Made by a program: the position numbers and the translations under genes
The notes under the pieces: generated by a model
What the model saw: only the letters and a program-made list of their open reading frames with translations
The model's database searches: none
Told to the model about the DNA's origin: nothing
Part shown: one piece after another, positions 1 through 64,000 of the stretch
Numbering within the stretch: the first letter of the stretch is position 1
Layout: each line of letters begins with the position of its first letter
From: Crossaster papposus
Taxonomy: Eukaryota; Echinodermata; Asteroidea; Velatida; Solasteridae
DNA: 64,000 nt
Direction: 5' to 3'
NCBI GenBank assembly: GCA_037893245.1
Contig: JBAIAA010000666.1
Location: forward strand, 1-64,000

Positions 1-199
1 GTTATAATTTTCAGAAAATCGAAATAAAATACTAACAAAGCATGCCCCGGGTCAAATTGCTAATTTTGCCATTCCTGGAGGCCCCCCTCTATCTCCTAAC
101 ACCCAGCCCCTTCCCGGGGCATGCTTTCCTTCATGCCCTTATTTGTGGGCGGGGATTGTGTGCACAAACCTATGGCGAATTTGAAACGCGTGTGTTAAC
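1..199 (+). repeat. Reference satellite monomer (anatomy)
   Basis: This monomer is used as the reference copy. It has 93 G/C in 199 bases. The 5' third is A+T-rich and the middle is C-rich. It carries an unusual number of short palindromes: GCATGC twice, CCCGGG twice, TGTGCACA, ACGCGT, and GTTAAC at its end, which meets AACGTT across the monomer boundary. A 15-bp perfect inverted repeat spans monomer positions 37-127, and a weaker TTTGTG/CACAAA pair spans 142-168. No consensus CENP-B box is present: the nearest string, ATTCGCCATAGGTTTG, lacks the CGGG half. I do not recognise the monomer as a named satellite family. Confidence 0.95.
37..127. repeat. 15-bp inverted repeat within each monomer
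   Basis: Arm 1, AAAGCATGCCCCGGG (37-51), is the exact reverse complement of arm 2, CCCGGGGCATGCTTT (113-127). The 61-bp loop is C-rich. The pair recurs in almost every monomer on both orientations, so it can be located anywhere in the arrays. It could extrude as a cruciform or form a hairpin in a transcript. It also resembles the ends of a small foldback element, but I see no target-site duplication beside the arms. Several variant monomers hit the arms, for example at 16441, 16838 and 23081, so pairing is not strictly preserved. Confidence 0.9.
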
Positions 200-3100
200 G
201 TTATAATTTTCAGAAAATCGAAATAAAATACTAACAAAGCATGCCCCGGGTCAAATTGCTAATTTTGCCATTCCTGGAGGCCCCCCTCTATCTCCTAACA
301 CCCAGCCCCTTCCCGGGGCATGCTTTCCTTCATGCCCTTATTTGTGGGCGGGGATTGTGTGCACAAACCTATGGCGAATTTGAAACGCGTGTGTTAACGT
401 TATAATTTTCAGAAAATCGAAATAAAATACTAACAAAGCATGCCCCGGGTCAAATTGCTAATTTTGCCATTCCTGGAGGCCCCCCTCTATCTCCTAACAC
501 CCAGCCCCTTCCCGGGGCATGCTTTCCTTCATGCCCTTATTTGTGGGCGGGGATTGTGTGCACAAACCTATGGCGAATTTGAAACGCGTGTGTTAACGTT
601 ATAATTTTCAGAAAATCGAAATAAAATACTAACAAAGCATGCCCCGGGTCAAATTGCTAATTTTGCCATTCCTGGAGGCCCCCCTCTATCTCCTAACACC
701 CAGCCCCTTCCCGGGGCATGCTTTCCTTCATGCCCTTATTTGTGGGCGGGGATTGTGTGCACAAACCTATGGCGAATTTGAAACGCGTGTGTTAACGTTA
801 TAATTTTCAGAAAATCGAAATAAAATACTAACAAAGCATGCCCCGGGTCAAATTGCTAATTTTGCCATTCCTGGAGGCCCCCCTCTATCTCCTAACACCC
901 AGCCCCTTCCCGGGGCATGCTTTCCTTCATGCCCTTATTTGTGGGCGGGGATTGTGTGCACAAACCTATGGCGAATTTGAAACGCGTGTGTTAACGTTAT
1001 AATTTTCAGAAAATCGAAATAAAATACTAACAAAGCATGCCCCGGGTCAAATTGCTAATTTTGCCATTCCTGGAGGCCCCCCTCTATCTCCTAACACCCA
1101 GCCCCTTCCCGGGGCATGCTTTCCTTCATGCCCTTATTTGTGGGCGGGGATTGTGTGCACAAACCTATGGCGAATTTGAAACGCGTGTGTTAACGTTATA
1201 ATTTTCAGAAAATCGAAATAAAATACTAACAAAGCATGCCCCGGGTCAAATTGCTAATTTTGCCATTCCTGGAGGCCCCCCTCTATCTCCTAACACCCAG
1301 CCCCTTCCCGGGGCATGCTTTCCTTCATGCCCTTATTTGTGGGCGGGGATTGTGTGCACAAACCTATGGCGAATTTGAAACGCGTGTGTTAACGTTATAA
1401 TTTTCAGAAAATCGAAATAAAATACTAACAAAGCATGCCCCGGGTCAAATTGCTAATTTTGCCATTCCTGGAGGCCCCCCTCTATCTCCTAACACCCAGC
1501 CCCTTCCCGGGGCATGCTTTCCTTCATGCCCTTATTTGTGGGCGGGGATTGTGTGCACAAACCTATGGCGAATTTGAAACGCGTGTGTTAACGTTATAAT
1601 TTTCAGAAAATCGAAATAAAATACTAACAAAGCATGCCCCGGGTCAAATTGCTAATTTTGCCATTCCTGGAGGCCCCCCTCTATCTCCTAACACCCAGCC
1701 CCTTCCCGGGGCATGCTTTCCTTCATGCCCTTATTTGTGGGCGGGGATTGTGTGCACAAACCTATGGCGAATTTGAAACGCGTGTGTTAACGTTATAATT
1801 TTCAGAAAATCGAAATAAAATACTAACAAAGCATGCCCCGGGTCAAATTGCTAATTTTGCCATTCCTGGAGGCCCCCCTCTATCTCCTAACACCCAGCCC
1901 CTTCCCGGGGCATGCTTTCCTTCATGCCCTTATTTGTGGGCGGGGATTGTGTGCACAAACCTATGGCGAATTTGAAACGCGTGTGTTAACGTTATAATTT
2001 TCAGAAAATCGAAATAAAATACTAACAAAGCATGCCCCGGGTCAAATTGCTAATTTTGCCATTCCTGGAGGCCCCCCTCTATCTCCTAACACCCAGCCCC
2101 TTCCCGGGGCATGCTTTCCTTCATGCCCTTATTTGTGGGCGGGGATTGTGTGCACAAACCTATGGCGAATTTGAAACGCGTGTGTTAACGTTATAATTTT
2201 CAGAAAATCGAAATAAAATACTAACAAAGCATGCCCCGGGTCAAATTGCTAATTTTGCCATTCCTGGAGGCCCCCCTCTATCTCCTAACACCCAGCCCCT
2301 TCCCGGGGCATGCTTTCCTTCATGCCCTTATTTGTGGGCGGGGATTGTGTGCACAAACCTATGGCGAATTTGAAACGCGTGTGTTAACGTTATAATTTTC
2401 AGAAAATCGAAATAAAATACTAACAAAGCATGCCCCGGGTCAAATTGCTAATTTTGCCATTCCTGGAGGCCCCCCTCTATCTCCTAACACCCAGCCCCTT
2501 CCCGGGGCATGCTTTCCTTCATGCCCTTATTTGTGGGCGGGGATTGTGTGCACAAACCTATGGCGAATTTGAAACGCGTGTGTTAACGTTATAATTTTCA
2601 GAAAATCGAAATAAAATACTAACAAAGCATGCCCCGGGTCAAATTGCTAATTTTGCCATTCCTGGAGGCCCCCCTCTATCTCCTAACACCCAGCCCCTTC
2701 CCGGGGCATGCTTTCCTTCATGCCCTTATTTGTGGGCGGGGATTGTGTGCACAAACCTATGGCGAATTTGAAACGCGTGTGTTAACGTTATAATTTTCAG
2801 AAAATCGAAATAAAATACTAACAAAGCATGCCCCGGGTCAAATTGCTAATTTTGCCATTCCTGGAGGCCCCCCTCTATCTCCTAACACCCAGCCCCTTCC
2901 CGGGGCATGCTTTCCTTCATGCCCTTATTTGTGGGCGGGGATTGTGTGCACAAACCTATGGCGAATTTGAAACGCGTGTGTTAACGTTATAATTTTCAGA
3001 AAATCGAAATAAAATACTAACAAAGCATGCCCCGGGTCAAATTGCTAATTTTGCCATTCCTGGAGGCCCCCCTCTATCTCCTAACACCCAGCCCCTTCCC

Positions 3101-6100
3101 GGGGCATGCTTTCCTTCATGCCCTTATTTGTGGGCGGGGATTGTGTGCACAAACCTATGGCGAATTTGAAACGCGTGTGTTAACGTTATAATTTTCAGAA
3201 AATCGAAATAAAATACTAACAAAGCATGCCCCGGGTCAAATTGCTAATTTTGCCATTCCTGGAGGCCCCCCTCTATCTCCTAACACCCAGCCCCTTCCCG
3301 GGGCATGCTTTCCTTCATGCCCTTATTTGTGGGCGGGGATTGTGTGCACAAACCTATGGCGAATTTGAAACGCGTGTGTTAACGTTATAATTTTCAGAAA
3401 ATCGAAATAAAATACTAACAAAGCATGCCCCGGGTCAAATTGCTAATTTTGCCATTCCTGGAGGCCCCCCTCTATCTCCTAACACCCAGCCCCTTCCCGG
3501 GGCATGCTTTCCTTCATGCCCTTATTTGTGGGCGGGGATTGTGTGCACAAACCTATGGCGAATTTGAAACGCGTGTGTTAACGTTATAATTTTCAGAAAA
3601 TCGAAATAAAATACTAACAAAGCATGCCCCGGGTCAAATTGCTAATTTTGCCATTCCTGGAGGCCCCCCTCTATCTCCTAACACCCAGCCCCTTCCCGGG
3701 GCATGCTTTCCTTCATGCCCTTATTTGTGGGCGGGGATTGTGTGCACAAACCTATGGCGAATTTGAAACGCGTGTGTTAACGTTATAATTTTCAGAAAAT
3801 CGAAATAAAATACTAACAAAGCATGCCCCGGGTCAAATTGCTAATTTTGCCATTCCTGGAGGCCCCCCTCTATCTCCTAACACCCAGCCCCTTCCCGGGG
3901 CATGCTTTCCTTCATGCCCTTATTTGTGGGCGGGGATTGTGTGCACAAACCTATGGCGAATTTGAAACGCGTGTGTTAACGTTATAATTTTCAGAAAATC
4001 GAAATAAAATACTAACAAAGCATGCCCCGGGTCAAATTGCTAATTTTGCCATTCCTGGAGGCCCCCCTCTATCTCCTAACACCCAGCCCCTTCCCGGGGC
4101 ATGCTTTCCTTCATGCCCTTATTTGTGGGCGGGGATTGTGTGCACAAACCTATGGCGAATTTGAAACGCGTGTGTTAACGTTATAATTTTCAGAAAATCG
4201 AAATAAAATACTAACAAAGCATGCCCCGGGTCAAATTGCTAATTTTGCCATTCCTGGAGGCCCCCCTCTATCTCCTAACACCCAGCCCCTTCCCGGGGCA
4301 TGCTTTCCTTCATGCCCTTATTTGTGGGCGGGGATTGTGTGCACAAACCTATGGCGAATTTGAAACGCGTGTGTTAACGTTATAATTTTCAGAAAATCGA
4401 AATAAAATACTAACAAAGCATGCCCCGGGTCAAATTGCTAATTTTGCCATTCCTGGAGGCCCCCCTCTATCTCCTAACACCCAGCCCCTTCCCGGGGCAT
4501 GCTTTCCTTCATGCCCTTATTTGTGGGCGGGGATTGTGTGCACAAACCTATGGCGAATTTGAAACGCGTGTGTTAACGTTATAATTTTCAGAAAATCGAA
4601 ATAAAATACTAACAAAGCATGCCCCGGGTCAAATTGCTAATTTTGCCATTCCTGGAGGCCCCCCTCTATCTCCTAACACCCAGCCCCTTCCCGGGGCATG
4701 CTTTCCTTCATGCCCTTATTTGTGGGCGGGGATTGTGTGCACAAACCTATGGCGAATTTGAAACGCGTGTGTTAACGTTATAATTTTCAGAAAATCGAAA
4801 TAAAATACTAACAAAGCATGCCCCGGGTCAAATTGCTAATTTTGCCATTCCTGGAGGCCCCCCTCTATCTCCTAACACCCAGCCCCTTCCCGGGGCATGC
4901 TTTCCTTCATGCCCTTATTTGTGGGCGGGGATTGTGTGCACAAACCTATGGCGAATTTGAAACGCGTGTGTTAACGTTATAATTTTCAGAAAATCGAAAT
5001 AAAATACTAACAAAGCATGCCCCGGGTCAAATTGCTAATTTTGCCATTCCTGGAGGCCCCCCTCTATCTCCTAACACCCAGCCCCTTCCCGGGGCATGCT
5101 TTCCTTCATGCCCTTATTTGTGGGCGGGGATTGTGTGCACAAACCTATGGCGAATTTGAAACGCGTGTGTTAACGTTATAATTTTCAGAAAATCGAAATA
5201 AAATACTAACAAAGCATGCCCCGGGTCAAATTGCTAATTTTGCCATTCCTGGAGGCCCCCCTCTATCTCCTAACACCCAGCCCCTTCCCGGGGCATGCTT
5301 TCCTTCATGCCCTTATTTGTGGGCGGGGATTGTGTGCACAAACCTATGGCGAATTTGAAACGCGTGTGTTAACGTTATAATTTTCAGAAAATCGAAATAA
5401 AATACTAACAAAGCATGCCCCGGGTCAAATTGCTAATTTTGCCATTCCTGGAGGCCCCCCTCTATCTCCTAACACCCAGCCCCTTCCCGGGGCATGCTTT
5501 CCTTCATGCCCTTATTTGTGGGCGGGGATTGTGTGCACAAACCTATGGCGAATTTGAAACGCGTGTGTTAACGTTATAATTTTCAGAAAATCGAAATAAA
5601 ATACTAACAAAGCATGCCCCGGGTCAAATTGCTAATTTTGCCATTCCTGGAGGCCCCCCTCTATCTCCTAACACCCAGCCCCTTCCCGGGGCATGCTTTC
5701 CTTCATGCCCTTATTTGTGGGCGGGGATTGTGTGCACAAACCTATGGCGAATTTGAAACGCGTGTGTTAACGTTATAATTTTCAGAAAATCGAAATAAAA
5801 TACTAACAAAGCATGCCCCGGGTCAAATTGCTAATTTTGCCATTCCTGGAGGCCCCCCTCTATCTCCTAACACCCAGCCCCTTCCCGGGGCATGCTTTCC
5901 TTCATGCCCTTATTTGTGGGCGGGGATTGTGTGCACAAACCTATGGCGAATTTGAAACGCGTGTGTTAACGTTATAATTTTCAGAAAATCGAAATAAAAT
6001 ACTAACAAAGCATGCCCCGGGTCAAATTGCTAATTTTGCCATTCCTGGAGGCCCCCCTCTATCTCCTAACACCCAGCCCCTTCCCGGGGCATGCTTTCCT

Positions 6101-9100
6101 TCATGCCCTTATTTGTGGGCGGGGATTGTGTGCACAAACCTATGGCGAATTTGAAACGCGTGTGTTAACGTTATAATTTTCAGAAAATCGAAATAAAATA
6201 CTAACAAAGCATGCCCCGGGTCAAATTGCTAATTTTGCCATTCCTGGAGGCCCCCCTCTATCTCCTAACACCCAGCCCCTTCCCGGGGCATGCTTTCCTT
6301 CATGCCCTTATTTGTGGGCGGGGATTGTGTGCACAAACCTATGGCGAATTTGAAACGCGTGTGTTAACGTTATAATTTTCAGAAAATCGAAATAAAATAC
6401 TAACAAAGCATGCCCCGGGTCAAATTGCTAATTTTGCCATTCCTGGAGGCCCCCCTCTATCTCCTAACACCCAGCCCCTTCCCGGGGCATGCTTTCCTTC
6501 ATGCCCTTATTTGTGGGCGGGGATTGTGTGCACAAACCTATGGCGAATTTGAAACGCGTGTGTTAATGTTATAATTTTCAGAAAATCGAAATAAAATACT
6601 AACAAAGCATGCCCCGGGTCAAATTGCTAATTTTGCCATTCCTGGAGGCCCCCCTCTATCTCCTAACACCCAGCCCCTTCCCGGGGCATGCTTTCCTTCA
6701 TGCCCTTATTTGTGGGCGGGGATTGTGTGCACAAACCTATGGCGAATTTGAAACGCGTGTGTTAACGTTATAATTTTCAGAAAATCGAAATAAAATACTA
6801 ACAAAGCATGCCCCGGGTCAAATTGCTAATTTTGCCATTCCTGGAGGCCCCCCTCTATCTCCTAACACCCAGCCCCTTCCCGGGGCATGCTTTCCTTCAT
6901 GCCCTTATTTGTGGGCGGGGATTGTGTGCACAAACCTATGGCGAATTTGAAACGCGTGTGTTAACGTTATAATTTTCAGAAAATCGAAATAAAATACTAA
7001 CAAAGCATGCCCCGGGTCAAATTGCTAATTTTGCCATTCCTGGAGGCCCCCCTCTATCTCCTAACACCCAGCCCCTTCCCGGGGCATGCTTTCCTTCATG
7101 CCCTTATTTGTGGGCGGGGATTGTGTGCACAAACCTATGGCGAATTTGAAACGCGTGTGTTAACGTTATAATTTTCAGAAAATCGAAATAAAATACTAAC
7201 AAAGCATGCCCCGGGTCAAATTGCTAATTTTGCCATTCCTGGAGGCCCCCCTCTATCTCCTAACACCCAGCCCCTTCCCGGGGCATGCTTTCCTTCATGC
7301 CCTTATTTGTGGGCGGGGATTGTGTGCACAAACCTATGGCGAATTTGAAACGCGTGTGTTAACGTTATAATTTTCAGAAAATCGAAATAAAATACTAACA
7401 AAGCATGCCCCGGGTCAAATTGCTAATTTTGCCATTCCTGGAGGCCCCCCTCTATCTCCTAACACCCAGCCCCTTCCCGGGGCATGCTTTCCTTCATGCC
7501 CTTATTTGTGGGCGGGGATTGTGTGCACAAACCTATGGCGAATTTGAAACGCGTGTGTTAACGTTATAATTTTCAGAAAATCGAAATAAAATACTAACAA
7601 AGCATGCCCCGGGTCAAATTGCTAATTTTGCCATTCCTGGAGGCCCCCCTCTATCTCCTAACACCCAGCCCCTTCCCGGGGCATGCTTTCCTTCATGCCC
7701 TTATTTGTGGGCGGGGATTGTGTGCACAAACCTATGGCGAATTTGAAACGCGTGTGTTAACGTTATAATTTTCAGAAAATCGAAATAAAATACTAACAAA
7801 GCATGCCCCGGGTCAAATTGCTAATTTTGCCATTCCTGGAGGCCCCCCTCTATCTCCTAACACCCAGCCCCTTCCCGGGGCATGCTTTCCTTCATGCCCT
7901 TATTTGTGGGCGGGGATTGTGTGCACAAACCTATGGCGAATTTGAAACGCGTGTGTTAACGTTATAATTTTCAGAAAATCGAAATAAAATACTAACAAAG
8001 CATGCCCCGGGTCAAATTGCTAATTTTGCCATTCCTGGAGGCCCCCCTCTATCTCCTAACACCCAGCCCCTTCCCGGGGCATGCTTTCCTTCATGCCCTT
8101 ATTTGTGGGCGGGGATTGTGTGCACAAACCTATGGCGAATTTGAAACGCGTGTGTTAACGTTATAATTTTCAGAAAATCGAAATAAAATACTAACAAAGC
8201 ATGCCCCGGGTCAAATTGCTAATTTTGCCATTCCTGGAGGCCCCCCTCTATCTCCTAACACCCAGCCCCTTCCCGGGGCATGCTTTCCTTCATGCCCTTA
8301 TTTGTGGGCGGGGATTGTGTGCACAAACCTATGGCGAATTTGAAACGCGTGTGTTAACGTTATAATTTTCAGAAAATCGAAATAAAATACTAACAAAGCA
8401 TGCCCCGGGTCAAATTGCTAATTTTGCCATTCCTGGAGGCCCCCCTCTATCTCCTAACACCCAGCCCCTTCCCGGGGCATGCTTTCCTTCATGCCCTTAT
8501 TTGTGGGCGGGGATTGTGTGCACAAACCTATGGCGAATTTGAAACGCGTGTGTTAACGTTATAATTTTCAGAAAATCGAAATAAAATACTAACAAAGCAT
8601 GCCCCGGGTCAAATTGCTAATTTTGCCATTCCTGGAGGCCCCCCTCTATCTCCTAACACCCAGCCCCTTCCCGGGGCATGCTTTCCTTCATGCCCTTATT
8701 TGTGGGCGGGGATTGTGTGCACAAACCTATGGCGAATTTGAAACGCGTGTGTTAACGTTATAATTTTCAGAAAATCGAAATAAAATACTAACAAAGCATG
8801 CCCCGGGTCAAATTGCTAATTTTGCCATTCCTGGAGGCCCCCCTCTATCTCCTAACACCCAGCCCCTTCCCGGGGCATGCTTTCCTTCATGCCCTTATTT
8901 GTGGGCGGGGATTGTGTGCACAAACCTATGGCGAATTTGAAACGCGTGTGTTAACGTTATAATTTTCAGAAAATCGAAATAAAATACTAACAAAGCATGC
9001 CCCGGGTCAAATTGCTAATTTTGCCATTCCTGGAGGCCCCCCTCTATCTCCTAACACCCAGCCCCTTCCCGGGGCATGCTTTCCTTCATGCCCTTATTTG

Positions 9101-11363
9101 TGGGCGGGGATTGTGTGCACAAACCTATGGCGAATTTGAAACGCGTGTGTTAACGTTATAATTTTCAGAAAATCGAAATAAAATACTAACAAAGCATGCC
9201 CCGGGTCAAATTGCTAATTTTGCCATTCCTGGAGGCCCCCCTCTATCTCCTAACACCCAGCCCCTTCCCGGGGCATGCTTTCCTTCATGCCCTTATTTGT
9301 GGGCGGGGATTGTGTGCACAAACCTATGGCGAATTTGAAACGCGTGTGTTAACGTTATAATTTTCAGAAAATCGAAATAAAATACTAACAAAGCATGCCC
9401 CGGGTCAAATTGCTAATTTTGCCATTCCTGGAGGCCCCCCTCTATCTCCTAACACCCAGCCCCTTCCCGGGGCATGCTTTCCTTCATGCCCTTATTTGTG
9501 GGCGGGGATTGTGTGCACAAACCTATGGCGAATTTGAAACGCGTGTGTTAACGTTATAATTTTCAGAAAATCGAAATAAAATACTAACAAAGCATGCCCC
9601 GGGTCAAATTGCTAATTTTGCCATTCCTGGAGGCCCCCCTCTATCTCCTAACACCCAGCCCCTTCCCGGGGCATGCTTTCCTTCATGCCCTTATTTGTGG
9701 GCGGGGATTGTGTGCACAAACCTATGGCGAATTTGAAACGCGTGTGTTAACGTTATAATTTTCAGAAAATCGAAATAAAATACTAACAAAGCATGCCCCG
9801 GGTCAAATTGCTAATTTTGCCATTCCTGGAGGCCCCCCTCTATCTCCTAACACCCAGCCCCTTCCCGGGGCATGCTTTCCTTCATGCCCTTATTTGTGGG
9901 CGGGGATTGTGTGCACAAACCTATGGCGAATTTGAAACGCGTGTGTTAACGTTATAATTTTCAGAAAATCGAAATAAAATACTAACAAAGCATGCCCCGG
10001 GTCAAATTGCTAATTTTGCCATTCCTGGAGGCCCCCCTCTATCTCCTAACACCCAGCCCCTTCCCGGGGCATGCTTTCCTTCATGCCCTTATTTGTGGGC
10101 GGGGATTGTGTGCACAAACCTATGGCGAATTTGAAACGCGTGTGTTAACGTTATAATTTTCAGAAAATCGAAATAAAATACTAACAAAGCATGCCCCGGG
10201 TCAAATTGCTAATTTTGCCATTCCTGGAGGCCCCCCTCTATCTCCTAACACCCAGCCCCTTCCCGGGGCATGCTTTCCTTCATGCCCTTATTTGTGGGCG
10301 GGGATTGTGTGCACAAACCTATGGCGAATTTGAAACGCGTGTGTTAACGTTATAATTTTCAGAAAATCGAAATAAAATACTAACAAAGCATGCCCCGGGT
10401 CAAATTGCTAATTTTGCCATTCCTGGAGGCCCCCCTCTATCTCCTAACACCCAGCCCCTTCCCGGGGCATGCTTTCCTTCATGCCCTTATTTGTGGGCGG
10501 GGATTGTGTGCACAAACCTATGGCGAATTTGAAACGCGTGTGTTAACGTTATAATTTTCAGAAAATCGAAATAAAATACTAACAAAGCATGCCCCGGGTC
10601 AAATTGCTAATTTTGCCATTCCTGGAGGCCCCCCTCTATCTCCTAACACCCAGCCCCTTCCCGGGGCATGCTTTCCTTCATGCCCTTATTTGTGGGCGGG
10701 GATTGTGTGCACAAACCTATGGCGAATTTGAAACGCGTGTGTTAACGTTATAATTTTCAGAAAATCGAAATAAAATACTAACAAAGCATGCCCCGGGTCA
10801 AATTGCTAATTTTGCCATTCCTGGAGGCCCCCCTCTATCTCCTAACACCCAGCCCCTTCCCGGGGCATGCTTTCCTTCATGCCCTTATTTGTGGGCGGGG
10901 ATTGTGTGCACAAACCTATGGCGAATTTGAAACGCGTGTGTTAACGTTATAATTTTCAGAAAATCGAAATAAAATACTAACAAAGCATGCCCCGGGTCAA
11001 ATTGCTAATTTTGCCATTCCTGGAGGCCCCCCTCTATCTCCTAACACCCAGCCCCTTCCCGGGGCATGCTTTCCTTCATGCCCTTATTTGTGGGCGGGGA
11101 TTGTGTGCACAAACCTATGGCGAATTTGAAACGCGTGTGTTAACGTTATAATTTTCAGAAAATCGAAATAAAATACTAACAAAGCATGCCCCGGGTCAAA
11201 TTGCTAATTTTGCCATTCCTGGAGGCCCCCCTCTATCTCCTAACACCCAGCCCCTTCCCGGGGCATGCTTTCCTTCATGCCCTTATTTGTGGGCGGGGAT
11301 TGTGTGCACAAACCTATGGCGAATTTGAAACGCGTGTGTTAACGTTATAATTTTCAGAAAATC

Positions 11364-14300
11364 TAAATAAAATACTAACAAAGCATGCCCCGGGTCAAAT
11401 TGCTAATTTTGACATTCCTGGAGGCCCCCCTCTATCTCCTAACACCCAGCCCCTTCCCGGGGCATGCTTTCCTTCATGCCCTTATTTGTGGGCGGGGATT
11501 ATGTGCACAAACCTATGGCGAATTTGAAACGCGTGTGTTAATGTTATAATTTTCAGAAAATCGAAATAAAATACTAACAAAGCATGCCCCGGGTCAAATT
11601 GCTAATTTTGCCATTCCTGGAGGCCCCCCTCTATCTCCTAACACCCAGCCCCTTCCCGGGGCATGCTTTCCTTCATGCCCTTATTTGTGGGCGGGGATTG
11701 TGTGCACAAACCTATGGCGAATTTGAAACGCGTGTGTTAACGTTATAATTTTCAGAAAATCGAAATAAAATACTAACAAAGCATGCCCCGGGTCAAATTG
11801 CTAATTTTGCCATTCCTGGAGGCCCCCCTCTATCTCCTAACACCCAGCCCCTTCCCGGGGCATGCTTTCCTTCATGCCCTTATTTGTGGGCGGGGATTGT
11901 GTGCACAAACCTATGGCGAATTTGAAACGCGTGTGTTAACGTTATAATTTTCAGAAAATCGAAATAAAATACTAACAAAGCATGCCCCGGGTCAAATTGC
12001 TAATTTTGCCATTCCTGGAGGCCCCCCTCTATCTCCTAACACCCAGCCCCTTCCCGGGGCATGCTTTCCTTCATGCCCTTATTTGTGGGCGGGGATTGTG
12101 TGCACAAACCTATGGCGAATTTGAAACGCGTGTGTTAACGTTATAATTTTCAGAAAATCGAAATAAAATACTAACAAAGCATGCCCCGGGTCAAATTGCT
12201 AATTTTGCCATTCCTGGAGGCCCCCCTCTATCTCCTAACACCCAGCCCCTTCCCGGGGCATGCTTTCCTTCATGCCCTTATTTGTGGGCGGGGATTGTGT
12301 GCACAAACCTATGGCGAATTTGAAACGCGTGTGTTAACGTTATAATTTTCAGAAAATCAAAATAAAATACTAACAAAGCATGCCCCGGGTCAAATTGCTA
12401 ATTTTGCCATTCCTGGAGGAGGCCCCCCTCTATCTCCTAACACCCAGCCCCTTCCCGGGCATGCTTTCCTTCATGCCCTTATTTGTGGGCGGGGATTGTG
12501 TGCACAAACCTATGGCGAATTTGAAACGCGTGTGTTAACGTTATAATTTTCAGAAAATCGAAATAAAATACTAACAAAGCATGCCCCGGGTCAAATTGCT
12601 AATTTTTCCATTCCTGGAGGCCCCCCTCTATCTCCTAACACCCAGCCCCTTCCCGGGGCATGCTTTCCTTCATGCCCTTATTTGTGGGCGGGGATTGTGT
12701 GCACAAACCTATGGCGAATTTGAAACGCGTGTGTTAACGTTATAATTTTCAGAAAATCGAAATAAAATACTAACAAAGCATGCCCCGGGTCAAATTGCTA
12801 ATTTTGCCATTCCTGGAGGCCCCCCTCTATCTCCTAACACCCAGCCCCTTCCCGGGGCATGCTTTCCTTCATGCCCTTATTTGTGGGCGGGGATTGTGTG
12901 CACAAACCTATGGCGAATTTGAAACGCGTGTGTTAACGTTATAATTTTCAGAAAATCGAAATAAAATACTAACAAAGCATGCCCCGGGTCAAATTGCTAA
13001 TTTTGCCATTCCTGGAGGCCCCCCTCTATCTCCTAACACCCAGCCCCTTCCCGGGGCATGCTTTCCTTCATGCCCCCATTTGTGGGCGGGGATTGTGTGC
13101 ACAAACCTATGGCGAATTTGAAACGCGTGTGTTAACGTTATAATTTTCAGAAAATCGAAATAAAATACTAACAAAGCATGCCCCGGGTCAAATTGCTAAT
13201 TTTGCCATTCCTGGAGGCCCCCCTCTATCTCCTAACACCCAGCCCCTTCCCGGGGCATGCTTTCCTTCATGCCCTTATTTGTGGGCGGGGATTGTGTGCA
13301 CAAACCTATGGCGAATTTGAAACGCGTGTGTTAACGTTATAATTTTCAGAAAATCGAAATAAAATACTAACAAAGCATGCCCCGGGTCAAATTGCTAATT
13401 TTGCCATTCCTGGAGGCCCCCCTCTATCTCCTAACACCCAGCCCCTTCCCGGGGCATGCTTTCCTTCATGCCCTTATTTGTGGGCGGGGATTGTGTGCAC
13501 AAACCTATGGCGAATTTGAAACGCGTGTGTTAACGTTATAATTTTCAGAAAATCGAAATAAAATACTAACAAAGCATGCCCCGGGTCAAATTGCTAATTT
13601 TGCCATTCCTGGAGGCCCCCCTCTATCTCCTAACACCCAGCCCCTTCCCGGGGCATGCTTTCCTTCATGCCCTTATTTGTGGGCGGGGATTGTGTGCACA
13701 AACCTATGGCGAATTTGAAACGCGTGTGTTAACGTTATAATTTTCAGAAAATCGAAATAAAATACTAACAAAGCATGCCCCGGGTCAAATTGCTAATTTT
13801 GCCATTCCTGGAGGCCCCCCTCTATCTCCTAACACCCAGCCCCTTCCCGGGGCATGCTTTCCTTCATGCCCTTATTTGTGGGCGGGGATTGTGTGCACAA
13901 ACCTATGGCGAATTTGAAACGCGTGTGTTAACGTTATAATTTTCAGAAAATCGAAATAAAATACTAACAAAGCATGCCCCAGGTCAAATTGCTAATTTTG
14001 CCATTCCTGAAGGCCCCCCTCTATCTCCTAACACCCAGCCCCTTCCCGGGGCATGCTTTCCTTCATGCCCTTATTTGTGGGCGGGGATTGTGTGCACAAA
14101 CCTATGGCGAATTTGAAACGCGTGTGTTAACGTTATAATTTTCAGAAAATCGAAATAAAATACTAACAAAGCATGCCCCGGGTCAAATTGCTAATTTTGC
14201 CATTCCTGGAGGCCCCCCTCTATCTCCTAACACCCAGCCCCTTCCCGGGGCATGCTTTCCTTCATGCCGTTATTTGTGGGCGGGGATTGTGTGCACAAAC

Positions 14301-17300
14301 CTATGGCGAATTTGAAACGCGTGTGTTAACGTTATAATTTTCAGAAAATCGAAATAAAATACTAACAAAGCATGCCCCGGGTCAAATTGCTAATTTTGCC
14401 ATTCCTGGAGGCCCCCCTCTATCTCCTAACACCCAGCCCCTTCCCGGGGCATGCTTTCCTTCATGCCCTTATTTGTGGGCGGGGATTGTGTGCACAAACC
14501 TATGGCGAATTTGAAACGCGTGTGTTAACGTTATAATTTTCAGAAAATCGAAATAAAATACTAACAAAGCATGCCCCGGGTCAAATTGCTAATTTTGCCA
14601 TTCCTGGAGGCCCCCCTCTATCTCCTAACACCCAGCCCCTTCCCGGGGCATGCTTTCCTTCATGCCCTTATTTGTGGGCGGGGATTGTGTGCACAAACCT
14701 ATGGCGAATTTGAAACGCGTGTGTTAACGTTATAATTTTCAGAAAATCGAAATAAAATACTAACAAAGCATGCCCCGGGTCAAATTGCTAATTTTGCCAT
14801 TCCTGGAGGCCCCCCTCTATCTCCTAACACCCAGCCCCTTCCCGGGGCATGCTTTCCTTCATGCCCTTATTTGTGGGCGGGGATTGTGTGCACAAACCTA
14901 TGGCGAATTTGAAACGCGTGTGTTAACGTTATAATTTTCAGAAAATCGAAATAAAATACTAACAAAGCATGCCCCGGGTCAAATTGCTAATTTTGCCATT
15001 CCTGGGGGCCCCCCTCTATCTCCTAACACCCAGCCCCTTCCCGGGGCATGCTTTCCTTCATGCCCTTATTTGTGGGCGGGGATTGTGTGCACAAACCTAT
15101 GGCGAATTTGAAACGCGTGTGTTAACGTTATAATTTTCAGAAAATCGAAATAAAATACTAACAAAGCATGCCCCGGGTCAAATTGCTAATTTTGCCATTC
15201 CTGGAGGCCCCCCTCTATCTCCTAACACCCAGCCCCTTCCCGGGGCATGCTTTCCTTCATGCCCTTATTTGTGGGCGGGGATTGTGTGCACAAACCTATG
15301 GCGAATTTGAAACGCGTGTGTTAACGTTATAATTTTCAGAAAATCGAAATAAAATACTAACAAAGCATGCCCCGGGTCAAATTGCAAATTTTGCCATTCC
15401 TGGAGGCCCCCCTCTATCTCCTAACACCCAGCCCCTTCCCGGGGCATGCTTTCCTTCATGCCCTTATTTGTGGGCGGGGATTGTGTGCACAAACCTATGG
15501 CGAAGTTGAAACGCGTGTGTTAACGTTATAATTTTCAGAAAATCGAAATAAAATACTAACAAAGCATGCCCCGGGTCAAATTGCTAATTTTGCCATTCCT
15601 GGAGGCCCCCCTCTATCTCCTAACACCCAGCCCCTTCCCGGGGCATGCTTTCCTTCATGCCCTTATTTGTGGGCGGGGATTGTGTGCACAAACCTATGGC
15701 GAATTTGAAACGCGTGTGTTAACGTTATAATTTTCAGAAAATCGAAATAAAATACTAACAAAGCATGCCCCGGGTCAAATTGCTAATTTTGCCATTCCTG
15801 GAGGCCCCCCTCTATCTCCTAACACCCAGCCCCTTCCCGGGGCATGCTTTCCTTCATGCCCTTATTTGTGGGCGGGGATTGTGTGCACAAACCTATGGCG
15901 AATTTGAAACGCGTGTGTTAACGTTATAATTTTCAGAAAATCGAAATAAAATACTAACAAAGCATGCCCCGGGTCAAATTGCAAATTTTGCCATTCCTGG
16001 AGGCCCCCCTCTATCTCCTAACACCCAGCCCCTTCCCGGGGCATGCTTTCCTTCATGCCCTTATTTGTGGGCGGGGATTGTGTGCACAAACCTATGGCGA
16101 ATTTGAAATGCGTGTGTTAACGTTATAATTTTCAGAAAATCGAAATAAAATACTAACAAAGCATGCCCCGGGTCAAATTGCTAATTTTGCCATTCCTGGA
16201 GGCCCCCCTCTATCTCCTAACACCCAGCCCCTTCCCGGGGCATGCTTTCCTTCATGCCCTTATTTGTGGGCGGGGATTGTGTGCACAAACCTATGGCGAA
16301 TTTGAAACGCGTGTGTTAACGTTATAATTTTCAGAAAATCGAAATAAAATACTAACAAAGCATGCCCCGGGTCAAATTGCTAATTTTGCCATTCCTGGAG
16401 GCCCCCCTCTATCTCCTAACACCCAGCCCCTTCCCGGGGCTTGCTTTCCTTCATGCCCTTATTTGTGGGCGGGGATTGTGTGCACAAACCTATGGCGAAT
16501 TTGAAACGCGTGTGTTAACGTTATAATTTTCAGAAAATCGAAATAAAATACTAACAAAGCATGCCCCGGGTCAAATTGCTAATTTTGCCATTCCTGGAGG
16601 CCCCCCTCTATCTCCTAACACCCAGCCCCTTCACGGGGCATGCTTTCCTTCATGCCCTTATTTGTGGGCGGGGATTGTGTGCACAAACCTATGGCGAATT
16701 TGAAACGCGTGTGTTAACGTTATAATTTTCAGAAAATCGAAATAAAATACTAACAAAGCATGCCCCGGGTCAAATTGCTAATTTTGCCATTCCTGGAGGC
16801 CCCCCTCTATCTCCTAACACCCAGCCCCTTCCCGGGGTATGCTTTCCTTCATGCCCTTATTTGTGGGCGGGGATTGTGTGCACAAACCTATGGCGAATTT
16901 GAAACGCGTGTGTTAACGTTATAATTTTCAGAAAATCGAAATAAAATACTAACAAAGCATGCCCCGGGTCAAATTGCTAATTTTGCCATTCCTGGAGGCC
17001 CCCCTCTATCTCCTAACACCCAGCCCCTTCCCGGGGCATGCTTTCCTCCATGCCCTTATTTGTGGGCGGGGATTGTGTGCACAAACCTATGGCGAATTTG
17101 AAACGCGTGTGTTAACGTTATAATTTTCAGAAAATCGAAATAAAATACTAACAAAGCATGCCCCGGGTCAAATTGCTAATTTTGCCATTCCTGGAGGCCC
17201 CCCTCTATCTCCTAACACCCAGCCCCTTCCCGGGGCATGCTTTCCTTCATGCCCTTATTTGTGGGCGGGGATTGTGTGCACAAACCTATGGCGAATTTGA

Positions 17301-18101
17301 AATGCGTGTGTTAACGTTATAATTTTCAGAAAATCGAAATAAAATACTAACAAAGCATGCCCCGGGTCAAATTGCTAATTTTGCCATTCCTGGAGGCCCC
17401 CCTCTATCTCCTAACACCCAGCCCCTTCCCGGGGCATGCTTTCCTTCATGCCCTTATTTGTGGGCGGGGATTGTGTGCACAAACCTATGGCGAATTTGAA
17501 ATGCGTGTGTTAACGTTATAATTTTCAGAAAATCGAAATAAAATACTAACAAAGCATGCCCCGGGTCAAATTGCTAATTTTGCCATTCCTGGAGGCCCCC
17601 CTCTATCTCCTAACACCCAGCCCCTTCCCGGGGCATGCTTTCCTTCATGCCCTTATTTGTGGGCGGGGATTGTGTGCACAAACCTATGGCGAATTTGAAA
17701 CGCGTGTGTTAACGTTATAATTTTCAGAAAATCGAAATAAAATACTAACAAAGCATGCCCCGGGTCAAATTGCTAATTTTGCCATTCCTGGAGGCCCCCC
17801 TCTATCTCCTAACACCCAGCCCCTTCCCGGGGCATGCTTTCCTTCATGCCCTTATTTGTGGGCGGGGATTGTGTGCACAAACCTATGGCGAATTTGAAAC
17901 GCGTGTGTTAACGTTATAATTTTCAGAAAATCGAAATAAAATACTAACAAAGCATGCCCCGGGTCAAATTGCTAATTTTGCCATTCCTGGAGGCCCCCCT
18001 CTATCTCCTAACACCCAGCCCCTTCCCGGGGCATGCTTTCCTTCATGCCCTTATTTGTGGGCGGGGATTGTGTGCACAAACCTATGGCGAATTTGAAACG
18101 C
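11364..18101 (+). repeat. Variant-rich flank of the forward array
   Basis: Monomers in this stretch differ from the reference by scattered substitutions and small indels. Examples are changes at 11364, 13076-13077, 13981, 14269, 15006, 15386, 15505, 15983, 16109, 16441, 16633, 16838 and 17048, and CGCG to TGCG at about 17303 and 17502. The last two lie exactly one monomer apart and were probably copied together. The change from near-perfect identity to frequent variants as the orientation switch is approached is typical of array edges, where unequal exchange homogenises less effectively. Confidence 0.8.
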
Positions 18102-18113
18102 CATATAAGATAT
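18102..18113. other. Orientation-switch junction of the satellite
   Basis: The forward array ends after GAAACGC at 18101. Twelve bases, CATATAAGATAT, follow, and from 18114 the reverse complement of the monomer begins with AAGCATGCCCCGGG. The two sides break at different monomer phases (position 189 on the left, position 126 on the right), so this is not a perfect palindrome centre. The spacer is A+T-rich and does not belong to the monomer. It joins arms of at least 18 kb and 22 kb, which makes a very large imperfect inverted repeat. Confidence 0.93.
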
Positions 18114-20410
18114 AAGCATGCCCCGGGAAGGGGCTGGGTGTTAGGAGATAGAGGGGGGCCTCCAGGAATGGCAAAATTAGCAATTTGACCCGGGGCATGC
18201 TTTGTTAGTATTTTATTTCGATTTTCTGAAAATTATAACGTTAACACACGCGTTTCAAATTCGCCATAGGTTTGTGCACACAATCCCCGCCCACAAATAA
18301 GGGCATGAAGAAAAGCATGCCCCGGGAAGGGGCTGGGTGTTAGGAGATAGAGGGGGGCCTCCAGGAATGGCAAAATTAGCAATTTGACCCGGGGCATGCT
18401 TTGTTAGTATTTTATTTCGATTTTCTGAAAATTATAACGTTAACACACGCGTTTCAAATTCGCCATAGGTTTGTGCACACAATCCCCGCCCACAAATAAG
18501 GGCATGAAGGAAAGCATGCCCCGGGAAGGGGCTGGGTGTTAGGAGATAGAGGGGGGCCTCTAGGAATGGCAAAATTAGCAATTTGACCCGGGGCATGCTT
18601 TGTTAGTATTTTATTTCGATTTTCTGAAAATTATAACGTTAACACACGCGTTTCAAATTCGCCATAGGTTTGTGCACACAATCCCCGCCCACAAATAAGG
18701 GCATGAAGGAAAGCATGCCCCGGGAAGGGGCTGGGTGTTAGGAGATAGAGGGGGGCCTCCAGGAATGGCAAAATTAGCAATTTGACCCGGGGCATGCTTT
18801 GTTAGTATTTTATTTCGATTTTCTGAAAATTATAACGTTAACACACGCGTTTCAAATTCGCCATAGGTTTGTGCACACAATCCCCGCCCACAAATAAGGG
18901 CATGAAGGAAAGCATGCCCCGGGAAGGGGCTGGGTGTTAGGAGATAGAGGGGGGCCTCCAGGAATGGCAAAATTAGCAATTTGACCCGGGGCATGCTTTG
19001 TTAGTATTTTATTTCGATTTTCTGAAAATTATAACGTTAACACACGCGTTTCAAATTCGCCATAGGTTTGTGCACACAATCCCCGCCCACAAATAAGGGC
19101 ATGAAGGAAAGCATGCCCCGGGAAGGGGCTGGGTGTTAGGAGATAGAGGGGGGCCTCCAGGAATGGCAAAATTAGCAATTTGACCCGGGGCATGCTTTGT
19201 TAGTATTTTATTTCGATTTTCTGAAAATTATAACGTTAACACACGCGTTTCAAATTCGCCATAGGTTTGTGCACACAATCCCCGCCCACAAATAAGGGCA
19301 TGAAGGAAAGCATGCCCCGGGAAGGGGCTGGGTGTTAGGAGATAGAGGGGGGCCTCCAGGAATGGCAAAATTAGCAATTTGACCCGGGGCATGCTTTGTT
19401 AGTATTTTATTTCGATTTTCTGAAAATTATAACGTTAACACACGCGTTTCAAATTCGCCATAGGTTTGTGCACACAATCCCCGCCCACAAATAAGGGCAT
19501 GAAGGAAAGCATGCCCCGGGAAGGGGCTGGGTGTTAGGAGATAGAGGGGGGCCTCCAGGAATGGCAAAATTAGCAATTTGACCCGGGGCATGCTTTGTTA
19601 GTATTTTATTTCGATTTTCTGAAAATTATAACGTTAACACACGCGTTTCAAATTCGCCATAGGTTTGTGCACACAATCCCCGCCCACAAATAAGGGCATG
19701 AAGGAAAGCATGCCCCGGGAAGGGGCTGGGTGTTAGGAGATAGAGGGGGGCCTCCAGGAATGGCAAAATTAGCAATTTGACCCGGGGCATGCTTTGTTAG
19801 TATTTTATTTCGATTTTCTGAAAATTATAACGTTAACACACGCGTTTCAAATTCGCCATAGGTTTGTGCACACAATCCCCGCCCACAAATAAGGGCATGA
19901 AGGAAAGCATGCCCCGGAAAGGGGCTGGGTGTTAGGAGATAGAGGGGGGCCTCCAGGAATGGCAAAATTAGCAATTTGACCCGGGGCATGCTTTGTTAGT
20001 ATTTTATTTCGATTTTCTGAAAATTATAACGTTAACACACGCGTTTCAAATTCGCCATAGGTTTGTGCACACAATCCCCGCCCACAAATAAGGGCATGAA
20101 GGAAAGCATGCCCCGGGAAGGGGCTGGGTGTTAGGAGATAGAGGGGGGCCTCCAGGAATGGCAAAATTAGCAATTTGACCCGGGGCATGCTTTGTTAGTA
20201 TTTTATTTCGATTTTCTGAAAATTATAACGTTAACACACGCGTTTCAAATTCGCCATAGGTTTGTGCACACAATCCCCGCCCACAAATAAGGGCATGAAG
20301 GAAAGCATGCCCCGGGAAGGGGCTGGGTGTTAGGAGATAGAGGGGGGCCTCCAGGAATGGCAAAATTAGCAATTTGACCCGGGGCATGCTTTGTTAGTAT
20401 TTTATTTCGA

Positions 20411-20830
20411 TTTTCTAAAAATTATAACGTTAACACACGCCTTTCAAATTCGCCATAGGTTTGTGCACACAATCCCCGCCCACAAATAAGGGCATGAAGG
20501 AAAGCATGCCCCGGGAAGGGGCTGGGTGTTAGGAGATAGAGGGGGGCCTCCAGGAATGGCAAAATTAGCAATTTGACCCGGGGCATGCTTTGTTAGTATT
20601 TTATTTCGATTTTCTGAAACACACGCGTTTCAAATTCGCCATAGGTTTGTGCACACAATCCCCGCCCACAAATAAGGGCATGAAGGAAAGCATGCCCCGG
20701 GAAGGGGCTGGGTGTTAGGAGATAGAGGGGGGGCCTCCAGGAATGGCAAAATTAGCAATTTGACCCGGGGCATGCTTTGTTAGTATTTTATTTCGATTTT
20801 CTAAAAATTATAACGTTAACACACGCGTTT
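20411..20830 (-). repeat. Variant cluster with 13-bp-deleted monomer, copy 1
   Basis: Adjacent monomers carry G to A at 20417 together with CGCG to CGCC in the same monomer, then a 13-bp deletion (a 186-bp monomer) near 20619, then a 7-G tract near 20727, then TCTAAAAATT at 20803. The same markers recur in the same order around 27964-28549, which shows that a multi-monomer segment was duplicated. The copies are not identical: copy 2 contains one extra monomer between the first marker and the deletion. Confidence 0.75.
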
Positions 20831-23800
20831 CAAATTCGCCATAGGTTTGTGCACACAATCCCCGCCCACAAATAAGGGCATGAAGGAAAGCATGCCCCGG
20901 GAAGGGGCTGGGTGTTAGGAGATAGAGGGGGGCCTCCAGGAATGGCAAAATTAGCAATTTGACCCGGGGCATGCTTTGTTAGTATTTTATTTCGATTTTC
21001 TGAAAATTATAACGTTAACACACGCGTTTCAAATTAGCCATAGGTTTGTGCACACAATCCCCGCCCACAAATAAGGGCATGAAGGAAAGCATGCCCCGGG
21101 AAGGGGCTGGGTGTTAGGAGATAGAGGGGGGCCTCCAGGAATGGCAAAATTAGCAATTTGACCCGGGGCATGCTTTGTTAGTATTTTATTTCGATTTTCT
21201 GAAAATTATAACGTTAACACACGCGTTTCAAATTCGCCATAGGTTTGTGCACACAATCCCCGCCCACAAATAAGGGCATGAAGGAAAGCATGCCCCGGGA
21301 AGGGGCTGGGTGTTAGGAGATAGAGGGGGGCCTCCAGGAATGGCAAAATTAGCAATTTGACCCTGGGCATGCTTTGTTAGTATTTTATTTCGATTTTCTG
21401 AAAATTATAACGTTAACACACGCGTTTCAAATTCGCCATAGGTTTGTGCACACAATCCCCGCCCACAAATAAGGGCATGAAGGAAAGCATGCCCCGGGAA
21501 GGGGCTGGGTGTTAGGAGATAGAGGGGGGCCTCCAGGAATGGCAAAATTAGCAATTTGACCCGGGGCATGCTTTGTTAGTATTTTATTTCGATTTTCTGA
21601 AAATTATAACGTTAACACACGCGTTTCAAATTCGCCATAGGTTTGTGCACACAATCCCCGCCCACAAATAAGGGCATGAAGGAAAGCATGCCCCGGGAAG
21701 GGGCTGGGTGTTAGGAGATAGAGGGGGGCCTCCAGGAATGGCAAAATTAGCAATTTGACCCGGGGCATGCTTTGTTAGTATTTTATTTCGATTTTCTGAA
21801 AATTATAACGTTAACACACGCGTTTCAAATTCGCCATAGGTTTGTGCACACAATCCCCGCCCACAAATAAGGGCATGAAGGAAAGCATGCCCCGGGAAGG
21901 GGCTGGGTGTTAGGAGATAGAGGGGGGCCTCCAGGAATGGCAAAATTAGCAATTTGACCCGGGGCATGCTTTGTTAGTATTTTATTTCGATTTTCTGAAA
22001 ATTATAACGTTAACACACGCGTTTCAAATTCGCCATAGGTTTGTGCACACAATCCCCGCCCACAAATAAGGGCATGAAGGAAAGCATGCCCCGGGAAGGG
22101 GCTGGGTGTTAGGAGATAGAGGGGGGCCTCCAGGAATGGCAAAATTAGCAATTTGACCCGGGGCATGCTTTGTTAGTATTTTATTTCGATTTTCTGAAAA
22201 TTATAACGTTAACACACGCGTTTCAAATTCGCCATAGGTTTGTGCACACAATCCCCGCCCACAAATAAGGGCATGAAGGAAAGCATGCCCCGGGAAGGGG
22301 CTGGGTGTTAGGAGATAGAGGGGGGCCTCCAGGAATGGCAAAATTAGCAATTTGACCCGGGGCATGCTTTGTTAGTATTTTATTTCGATTTTCTGAAAAT
22401 TATAACGTTAACACACGCGTTTCAAATTCGCCATAGGTTTGTGCACACAATCCCCGCCCACAAATAAGGGCATGAAGGAAAGCATGCCCCGGGAAGGGGC
22501 TGGGTGTTAGGAGATAGAGGGGGGCCTCCAGGAATGGCAAAATTAGCAATTTGACCCGGGGCATGCTTTGTTAGTATTTTATTTCGATTTTCTGAAAATT
22601 ATAACGTTAACACACGCGTTTCAAATTAGCCATAGGTTTGTGCACACAATCCCCGCCCACAAATAAGGGCATGAAGGAAAGCATGCCCCGGGAAGGGGCT
22701 GGGTGTTAGGAGATAGAGGGGGGCCTCCAGGAATGGCAAAATTAGCAATTTGACCCGGGGCATGCTTTGTTAGTATTTTATTTCGATTTTCTGAAAATTA
22801 TAACGTTAACACACGCGTTTCAAATTCGCCATAGGTTTGTGCACACAATCCCCGCCCACAAATAAGGGCATGAAGGAAAGCATGCCCCGGGAAGGGGCTG
22901 GGTGTTAGGAGATAGAGGGGGGCCTCCAGGAATGGCAAAATTAGCAATTTGACCCGGGGCATGCTTTGTTAGTATTTTATTTCGATTTTCTGAAAATTAT
23001 AACGTTAACACACGCGTTTCAAATTCGCCATAGGTTTGTGCACACAATCCCCGCCCACAAATAAGGGCATGAAGGAAAGCCCCCCGGGAAGGGGCTGGGT
23101 GTTAGGAGATAGAGGGGGGCCTCCAGGAATGGCAAAATTAGCAATTTGACCCGGGGCATGCTTTGTTAGTATTTTATTTCGATTTTCTGAAAATTATAAC
23201 GTTAACACACGCGTTTCAAATTCGCCATAGGTTTGTGCACACAATCCCCGCCCACAAATAAGGGCATGAAGGAAAGCATGCCCCGGGAAGGGGCTGGGTG
23301 TTAGGAGATAGAGGGGGGCCTCCAGGAATGGCAAAATTAGCAATTTGACCCGGGGCATGCTTTGTTAGTATTTTATTTCGATTTTCTGAAAATTATAACG
23401 TTAACACACGCGTTTCAAATTCGCCATAGGTTTGTGCACACAATCCCCGCCCACAAATAAGGGCATGAAGGAAAGCATGCCCCGGGAAGGGGCTGGGTGT
23501 TAGGAGATAGAGGGGGGCCTCCAGGAATGGCAAAATTAGCAATTTGACCCGGGGCATGCTTTGTTAGTATTTTATTTCGATTTTCTGAAAATTATAACGT
23601 TAACACACGCGTTTCAAATTCGCCATAGGTTTGTGCACACAATCCCCGCCCACAAATAAGGGCATGAAGGAAAGCATGCCCCGGGAAGGGGCTGGGTGTT
23701 AGGAGATAGAGGGGGGCCTCCAGGAATGGCAAAATTAGCAATTTGACCCGGGGCATGCTTTGTTAGTATTTTATTTCGATTTTCTGAAAATTATAACGTT

Positions 23801-26800
23801 AACACACGCGTTTCAAATTCGCCATAGGTTTGTGCACACAATCCCCGCCCACAAATAAGGGCATGAAGGAAAGCATGCCCCGGGAAGGGGCTGGGTGTTA
23901 GGAGATAGAGGGGGGCCTCCAGGAATGGCAAAATTAGCAATTTGACCCGGGGCATGCTTTGTTAGTATTTTATTTCGATTTTCTGAAAATTATAACGTTA
24001 ACACACGCGTTTCAAATTCGCCATAGGTTTGTGCACACAATCCCCGCCCACAAATAAGGGCATGAAGGAAAGCATGCCCCGGGAAGGGGCTGGGTGTTAG
24101 GAGATAGAGGGGGGCCTCCAGGAATGGCAAAATTAGCAATTTGACCCGGGGCATGCTTTGTTAGTATTTTATTTCGATTTTCTGAAAATTATAACGTTAA
24201 CACACGCGTTTCAAATTCGCCATAGGTTTGTGCACACAATCCCCGCCCACAAATAAGGGCATGAAGGAAAGCATGCCCCGGGAAGGGGCTGGGTGTTAGG
24301 AGATAGAGGGGGGCCTCCAGGAATGGCAAAATTAGCAATTTGACCCGGGGCATGCTTTGTTAGTATTTTATTTCGATTTTCTGAAAATTATAACGTTAAC
24401 ACACGCGTTTCAAATTCGCCATAGGTTTGTGCACACAATCCCCGCCCACAAATAAGGGCATGAAGGAAAGCATGCCCCGGGAAGGGGCTGGGTGTTAGGA
24501 GATAGAGGGGGGCCTCCAGGAATGGCAAAATTAGCAATTTGACCCGGGGCATGCTTTGTTAGTATTTTATTTCGATTTTCTGAAAATTATAACGTTAACA
24601 CACGCGTTTCAAATTCGCCATAGGTTTGTGCACACAATCCCCGCCCACAAATAAGGGCATGAAGGAAAGCATGCCCCGGGAAGGGGCTGGGTGTTAGGAG
24701 ATAGAGGGGGGCCTCCAGGAATGGCAAAATTAGCAATTTGACCCGGGGCATGCTTTGTTAGTATTTTATTTCGATTTTCTGAAAATTATAACGTTAACAC
24801 ACGCGTTTCAAATTCGCCATAGGTTTGTGCACACAATCCCCGCCCACAAATAAGAGCATGAAGGAAAGCATGCCCCGGAAAGGGGCTGGGTGTTAGGAGA
24901 TAGAGGGGGGCCTCCAGGAATGGCAAAATTAGCAATTTGACCCGGGGCATGCTTTGTTAGTATTTTATTTCGATTTTCTGAAAATTATAACGTTAACACA
25001 CGCGTTTCAAATTCGCCATAGGTTTGTGCACACAATCCCCGCCCACAAATAAGGGCATGAAGGAAAGCATGCCCCGGGAAGGGGCTGGGTGTTAGGAGAT
25101 AGAGGGGGGCCTCCAGGAATGGCAAAATTAGCAATTTGACCCGGGGCATGCTTTGTTAGTATTTTATTTCGATTTTCTGAAAATTATAACGTTAACACAC
25201 GCGTTTCAAATTCGCCATAGGTTTGTGCACACAATCCCCGCCCACAAATAAGGGCATGAAGGAAAGCATGCCCCGGGAAGGGGCTGGGTGTTAGGAGATA
25301 GAGGGGGGCCTCCAGGAATGGCAAAATTAGCAATTTGACCCGGGGCATGCTTTGTTAGTATTTTATTTCGATTTTCTGAAAATTATAACGTTAACACACG
25401 CGTTTCAAATTCGCCATAGGTTTGTGCACACAATCCCCGCCCACAAATAAGGGCATGAAGGAAAGCATGCCCCGGGAAGGGGCTGGGTGTTAGGAGATAG
25501 AGGGGGGCCTCCAGGAATGGCAAAATTAGCAATTTGACCCGGGGCATGCTTTGTTAGTATTTTATTTCGATTTTCTGAAAATTATAACGTTAACACACGC
25601 GTTTCAAATTCGCCATAGGTTTGTGCACACAATCCCCGCCCACAAATAAGGGCATGAAGGAAAGCATGCCCCGGGAAGGGGCTGGGTGTTAGGAGATAGA
25701 GGGGGGCCTCCAGGAATGGCAAAATTAGCAATTTGACCCGGGGCATGCTTTGTTAGTATTTTATTTCGATTTTCTGAAAATTATAACGTTAACACACGCG
25801 TTTCAAATTCGCCATAGGTTTGTGCACACAATCCCCGCCCACAAATAAGGGCATGAAGGAAAGCATGCCCCGGGAAGGGGCTGGGTGTTAGGAGATAGAG
25901 GGGGGCCTCCAGGAATGGCAAAATTAGCAATTTGACCCGGGGCATGCTTTGTTAGTATTTTATTTCGATTTTCTGAAAATTATAACGTTAACACACGCGT
26001 TTCAAATTCGCCATAGGTTTGTGCACACAATCCCCGCCCACAAATAAGGGCATGAAGGAAAGCATGCCCCGGGAAGGGGCTGGGTGTTAGGAGATAGAGG
26101 GGGGCCTCCAGGAATGGCAAAATTAGCAATTTGACCCGGGGCATGCTTTGTTAGTATTTTATTTCGATTTTCTGAAAATTATAACGTTAACACACGCGTT
26201 TCAAATTCGCCATAGGTTTGTGCACACAATCCCCGCCCACAAATAAGGGCATGAAGGAAAGCATGCCCCGGGAAGGGGCTGGGTGTTAGGAGATAGAGGG
26301 GGGCCTCCAGGAATGGCAAAATTAGCAATTTGACCCGGGGCATGCTTTGTTAGTATTTTATTTCGATTTTCTGAAAATTATAACGTTAACACACGCGTTT
26401 CAAATTCGCCATAGGTTTGTGCACACAATCCCCGCCCACAAATAAGAGCATGAAGGAAAGCATGCCCCGGAAAGGGGCTGGGTGTTAGGAGATAGAGGGG
26501 GGCCTCCAGGAATGGCAAAATTAGCAATTTGACCCGGGGCATGCTTTGTTAGTATTTTATTTCGATTTTCTGAAAATTATAACGTTAACACACGCGTTTC
26601 AAATTCGCCATAGGTTTGTGCACACAATCCCCGCCCACAAATAAGGGCATGAAGGAAAGCATGCCCCGGGAAGGGGCTGGGTGTTAGGAGATAGAGGGGG
26701 GCCTCCAGGAATGGCAAAATTAGCAATTTGACCCGGGGCATGCTTTGTTAGTATTTTATTTCGATTTTCTGAAAATTATAACGTTAACACACGCGTTTCA

Positions 26801-27957
26801 AATTCGCCATAGGTTTGTGCACACAATCCCCGCCCACAAATAAGGGCATGAAGGAAATCATGCCCCGGGAAGGGGCTGGGTGTTAGGAGATAGAGGGGGG
26901 CCTCCAGGAATGGCAAAATTAGCAATTTGACCCGGGGCATGCTTTGTTAGTATTTTATTTCGATTTTCTGAAAATTATAACGTTAACACACGCGTTTCAA
27001 ATTCGCCATAGGTTTGTGCACACAATCCCCGCCCACAAATAAGGGCATGAAGGAAAGCATGCCCCGGGAAGGGGCTGGGTGTTAGGAGATAGAGGGGGGC
27101 CTCCAGGAATGGCAAAATTAGCAATTTGACCCGGGGCATGCTTTGTTAGTATTTTATTTCGATTTTCTGAAAATTATAACGTTAACACACGCGTTTCAAA
27201 TTCGCCATAGGTTTGTGCACACAATCCCCGCCCACAAATAAGGGCATGAAGGAAAGCATGCCCCGGGAAGGGGCTGGGTGTTAGGAGATAGAGGGGGGCC
27301 TCCAGGAATGGCAAAATTAGCAATTTGACCCGGGGCATGCTTTGTTAGTATTTTATTTCGATTTTCTGAAAATTATAACGTTAACACACGCGTTTCAAAT
27401 TCGCCATAGGTTTGTGCACACAATCCCCGCCCACAAATAAGAGCATGAAGGAAAGCATGCCCCGGAAGGGGCTGGGTGTTAGGAGATAGAGGGGGGCCTC
27501 CAGGAATGGCAAAATTAGCAATTTGACCCGGGGCATGCTTTGTTAGTATTTTATTTCGATTTTCTGAAAATTATAACGTTAACACACGCGTTTCAAATTC
27601 GCCATAGGTTTGTGCACACAATCCCCGCCCACAAATAAGGGCATGAAGGAAAGCATGCCCCGGGAAGGGGCTGGGTGTTAGGAGATAGAGGGGGGCCTCC
27701 AGGAATGGCAAAATTAGCAATTTGACCCGGGGCATGCTTTGTTAGTATTTTATTTTGATTTTCTGAAAATTATAACGTTAACACACGCGTTTAAAATTCG
27801 CCATAGGTTTGTGCACACAATCCCCGCCCACAAATAAGGGCATGAAGGAAAGCATGCCCCGGGAAGGGGCTGGGTGTTAGGAGATAGAGGGGGGCCTCCA
27901 GGAATGGCAAAATTAGCAATTTGACCCGGGGCATGCTTTGTTAGTATTTTATTTCGA

Positions 27958-28575
27958 TTTTCTAAAAATTATAACGTTAACACACGCCTTTCAAATTCGC
28001 CATAGGTTTGTGCACACAATCCCCGCCCACAAATAAGGGCATGAAGGAAAGCATGCCCCGGGAAGGGGCTGGGTGTTAGGAGACAGAGGGGGGCCTCCAG
28101 GAATGGCAAAATTAGCAATTTGACCCGGGGCATGCTTTGTTAGTATTTTATTTCGATTTTCTGAAAATTATAACGTTAACACACGCGTTTCAAATTCGCC
28201 ATAGGTTTGTGCACACAATCCCCGCCCACAAATAAGGGCATGAAGGAAAGCATGCCCCGGGAAGGGGCTGGGTGTTAGGAGATAGAGGGGGGCCTCCAGG
28301 AATGGCAAAATTAGCAATTTGACCCGGGGCATGCTTTGTTAGTATTTTATTTCGATTTTCTGAAACACACGCGTTTCAAATTCGCCATAGGTTTGTGCAC
28401 ACAATCCCCGCCCACAAATAAGGGCATGAAGGAAAGCATGCCCCGGGAAGGGGCTGGGTGTTAGGAGATAGAGGGGGGGCCTCCAGGAATGGCAAAATTA
28501 GCAATTTGACCCGGGGCATGCTTTGTTAGTATTTTATTTCGATTTTCTAAAAATTATAACGTTAACACACGCGTT
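27958..28575 (-). repeat. Variant cluster with 13-bp-deleted monomer, copy 2
   Basis: This is the second occurrence of the marker series seen near 20.4-20.8 kb: TCTAAAAATT with CGCC at 27964, the 13-bp deletion near 28365, the 7-G tract near 28478, and TCTAAAAATT at 28549. The deletion and the later markers lie 7,746 bp from copy 1. That equals 39 monomers after correcting for the small indels in between (-13, +1, -2, -1). An additional monomer with AGACAGAG at about 28084 is inserted in this copy, and the same AGACAGAG variant reappears at about 29067, five monomers later. Confidence 0.75.
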
Positions 28576-31500
28576 TCAAATTCGCCATAGGTTTGTGCAC
28601 ACAATCCCCGCCCACAAATAAGGCCATGAAGGAAAGCATGCCCCGGGAAGGGGCTGGGTGTTAGGAGATAGAGGGGGGCCTCCAGGAATGGCAAAATTAG
28701 CAATTTGACCCGGGGCATGCTTTGTTAGTATTTTATTTCGATTTTCTGAAAATTATAACGTTAACACACGCGTTTCAAATTCGCCATAGGTTTGTGCACA
28801 CAATCCCCGCCCACAAATAAGGGCATGAAGGAAAGCATGCCCCGGGAAGGGGCTGGGTGTTAGGAGATAGAGGGGGGCCTCCAGGAATGGCAAAATTAGC
28901 AATTTGACCCGGGGCATGCTTTGTTAGTATTTTATTTCGATTTTCTGAAAATTATAACGTTAACACACGCGTTTCAAATTCGCCATAGGTTTGTGCACAC
29001 AATCCCCGCCCACAAATAAGGGCATGAAGGAAAGCATGCCCCGGGAAGGGGCTGGGTGTTAGGAGACAGAGGGGGGCCTCCAGGAATGGCAAAATTAGCA
29101 ATTTGACCCGGGGCATGCTTTGTTAGTATTTTATTTCGATTTTCTGAAAATTATAACGTTAACACACGCGTTTCAAATTCGCCATAGGTTTGTGCACACA
29201 ATCCCCGCCCACAAATAAGGGCATGAAGGAAAGCATGCCCCGGGAAGGGGCTGGGTGTTAGGAGATAGAGGGGGGCCTCCAGGAATGGCAAAATTAGCAA
29301 TTTGACCCGGGGCATGCTTTGTTAGTATTTTATTTCGATTTTCTGAAAATTATAACGTTAACACACGCGTTTCAAATTCGCCATAGGTTTGTGCACACAA
29401 TCCCCGCCCACAAATAAGGGCATGAAGGAAAGCATGCCCCGGGAAGGGGCTGGGTGTTAGGAGATAGAGGGGGGCCTCCAGGAATGGCAAAATTAGCAAT
29501 TTGACCCGGGGCATGCTTTGTTAGTATTTTATTTCGATTTTCTGAAAATTATAACGTTAACACACGCGTTTCAAATTCGCCATAGGTTTGTGCACACAAT
29601 CCCCGCCCACAAATAAGGGCATGAAGGAAAGCATGCCCCGGGAAGGGGCTGGGTGTTAGGAGATAGAGGGGGGCCTCCAGGAATGGCAAAATTAGCAATT
29701 TGACCCGGGGCATGCTTTGTTAGTATTTTATTTCGATTTTCTGAAAATTATAACGTTAACACACGCGTTTCAAATTCGCCATAGGTTTGTGCACACAATC
29801 CCCGCCCACAAATAAGGGCATGAAGGAAAGCATGCCCCGGGAAGGGGCTGGGTGTTAGGAGATAGAGGGGGGCCTCCAGGAATGGCAAAATTAGCAATTT
29901 GACCCGGGGCATGCTTTGTTAGTATTTTATTTCGATTTTCTGAAAATTATAACGTTAACACACGCGTTTCAAATTCGCCATAGGTTTGTGCACACAATCC
30001 CCGCCCACAAATAAGGGCATGAAGGAAAGCATGCCCCGGGAAGGGGCTGGGTGTTAGGAGATAGAGGGGGGCCTCCAGGAATGGCAAAATTAGCAATTTG
30101 ACCCGGGGCATGCTTTGTTAGTATTTTATTTCGATTTTCTGAAAATTATAACGTTAACACACGCGTTTCAAATTCGCCATAGGTTTGTGCACACAATCCC
30201 CGCCCACAAATAAGGGCATGAAGGAAAGCATGCCCCGGGAAGGGGCTGGGTGTTAGGAGATAGAGGGGGGCCTCCAGGAATGGCAAAATTAGCAATTTGA
30301 CCCGGGGCATGCTTTGTTAGTATTTTATTTCGATTTTCTGAAAATTATAACGTTAACACACGCGTTTCAAATTCGCCATAGGTTTGTGCACACAATCCCC
30401 GCCCACAAATAAGGGCATGAAGGAAAGCATGCCCCGGGAAGGGGCTGGGTGTTAGGAGATAGAGGGGGGCCTCCAGGAATGGCAAAATTAGCAATTTGAC
30501 CCGGGGCATGCTTTGTTAGTATTTTATTTCGATTTTCTGAAAATTATAACGTTAACACACGCGTTTCAAATTCGCCATAGGTTTGTGCACACAATCCCCG
30601 CCCACAAATAAGGGCATGAAGGAAAGCATGCCCCGGGAAGGGGCTGGGTGTTAGGAGATAGAGGGGGGCCTCCAGGAATGGCAAAATTAGCAATTTGACC
30701 CGGGGCATGCTTTGTTAGTATTTTATTTCGATTTTCTGAAAATTATAACGTTAACACACGCGTTTCAAATTCGCCATAGGTTTGTGCACACAATCCCCGC
30801 CCACAAATAAGGGCATGAAGGAAAGCATGCCCCGGGAAGGGGCTGGGTGTTAGGAGATAGAGGGGGGCCTCCAGGAATGGCAAAATTAGCAATTTGACCC
30901 GGGGCATGCTTTGTTAGTATTTTATTTCGATTTTTTGAAAATTATAACGTTAACACACGCGTTTCAAATTCGCCATAGGTTTGTGCACACAATCCCCGCC
31001 CACAAATAAGGGCATGAAGGAAAGCATGCCCCGGGAAGGGGCTGGGTGTTAGGAGATAGAGGGGGGCCTCCAGGAATGGCAAAATTAGCAATTTGACCCG
31101 GGGCATGCTTTGTTAGTATTTTATTTCGATTTTCTGAAAATTATAACGTTAACACACGCGTTTCAAATTCGCCATAGGTTTGTGCACACAATCCCCGCCC
31201 ACAAATAAGGGCATGAAGGAAAGCATGCCCCGGGAAGGGGCTGGGTGTTAGGAGATAGAGGGGGGCCTCCAGGAATGGCAAAATTAGCAATTTGACCCGG
31301 GGCATGCTTTGTTAGTATTTTATTTCGATTTTCTGAAAATTATAACGTTAACACACGCGTTTCAAATTCGCCATAGGTTTGTGCACACAATCCCCGCCCA
31401 CAAATAAGGGCATGAAGGAAAGCATGCCCCGGGAAGGGGCTGGGTGTTAGGAGATAGAGGGGGGCCTCCAGGAATGGCAAAATTAGCAATTTGACCCGGG

Positions 31501-34500
31501 GCATGCTTTGTTAGTATTTTATTTCGATTTTCTGAAAATTATAACGTTAACACACGCGTTTCAAATTCGCCATAGGTTTGTGCACACAATCCCCGCCCAC
31601 AAATAAGGGCATGAAGGAAAGCATGCCCCGGGAAGGGGCTGGGTGTTAGGAGATAGAGGGGGGCCTCCAGGAATGGCAAAATTAGCAATTTGACCCGGGG
31701 CATGCTTTGTTAGTATTTTATTTCGATTTTCTGAAAATTATAACGTTAACACACGCGTTTCAAATTCGCCATAGGTTTGTGCACACAATCCCCGCCCACA
31801 AATAAGGGCATGAAGGAAAGCATGCCCCGGGAAGGGGCTGGGTGTTAGGAGATAGAGGGGGGCCTCCAGGAATGGCAAAATTAGCAATTTGACCCGGGGC
31901 ATGCTTTGTTAGTATTTTATTTCGATTTTCTGAAAATTATAACGTTAACACACGCGTTTCAAATTCGCCATAGGTTTGTGCACACAATCCCCGCCCACAA
32001 ATAAGGGCATGAAGGAAAGCATGCCCCGGGAAGGGGCTGGGTGTTAGGAGATAGAGGGGGGCCTCCAGGAATGGCAAAATTAGCAATTTGACCCGGGGCA
32101 TGCTTTGTTAGTATTTTATTTCGATTTTCTGAAAATTATAACGTTAACACACGCGTTTCAAATTCGCCATAGGTTTGTGCACACAATCCCCGCCCACAAA
32201 TAAGGGCATGAAGGAAAGCATGCCCCGGGAAGGGGCTGGGTGTTAGGAGATAGAGGGGGGCCTCCAGGAATGGCAAAATTAGCAATTTGACCCGGGGCAT
32301 GCTTTGTTAGTATTTTATTTCGATTTTCTGAAAATTATAACGTTAACACACGCGTTTCAAATTCGCCATAGGTTTGTGCACACAATCCCCGCCCACAAAT
32401 AAGGGCATGAAGGAAAGCATGCCCCGGGAAGGGGCTGGGTGTTAGGAGATAGAGGGGGGCCTCCAGGAATGGCAAAATTAGCAATTTGACCCGGGGCATG
32501 CTTTGTTAGTATTTTATTTCGATTTTCTGAAAATTATAACGTTAACACACGCGTTTCAAATTCGCCATAGGTTTGTGCACACAATCCCCGCCCACAAATA
32601 AGGGCATGAAGGAAAGCATGCCCCGGGAAGGGGCTGGGTGTTAGGAGATAGAGGGGGGCCTCCAGGAATGGCAAAATTAGCAATTTGACCCGGGGCATGC
32701 TTTGTTAGTATTTTATTTCGATTTTCTGAAAATTATAACGTTAACACACGCGTTTCAAATTCGCCATAGGTTTGTGCACACAATCCCCGCCCACAAATAA
32801 GGGCATGAAGGAAAGCATGCCCCGGGAAGGGGCTGGGTGTTAGGAGATAGAGGGGGGCCTCCAGGAATGGCAAAATTAGCAATTTGACCCGGGGCATGCT
32901 TTGTTAGTATTTTATTTCGATTTTCTGAAAATTATAACGTTAACACACGCGTTTCAAATTCGCCATAGGTTTGTGCACACAATCCCCGCCCACAAATAAG
33001 GGCATGAAGGAAAGCATGCCCCGGGAAGGGGCTGGGTGTTAGGAGATAGAGGGGGGCCTCCAGGAATGGCAAAATTAGCAATTTGACCCGGGGCATGCTT
33101 TGTTAGTATTTTATTTCGATTTTCTGAAAATTATAACGTTAACACACGCGTTTCAAATTCGCCATAGGTTTGTGCACACAATCCCCGCCCACAAATAAGG
33201 GCATGAAGGAAAGCATGCCCCGGGAAGGGGCTGGGTGTTAGGAGATAGAGGGGGGCCTCCAGGAATGGCAAAATTAGCAATTTGACCCGGGGCATGCTTT
33301 GTTAGTATTTTATTTCGATTTTCTGAAAATTATAACGTTAACACACGCGTTTCAAATTCGCCATAGGTTTGTGCACACAATCCCCGCCCACAAATAAGGG
33401 CATGAAGGAAAGCATGCCCCGGGAAGGGGCTGGGTGTTAGGAGATAGAGGGGGGCCTCCAGGAATGGCAAAATTAGCAATTTGACCCGGGGCATGCTTTG
33501 TTAGTATTTTATTTCGATTTTCTGAAAATTATAACGTTAACACACGCGTTTCAAATTCGCCATAGGTTTGTGCACACAATCCCCGCCCACAAATAAGGGC
33601 ATGAAGGAAAGCATGCCCCGGGAAGGGGCTGGGTGTTAGGAGATAGAGGGGGGCCTCCAGGAATGGCAAAATTAGCAATTTGACCCGGGGCATGCTTTGT
33701 TAGTATTTTATTTCGATTTTCTGAAAATTATAACGTTAACACACGCGTTTCAAATTCGCCATAGGTTTGTGCACACAATCCCCGCCCACAAATAAGGGCA
33801 TGAAGGAAAGCATGCCCCGGGAAGGGGCTGGGTGTTAGGAGATAGAGGGGGGCCTCCAGGAATGGCAAAATTAGCAATTTGACCCGGGGCATGCTTTGTT
33901 AGTATTTTATTTCGATTTTCTGAAAATTATAACGTTAACACACGCGTTTCAAATTCGCCATAGGTTTGTGCACACAATCCCCGCCCACAAATAAGGGCAT
34001 GAAGGAAAGCATGCCCCGGGAAGGGGCTGGGTGTTAGGAGATAGAGGGGGGCCTCCAGGAATGGCAAAATTAGCAATTTGACCCGGGGCATGCTTTGTTA
34101 GTATTTTATTTCGATTTTCTGAAAATTATAACGTTAACACACGCGTTTCAAATTCGCCATAGGTTTGTGCACACAATCCCCGCCCACAAATAAGGGCATG
34201 AAGGAAAGCATGCCCCGGGAAGGGGCTGGGTGTTAGGAGATAGAGGGGGGCCTCCAGGAATGGCAAAATTAGCAATTTGACCCGGGGCATGCTTTGTTAG
34301 TATTTTATTTCGATTTTCTGAAAATTATAACGTTAACACACGCGTTTCAAATTCGCCATAGGTTTGTGCACACAATCCCCGCCCACAAATAAGGGCATGA
34401 AGGAAAGCATGCCCCGGGAAGGGGCTGGGTGTTAGGAGATAGAGGGGGGCCTCCAGGAATGGCAAAATTAGCAATTTGACCCGGGGCATGCTTTGTTAGT

Positions 34501-37500
34501 ATTTTATTTCGATTTTCTGAAAATTATAACGTTAACACACGCGTTTCAAATTCGCCATAGGTTTGTGCACACAATCCCCGCCCACAAATAAGGGCATGAA
34601 GGAAAGCATGCCCCGGGAAGGGGCTGGGTGTTAGGAGATAGAGGGGGGCCTCCAGGAATGGCAAAATTAGCAATTTGACCCGGGGCATGCTTTGTTAGTA
34701 TTTTATTTCGATTTTCTGAAAATTATAACGTTAACACACGCGTTTCAAATTCGCCATAGGTTTGTGCACACAATCCCCGCCCACAAATAAGGGCATGAAG
34801 GAAAGCATGCCCCGGGAAGGGGCTGGGTGTTAGGAGATAGAGGGGGGCCTCCAGGAATGGCAAAATTAGCAATTTGACCCGGGGCATGCTTTGTTAGTAT
34901 TTTATTTCGATTTTCTGAAAATTATAACGTTAACACACGCGTTTCAAATTCGCCATAGGTTTGTGCACACAATCCCCGCCCACAAATAAGGGCATGAAGG
35001 AAAGCATGCCCCGGGAAGGGGCTGGGTGTTAGGAGATAGAGGGGGGCCTCCAGGAATGGCAAAATTAGCAATTTGACCCGGGGCATGCTTTGTTAGTATT
35101 TTATTTCGATTTTCTGAAAATTATAACGTTAACACACGCGTTTCAAATTCGCCATAGGTTTGTGCACACAATCCCCGCCCACAAATAAGGGCATGAAGGA
35201 AAGCATGCCCCGGGAAGGGGCTGGGTGTTAGGAGATAGAGGGGGGCCTCCAGGAATGGCAAAATTAGCAATTTGACCCGGGGCATGCTTTGTTAGTATTT
35301 TATTTCGATTTTCTGAAAATTATAACGTTAACACACGCGTTTCAAATTCGCCATAGGTTTGTGCACACAATCCCCGCCCACAAATAAGGGCATGAAGGAA
35401 AGCATGCCCCGGGAAGGGGCTGGGTGTTAGGAGATAGAGGGGGGCCTCCAGGAATGGCAAAATTAGCAATTTGACCCGGGGCATGCTTTGTTAGTATTTT
35501 ATTTCGATTTTCTGAAAATTATAACGTTAACACACGCGTTTCAAATTCGCCATAGGTTTGTGCACACAATCCCCGCCCACAAATAAGGGCATGAAGGAAA
35601 GCATGCCCCGGGAAGGGGCTGGGTGTTAGGAGATAGAGGGGGGCCTCCAGGAATGGCAAAATTAGCAATTTGACCCGGGGCATGCTTTGTTAGTATTTTA
35701 TTTCGATTTTCTGAAAATTATAACGTTAACACACGCGTTTCAAATTCGCCATAGGTTTGTGCACACAATCCCCGCCCACAAATAAGGGCATGAAGGAAAG
35801 CATGCCCCGGGAAGGGGCTGGGTGTTAGGAGATAGAGGGGGGCCTCCAGGAATGGCAAAATTAGCAATTTGACCCGGGGCATGCTTTGTTAGTATTTTAT
35901 TTCGATTTTCTGAAAATTATAACGTTAACACACGCGTTTCAAATTCGCCATAGGTTTGTGCACACAATCCCCGCCCACAAATAAGGGCATGAAGGAAAGC
36001 ATGCCCCGGGAAGGGGCTGGGTGTTAGGAGATAGAGGGGGGCCTCCAGGAATGGCAAAATTAGCAATTTGACCCGGGGCATGCTTTGTTAGTATTTTATT
36101 TCGATTTTCTGAAAATTATAACGTTAACACACGCGTTTCAAATTCGCCATAGGTTTGTGCACACAATCCCCGCCCACAAATAAGGGCATGAAGGAAAGCA
36201 TGCCCCGGGAAGGGGCTGGGTGTTAGGAGATAGAGGGGGGCCTCCAGGAATGGCAAAATTAGCAATTTGACCCGGGGCATGCTTTGTTAGTATTTTATTT
36301 CGATTTTCTGAAAATTATAACGTTAACACACGCGTTTCAAATTCGCCATAGGTTTGTGCACACAATCCCCGCCCACAAATAAGGGCATGAAGGAAAGCAT
36401 GCCCCGGGAAGGGGCTGGGTGTTAGGAGATAGAGGGGGGCCTCCAGGAATGGCAAAATTAGCAATTTGACCCGGGGCATGCTTTGTTAGTATTTTATTTC
36501 GATTTTCTGAAAATTATAACGTTAACACACGCGTTTCAAATTCGCCATAGGTTTGTGCACACAATCCCCGCCCACAAATAAGGGCATGAAGGAAAGCATG
36601 CCCCGGGAAGGGGCTGGGTGTTAGGAGATAGAGGGGGGCCTCCAGGAATGGCAAAATTAGCAATTTGACCCGGGGCATGCTTTGTTAGTATTTTATTTCG
36701 ATTTTCTGAAAATTATAACGTTAACACACGCGTTTCAAATTCGCCATAGGTTTGTGCACACAATCCCCGCCCACAAATAAGGGCATGAAGGAAAGCATGC
36801 CCCGGGAAGGGGCTGGGTGTTAGGAGATAGAGGGGGGCCTCCAGGAATGGCAAAATTAGCAATTTGACCCGGGGCATGCTTTGTTAGTATTTTATTTCGA
36901 TTTTCTGAAAATTATAACGTTAACACACGCGTTTCAAATTCGCCATAGGTTTGTGCACACAATCCCCGCCCACAAATAAGGGCATGAAGGAAAGCATGCC
37001 CCGGGAAGGGGCTGGGTGTTAGGAGATAGAGGGGGGCCTCCAGGAATGGCAAAATTAGCAATTTGACCCGGGGCATGCTTTGTTAGTATTTTATTTCGAT
37101 TTTCTGAAAATTATAACGTTAACACACGCGTTTCAAATTCGCCATAGGTTTGTGCACACAATCCCCGCCCACAAATAAGGGCATGAAGGAAAGCATGCCC
37201 CGGGAAGGGGCTGGGTGTTAGGAGATAGAGGGGGGCCTCCAGGAATGGCAAAATTAGCAATTTGACCCGGGGCATGCTTTGTTAGTATTTTATTTCGATT
37301 TTCTGAAAATTATAACGTTAACACACGCGTTTCAAATTCGCCATAGGTTTGTGCACACAATCCCCGCCCACAAATAAGGGCATGAAGGAAAGCATGCCCC
37401 GGGAAGGGGCTGGGTGTTAGGAGATAGAGGGGGGCCTCCAGGAATGGCAAAATTAGCAATTTGACCCGGGGCATGCTTTGTTAGTATTTTATTTCGATTT

Positions 37501-40500
37501 TCTGAAAATTATAACGTTAACACACGCGTTTCAAATTCGCCATAGGTTTGTGCACACAATCCCCGCCCACAAATAAGGGCATGAAGGAAAGCATGCCCCG
37601 GGAAGGGGCTGGGTGTTAGGAGATAGAGGGGGGCCTCCAGGAATGGCAAAATTAGCAATTTGACCCGGGGCATGCTTTGTTAGTATTTTATTTCGATTTT
37701 CTGAAAATTATAACGTTAACACACGCGTTTCAAATTCGCCATAGGTTTGTGCACACAATCCCCGCCCACAAATAAGGGCATGAAGGAAAGCATGCCCCGG
37801 GAAGGGGCTGGGTGTTAGGAGATAGAGGGGGGCCTCCAGGAATGGCAAAATTAGCAATTTGACCCGGGGCATGCTTTGTTAGTATTTTATTTCGATTTTC
37901 TGAAAATTATAACGTTAACACACGCGTTTCAAATTCGCCATAGGTTTGTGCACACAATCCCCGCCCACAAATAAGGGCATGAAGGAAAGCATGCCCCGGG
38001 AAGGGGCTGGGTGTTAGGAGATAGAGGGGGGCCTCCAGGAATGGCAAAATTAGCAATTTGACCCGGGGCATGCTTTGTTAGTATTTTATTTCGATTTTCT
38101 GAAAATTATAACGTTAACACACGCGTTTCAAATTCGCCATAGGTTTGTGCACACAATCCCCGCCCACAAATAAGGGCATGAAGGAAAGCATGCCCCGGGA
38201 AGGGGCTGGGTGTTAGGAGATAGAGGGGGGCCTCCAGGAATGGCAAAATTAGCAATTTGACCCGGGGCATGCTTTGTTAGTATTTTATTTCGATTTTCTG
38301 AAAATTATAACGTTAACACACGCGTTTCAAATTCGCCATAGGTTTGTGCACACAATCCCCGCCCACAAATAAGGGCATGAAGGAAAGCATGCCCCGGGAA
38401 GGGGCTGGGTGTTAGGAGATAGAGGGGGGCCTCCAGGAATGGCAAAATTAGCAATTTGACCCGGGGCATGCTTTGTTAGTATTTTATTTCGATTTTCTGA
38501 AAATTATAACGTTAACACACGCGTTTCAAATTCGCCATAGGTTTGTGCACACAATCCCCGCCCACAAATAAGGGCATGAAGGAAAGCATGCCCCGGGAAG
38601 GGGCTGGGTGTTAGGAGATAGAGGGGGGCCTCCAGGAATGGCAAAATTAGCAATTTGACCCGGGGCATGCTTTGTTAGTATTTTATTTCGATTTTCTGAA
38701 AATTATAACGTTAACACACGCGTTTCAAATTCGCCATAGGTTTGTGCACACAATCCCCGCCCACAAATAAGGGCATGAAGGAAAGCATGCCCCGGGAAGG
38801 GGCTGGGTGTTAGGAGATAGAGGGGGGCCTCCAGGAATGGCAAAATTAGCAATTTGACCCGGGGCATGCTTTGTTAGTATTTTATTTCGATTTTCTGAAA
38901 ATTATAACGTTAACACACGCGTTTCAAATTCGCCATAGGTTTGTGCACACAATCCCCGCCCACAAATAAGGGCATGAAGGAAAGCATGCCCCGGGAAGGG
39001 GCTGGGTGTTAGGAGATAGAGGGGGGCCTCCAGGAATGGCAAAATTAGCAATTTGACCCGGGGCATGCTTTGTTAGTATTTTATTTCGATTTTCTGAAAA
39101 TTATAACGTTAACACACGCGTTTCAAATTCGCCATAGGTTTGTGCACACAATCCCCGCCCACAAATAAGGGCATGAAGGAAAGCATGCCCCGGGAAGGGG
39201 CTGGGTGTTAGGAGATAGAGGGGGGCCTCCAGGAATGGCAAAATTAGCAATTTGACCCGGGGCATGCTTTGTTAGTATTTTATTTCGATTTTCTGAAAAT
39301 TATAACGTTAACACACGCGTTTCAAATTCGCCATAGGTTTGTGCACACAATCCCCGCCCACAAATAAGGGCATGAAGGAAAGCATGCCCCGGGAAGGGGC
39401 TGGGTGTTAGGAGATAGAGGGGGGCCTCCAGGAATGGCAAAATTAGCAATTTGACCCGGGGCATGCTTTGTTAGTATTTTATTTCGATTTTCTGAAAATT
39501 ATAACGTTAACACACGCGTTTCAAATTCGCCATAGGTTTGTGCACACAATCCCCGCCCACAAATAAGGGCATGAAGGAAAGCATGCCCCGGGAAGGGGCT
39601 GGGTGTTAGGAGATAGAGGGGGGCCTCCAGGAATGGCAAAATTAGCAATTTGACCCGGGGCATGCTTTGTTAGTATTTTATTTCGATTTTCTGAAAATTA
39701 TAACGTTAACACACGCGTTTCAAATTCGCCATAGGTTTGTGCACACAATCCCCGCCCACAAATAAGGGCATGAAGGAAAGCATGCCCCGGGAAGGGGCTG
39801 GGTGTTAGGAGATAGAGGGGGGCCTCCAGGAATGGCAAAATTAGCAATTTGACCCGGGGCATGCTTTGTTAGTATTTTATTTCGATTTTCTGAAAATTAT
39901 AACGTTAACACACGCGTTTCAAATTCGCCATAGGTTTGTGCACACAATCCCCGCCCACAAATAAGGGCATGAAGGAAAGCATGCCCCGGGAAGGGGCTGG
40001 GTGTTAGGAGATAGAGGGGGGCCTCCAGGAATGGCAAAATTAGCAATTTGACCCGGGGCATGCTTTGTTAGTATTTTATTTCGATTTTCTGAAAATTATA
40101 ACGTTAACACACGCGTTTCAAATTCGCCATAGGTTTGTGCACACAATCCCCGCCCACAAATAAGGGCATGAAGGAAAGCATGCCCCGGGAAGGGGATGGG
40201 TGTTAGGAGATAGAGGGGGGCCTCCAGGAATGGCAAAATTAGCAATTTGACCCGGGGCATGCTTTGTTAGTATTTTATTTCGATTTTCTGAAAATTATAA
40301 CGTTAACACACGCGTTTCAAATTCGCCATAGGTTTGTGCACACAATCCCCGCCCACAAATAAGGGCATGAAGGAAAGCATGCCCCGGGAAGGGGCTGGGT
40401 GTTAGGAGATAGAGGGGGGCCTCCAGGAATGGCAAAATTAGCAATTTGACCCGGGGCATGCTTTGTTAGTATTTTATTTCGATTTTCTGAAAATTATAAC

Positions 40501-40898
40501 GTTAACACACGCGTTTCAAATTCGCCATAGGTTTGTGCACACAATCCCCGCCCACAAATAAGGGCATGAAGGAAAGCATGCCCCGGGAAGGGGCTGGGTG
40601 TTAGGAGATAGAGGGGGGCCTCCAGGAATGGCAAAATTAGCAATTTGACCCGGGGCATGCTTTGTTAGTATTTTATTGTACAAAGACTCACGATCCAAAA
40701 GTTCATTGACCTTGCCTCCAAACTTTTATTTTTCAAGTCGGACGTCTCAATTATTCGTTCACGATAATTGTATCACATAATATAATCATTAGCAACTTAC
40801 ATCCACAAAATCACTGGTTTTAGTTCTTGTTAAGCAGTTAACTTGTTCTAAACATATCAGTAAACTTCAAACTTGCTCACTTCAAACAGTGGCTAGGC

Positions 40899-41025
40899 AA
40901 TAGAGTACCGAAGTGTGACGTCAGTTGTCGTACTAGTCGACTGAAACGTCCATTGCGAAAGCACATGGAAAAGGTTGAGTAACTTTGACAGCCAAAAGAT
41001 GACGTATTGACTTCGGTACTCTATT
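40899..41025. mobile_element. MITE-like inverted-repeat element, copy 1
   Basis: This 127-bp segment is bounded by AATAGAGTACCGAAGT (40899-40914) and its exact reverse complement ACTTCGGTACTCTATT (41010-41025). Imperfect pairing continues inward through an ACGTCA on the left and TGACGT on the right. If the element proper starts at GAGTACCG, it is flanked by TA on both sides (40901-40902 and 41022-41023), the target duplication typical of Tc1/mariner-type MITEs. It is too short to encode a transposase. It is a passenger inside the B segment and is duplicated along with it. Its family is not recognised. Confidence 0.6.
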
Positions 41026-41092
41026 AATAGATATTCCCTATTAACTACCATGGGTATTCCCGGGACTGAGCGAGGTTGGGTCAGCTGCCCAG

Positions 41093-41204
41093 TCGGCGGA
41101 TGGTTACTCCGCCGAGATCCCCGTGGTCCCCGGGGTCTCGAGGCCCGTCCCGGGACACCCCGTGACAAGGCCTGGCCACGGTAACTGGTCACCTTTCGTG
41201 ACCA
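41093..41204. other. Hairpin cluster at 3' side of B, copy 1
   Basis: Three stem-loops lie close together in a G+C-rich stretch. TCGGCGGA/TCCGCCGA (41093-41115) has a 7-nt loop. An 11-nt arm CGAGATCCCCG pairs with CGGGGTCTCG with one bulge just downstream. TGGTCAC/GTGACCA (41186-41204) has a 5-nt loop. The cluster is also rich in CCCGGG. It could be a structured RNA 3' end, a transposition terminus (Helitron-like elements end in hairpins) or a terminator-like structure. The sequence alone does not decide between these. Confidence 0.5.
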
Positions 41205-41243
41205 CCTGGCCAAGCCCGTGCACAGAGGGAAAAAACAACCCCA

Positions 41244-41970
41244 CCAGACAACACCAGTTGCCTTGAGGTGGTCATGAAGTCGAGAGACAAATTAAGTGTT
41301 AATAGTACTATTATTCATCTTTCCTCACTAGCCCCAAAGGCAGGGATGCCAAAGCTTAAACCAACCAGCCAGTAATCATCAAACCAGGACCCAAATGGGG
41401 GGCTGTGTCATTTCTTTACCCAGGGTGTGCCCAACCAGTTTAAACTGGTTTTCATTGGGGCCCTGCACACATCATTCAATACACTATAACAGTACACAAA
41501 AATACAACAACATTTACAGAAAGTTACAAAATATTTACAGATGTGCAAGGATATTTACAAGATTCCAAAACACTAAAACCAATTCTGATTTACGAGATGG
41601 GCGAAAACCCGCAAAAAAACCTTTTAGGAGGAAAAAGAAAAGGGGAAATTCCCATCCGGCTCCACCTTACAGTGGCAACCAAGTTACAACTCCGTAGATC
41701 AGTGCAATTGGCATAATATTAAAAGTGTATAGACCATATGCCCCCAGCTCACATCCGTACCCAAATGCGCCCGGCAACACGCGCACGCATCACGCCTCAC
41801 ATAATCTAGTCAAGTGACGACATCAGAGGTCACCTAATTCAAAGGCGATTTGACCCGCGACGTCGCCCCTCAAGCAAACTCAAGGCAAAACACGACGCGC
41901 GCGCACCACGGCCGGGCACACCCGAACACAGATGCAAACACGTGACGTCAGAGGGCACATCGTCTATTTC
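41244..41970. other. Region X, left part: no recognised gene
   Basis: This is unique sequence between B and the minisatellite. It holds a diverged single copy of the minisatellite module (41352-41401) and a perfect 18-bp palindrome AACCAGTTTAAACTGGTT (41433-41450). A 100-codon open frame at 41395-41697 has low-complexity lysine-rich ending and no recognisable domain. A CpG-rich part (about 41755-41950) carries two diverged versions of a GTGACG-TCAGAGG string, one containing TGACGTCA at 41943-41950. I see no convincing exon, promoter or RNA gene. Confidence 0.6.
41352..41401 (+). repeat. Diverged outlying minisatellite unit
   Basis: The string AAACCAACCAGCCAGTAATC followed by ATCAAACCAGGACCCAAATG is clearly related to the ATCAAACTAGGACCCATTAG anchor of the minisatellite some 650 bp downstream, but it carries several substitutions. 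It stands alone, without the short CCAAC modules repeated around it, so it may be a relic of the sequence from which the minisatellite expanded. Confidence 0.6.
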
Positions 41971-42747
41971 AAGCCCAAACCAACCAACCAATAACAAGCC
42001 CAAACCAACCAACCAATATCAAGCCCAAACCAACCAACCAAATCATCAAACTAGGACCCATTAGGGGGAACCATTTGTCAAGCCTAAAACAAACCAACAA
42101 AATTCTTCCCCCCATAGGTCCCAGTATATCAAGCCCAAACCAACCAACCAATATCAAGCCCAAACCAACCAACCAATAACAAGCCCAAACCAACCAACCA
42201 ATCATCAAACTAGGACCCATTAGGGGGAACCACTTGTCAAGCCTAAAACAAACCAACAAAATTATTCCCCCCATAGGTCCCAGTATATCAAGCCCAAACC
42301 AACCAACCAATATCAAGCCCAAACCAACCAACCAATATCAAGCCCAAACCAACCAACCAATATCAAGCCCAAACCAACCAACCAAATCATCAAACTAGGA
42401 CCCATTAGGGGGAACCATTTGTCAAGCCTAAAACAAACCAACAAAATTCTTCCTCCCATAGGTCCCAGTATATCAAGCCCAAACCAACCAACCAATATCA
42501 AGCCCAAACCAACCAACCAATAACAAGCCCAAACCAACCAACCAATCATCAAACTTGGACCAATTGGGGGGAATCATCTGTCAAGCCTAAAACGAATCAA
42601 CAAAATTCTTCCCCCCATAGGTCCCAGTATATCAAGCCCAAACCAACCAACCAATATCAAGCCCAAACCATCCAACCAATCATCAAACTAGAACCCCATT
42701 AGGGGAGTTATAATGTGTCAATCCCAACTCAACTAACCAATGTCCAA
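41971..42747. repeat. CCAAC-rich minisatellite with modular higher-order structure
   Basis: A 25-bp module (AATATCAAGCCCAAACC plus two CCAAC-type repeats) occurs in runs of one to four. It is interspersed with a longer block containing ATCAAACTAGGACCCATTAG and a CCCCCATAGGTCCCAG motif. The CAAACT anchors fall at about 42047, 42206, 42391, 42550 and 42684, giving spacings of 159, 185, 159 and 134 bp. These differ by one 25/26-bp module. The last units (42691-42747) are degenerate. The minus strand reads GGTTGGTTGGTTTGGG, a two- or three-G run pattern with quadruplex potential. The long tryptophan/glycine/leucine-rich minus-strand frames at 41969-42552 are translations of this repeat and not genes. 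Confidence 0.93.
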
Positions 42748-42980
42748 TTAATTATATAAACCAGTTGATTGTGTTTTTGTACTAATCTCACACCCAACCA
42801 TTCCATACACCTACAAACTACCATATAATAAAAACTATGTGAAATAATTTATTTTGTATAACCCCTCTTTTTTGCTCCCGTTTTTTTTGTTTTTTTTGTT
42901 TTTGGTTCTTTTTAAACTTGAACGGGCGCTTTGTTATTGTATATCCCCGCCAAACTCTAACTTGGGGTGGGCGGGTTGGG
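42748..42980. other. A+T-rich spacer with T tracts
   Basis: This spacer lies between the minisatellite and the intact AB module. It includes a T-rich stretch at about 42866-42913 with two runs of seven or eight T separated by G, then a short G+C-richer part ending in GGGTGGGCGGGTTGGG. No open frame or RNA gene is visible apart from the tRNA-like string noted separately. Confidence 0.6.
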
Positions 42981-42993
42981 AGAGCGTCCGACC
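42968..42993 (+). other. tRNA D-arm-like string at the AB left boundary
   Basis: The string GTTGGGAGAGCGTCCGAC matches the D-loop/D-stem region common in tRNA genes (the A-box side). No complementary D-stem, anticodon stem or good B box follows; the best candidate is TGATCGATT near 43017, which fits poorly. A functional tRNA is excluded. A degenerate tRNA-derived SINE head is possible. The AB duplication starts inside this string at AGAGCG (42981 and 47084), so the right-hand A copy lacks its first part. Confidence 0.3.
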
Positions 42994-43076
42994 AGCGAAA
43001 ATTGTTTGGAGCAAGTGATCGATTGTTACCTTACGGTTATTCACCCGCTAGCCCGCGCACGCTCACACGCTGAGCG

Positions 43077-43310
43077 ATGTCGGTCACCAAGAATGCGCCT
43101 GGTTCCCAATTGTATACATTTCCAGACGTACTTGGTACATTGATACACTGGTACGTTTCGATTTCGACTGTATCGTGGCTTGTACAAATAAGTTTATGTC
43201 TCTACGCACATAAACAGCTTGTACAAAGACTCACGATCCAAAAGTTCATTGACCTTGCCTCCAAACTTTTATTTTTCAAGTCGGACGTCTCAATTATTCG
43301 TTCACGATAA
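43077..43310 (+). CDS. 77-codon open frame spanning the A|B point (doubtful)
   Basis: An ATG-initiated frame of 77 codons lies in the intact AB module. The A|B breakpoint falls exactly after codon 48, between the CTT and GTA codons. In the right-hand A copy the frame is therefore cut after codon 48 and terminates three codons into the satellite. The predicted peptide has a moderately hydrophobic middle (about residues 21-43) and a basic end. I recognise no domain. It is short, it lies in a repeated non-coding-looking module, and no splice or promoter context supports it. It may well be a chance frame. Confidence 0.15.
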   Translation: MSVTKNAPGSQLYTFPDVLGTLIHWYVSISTVSWLVQISLCLYAHKQLVQRLTIQKFIDLASKLLFFKSDVSIIRSR

Positions 43311-43441
43311 TTGTATCACATAATATAATCATTAGCAACTTACATCCACAAAATCACTGGTTTTAGTTCTTGTTAAGCAGTTAACTTGTTCTAAACATAT
43401 CAGTAAACTTCAAACTTGCTCACTTCAAACAGTGGCTAGGC

Positions 43442-43568
43442 AATAGAGTACCGAAGTGTGACGTCAGTTGTCGTACTAGTCGACTGAAACGTCCATTGCG
43501 AAAGCACATGGAAAAGGTTGAGTAACTTTGACAGCCAAAAGATGACGTATTGACTTCGGTACTCTATT
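43442..43568. mobile_element. MITE-like inverted-repeat element, copy 2
   Basis: This is identical to the element at 40899-41025 (offset 2,543), with the same 16-bp perfect terminal arms and the same flanking TA dinucleotides. Because the surrounding B sequence is duplicated too, this is not an independent insertion. It contains the palindrome TGACGTCA (43459-43466), a perfect CRE-type site, whose relevance is unknown. Confidence 0.6.
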
Positions 43569-43635
43569 AATAGATATTCCCTATTAACTACCATGGGTAT
43601 TCCCGGGACTGAGCGAGGTTGGGTCAGCTGCCCAG

Positions 43636-43747
43636 TCGGCGGATGGTTACTCCGCCGAGATCCCCGTGGTCCCCGGGGTCTCGAGGCCCGTCCCGGGACA
43701 CCCCGTGACAAGGCCTGGCCACGGTAACTGGTCACCTTTCGTGACCA
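43636..43747. other. Hairpin cluster at 3' side of B, copy 2
   Basis: These are the same three stem-loops as at 41093-41204, with no visible change. Downstream of this copy the sequence becomes A/C-rich (AACCCCAACAAAACCCAAAC) and then a T run. In copy 1 the corresponding position continues into unrelated sequence. The end of the shared sequence, about 39 bp after the last hairpin, therefore marks the module boundary. Confidence 0.5.
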
Positions 43748-43786
43748 CCTGGCCAAGCCCGTGCACAGAGGGAAAAAACAACCCCA

Positions 43787-43798
43787 ACAAAACCCAAA

Positions 43799-43837
<39 letters not shown>

Positions 43838-43860
43838 TTTTTTAATATTTGTTGTTTCTC
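43787..43860. other. 31-T run and T-rich tract beside the AB boundary
   Basis: After the end of the intact AB module come a short A/C-rich string, 31 consecutive T (43802-43832), AA and nine more T. On the minus strand this reads as a poly(A) tract. It could be the tail of a minus-strand retroposed sequence lying in 43844 and beyond, or an expanded mononucleotide repeat. The exact length of such a run is unreliable in any assembly. Confidence 0.7.
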
Positions 43861-44077
43861 GTTATGTTTCATTGCCGGAGATTAGGGTACTCCGGTTACA
43901 GTCTTGATGCATAAGTACACTAACTATCCTAATCAAATTGTGAGCATTTCACAGCCCCTGCAAAATCCCAATGAGTCTGTCCGTATCTGCAACTGACGTA
44001 AAAATACCGTCTCACATAAAGTACTTGTGCTCGCAGGTGAGAGCTGTGAGTGACAACTATGACTGATAACAACATCA
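43861..44077. other. Region Y, first part: nothing recognised
   Basis: This is unique, moderately A+T-rich sequence following the T run. I see no long open frame, internal repeat or RNA-like structure. If the T run is a minus-strand poly(A) tail, the retroposed body would lie here, but the sequence does not resemble a SINE head or LINE 3' end that I know. Confidence 0.5.
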
Positions 44078-44362
44078 TTAGCGAGCTGCAGCATTGCTAT
44101 TTTGCAACTTGTTAAGCGGTTTGCAATACAATCTATATTTACTTGTGTCGTACGCTTTCCAAGCTATAGTATAAACGGGTGATATATAGTACAGCCCGGG
44201 TGATAATGCCGACCAAGTGAAGGTCCTGCAGATATAGTTGCTCCTCCTTTCCCCACCCATGTCACCGCTGATTGAGGCATTCTCAAGTTCTGCCTTCATG
44301 AGTAGCAGGCGCTTTCCTTTGTTCTCCCGATAGATCGAGACTGTCGCCGTCCACTCAGACAT
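44078..44362 (-). CDS. 94-codon open frame, possible exon (doubtful)
   Basis: A true ATG opens a 94-codon frame on the minus strand, ending in TAA at the left. Two adjacent in-frame TGA codons lie just upstream of the ATG, so this would have to be the first coding exon or a single-exon gene. A pyrimidine-rich acceptor-like string TTCCTTTCAG ends at 44382, 20 bp upstream of the ATG. The base before the start (T at -3) is a weak Kozak context. The composition is mixed, with no low-complexity bias, and it contains several Trp, Tyr and Cys residues. I recognise no domain. No neighbouring gene gives context. It may be a fragment of a host gene carried in the block, or chance. Confidence 0.2.
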   Translation of the reverse strand: MSEWTATVSIYRENKGKRLLLMKAELENASISGDMGGERRSNYICRTFTWSALSPGLYYISPVYTIAWKAYDTSKYRLYCKPLNKLQNSNAAAR

Positions 44363-44838
44363 GTATGTCCTCTGTCATCAGCTGAAAGGAATACACAAGA
44401 TCTGAGCCAGTTTTGCGTTCTTATTAACATATAGTCAACAGGTGTCTGTTGCAAATTCTCGTTTGGTTTAATTGCTAAAGCACGTCAGCTCAATTACGTG
44501 ATTTCCATGTCGTATGAATTTATATGCGCCTGAGAAGGGATAACTTAATTTGCTAATCTAACAATTAACTTCCTTTTCTAATCTAACAATTTACATGTGT
44601 TAGTATGCTCTCTTTCCATTCCATTAACATCAATTGAAGCAATGCGTGCTCCTGATTTGCCATGTCGCTAAGCCAAAATGTTGTTATTCGGTTTCTAGGG
44701 GGTTATGCTTTTTTGGATGTCTAGCCAATAAGGAAATAGCAAAGTTGGTATTAGTCATACGCCAATAATATGATTGGGTATTTCTTTTTCCACACTCAGC
44801 TTAGGAACTTAACTTTCACGCGAGTAACGTGTGATACT
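44363..44838. other. Region Y: non-coding, short direct repeat
   Basis: No supported gene is visible. The string CTAATCTAACAATT occurs twice, 25 bp apart (44553-44566 and 44578-44591). The rest is unique A+T-rich sequence with no other structure that I can support. Confidence 0.5.
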
Positions 44839-45084
44839 TCAATGCTTTTCCACGTCCCGAGTGTGTTTGTTTACTAAATCGAGCTTATTTTGAATAAACT
44901 GTTCCACGATCACGGGGTTCAGTGCATCTTTCCCAACTTGGGATCCCCTGGTGAAAGCATTACGTACTATGCAGACATCACCCGGCTGACCTACCCGAGA
45001 GTGATTATTTGGTGTGAAAGATACATACGTTAAACCACGCTTTACTAATCTGTCTAGAATGGACAACGCGTTTGGCGCTAATAT
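44839..45084 (-). CDS. Stop-to-stop open frame, possible exon (doubtful)
   Basis: This minus-strand frame is open for about 81 codons between a TGA at about 45085-45087 and its stop at 44839. It has no ATG near its start (the first usable alternative codon is TTG), so if real it would be an internal or terminal exon or a degraded fragment. An ATTAG acceptor-like site lies at the upstream end (about 45080). The peptide has a balanced, protein-like composition with segments such as SFTPNNHSRVGQPGDVC and NPVIVEQFIQNKLDLVNKH. I do not recognise the family. It might be a relic of a transposon or host gene, and I assign no function. Confidence 0.22.
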   Translation of the reverse strand: MLAPNALSILDRLVKRGLTYVSFTPNNHSRVGQPGDVCIVRNAFTRGSQVGKDALNPVIVEQFIQNKLDLVNKHTRDVEKH

Positions 45085-46399
45085 TCAATGTACGTGCTTA
45101 TTAAATCACAACATAAGACCATGACAATGCCAGTGCAAGTTGATTCTGAACTGCGCAGGGCATCCTTGGAATCCTACAAGTATGTCACAAAACATATGTT
45201 ACCACCGTGTATTATCTGCGTGACTGATCCCCTAAATGATCGTAAGTGCAAACAATAGTAAATCGACAGCGCTGCCCTACATTTTAGACTTCCTGGCGAC
45301 CAGTTCCAGAATACAAAGAGGCGATTTTTGACCTTTCTAAACACTTTTGCAGAACTCCTTTACCATGATTAAGAAACCCACAAAAATTTGCTTATAAGCT
45401 TATATAATAAGGATAGTATGTCCTTGACGCCACCTGAACTGCGATTTCTACGAATCTGCGATGTCTACGTATGACGGAAGTTCAATGTGCAGCGTGCGTC
45501 CTTACTTAAGACTAAGAGCTCCGTTTCTAAATTCGGCACCCTGAATCCAAGCTCCATGTCTGAATGTACAAATGCCAGTTTGTTCAAGTTAGGCAACCTA
45601 GGAATGTTTTATTTAATTTTGCAACCACAACATTATAATACAATACACGTACTTGCGTTACACAAATTTCTAATTTGTTTATAAATCTGTTTACAATAGT
45701 AACAGCCGTGGCTTATTTCAAATGCGAGAGTTTATTCTTTAAACAAGGCCCACTTGGCAATGTGTTCAATCTCGTTATTGCCCTGTGTTGAATTTGGACT
45801 ATATCTTCAACATAAAGGCACTCACTCGTGTTTACAAGTTTACGTGTTTAAATAAACCATTTACACCTTCTGACAACGCCTCACACCGTCGAAGTACACT
45901 TCCAATGCCGAGTTCAGCCGATAAACACAACTTTCCCGCCAATAGCTTGAAAACGTGCCTACGTGCCTCCATGCCAACCATGCCCGGCAGCACGATGGTG
46001 GATAGTGTTTAGCAATTAAACGTTGACGTTTATAAATTGGACACGTGCTTTTAGCTTCTAAACACGCTTACAACCGATATCAAAGGACGCAGATACTCCC
46101 CATACCCAGCGGCTCTATCGAGAGTGAAATGACTGATACTGTGATAGTGATATTTTAAATGGGTAATTACCTCAGCTTATTTTCTACGAATTGCCACCTT
46201 GTTATTGTGTTTGTTTATTTATATATGAAATATCTGTTTGTTAATTATAAGGACGTACACTTTCCTAACGTTGCCGGCAGGAACGACAGCTAAAAACAAT
46301 AACTTAGGTTACAAGGTGAATTTGGGTCTACGTAACCACGGGTACGCCGAATCTGGGAATTCCTTGACCTGCCCCCTTTGTGGGCGTTTATTCTAAAGG
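45085..46399. other. Region Y, middle: no recognised gene
   Basis: This is about 1.3 kb of unique, mostly A+T-rich sequence. Short plus-strand frames at 45487-45684 and 45785-46012 exist, but the second starts at GTG and both look like chance frames: no domain, and low-quality composition. No tRNA, repeat or promoter signature is supported. Confidence 0.5.
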
Positions 46400-47083
46400 A
46401 AATATCCCGTCTTGCCGTGCGGGGAATCCAGCATGGTATTGGACTGTTCCAAGTACCGCCCTGAATTTGTACAGCGTTACTGTTGGGGGCGCTCCCTTTG
46501 CGTGCAGAAATTGAAAGGGGGGGCCCGTTATAGCGGCGCTGGAATGAGTTGGAGATTTTGTCCGAAGCCTGAACTTGGGTTACAAGTTTGCGATACTATG
46601 CATTGCCAACCACAGTGTTTACAGGGAAAAACGTTAGCGGCTCACCCGGTCTCTGCCTGTGCAGCTCCCGTATAGACACCGCCGGTCGCAAAGTTGTGGT
46701 GCATGATGAGTATCCGATTGACTCCCGATGCAATAAGACCTCCTCCAGGCTGATGGGTTGGTCTATGCTATGCATGCTGCTGGTATTACTTTGTCAGCTA
46801 ATCGCTGCCGAATAATGGCTGCCGGAGCCCCAGTTACAGGAGTGTCGGTCTGTGTGCTCGTGCCTGGACCAGTGTCTTGTGTTGTTGTCTTATTTCCCCG
46901 TCGACTTCACCTCACATGCGGTACCTCTTTCAGCTTTGCTGTTGCTCGTTTCCCAAATCTTGTCGTCGACGATGCTGGTCCCAGCTCAATTTCACTTATC
47001 AGACCGCTACCTAAATTCAGACTTTAGCCAACAATCCGTTGAGCCAATTCTGTCTCAAATCTTCTCACACGAGAGCAATATCT
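46400..47083 (+). pseudogene. G+C-richer tract with overlapping open frames (possible relic)
   Basis: This 680-bp stretch has higher G+C and more open frames than the rest of region Y. Plus-strand frames at 46412-46675, 46588-46815, 46758-47027 and 46816-47085 overlap in different phases, and three of them rely on non-ATG starts. Consecutive frames handing over to one another is what a frameshifted coding relic looks like, but chance in a stop-poor G+C-rich segment is equally possible. The last frame has a hydrophobic stretch and a serine-rich C-terminal part. It stops at TAG two bases into the A segment. No domain is recognised and no function is proposed. Confidence 0.2.
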
Positions 47084-47323
47084 AGAGCGTCCGACCAGCG
47101 AAAATTGTTTGGAGCAAGTGATCGATTGTTACCTTACGGTTATTCACCCGCTAGCCCGCGCACGCTCACACGCTGAGCGATGTCGGTCACCAAGAATGCG
47201 CCTGGTTCCCAATTGTATACATTTCCAGACGTACTTGGTACATTGATACACTGGTACGTTTCGATTTCGACTGTATCGTGGCTTGTACAAATAAGTTTAT
47301 GTCTCTACGCACATAAACAGCTT
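47084..47323 (+). repeat. AB module, A part only (right edge of block)
   Basis: These 240 bp equal 42981-43220 at a constant offset of 4,103. The copy ends exactly where the left-edge B copy begins within the intact module, and it abuts the satellite. Its last two bases (TT) are also satellite bases, so the junction position is ambiguous by two bases. Together with 40678-41243 it would complete a second 806-bp AB. Confidence 0.94.
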
Positions 47324-48234
47324 TCGATTTTCTGAAAATTATAACGTTAACACACGCGTTTCAAATTCGCCATAGGTTTGTGCACACAATCCCCGCCCAC
47401 AAATAAGGGCATGAAGGAAAGCATGCCCCGGGAAGGGGCTGGGTGTTAGGAGATAGAGGGGGGCCTCCAGGAATGGCAAAATTAGCAATTTGACCCGGGG
47501 CATGGTTTGTTAGTATTTTATTTCGATTTTCTGAAAATTATAACGTTAACACACGCGTTTCAAATTCGCCATAGGTTTGTGCACACAATCCCCGCCCACA
47601 AATAAGGGCATGAAGGAAAGCATGCCCCGGGAAGGGGCTGGGTGTTAGGAGATAGAGGGGGGCCTCCAGGAATGGCAAAATTAGCAATTTGACCCGGGGC
47701 ATGCTTTGTTAGTATTTTATTTCGATTTTCTGAAAATTATAACGTTAACACACGCGTTTCAAATTCGCCATAGGTTTGTGCACACAATCCCCGCCCACAA
47801 ATAAGGGCATGAAGGAAAGCATGCCCCGGGAAGGGGCTGGGTGTTAGGAGATAGAGGGGGGCCTCCAGGAATGGCAAAATTAGCAATTTGACCCGGGGCA
47901 TGCTTTGTTAGTATTTTATTTCGATTTTCTGAAAATTATAACGTTAACACACGCGTTTCAAATTCGCCATAGGTTTGTGCACACAATCCCCGCCCACAAA
48001 TAAGGGCATGAAGGAAAGCATGCCCCGGGAAGGGGCTGGGTGTTAGGAGATAGAGGGGGGCCTCCAGGAATGGCAAAATTAGCAATTTGACCCGGGGCAT
48101 GCTTTGTTAGTATTTTATTTCGATTTTCTGAAAATTATAACGTTAACACACGCGTTTCAAATTCGCCATAGGTTTGTGCACACAATCCCCGCCCACAAAT
48201 AAGGGCATGAAGGAAAGCATGCCCCGGGAAGGGG

Positions 48235-49627
48235 ATGGGTGTTAGGAGATAGATGGGGGCCTCCAGGAATGGCAAAATTAGCAATTTGACCCGGGGCATG
48301 CTTTGTTAGTATTTTATTTCGATTTTCTGAAAATTATAACGTTAACACACGCGTTTCAAATTCGCCATAGGTTTGTGCACACAATCCCCGCCCACAAATA
48401 AGGGCATGAAGGAAAGCATGCCCCGGGAAGGGGCTGGGTGTTAGGAGATAGAGGGGGGCCTCCAGGAATGGCAAAATTAGCAATTTGACCCGGGGCATGC
48501 TTTGTTAGTATTTTATTTCGATTTTCTGAAAATTATAACGTTAACACACGCGTTTCAAATTCGCCATAGGTTTGTGCACACAATCCCCGCCCACAAATAA
48601 GGGCATGAAGGAAAGCATGCCCCGGGAAGGGGCTGGGTGTTAGGAGATAGAGGGGGGCCTCCAGGAATGGCAAAATTTGCAATTTGACCCGGGGCATGCT
48701 TTGTTAGTATTTTATTTCGATTTTCTGAAAATTATAACGTTAACACACGCGTTTCAAATTCGCCATAGGTTTGTGCACACAATCCCCGCCCACAAATAAG
48801 GGCATGAAGGAAAGCATGCCCCGGGAAGGGGCTGGGTGTTAGGAGATAGAGGGGGGCCTCCAGGAATGGCAAAATTAGCAATTTGACCCGGGGCATGCTT
48901 TGTTAGTATTTTATTTCGATTTTCTGAAAATTATAACGTTAACACACGCGTTTCAAATTCGCCATAGGTTTGTGCACACAATCCCCGCCCACAAATAAGG
49001 GCATGAAGGAAAGCATGCCCCGGGAAGGGGCTGGGTGTTAGGAGATAGAGGGGGGCCTCCAGGAATGGCAAAATTAGCAATTTGACCCGGGGCATGCTTT
49101 GTTAGTATTTTATTTCGATTTTCTGAAAATTATAACGTTAACACACGCGTTTCAAATTCGCCATAGGTTTGTGCACACAATCCCCGCCCACAAATAAGGG
49201 CATGAAGGAAAGCATGCCCCGGGAAGGGGCTGGGTGTTAGGAGATAGAGGGGGGCCTCCAGGAATGGCAAAATTAGCAATTTGACCCGGGGCATGCTTTG
49301 TTAGTATTTTATTTCGATTTTCTGAAAATTATAACGTTAACACACGCGTTTCAAATTCGCCATAGGTTTGTGCACACAATCCCCGCCCACAAATAAGGGC
49401 ATGAAGGAAAGCATGCCCCGGGAAGGGGCTGGGTGTTAGGAGATAGAGGGGGGCCTCCAGGAATGGCAAAATTAGCAATTTGACCCGGGGCATGCTTTGT
49501 TAGTATTTTATTTCGATTTTCTGAAAATTATAACGTTAACACACGCGTTTCAAATTCGCCATAGGTTTGTGCACACAATCCCCGCCCACAAATAAGGGCA
49601 TGAAGGAAAGCATGCCCCGGGAAGGGG
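48235..49627 (-). repeat. Seven-monomer higher-order repeat (1,393 bp)
   Basis: The rare variant GGGGATGGG (C to A) lies at 48235 and again at 49628, exactly 1,393 bp (7 x 199) apart. A second rare variant, CAAAATTTGC, lies at 48678 and 50071, also 1,393 bp apart. Two independent markers at the same spacing indicate duplication of a seven-monomer segment. The first marker also occurs at 40196, left of the inserted block, at 1,393 bp once the block is subtracted. Confidence 0.8.
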
Positions 49628-52600
49628 ATGGGTGTTAGGAGATAGAGGGGGGCCTCCAGGAATGGCAAAATTAGCAATTTGACCCGGGGCATGCTTTGTT
49701 AGTATTTTATTTCGATTTTCTGAAAATTATAACGTTAACACACGCGTTTCAAATTCGCCATAGGTTTGTGCACACAATCCCCGCCCACAAATAAGGGCAT
49801 GAAGGAAAGCATGCCCCGGGAAGGGGCTGGGTGTTAGGAGATAGAGGGGGGCCTCCAGGAATGGCAAAATTAGCAATTTGACCCGGGGCATGCTTTGTTA
49901 GTATTTTATTTCGATTTTCTGAAAATTATAACGTTAACACACGCGTTTCAAATTCGCCATAGGTTTGTGCACACAATCCCCGCCCACAAATAAGGGCATG
50001 AAGGAAAGCATGCCCCGGGAAGGGGCTGGGTGTTAGGAGATAGAGGGGGGCCTCCAGGAATGGCAAAATTTGCAATTTGACCCGGGGCATGCTTTGTTAG
50101 TATTTTATTTCGATTTTCTGAAAATTATAACGTTAACACACGCGTTTCAAATTCGCCATAGGTTTGTGCACACAATCCCCGCCCACAAATAAGGGCATGA
50201 AGGAAAGCATGCCCCGGGAAGGGGCTGGGTGTTAGGAGATAGAGGGGGGCCTCCAGGAATGGCAAAATTAGCAATTTGACCCGGGGCATGCTTTGTTAGT
50301 ATTTTATTTCGATTTTCTGAAAATTATAACGTTAACACACGCGTTTCAAATTCGCCATAGGTTTGTGCACACAATCCCCGCCCACAAATAAGGGCATGAA
50401 GGAAAGCATGCCCCGGGAAGGGGCTGGGTGTTAGGAGATAGAGGGGGGCCTCCAGGAATGGCAAAATTAGCAATTTGACCCGGGGCATGCTTTGTTAGTA
50501 TTTTATTTCGATTTTCTGAAAATTATAACGTTAACACACGCGTTTCAAATTCGCCATAGGTTTGTGCACACAATCCCCGCCCACAAATAAGGGCATGAAG
50601 GAAAGCATGCCCCGGGAAGGGGCTGGGTGTTAGGAGATAGAGGGGGGCCTCCAGGAATGGCAAAATTAGCAATTTGACCCGGGGCATGCTTTGTTAGTAT
50701 TTTATTTCGATTTTCTGAAAATTATAACGTTAACACACGCGTTTCAAATTCGCCATAGGTTTGTGCACACAATCCCCGCCCACAAATAAGGGCATGAAGG
50801 AAAGCATGCCCCGGGAAGGGGCTGGGTGTTAGGAGATAGAGGGGGGCCTCCAGGAATGGCAAAATTAGCAATTTGACCCGGGGCATGCTTTGTTAGTATT
50901 TTATTTCGATTTTCTGAAAATTATAACGTTAACACACGCGTTTCAAATTCGCCATAGGTTTGTGCACACAATCCCCGCCCACAAATAAGGGCATGAAGGA
51001 AAGCATGCCCCGGGAAGGGGCTGGGTGTTAGGAGATAGAGGGGGGCCTCCAGGAATGGCAAAATTAGCAATTTGACCCGGGGCATGCTTTGTTAGTATTT
51101 TATTTCGATTTTCTGAAAATTATAACGTTAACACACGCGTTTCAAATTCGCCATAGGTTTGTGCACACAATCCCCGCCCACAAATAAGGGCATGAAGGAA
51201 AGCATGCCCCGGGAAGGGGCTGGGTGTTAGGAGATAGAGGGGGGCCTCCAGGAATGGCAAAATTAGCAATTTGACCCGGGGCATGCTTTGTTAGTATTTT
51301 ATTTCGATTTTCTGAAAATTATAACGTTAACACACGCGTTTCAAATTCGCCATAGGTTTGTGCACACAATCCCCGCCCACAAATAAGGGCATGAAGGAAA
51401 GCATGCCCCGGGAAGGGGCTGGGTGTTAGGAGATAGAGGGGGGCCTCCAGGAATGGCAAAATTAGCAATTTGACCCGGGGCATGCTTTGTTAGTATTTTA
51501 TTTCGATTTTCTGAAAATTATAACGTTAACACACGCGTTTCAAATTCGCCATAGGTTTGTGCACACAATCCCCGCCCACAAATAAGGGCATGAAGGAAAG
51601 CATGCCCCGGGAAGGGGCTGGGTGTTAGGAGATAGAGGGGGGCCTCCAGGAATGGCAAAATTAGCAATTTGACCCGGGGCATGCTTTGTTAGTATTTTAT
51701 TTCGATTTTCTGAAAATTATAACGTTAACACACGCGTTTCAAATTCGCCATAGGTTTGTGCACACAATCCCCGCCCACAAATAAGGGCATGAAGGAAAGC
51801 ATGCCCCGGGAAGGGGCTGGGTGTTAGGAGATAGAGGGGGGCCTCCAGGAATGGCAAAATTAGCAATTTGACCCGGGGCATGCTTTGTTAGTATTTTATT
51901 TCGATTTTCTGAAAATTATAACGTTAACACACGCGTTTCAAATTCGCCATAGGTTTGTGCACACAATCCCCGCCCACAAATAAGGGCATGAAGGAAAGCA
52001 TTCCCCGGGAAGGGGCTGGGTGTTAGGAGATAGAGGGGGGCCTCCAGGAATGGCAAAATTAGCAATTTGACCCGGGGCATGCTTTGTTAGTATTTTATTT
52101 CGATTTTCTGAAAATTATAACGTTAACACACGCGTTTCAAATTCGCCATAGGTTTGTGCACACAATCCCCGCCCACAAATAAGGGCATGAAGGAAAGCAT
52201 GCCCCGGGAAGGGGCTGGGTGTTAGGAGATAGAGGGGGGCCTCCAGGAATGGCAAAATTAGCAATTTGACCCGGGGCATGCTTTGTTAGTATTTTATTTC
52301 GATTTTCTGAAAATTATAACGTTAACACACGCGTTTCAAATTCGCCATAGGTTTGTGCACACAATCCCCGCCCACAAATAAGGGCATGAAGGAAAGCATG
52401 CCCCGGGAAGGGGCTGGGTGTTAGGAGATAGAGGGGGGCCTCCAGGAATGGCAAAATTAGCAATTTGACCCGGGGCATGCTTTGTTAGTATTTTATTTCG
52501 ATTTTCTGAAAATTATAACGTTAACACACGCGTTTCAAATTCGCCATAGGTTTGTGCACACAATCCCCGCCCACAAATAAGGGCATGAAGGAAAGCATGC

Positions 52601-52705
52601 CCCGGGAAGGGGCTGGGTGTTAGGAGATAGAGGGGGGCCTCCAGGAATGGCAAAATTAGCAATTTGACCCGGGGCATGCTTTGTTAGTATTTTATTTCGA
52701 TTTTC

Positions 52706-53921
52706 CGAAAATTATAACGTTAACACACGCGTTTCAAATTCGCCATAGGTTTGTGCACACAATCCCCGCAAACAAATAAGGGCATGAAGGCCCACAAATA
52801 AGGGCATGAAGGAAAGCATGCCCCGGGAAGGGGCTGGGTGTTAGGAGATAGAGGGGGGCCTCCAGGAATGGCAAAATTAGCAATTTGACCCGGGGCATGC
52901 TTTGTTAGTATTTTATTTCGATTTTCTGAAAATGTTAACGTTAACACACGCGTTTCAAATTCGCCATAGGTTTGTGCACACAATCCCCGCCCACAAATAA
53001 GGGCATGAAGGAAAGCATGCCCCGGGAAGGGGCTGGGTGTTAGGAGATAGAGGGGGGCCTCCAGGAATGGCAAAATTAGCAATTTGACCCGGGGCATGCT
53101 TTGTTAGTATTTTATTTCGATTTTCTGAAAATTATAACGTTAACACACGCGTTTCAAATTCGCCATAGGTTTGTGCACACAATCCCCGCCCACAAATAAG
53201 GGCATGAAGGAAAGCATGCCCCGGGAAGGGGCTGGGTGTTAGGAGATAGAGGGGGGCCTCCAGGAATGGCAAAATTAGCAATTTGACCCGGGGCATGCTT
53301 TGTTAGTATTTTATTTCGATTTTCTGAAAATTATAACGTTAACACACGCGTTTCAAATTCGCCATAGGTTTGTGCACACAATCCCCGCCCACAAATAAGG
53401 GCATGAAGGAAAGCATGCCCCGGGAAGGGGCTGGGTGTTAGGAGATAGAGGGGGGCCTCCAGGAATGGCAAAATTAGCAATTTGACCCGGGGCATGCTTT
53501 GTTAGTATTTTATTTCGATTTTCTGAAAATTATAACGTTAACACACGCGTTTCAAATTCGCCATAGGTTTGTGCACACAATCCCCGCCCACAAATAAGGG
53601 CATGAAGGAAAGCATGCCCCGGGAAGGGGCTGGGTGTTAGGAAATAGAGGGGGGCCTCCAGGAATGGCAAAATTAGCAATTTGACCCGGGGCATGCTTTG
53701 TTAGTATTTTATTTCGATTTTCTGAAAATTATAACGTTAACACACGCGTTTCAAATTCGCCATAGGTTTGTGCACACAATCCCCGCCCACAAATAAGGGC
53801 ATGAAGGAAAGCATGCCCCGGGAAGGGGCTGGGTGTTAGGAGATAGAGGGGGGCCTCCAGGAATGGCAAAATTAGCAATTTGACCCGGGGCATGCTTTGT
53901 TAGTATTTTATTTCGATTTTC
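52706..53921 (-). repeat. Six-monomer higher-order repeat of 1,216 bp, copy 1
   Basis: This unit carries TTTTCCGAAAA (52706), a 22-bp insertion (52770-52791) and AAAATGTTAACG (52934). All three recur at exactly +1,216 bp (53922, 53986-54007, 54150), that is 6 x 199 + 22. The 125-codon minus-strand frames at 52720-53097 and 53936-54313 are a consequence of the 22-bp insertion re-phasing the repeat and are not genes. Confidence 0.85.
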
Positions 53922-53985
53922 CGAAAATTATAACGTTAACACACGCGTTTCAAATTCGCCATAGGTTTGTGCACACAATCCCCGC

Positions 53986-54007
53986 AAACAAATAAGGGCA
54001 TGAAGGC
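53986..54007 (-). repeat. 22-bp insertion variant monomer (second of three)
   Basis: Between CCCCGC and CCACAAATAAGG an extra 22 bp is present, an imperfect tandem copy of the adjacent ACAAATAAGGGCATGAAGG. The same insertion occurs at 52770-52791 and 63758-63779. A single origin followed by spread within the array is the simplest explanation. Confidence 0.85.
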
Positions 54008-57000
54008 CCACAAATAAGGGCATGAAGGAAAGCATGCCCCGGGAAGGGGCTGGGTGTTAGGAGATAGAGGGGGGCCTCCAGGAATGGCAAAATTAGCAAT
54101 TTGACCCGGGGCATGCTTTGTTAGTATTTTATTTCGATTTTCTGAAAATGTTAACGTTAACACACGCGTTTCAAATTCGCCATAGGTTTGTGCACACAAT
54201 CCCCGCCCACAAATAAGGGCATGAAGGAAAGCATGCCCCGGGAAGGGGCTGGGTGTTAGGAGATAGAGGGGGGCCTCCAGGAATGGCAAAATTAGCAATT
54301 TGACCCGGGGCATGCTTTGTTAGTATTTTATTTCGATTTTCTGAAAATTATAACGTTAACACACGCGTTTCAAATTCGCCATAGGTTTGTGCACACAATC
54401 CCCGCCCACAAATAAGGGCATGAAGGAAAGCATGCCCCGGGAAGGGGCTGGGTGTTAGGAGATAGAGGGGGGCCTCCAGGAATGGCAAAATTAGCAATTT
54501 GACCCGGGGCATGCTTTGTTAGTATTTTATTTCGATTTTCTGAAAATTATAACGTTAACACACGCGTTTCAAATTCGCCATAGGTTTGTGCACACAATCC
54601 CCGCCCACAAATAAGGGCATGAAGGAAAGCATGCCCCGGGAAGGGGCTGGGTGTTAGGAGATAGAGGGGGGCCTCCAGGAATGGCAAAATTAGCAATTTG
54701 ACCCGGGGCATGCTTTGTTAGTATTTTATTTCGATTTTCTGAAAATTATAACGTTAACACACGCGTTTCAAATTCGCCATAGGTTTGTGCACACAATCCC
54801 CGCCCACAAATAAGGGCATGAAGGAAAGCATGCCCCGGGAAGGGGCTGGGTGTTAGGAGATAGAGGGGGGCCTCCAGGAATGGCAAAATTAGCAATTTGA
54901 CCCGGGGCATGCTTTGTTAGTATTTTATTTCGATTTTCTGAAAATTATAACGTTAACACACGCGTTTCAAATTCGCCATAGGTTTGTGCACACAATCCCC
55001 GCCCACAAATAAGGGCATGAAGGAAAGCATGCCCCGGGAAGGGGCTGGGTGTTAGGAGATAGAGGGGGGCCTCCAGGAATGGCAAAATTAGCAATTTGAC
55101 CCGGGGCATGCTTTGTTAGTATTTTATTTCGATTTTCTGAAAATTATAACGTTAACACACGCGTTTCAAATTCGCCATAGGTTTGTGCACACAATCCCCG
55201 CCCACAAATAAGGGCATGAAGGAAAGCATGCCCCGGGAAGGGGCTGGGTGTTAGGAGATAGAGGGGGGCCTCCAGGAATGGCAAAATTAGCAATTTGACC
55301 CGGGGCATGCTTTGTTAGTATTTTATTTCGATTTTCTGAAAATTATAACGTTAACACACGCGTTTCAAATTCGCCATAGGTTTGTGCACACAATCCCCGC
55401 CCACAAATAAGGGCATGAAGGAAAGCATGCCCCGGGAAGGGGCTGGGTGTTAGGAGATAGAGGGGGGCCTCCAGGAATGGCAAAATTAGCAATTTGACCC
55501 GGGGCATGCTTTGTTAGTATTTTATTTCGATTTTCTGAAAATTATAACGTTAACACACGCGTTTCAAATTCGCCATAGGTTTGTGCACACAATCCCCGCC
55601 CACAAATAAGGGCATGAAGGAAAGCATGCCCCGGGAAGGGGCTGGGTGTTAGGAGATAGAGGGGGGCCTCCAGGAATGGCAAAATTAGCAATTTGACCCG
55701 GGGCATGCTTTGTTAGTATTTTATTTCGATTTTCTGAAAATTATAACGTTAACACACGCGTTTCAAATTCGCCATAGGTTTGTGCACACAATCCCCGCCC
55801 ACAAATAAGGGCATGAAGGAAAGCATGCCCCGGGAAGGGGCTGGGTGTTAGGAGATAGAGGGGGGCCTCCAGGAATGGCAAAATTAGCAATTTGACCCGG
55901 GGCATGCTTTGTTAGTATTTTATTTCGATTTTCTGAAAATTATAACGTTAACACACGCGTTTCAAATTCGCCATAGGTTTGTGCACACAATCCCCGCCCA
56001 CAAATAAGGGCATGAAGGAAAGCATGCCCCGGGAAGGGGCTGGGTGTTAGGAGATAGAGGGGGGCCTCCAGGAATGGCAAAATTAGCAATTTGACCCGGG
56101 GCATGCTTTGTTAGTATTTTATTTCGATTTTCTGAAAATTATAACGTTAACACACGCGTTTCAAATTCGCCATAGGTTTGTGCACACAATCCCCGCCCAC
56201 AAATAAGGGCATGAAGGAAAGCATGCCCCGGGAAGGGGCTGGGTGTTAGGAGATAGAGGGGGGCCTCCAGGAATGGCAAAATTAGCAATTTGACCCGGGG
56301 CATGCTTTGTTAGTATTTTATTTCGATTTTCTGAAAATTATAACGTTAACACACGCGTTTCAAATTCGCCATAGGTTTGTGCACACAATCCCCGCCCACA
56401 AATAAGGGCATGAAGGAAAGCATGCCCCGGGAAGGGGCTGGGTGTTAGGAGATAGAGGGGGGCCTCCAGGAATGGCAAAATTAGCAATTTGACCCGGGGC
56501 ATGCTTTGTTAGTATTTTATTTCGATTTTCTGAAAATTATAACGTTAACACACGCGTTTCAAATTCGCCATAGGTTTGTGCACACAATCCCCGCCCACAA
56601 ATAAGGGCATGAAGGAAAGCATGCCCCGGGAAGGGGCTGGGTGTTAGGAGATAGAGGGGGGCCTCCAGGAATGGCAAAATTAGCAATTTGACCCGGGGCA
56701 TGCTTTGTTAGTATTTTATTTCGATTTTCTGAAAATTATAACGTTAACACACGCGTTTCAAATTCGCCATAGGTTTGTGCACACAATCCCCGCCCACAAA
56801 TAAGGGCATGAAGGAAAGCATGCCCCGGGAAGGGGCTGGGTGTTAGGAGATAGAGGGGGGCCTCCAGGAATGGCAAAATTAGCAATTTGACCCGGGGCAT
56901 GCTTTGTTAGTATTTTATTTCGATTTTCTGAAAATTATAACGTTAACACACGCGTTTCAAATTCGCCATAGGTTTGTGCACACAATCCCCGCCCACAAAT

Positions 57001-60000
57001 AAGGGCATGAAGGAAAGCATGCCCCGGGAAGGGGCTGGGTGTTAGGAGATAGAGGGGGGCCTCCAGGAATGGCAAAATTAGCAATTTGACCCGGGGCATG
57101 CTTTGTTAGTATTTTATTTCGATTTTCTGAAAATTATAACGTTAACACACGCGTTTCAAATTCGCCATAGGTTTGTGCACACAATCCCCGCCCACAAATA
57201 AGGGCATGAAGGAAAGCATGCCCCGGGAAGGGGCTGGGTGTTAGGAGATAGAGGGGGGCCTCCAGGAATGGCAAAATTAGCAATTTGACCCGGGGCATGC
57301 TTTGTTAGTATTTTATTTCGATTTTCTGAAAATTATAACGTTAACACACGCGTTTCAAATTCGCCATAGGTTTGTGCACACAATCCCCGCCCACAAATAA
57401 GGGCATGAAGGAAAGCATGCCCCGGGAAGGGGCTGGGTGTTAGGAGATAGAGGGGGGCCTCCAGGAATGGCAAAATTAGCAATTTGACCCGGGGCATGCT
57501 TTGTTAGTATTTTATTTCGATTTTCTGAAAATTATAACGTTAACACACGCGTTTCAAATTCGCCATAGGTTTGTGCACACAATCCCCGCCCACAAATAAG
57601 GGCATGAAGGAAAGCATGCCCCGGGAAGGGGCTGGGTGTTAGGAGATAGAGGGGGGCCTCCAGGAATGGCAAAATTAGCAATTTGACCCGGGGCATGCTT
57701 TGTTAGTATTTTATTTCGATTTTCTGAAAATTATAACGTTAACACACGCGTTTCAAATTCGCCATAGGTTTGTGCACACAATCCCCGCCCACAAATAAGG
57801 GCATGAAGGAAAGCATGCCCCGGGAAGGGGCTGGGTGTTAGGAGATAGAGGGGGGCCTCCAGGAATGGCAAAATTAGCAATTTGACCCGGGGCATGCTTT
57901 GTTAGTATTTTATTTCGATTTTCTGAAAATTATAACGTTAACACACGCGTTTCAAATTCGCCATAGGTTTGTGCACACAATCCCCGCCCACAAATAAGGG
58001 CATGAAGGAAAGCATGCCCCGGGAAGGGGCTGGGTGTTAGGAGATAGAGGGGGGCCTCCAGGAATGGCAAAATTAGCAATTTGACCCGGGGCATGCTTTG
58101 TTAGTATTTTATTTCGATTTTCTGAAAATTATAACGTTAACACACGCGTTTCAAATTCGCCATAGGTTTGTGCACACAATCCCCGCCCACAAATAAGGGC
58201 ATGAAGGAAAGCATGCCCCGGGAAGGGGCTGGGTGTTAGGAGATAGAGGGGGGCCTCCAGGAATGGCAAAATTAGCAATTTGACCCGGGGCATGCTTTGT
58301 TAGTATTTTATTTCGATTTTCTGAAAATTATAACGTTAACACACGCGTTTCAAATTCGCCATAGGTTTGTGCACACAATCCCCGCCCACAAATAAGGGCA
58401 TGAAGGAAAGCATGCCCCGGGAAGGGGCTGGGTGTTAGGAGATAGAGGGGGGCCTCCAGGAATGGCAAAATTAGCAATTTGACCCGGGGCATGCTTTGTT
58501 AGTATTTTATTTCGATTTTCTGAAAATTATAACGTTAACACACGCGTTTCAAATTCGCCATAGGTTTGTGCACACAATCCCCGCCCACAAATAAGGGCAT
58601 GAAGGAAAGCATGCCCCGGGAAGGGGCTGGGTGTTAGGAGATAGAGGGGGGCCTCCAGGAATGGCAAAATTAGCAATTTGACCCGGGGCATGCTTTGTTA
58701 GTATTTTATTTCGATTTTCTGAAAATTATAACGTTAACACACGCGTTTCAAATTCGCCATAGGTTTGTGCACACAATCCCCGCCCACAAATAAGGGCATG
58801 AAGGAAAGCATGCCCCGGGAAGGGGCTGGGTGTTAGGAGATAGAGGGGGGCCTCCAGGAATGGCAAAATTAGCAATTTGACCCGGGGCATGCTTTGTTAG
58901 TATTTTATTTCGATTTTCTGAAAATTATAACGTTAACACACGCGTTTCAAATTCGCCATAGGTTTGTGCACACAATCCCCGCCCACAAATAAGGGCATGA
59001 AGGAAAGCATGCCCCGGGAAGGGGCTGGGTGTTAGGAGATAGAGGGGGGCCTCCAGGAATGGCAAAATTAGCAATTTGACCCGGGGCATGCTTTGTTAGT
59101 ATTTTATTTCGATTTTCTGAAAATTATAACGTTAACACACGCGTTTCAAATTCGCCATAGGTTTGTGCACACAATCCCCGCCCACAAATAAGGGCATGAA
59201 GGAAAGCATGCCCCGGGAAGGGGCTGGGTGTTAGGAGATAGAGGGGGGCCTCCAGGAATGGCAAAATTAGCAATTTGACCCGGGGCATGCTTTGTTAGTA
59301 TTTTATTTCGATTTTCTGAAAATTATAACGTTAACACACGCGTTTCAAATTCGCCATAGGTTTGTGCACACAATCCCCGCCCACAAATAAGGGCATGAAG
59401 GAAAGCATGCCCCGGGAAGGGGCTGGGTGTTAGGAGATAGAGGGGGGCCTCCAGGAATGGCAAAATTAGCAATTTGACCCGGGGCATGCTTTGTTAGTAT
59501 TTTATTTCGATTTTCTGAAAATTATAACGTTAACACACGCGTTTCAAATTCGCCATAGGTTTGTGCACACAATCCCCGCCCACAAATAAGGGCATGAAGG
59601 AAAGCATGCCCCGGGAAGGGGCTGGGTGTTAGGAGATAGAGGGGGGCCTCCAGGAATGGCAAAATTAGCAATTTGACCCGGGGCATGCTTTGTTAGTATT
59701 TTATTTCGATTTTCTGAAAATTATAACGTTAACACACGCGTTTCAAATTCGCCATAGGTTTGTGCACACAATCCCCGCCCACAAATAAGGGCATGAAGGA
59801 AAGCATGCCCCGGGAAGGGGCTGGGTGTTAGGAGATAGAGGGGGGCCTCCAGGAATGGCAAAATTAGCAATTTGACCCGGGGCATGCTTTGTTAGTATTT
59901 TATTTCGATTTTCTGAAAATTATAACGTTAACACACGCGTTTCAAATTCGCCATAGGTTTGTGCACACAATCCCCGCCCACAAATAAGGGCATGAAGGAA

Positions 60001-62752
60001 AGCATGCCCCGGGAAGGGGCTGGGTGTTAGGAGATAGAGGGGGGCCTCCAGGAATGGCAAAATTAGCAATTTGACCCGGGGCATGCTTTGTTAGTATTTT
60101 ATTTCGATTTTCTGAAAATTATAACGTTAACACACGCGTTTCAAATTCGCCATAGGTTTGTGCACACAATCCCCGCCCACAAATAAGGGCATGAAGGAAA
60201 GCATGCCCCGGGAAGGGGCTGGGTGTTAGGAGATAGAGGGGGGCCTCCAGGAATGGCAAAATTAGCAATTTGACCCGGGGCATGCTTTGTTAGTATTTTA
60301 TTTCGATTTTCTGAAAATTATAACGTTAACACACGCGTTTCAAATTCGCCATAGGTTTGTGCACACAATCCCCGCCCACAAATAAGGGCATGAAGGAAAG
60401 CATGCCCCGGGAAGGGGCTGGGTGTTAGGAGATAGAGGGGGGCCTCCAGGAATGGCAAAATTAGCAATTTGACCCGGGGCATGCTTTGTTAGTATTTTAT
60501 TTCGATTTTCTGAAAATTATAACGTTAACACACGCGTTTCAAATTCGCCATAGGTTTGTGCACACAATCCCCGCCCACAAATAAGGGCATGAAGGAAAGC
60601 ATGCCCCGGGAAGGGGCTGGGTGTTAGGAGATAGAGGGGGGCCTCCAGGAATGGCAAAATTAGCAATTTGACCCGGGGCATGCTTTGTTAGTATTTTATT
60701 TCGATTTTCTGAAAATTATAACGTTAACACACGCGTTTCAAATTCGCCATAGGTTTGTGCACACAATCCCCGCCCACAAATAAGGGCATGAAGGAAAGCA
60801 TGCCCCGGGAAGGGGCTGGGTGTTAGGAGATAGAGGGGGGCCTCCAGGAATGGCAAAATTAGCAATTTGACCCGGGGCATGCTTTGTTAGTATTTTATTT
60901 CGATTTTCTGAAAATTATAACGTTAACACACGCGTTTCAAATTCGCCATAGGTTTGTGCACACAATCCCCGCCCACAAATAAGGGCATGAAGGAAAGCAT
61001 GCCCCGGGAAGGGGCTGGGTGTTAGGAGATAGAGGGGGGCCTCCAGGAATGGCAAAATTAGCAATTTGACCCGGGGCATGCTTTGTTAGTATTTTATTTC
61101 GATTTTCTGAAAATTATAACGTTAACACACGCGTTTCAAATTCGCCATAGGTTTGTGCACACAATCCCCGCCCACAAATAAGGGCATGAAGGAAAGCATG
61201 CCCCGGGAAGGGGCTGGGTGTTAGGAGATAGAGGGGGGCCTCCAGGAATGGCAAAATTAGCAATTTGACCCGGGGCATGCTTTGTTAGTATTTTATTTCG
61301 ATTTTCTGAAAATTATAACGTTAACACACGCGTTTCAAATTCGCCATAGGTTTGTGCACACAATCCCCGCCCACAAATAAGGGCATGAAGGAAAGCATGC
61401 CCCGGGAAGGGGCTGGGTGTTAGGAGATAGAGGGGGGCCTCCAGGAATGGCAAAATTAGCAATTTGACCCGGGGCATGCTTTGTTAGTATTTTATTTCGA
61501 TTTTCTGAAAATTATAACGTTAACACACGCGTTTCAAAATTCGCCATAGGTTTGTGCACACAATCCCCGCCCACAAATAAGGGCTTGAAGGAAAGCATGC
61601 CCCGGGAAGGGGCTGGGTGTTAGGAGATAGAGGGGGGCCTCCAGGAATGGCAAAATTAGCAATTTGACCCGGGGCATGCTTTGTTAGTATTTTATTTCGA
61701 TTTTCTGAAAATTATAACGTTAACACACGCGTTTCAAATTCGCCATAGGTTTGTGCACACAATCCCCGCCCACAAATAAGGGCATGAAGGAAAGCATGCC
61801 CCGGGAAGGGGCTGGGTGTTAGGAGATAGAGGGGGGCCTCCAGGAATGGCAAAATTAGCAATTTGACCCGGGGCATGCTTTGTTAGTATTTTATTTCGAT
61901 TTTCTGAAAATTATAACGTTAACACACGCGTTTCAAATTCGCCATAGGTTTGTGCACACAATCCCCGCCCACAAATAAGGGCATGAAGGAAAGCATGCCC
62001 CGGGAAGGGGCTGGGTGTTAGGAGATAGAGGGGGGCCTCCAGGAATGGCAAAATTAGCAATTTGACCCGGGGCATGCTTTGTTAGTATTTCATTTCGATT
62101 TTCTGAAAATTATAACGTTAACACACGCGTTTCAAATTCGCCATAGGTTTGTGCACACAATCCCCGCCCACAAATAAGGGCATGAAGGAAAGCATGCCCC
62201 GGGAAGGGGCTGGGTGTTAGGAGATAGAGGGGGGCCTCCAGGAATGGCAAAATTAGCAATTTGACCCGGGGCATGCTTTGTTAGTATTTTATTTCGATTT
62301 TCTGAAAATTATAACGTTAACACACGCGTTTCAAATTCGCCATAGGTTTGTGCACACAATCCCCGCCCACAAATAAGGGCATGAAGGAAAGCATGCCCCG
62401 GGAAGGGGCTGGGTGTTAGGAGATAGAGGGGGGCCTCCAGGAATGGCAAAATTAGCAATTTGACCCGGGGCATGCTTTGTTAGTATTTTATTTCGATTTT
62501 CTGAAAATTATAACGTTAACACACGCGTTTCAAATTCGCCATAGGTTTGTGCACACAATCCCCGCCCACAAATAAGGGCATGAAGGAAAGCATGCCCCGG
62601 GAAGGGGCTGGGTGTTAGGAGATAGAGGGGGGCCTCCAGGAATGGCAAAATTAGCAATTTGACCCGGGGCATGCTTTGTTAGTATTTTATTTCGATTTTC
62701 TGAAAATTATAACGTTAACACACGCGTTTCAAATTCGCCATAGGTTTGTGCA

Positions 62753-63200
62753 TACAATCCCCGCCCACAAATAAGGGCATGAAGGAAAGCATGCCTCGGG
62801 AAGGGGCTGGGTGTTAGGAGATAGAGGGGGGCCTCCAGGAATGGCAAAATTAGCAATTTGACCCGGACATGCTTTGTTAGTATTTTATTTCGATTTTCTG
62901 AACATTTTAACGTTAACACACGCGTTTCAAATTCGCCATAGGTTGTGCACACAATCCCCGCCCACAAATAAGGGCATGAAGGAAAGCATGCCCCGGGAAG
63001 GGGCTGGGTGTTAGGAGATAGAGGGGGGCCTCCAGGAATGGCAAAATTAGCAATTTGACCCGGGGCATGCTCTGTTAGTATTTTATTTCGATTTTCTGAA
63101 AATTTTAACGTTAACACACGCGTTTCAAATTCGCCATAGGTTTGTGCATACAATCCCCGCCCACAAATAAGGGCATGAAGGAAAGCATGCCTCGGGAAGG
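62753..63200 (-). repeat. Diverged two-monomer duplication near window end
   Basis: Variants CATACAATCC and GCCTCGGG occur together in one monomer (62753, 62796) and again 396 bp later (63149, 63192). The spacing is two monomers minus two 1-bp deletions that lie between them (near 62866 and 62944). The in-between monomer carries further private changes. This stretch is among the most diverged in the right array and may be approaching an array edge outside the window. Confidence 0.75.
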
Positions 63201-63757
63201 GGCTGGGTGTTAGGAGATAGAGGGGGGCCTCCAGGAATGGCAAAATTAGCAATTTGACCCGGGGCATGCTTTGTTAGTATTTTATTTCGATTTTCTGAAA
63301 ATGTTAACGTTAACACACGCGTTTCAAATTCGCCATAGGTTTGTGCACACAATCCCCGCCCACAAATAAGGGCATGAAGGAAAGCATGCCCCGGGAAGGG
63401 GCTGGGTGTTAGGAGATAGAGGGGGGCCTCCAGGAATGGCAAAATTAGCAATTTGACCCGGGGCATGCTTTGTTAGTATTTTATTTCGATTTTCTGAAAA
63501 TTATAACGTTAACACACGCGTTTCAAATTCGCCATAGGTTTGTGCACACAATCCCCGCCCACAAATAAGGGCATGAAGGAAAGCATGCCCCGGGAAGGGG
63601 CTGGGTGTTAGGAGATAGAGGGGGGCCTCCAGGAATGGCAAAATTAGCAATTTGACCCGGGGCATGCTTTGTTAGTATTTTATTTCGATTTTCTGAAAAT
63701 TATAACGTTAACACACGCGTTTCAAATTCGCCATAGGTTTGTGCACACAATCCCCGC

Positions 63758-63779
63758 AAACAAATAAGGGCATGAAGGC
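63758..63779 (-). repeat. 22-bp insertion variant monomer (third of three)
   Basis: This is the same 22-bp insertion as at 52770-52791 and 53986-54007, here about 9.8 kb further on. It is preceded 455 bp upstream by another AAAATGTTAACG variant (63303), so the two markers travel together in the diverged part of the array but in a different relative order from the 52-54 kb copies. Confidence 0.85.
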
Positions 63780-64000
63780 CCACAAATAAGGGCATGAAGG
63801 AAAGCATGCCCCGGGAAGGGGCTGGGTGTTAGGAGATAGAGGGGGGCCTCCAGGAATGGCAACATTAGCAATTTGACCCGGGGCATGCTTTGTTAGTATT
63901 TTATTTCGATTTTCTGAAAATTATAACGTTAACACACGCGTTTCAAATTCGCCATAGGTTTGTGCACACAATCCCCGCCCACAAATAAGGGCTTGAAGGA

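Follow-up and report, generated by a model that had tools for sequence, protein, structure and literature searches.

The analysed window, 64,000 nucleotides of a Crossaster papposus contig, carries at 40678-47323 a block of 6,646 bp inserted within a 199-bp satellite. The block has the order L-X-RL-Y-R, where L (566 bp) and R (240 bp) are the sequences that the initial annotation called B and A. The left terminal repeat L1 (40678-41243) is followed by X, the interior of a first unit (41244-42980), which holds a minisatellite (41965-42686) with a 25-bp unit within units of 159, 185 and 344 bp. The right terminal repeat R1 (42981-43220) closes this unit, and L2 (43221-43786) adjoins R1 exactly at a TT. 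The interior of the second unit, Y (43787-47083), and R2 (47084-47323) complete the block; all these features are on the plus strand, and no coding domain was found in X or Y. The permuted B-X-AB-Y-A anatomy described in the initial annotation is exact: the L copies show 0 differences over 566 bp, the R copies 0 over 240 bp, and the halves sum to 806 bp at the internal R|L joint (CAGC-TT-GTACA), which has no missing or extra base. The 3' part of L (41050-41243, second copy 43593-43786, minus strand) is GC-rich and predicted to fold strongly (RNA fold z –3.51 for the plus and –5.25 for the minus strand).

Once the block is removed, the satellite rejoins as ...TAGTATTTTATT|TCGATTTTC... and is intact apart from one TT. 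Matches of the rejoined site to the rest of the array span the joint in 287 of 288 cases, 283 of them ungapped. All seven flank pairs tested, each of them in tandem repeats, rejoin to an intact unit (97.5–100% alike over 120-121 bp). The two flanks of each pair have nothing but TT in common, and target-site duplication is absent. The exchange at TT proposed in the initial annotation agrees with these data. The accompanying hint at Helentrons was likewise borne out, a TT target without duplication being as in Helentrons.

We found further Helentron-type features at the ends of the block. The 5' end with its target TT (TTGTACAAAGACTCACGATCCA; 40676-40697, plus strand) contains the 5' copy of a subterminal inverted repeat. 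Its 3' copy, ATCGTGGCTTGTACAA, lies on the plus strand at 43172-43187 in R1 and 47275-47290 in R2. This inverted, gapped recurrence of the 5' end, 34-52 nt from the 3' end, was first noticed by eye; equally good matches were obtained in 54 of 20000 shuffles and in 0 of 536 inner windows. The repeat is kept in 35/35 full R and 37/38 full L copies read. Its position is roughly that of the published elements, but it is imperfect, consisting of a 6-8 bp palindromic core and CACGAT with differing spacers, versus 11-15 identical bp in those elements. A 3' hairpin with an 8-bp stem (GTTTATGT-8-ACATAAAC; plus strand, 43192-43215 in R1 and 47295-47318 in R2) stops 5 nt short of the unit end, and its 7-bp core is present in all 35 full R copies read. 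Its predicted fold is pronounced for the last 33 nt (z –3.69, 0/200 shuffles) and unremarkable for the last 50 nt (z –1.64, 15/200). According to PMC4067079, non-autonomous Helentron-type elements insert at TT, end in a 3' palindrome and have subterminal inverted repeats located 38-60 bp before the 3' end; tandem repeats occur in some copies, and tandem or composite copies are expected. Judged by sequence, the block ends resemble those of non-autonomous Helentrons (HINEs).

No Pfam domain, and specifically no reverse transcriptase (RT), RNase H or tyrosine recombinase, was detected in the 10 scanned of the 36 stop-to-stop frames (≥60 aa) listed around the window copy. The longest frame of the block has 141 aa versus a mean of 121 aa (maximum 177) in 100 mononucleotide shuffles. 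An Rfam search of 40000-48000 (E up to 5) returned two matches, both far under their gathering scores, and no family for the folding part of L. A 98-aa open frame in Y (44078-44374, minus strand), without Pfam match, is the relic of a frame common to Y copies. A longer version from an old Y copy gave a weak, below cut-off match to CID (E 0.089), and a search of solved structures (E up to 1) found nothing. The 65-aa core of the frame in the L029 Y copy has matches at 43 places, whose coordinates we read as Y copies of the same element family; no host-gene source of this core was seen in the genome at E 0.001. The host genome yields 273 candidate matches to Helitron_like_N (PF14214), 150 of them scored and many within long open frames. 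None of the 150 lies inside any L..R interval (lists compared by reading), and no autonomous element with the ends of the block was found among them.

We searched the host genome (1.02 Gb) for the end patterns and found 85 L starts (5' pattern, up to 2 mismatches allowed) and 78 R ends, while reversed-pattern controls of both ends gave 0 matches. Since the same architecture recurs genome-wide and the controls were empty, the permuted architecture is not chance. These ends fall into 60 groups, which include 19 L-X-RL-Y-R blocks (~16 distinct places), 17 single L..R units and 2 blocks of the form L-X-RL-X-RL-Y-R. All RL joints abut exactly (30/30). A marker for Y lies in the last interval of 21/21 multi-unit blocks and earlier in none, so that X-Y and X-X-Y are the only multi-unit orders; 7 of the single units carry the marker and 10 do not. 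This count covers 38 of the 60 groups, the other 22 being truncated or irregular, and in lists of these read by eye no Y marker was seen ahead of an RL joint. Flanks differ in those read of the 18 L-X-RL-Y-R blocks besides the window, except for C1254, a duplicate of the window; like C18 and C1338, this pair was recognized by identical 200-bp 5' flanks, and two C474 blocks were taken as duplicates from identical spacings alone. The composite pair occurs in both satellite and tRNA-gene arrays. Across 9 composites, distances in X correlate with those in Y3 (r = 0.92, 0/5000 permutations) and agree poorly with those in Y2 (r = 0.36, 453/5000); these 9 exclude the duplicate L018 and any composite whose X1, Y2 or Y3 piece is broken.

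The comparison of variants drew on 26 loci (the window and L009-L033), which supplied 38 full L and 35 full R copies of the 85 and 78 genome ends; L001-L008, whose positions coincide with those of other loci, and copies that BLAST did not recover at full length were omitted. In every composite read, subfamily variants are present in both L and both R copies. Of the locus-private variants, 11 are found in all copies of their locus and 11 others in some copies only (L020 B388T and L024 B350G were counted individually, not merged with the gap pattern). Among the 10 distinct composites with at least two full R, 9 have identical R copies, the exception being L020, whose third R shows one difference. 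The homology boundaries are identical to the base for L in 11/11 composites and for R in 9/9. This LTR-like parallel change of both repeat copies is the unusual part of the element. Private substitutions in C604, an old composite, are mostly unshared (15, versus 1 that is shared), as are 4 gap runs (substitutions and gap runs tallied, not single gap columns), hence conversion in place looks slow there. Recombination among copies occurs, as indicated by L012, a mosaic of a young-type L with old-type X and R.

Overall, we suggest that the block is probably a single inserted copy of a transposable element that is dispersed through the genome, has no recognised genes and consists of two HINE-type units, [L-X-R][L-Y-R], moving as a composite. 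Beyond the directly observed architecture, census, fixed order, target, shared ends and parallel repeat change, we infer a rolling-circle route, its enzyme, end bypass and a cause of homogenisation. The two units have the same ends and stand head to tail, joined at a single TT. Most likely, a Rep/helicase acting in trans would nick TT^GTAC at the L1 start. The strand would then be displaced or copied past the internal R1|L2 joint without a stop (end bypass), and the process would halt at the R2 hairpin, with insertion at an A-TT-T target without duplication. A halt at R1 would leave L-X-R as a single unit, and a start at L2 would leave L-Y-R. Singles and X-X-Y arrays could also arise by homologous exchange between repeats, which would in addition make the repeats more alike. 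Simple co-transposition, however, does not predict that subfamily variants recur in the two L and the two R copies, nor the 11 all-copy private variants. The failure to find an autonomous partner, the imperfect inverted repeat, the unremarkable 50-nt hairpin piece, the poor X-Y2 correlation and C604 also count against the composite.

HINE, DINE-1 and Cg_HINE (PMC4067079 and PMC7492417) resemble the block in that they insert at TT without duplication and lack coding capacity; a subterminal inverted repeat, a hairpin near the 3' end and tandem repeats in the interior are further similarities, and tandem or composite copies are expected there too. In contrast to HINEs, the block combines two different interiors with common long ends (566 and 240 bp) in a fixed-order pair; its inverted repeat is imperfect and its autonomous partner was not found. 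Tandem arrays and circles of Helitrons (bat, plants, Fusarium FoHeli) are similar in their 3'-to-5' head-to-tail joints and precise circle joints (PMC5876387 and PMC5148889). Such arrays are described there as repeated Helitron copies, whereas here a heterogeneous X-Y pair recurs at ~16 sites.

A single L-X-RL-Y-R element, a Helentron-ended rolling-circle transposon turned LTR-like, is a possible but rather unlikely alternative; its R|L joint would template both ends each time the element moves, which would preserve both the identity of the repeats and their order. Similarly, it is doubtful, though conceivable given the subfamily and private variants in both repeat copies, that the block is one split-direct-repeat element, A1-X-B1A2-Y-B2, a non-autonomous relative of the tyrosine-recombinase retrotransposons Ngaro, PAT and VIPER. 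Both ends would be rebuilt from the internal RL joint every round, the repeats would be identical at insertion, as in LTR elements, and singles would be solo-LTR-like recombinants. The published order A1-internal-B1-A2-B2 matches (PMC8969392 and PMC6681497); Ngaro, PAT, VIPER and SIRE share this order, absence of duplication and identical repeats with the block, and SIRE, the A2-B2 piece of VIPER, parallels L-Y-R singles. The near-uniform identity of R copies, the fixed order and the base-identical boundaries are also in line with such an element. However, neither RT, RNase H nor tyrosine recombinase was present in the 10 frames scanned, Y is very long (3.3 kb versus ~30 bp between SIRE repeats), and the hairpin, subterminal inverted repeat and TT target are Helentron marks. 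An LTR retrotransposon was rejected, the block having neither a 4-6 bp target duplication nor a full LTR at each end. KolobokP (LTDR-INT-LTDR), a DNA transposon whose direct repeats are LTR-like and which also forms solo repeats and multimers, is comparable, but it makes 3-5 bp target duplications, carries one complete repeat at either end and encodes a DDD/E transposase (PMC9587614), none of which was seen here. Membership was rejected, the block ends being L and R rather than one common repeat and duplication being absent.

The initial annotation proposed an extrachromosomal circle AB-X-AB-Y inserted once at the window by a single TT exchange. Both junctions are exactly as for a circle opened at the RL joint, and precise-joint circles are real Helitron intermediates according to PMC5876387. 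Yet the same order is found elsewhere (18 more blocks, ~15 distinct sites), with different flanks in those read other than the C1254 duplicate, an outcome that the initial annotation itself named as refuting its proposal, and the search for X/Y orders revealed L-Y-RL-X-R in 0/21 multi-unit blocks, whereas a free circle with two equal RL joints predicts about half. A one-off circle is thus improbable; circles may nevertheless be a regular step of transposition, by analogy with the Helitron Helraiser (same source). That two independent single-unit transposons came to lie side by side by chance, the second in the TT ending the first, is highly improbable: single units exist and TT is both target and joint, but pairs brought together by chance should include Y-Y and Y-X, neither of which is present among the 21 multi-unit blocks, and private variants are common to both units.

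Should every jump indeed renew the repeats, the family would demonstrate LTR-like behaviour in a DNA transposon whose ends are of the rolling-circle type. The family also provides a natural test of Helitron-type integration from circles (either joint) versus molecules with unique ends, a question on which the 21/21 fixed order already bears. At a minimum, the composite reading offers a clean heterogeneous tandem Helentron-like pair moving as one unit.

Several other loci were considered and rejected. The 11 kb between two copies on C259, a candidate autonomous interior, was ruled out because the same flank follows both copies, which identifies a 15.4-kb tandem duplication; a long frame in this stretch was judged LINE-like by eye. 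C251 and C604, with Y of 17.4 and 13.2 kb, were considered as long autonomous copies and are read as old copies with other insertions. Finally, C19 and C164, X singles with the same internal deletion, were considered as possible evidence for independent movement of single units. Their upstream sequences, however, agree at 99.7% over 3.1 kb, which identifies the two as one duplicated locus.

The window is a 199-bp satellite carrying a single 6,646-bp insert at 40678-47323. The order inside the insert is L-X-R|L-Y-R: the left repeat L (566 bp) and the right repeat R (240 bp) each occur twice with 0 differences between copies, X and Y are the interiors of the two units, and the first R (R1) adjoins the second L (L2) at one TT. 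The flanks, when rejoined, restore an intact satellite unit. The coordinates, length, repeat identity and satellite continuity reported in the initial annotation are all correct.

We surveyed 1.02 Gb of the genome, window included. The 5'-end pattern was found at 85 places and the 3'-end pattern at 78 (reversed controls, 0 for both), while searching with a 3' inverted-repeat pattern gave 79 matches, 76 with the family spacer (reversed control, 5). Ordering the ends yielded 60 groups: 19 L-RL-R, 2 L-RL-RL-R and 17 single L..R, the other 22 being truncated or irregular. The 19 two-unit blocks represent about 16 positions, because C666 (the window contig) and C1254, C18 and C1338, and two C474 blocks (so called by their spacing) are duplicates. 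The C1254 copy (L009, G000:C1254:13001-23000, on a 47-kb contig) is identical to the window's in both block and 200-bp 5' satellite flank; it is either a haplotig, duplicated in the assembly, or the product of an array duplication. The Y marker frame lies in the last interval of 21/21 multi-unit blocks and in an earlier interval of 0/21; it is present in 7 singles and absent from 10. X first and Y last were confirmed directly by sequence in the composites read (L009, L010, L016-L024, L031). Given this recurrence and fixed X-Y order across the genome, the window block is one copy of a transposable element.

The first 22 bases of the element recur, inverted and gapped, 34-52 nt from the 3' end. 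This repeat was spotted by eye ahead of the shuffle test, in which an equally good one appeared in 54/20000 shuffles; 0/536 inner windows had one. An 8-bp hairpin ends 5 nt short of the 3' terminus (z -3.69 in the last 33 nt; unremarkable in the last 50 nt, z -1.64). Both features are retained in nearly all copies read.

Insertion flanks were read at 26 loci. The outer 5' flank, visible in 24, ends in TT at 22 (ATT in 19, CTT in 3) and in TC at one locus, present twice. The outer 3' flank starts with T in 17/19, both exceptions being duplicated C259 copies. All seven flank pairs tested within tandem repeats rejoin, sharing TT only, and the best neighbouring unit is 97.5-100% alike (two best alignments have one gap, distant from the joint). 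Tandem tRNA gene arrays (mostly tRNA-Leu, ~217-bp units) are interrupted three times at an identical position (L010, L014, L022), and further insertions occupy three positions in the 199-bp satellite. Loci L019 and L024 share one satellite position and carry different R subtypes, and hence look independent.

In ends, TT target, lack of duplication, X minisatellite and the absence of any coding domain found in the block, the family is close to non-autonomous Helentrons (HINEs) as described in PMC4067079 and PMC7492417. The genome is rich in seemingly intact Helitron/Helentron elements, with 150 scored Helitron_like_N matches among 273 candidates; by reading the lists against each other, none of these 150 fell within intervals bounded by the family's L and R. 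Many of the scored matches lie in open frames >3,000 aa. We favour the block as a composite of two HINE-type units. A Helentron-like Rep/helicase would move the two-unit composite by bypassing the internal end, a model that accounts for the ends, target, singles and fixed order. Taken alone, it gives no reason why the repeats change in parallel.

We compared repeat variants in 11 distinct composites, 10 with at least two full R. Subfamily-separating variants, including a 40-bp indel in L, occur in both members of the L pair and of the R pair, and no variant distinguishing L1 from L2, or R1 from R2, across independent loci was seen in the composites read. Homology boundaries are base-identical (L, 11/11 composites; R, 9/9). 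With duplicates counted once, the locus-private variants divide evenly: 11 are carried by every copy at their locus, 11 by some copies only. At one old composite, C604, the repeats share 1 private substitution, while 15 others and 4 gap runs are unshared (over 145 columns of L and 123 of R, gaps scored as runs), which argues that in-place conversion there is slow. Either the repeats are renewed per transposition, as in LTR and split-direct-repeat elements, or young near-identical copies are efficiently homogenised. Exchange between repeats may be common, as the X-X-Y arrays and singles suggest. X distances agree with those of one piece of Y (Y3, r 0.92) but not another (Y2, r 0.36; 453 of 5000 permutations), hence copies probably also recombine with one another.

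The chief alternative would be a non-autonomous element with split direct repeats, of the Ngaro/PAT/VIPER type, as portrayed in PMC6681497, PMC8969392, PMC4157794 and PMC9210276. It accounts for the unit order and identical repeats, but leaves the Helentron-like ends unexplained and is without coding support. KolobokP, a DNA transposon with LTR-like architecture, is a useful analogue, although unlike the family in ends and in duplications (PMC9587614). A circle with two joints, opening freely, would also yield Y-X copies, and these number 0 among the 21 multi-unit blocks. A one-off 6,646-bp circle integrated at TT, as the initial annotation inferred, is not supported: by that annotation's own criterion, the same order at other two-unit positions counts against it. 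Among the open-access papers listed by the searches, judged by titles and abstract openings, none was titled as dealing with a Helentron composite that has split repeats; themes covered were Helentron/tandem/subterminal inverted repeats, split direct repeats, non-autonomous DIRS, circular Helitron intermediates, long terminal direct repeats and composite/concerted evolution.

Within L, variation between subfamilies is lowest in the 3' part (41050-41243, 43593-43786), which folds far more strongly than shuffles do (minus strand, z -5.25) and has no Rfam match. A minus-strand frame at 44078-44374 is retained in Y copies, with a 65-aa core and a longest version of 158 aa (L035:6507-6980); it has no clear relative, matching only a CID domain, weakly. 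The 199-bp satellite flips orientation at 18101-18114, where composition skew changes sign, and its units are 221 bp instead in three places (52569-53011, 53785-54227 and 63557-63999).
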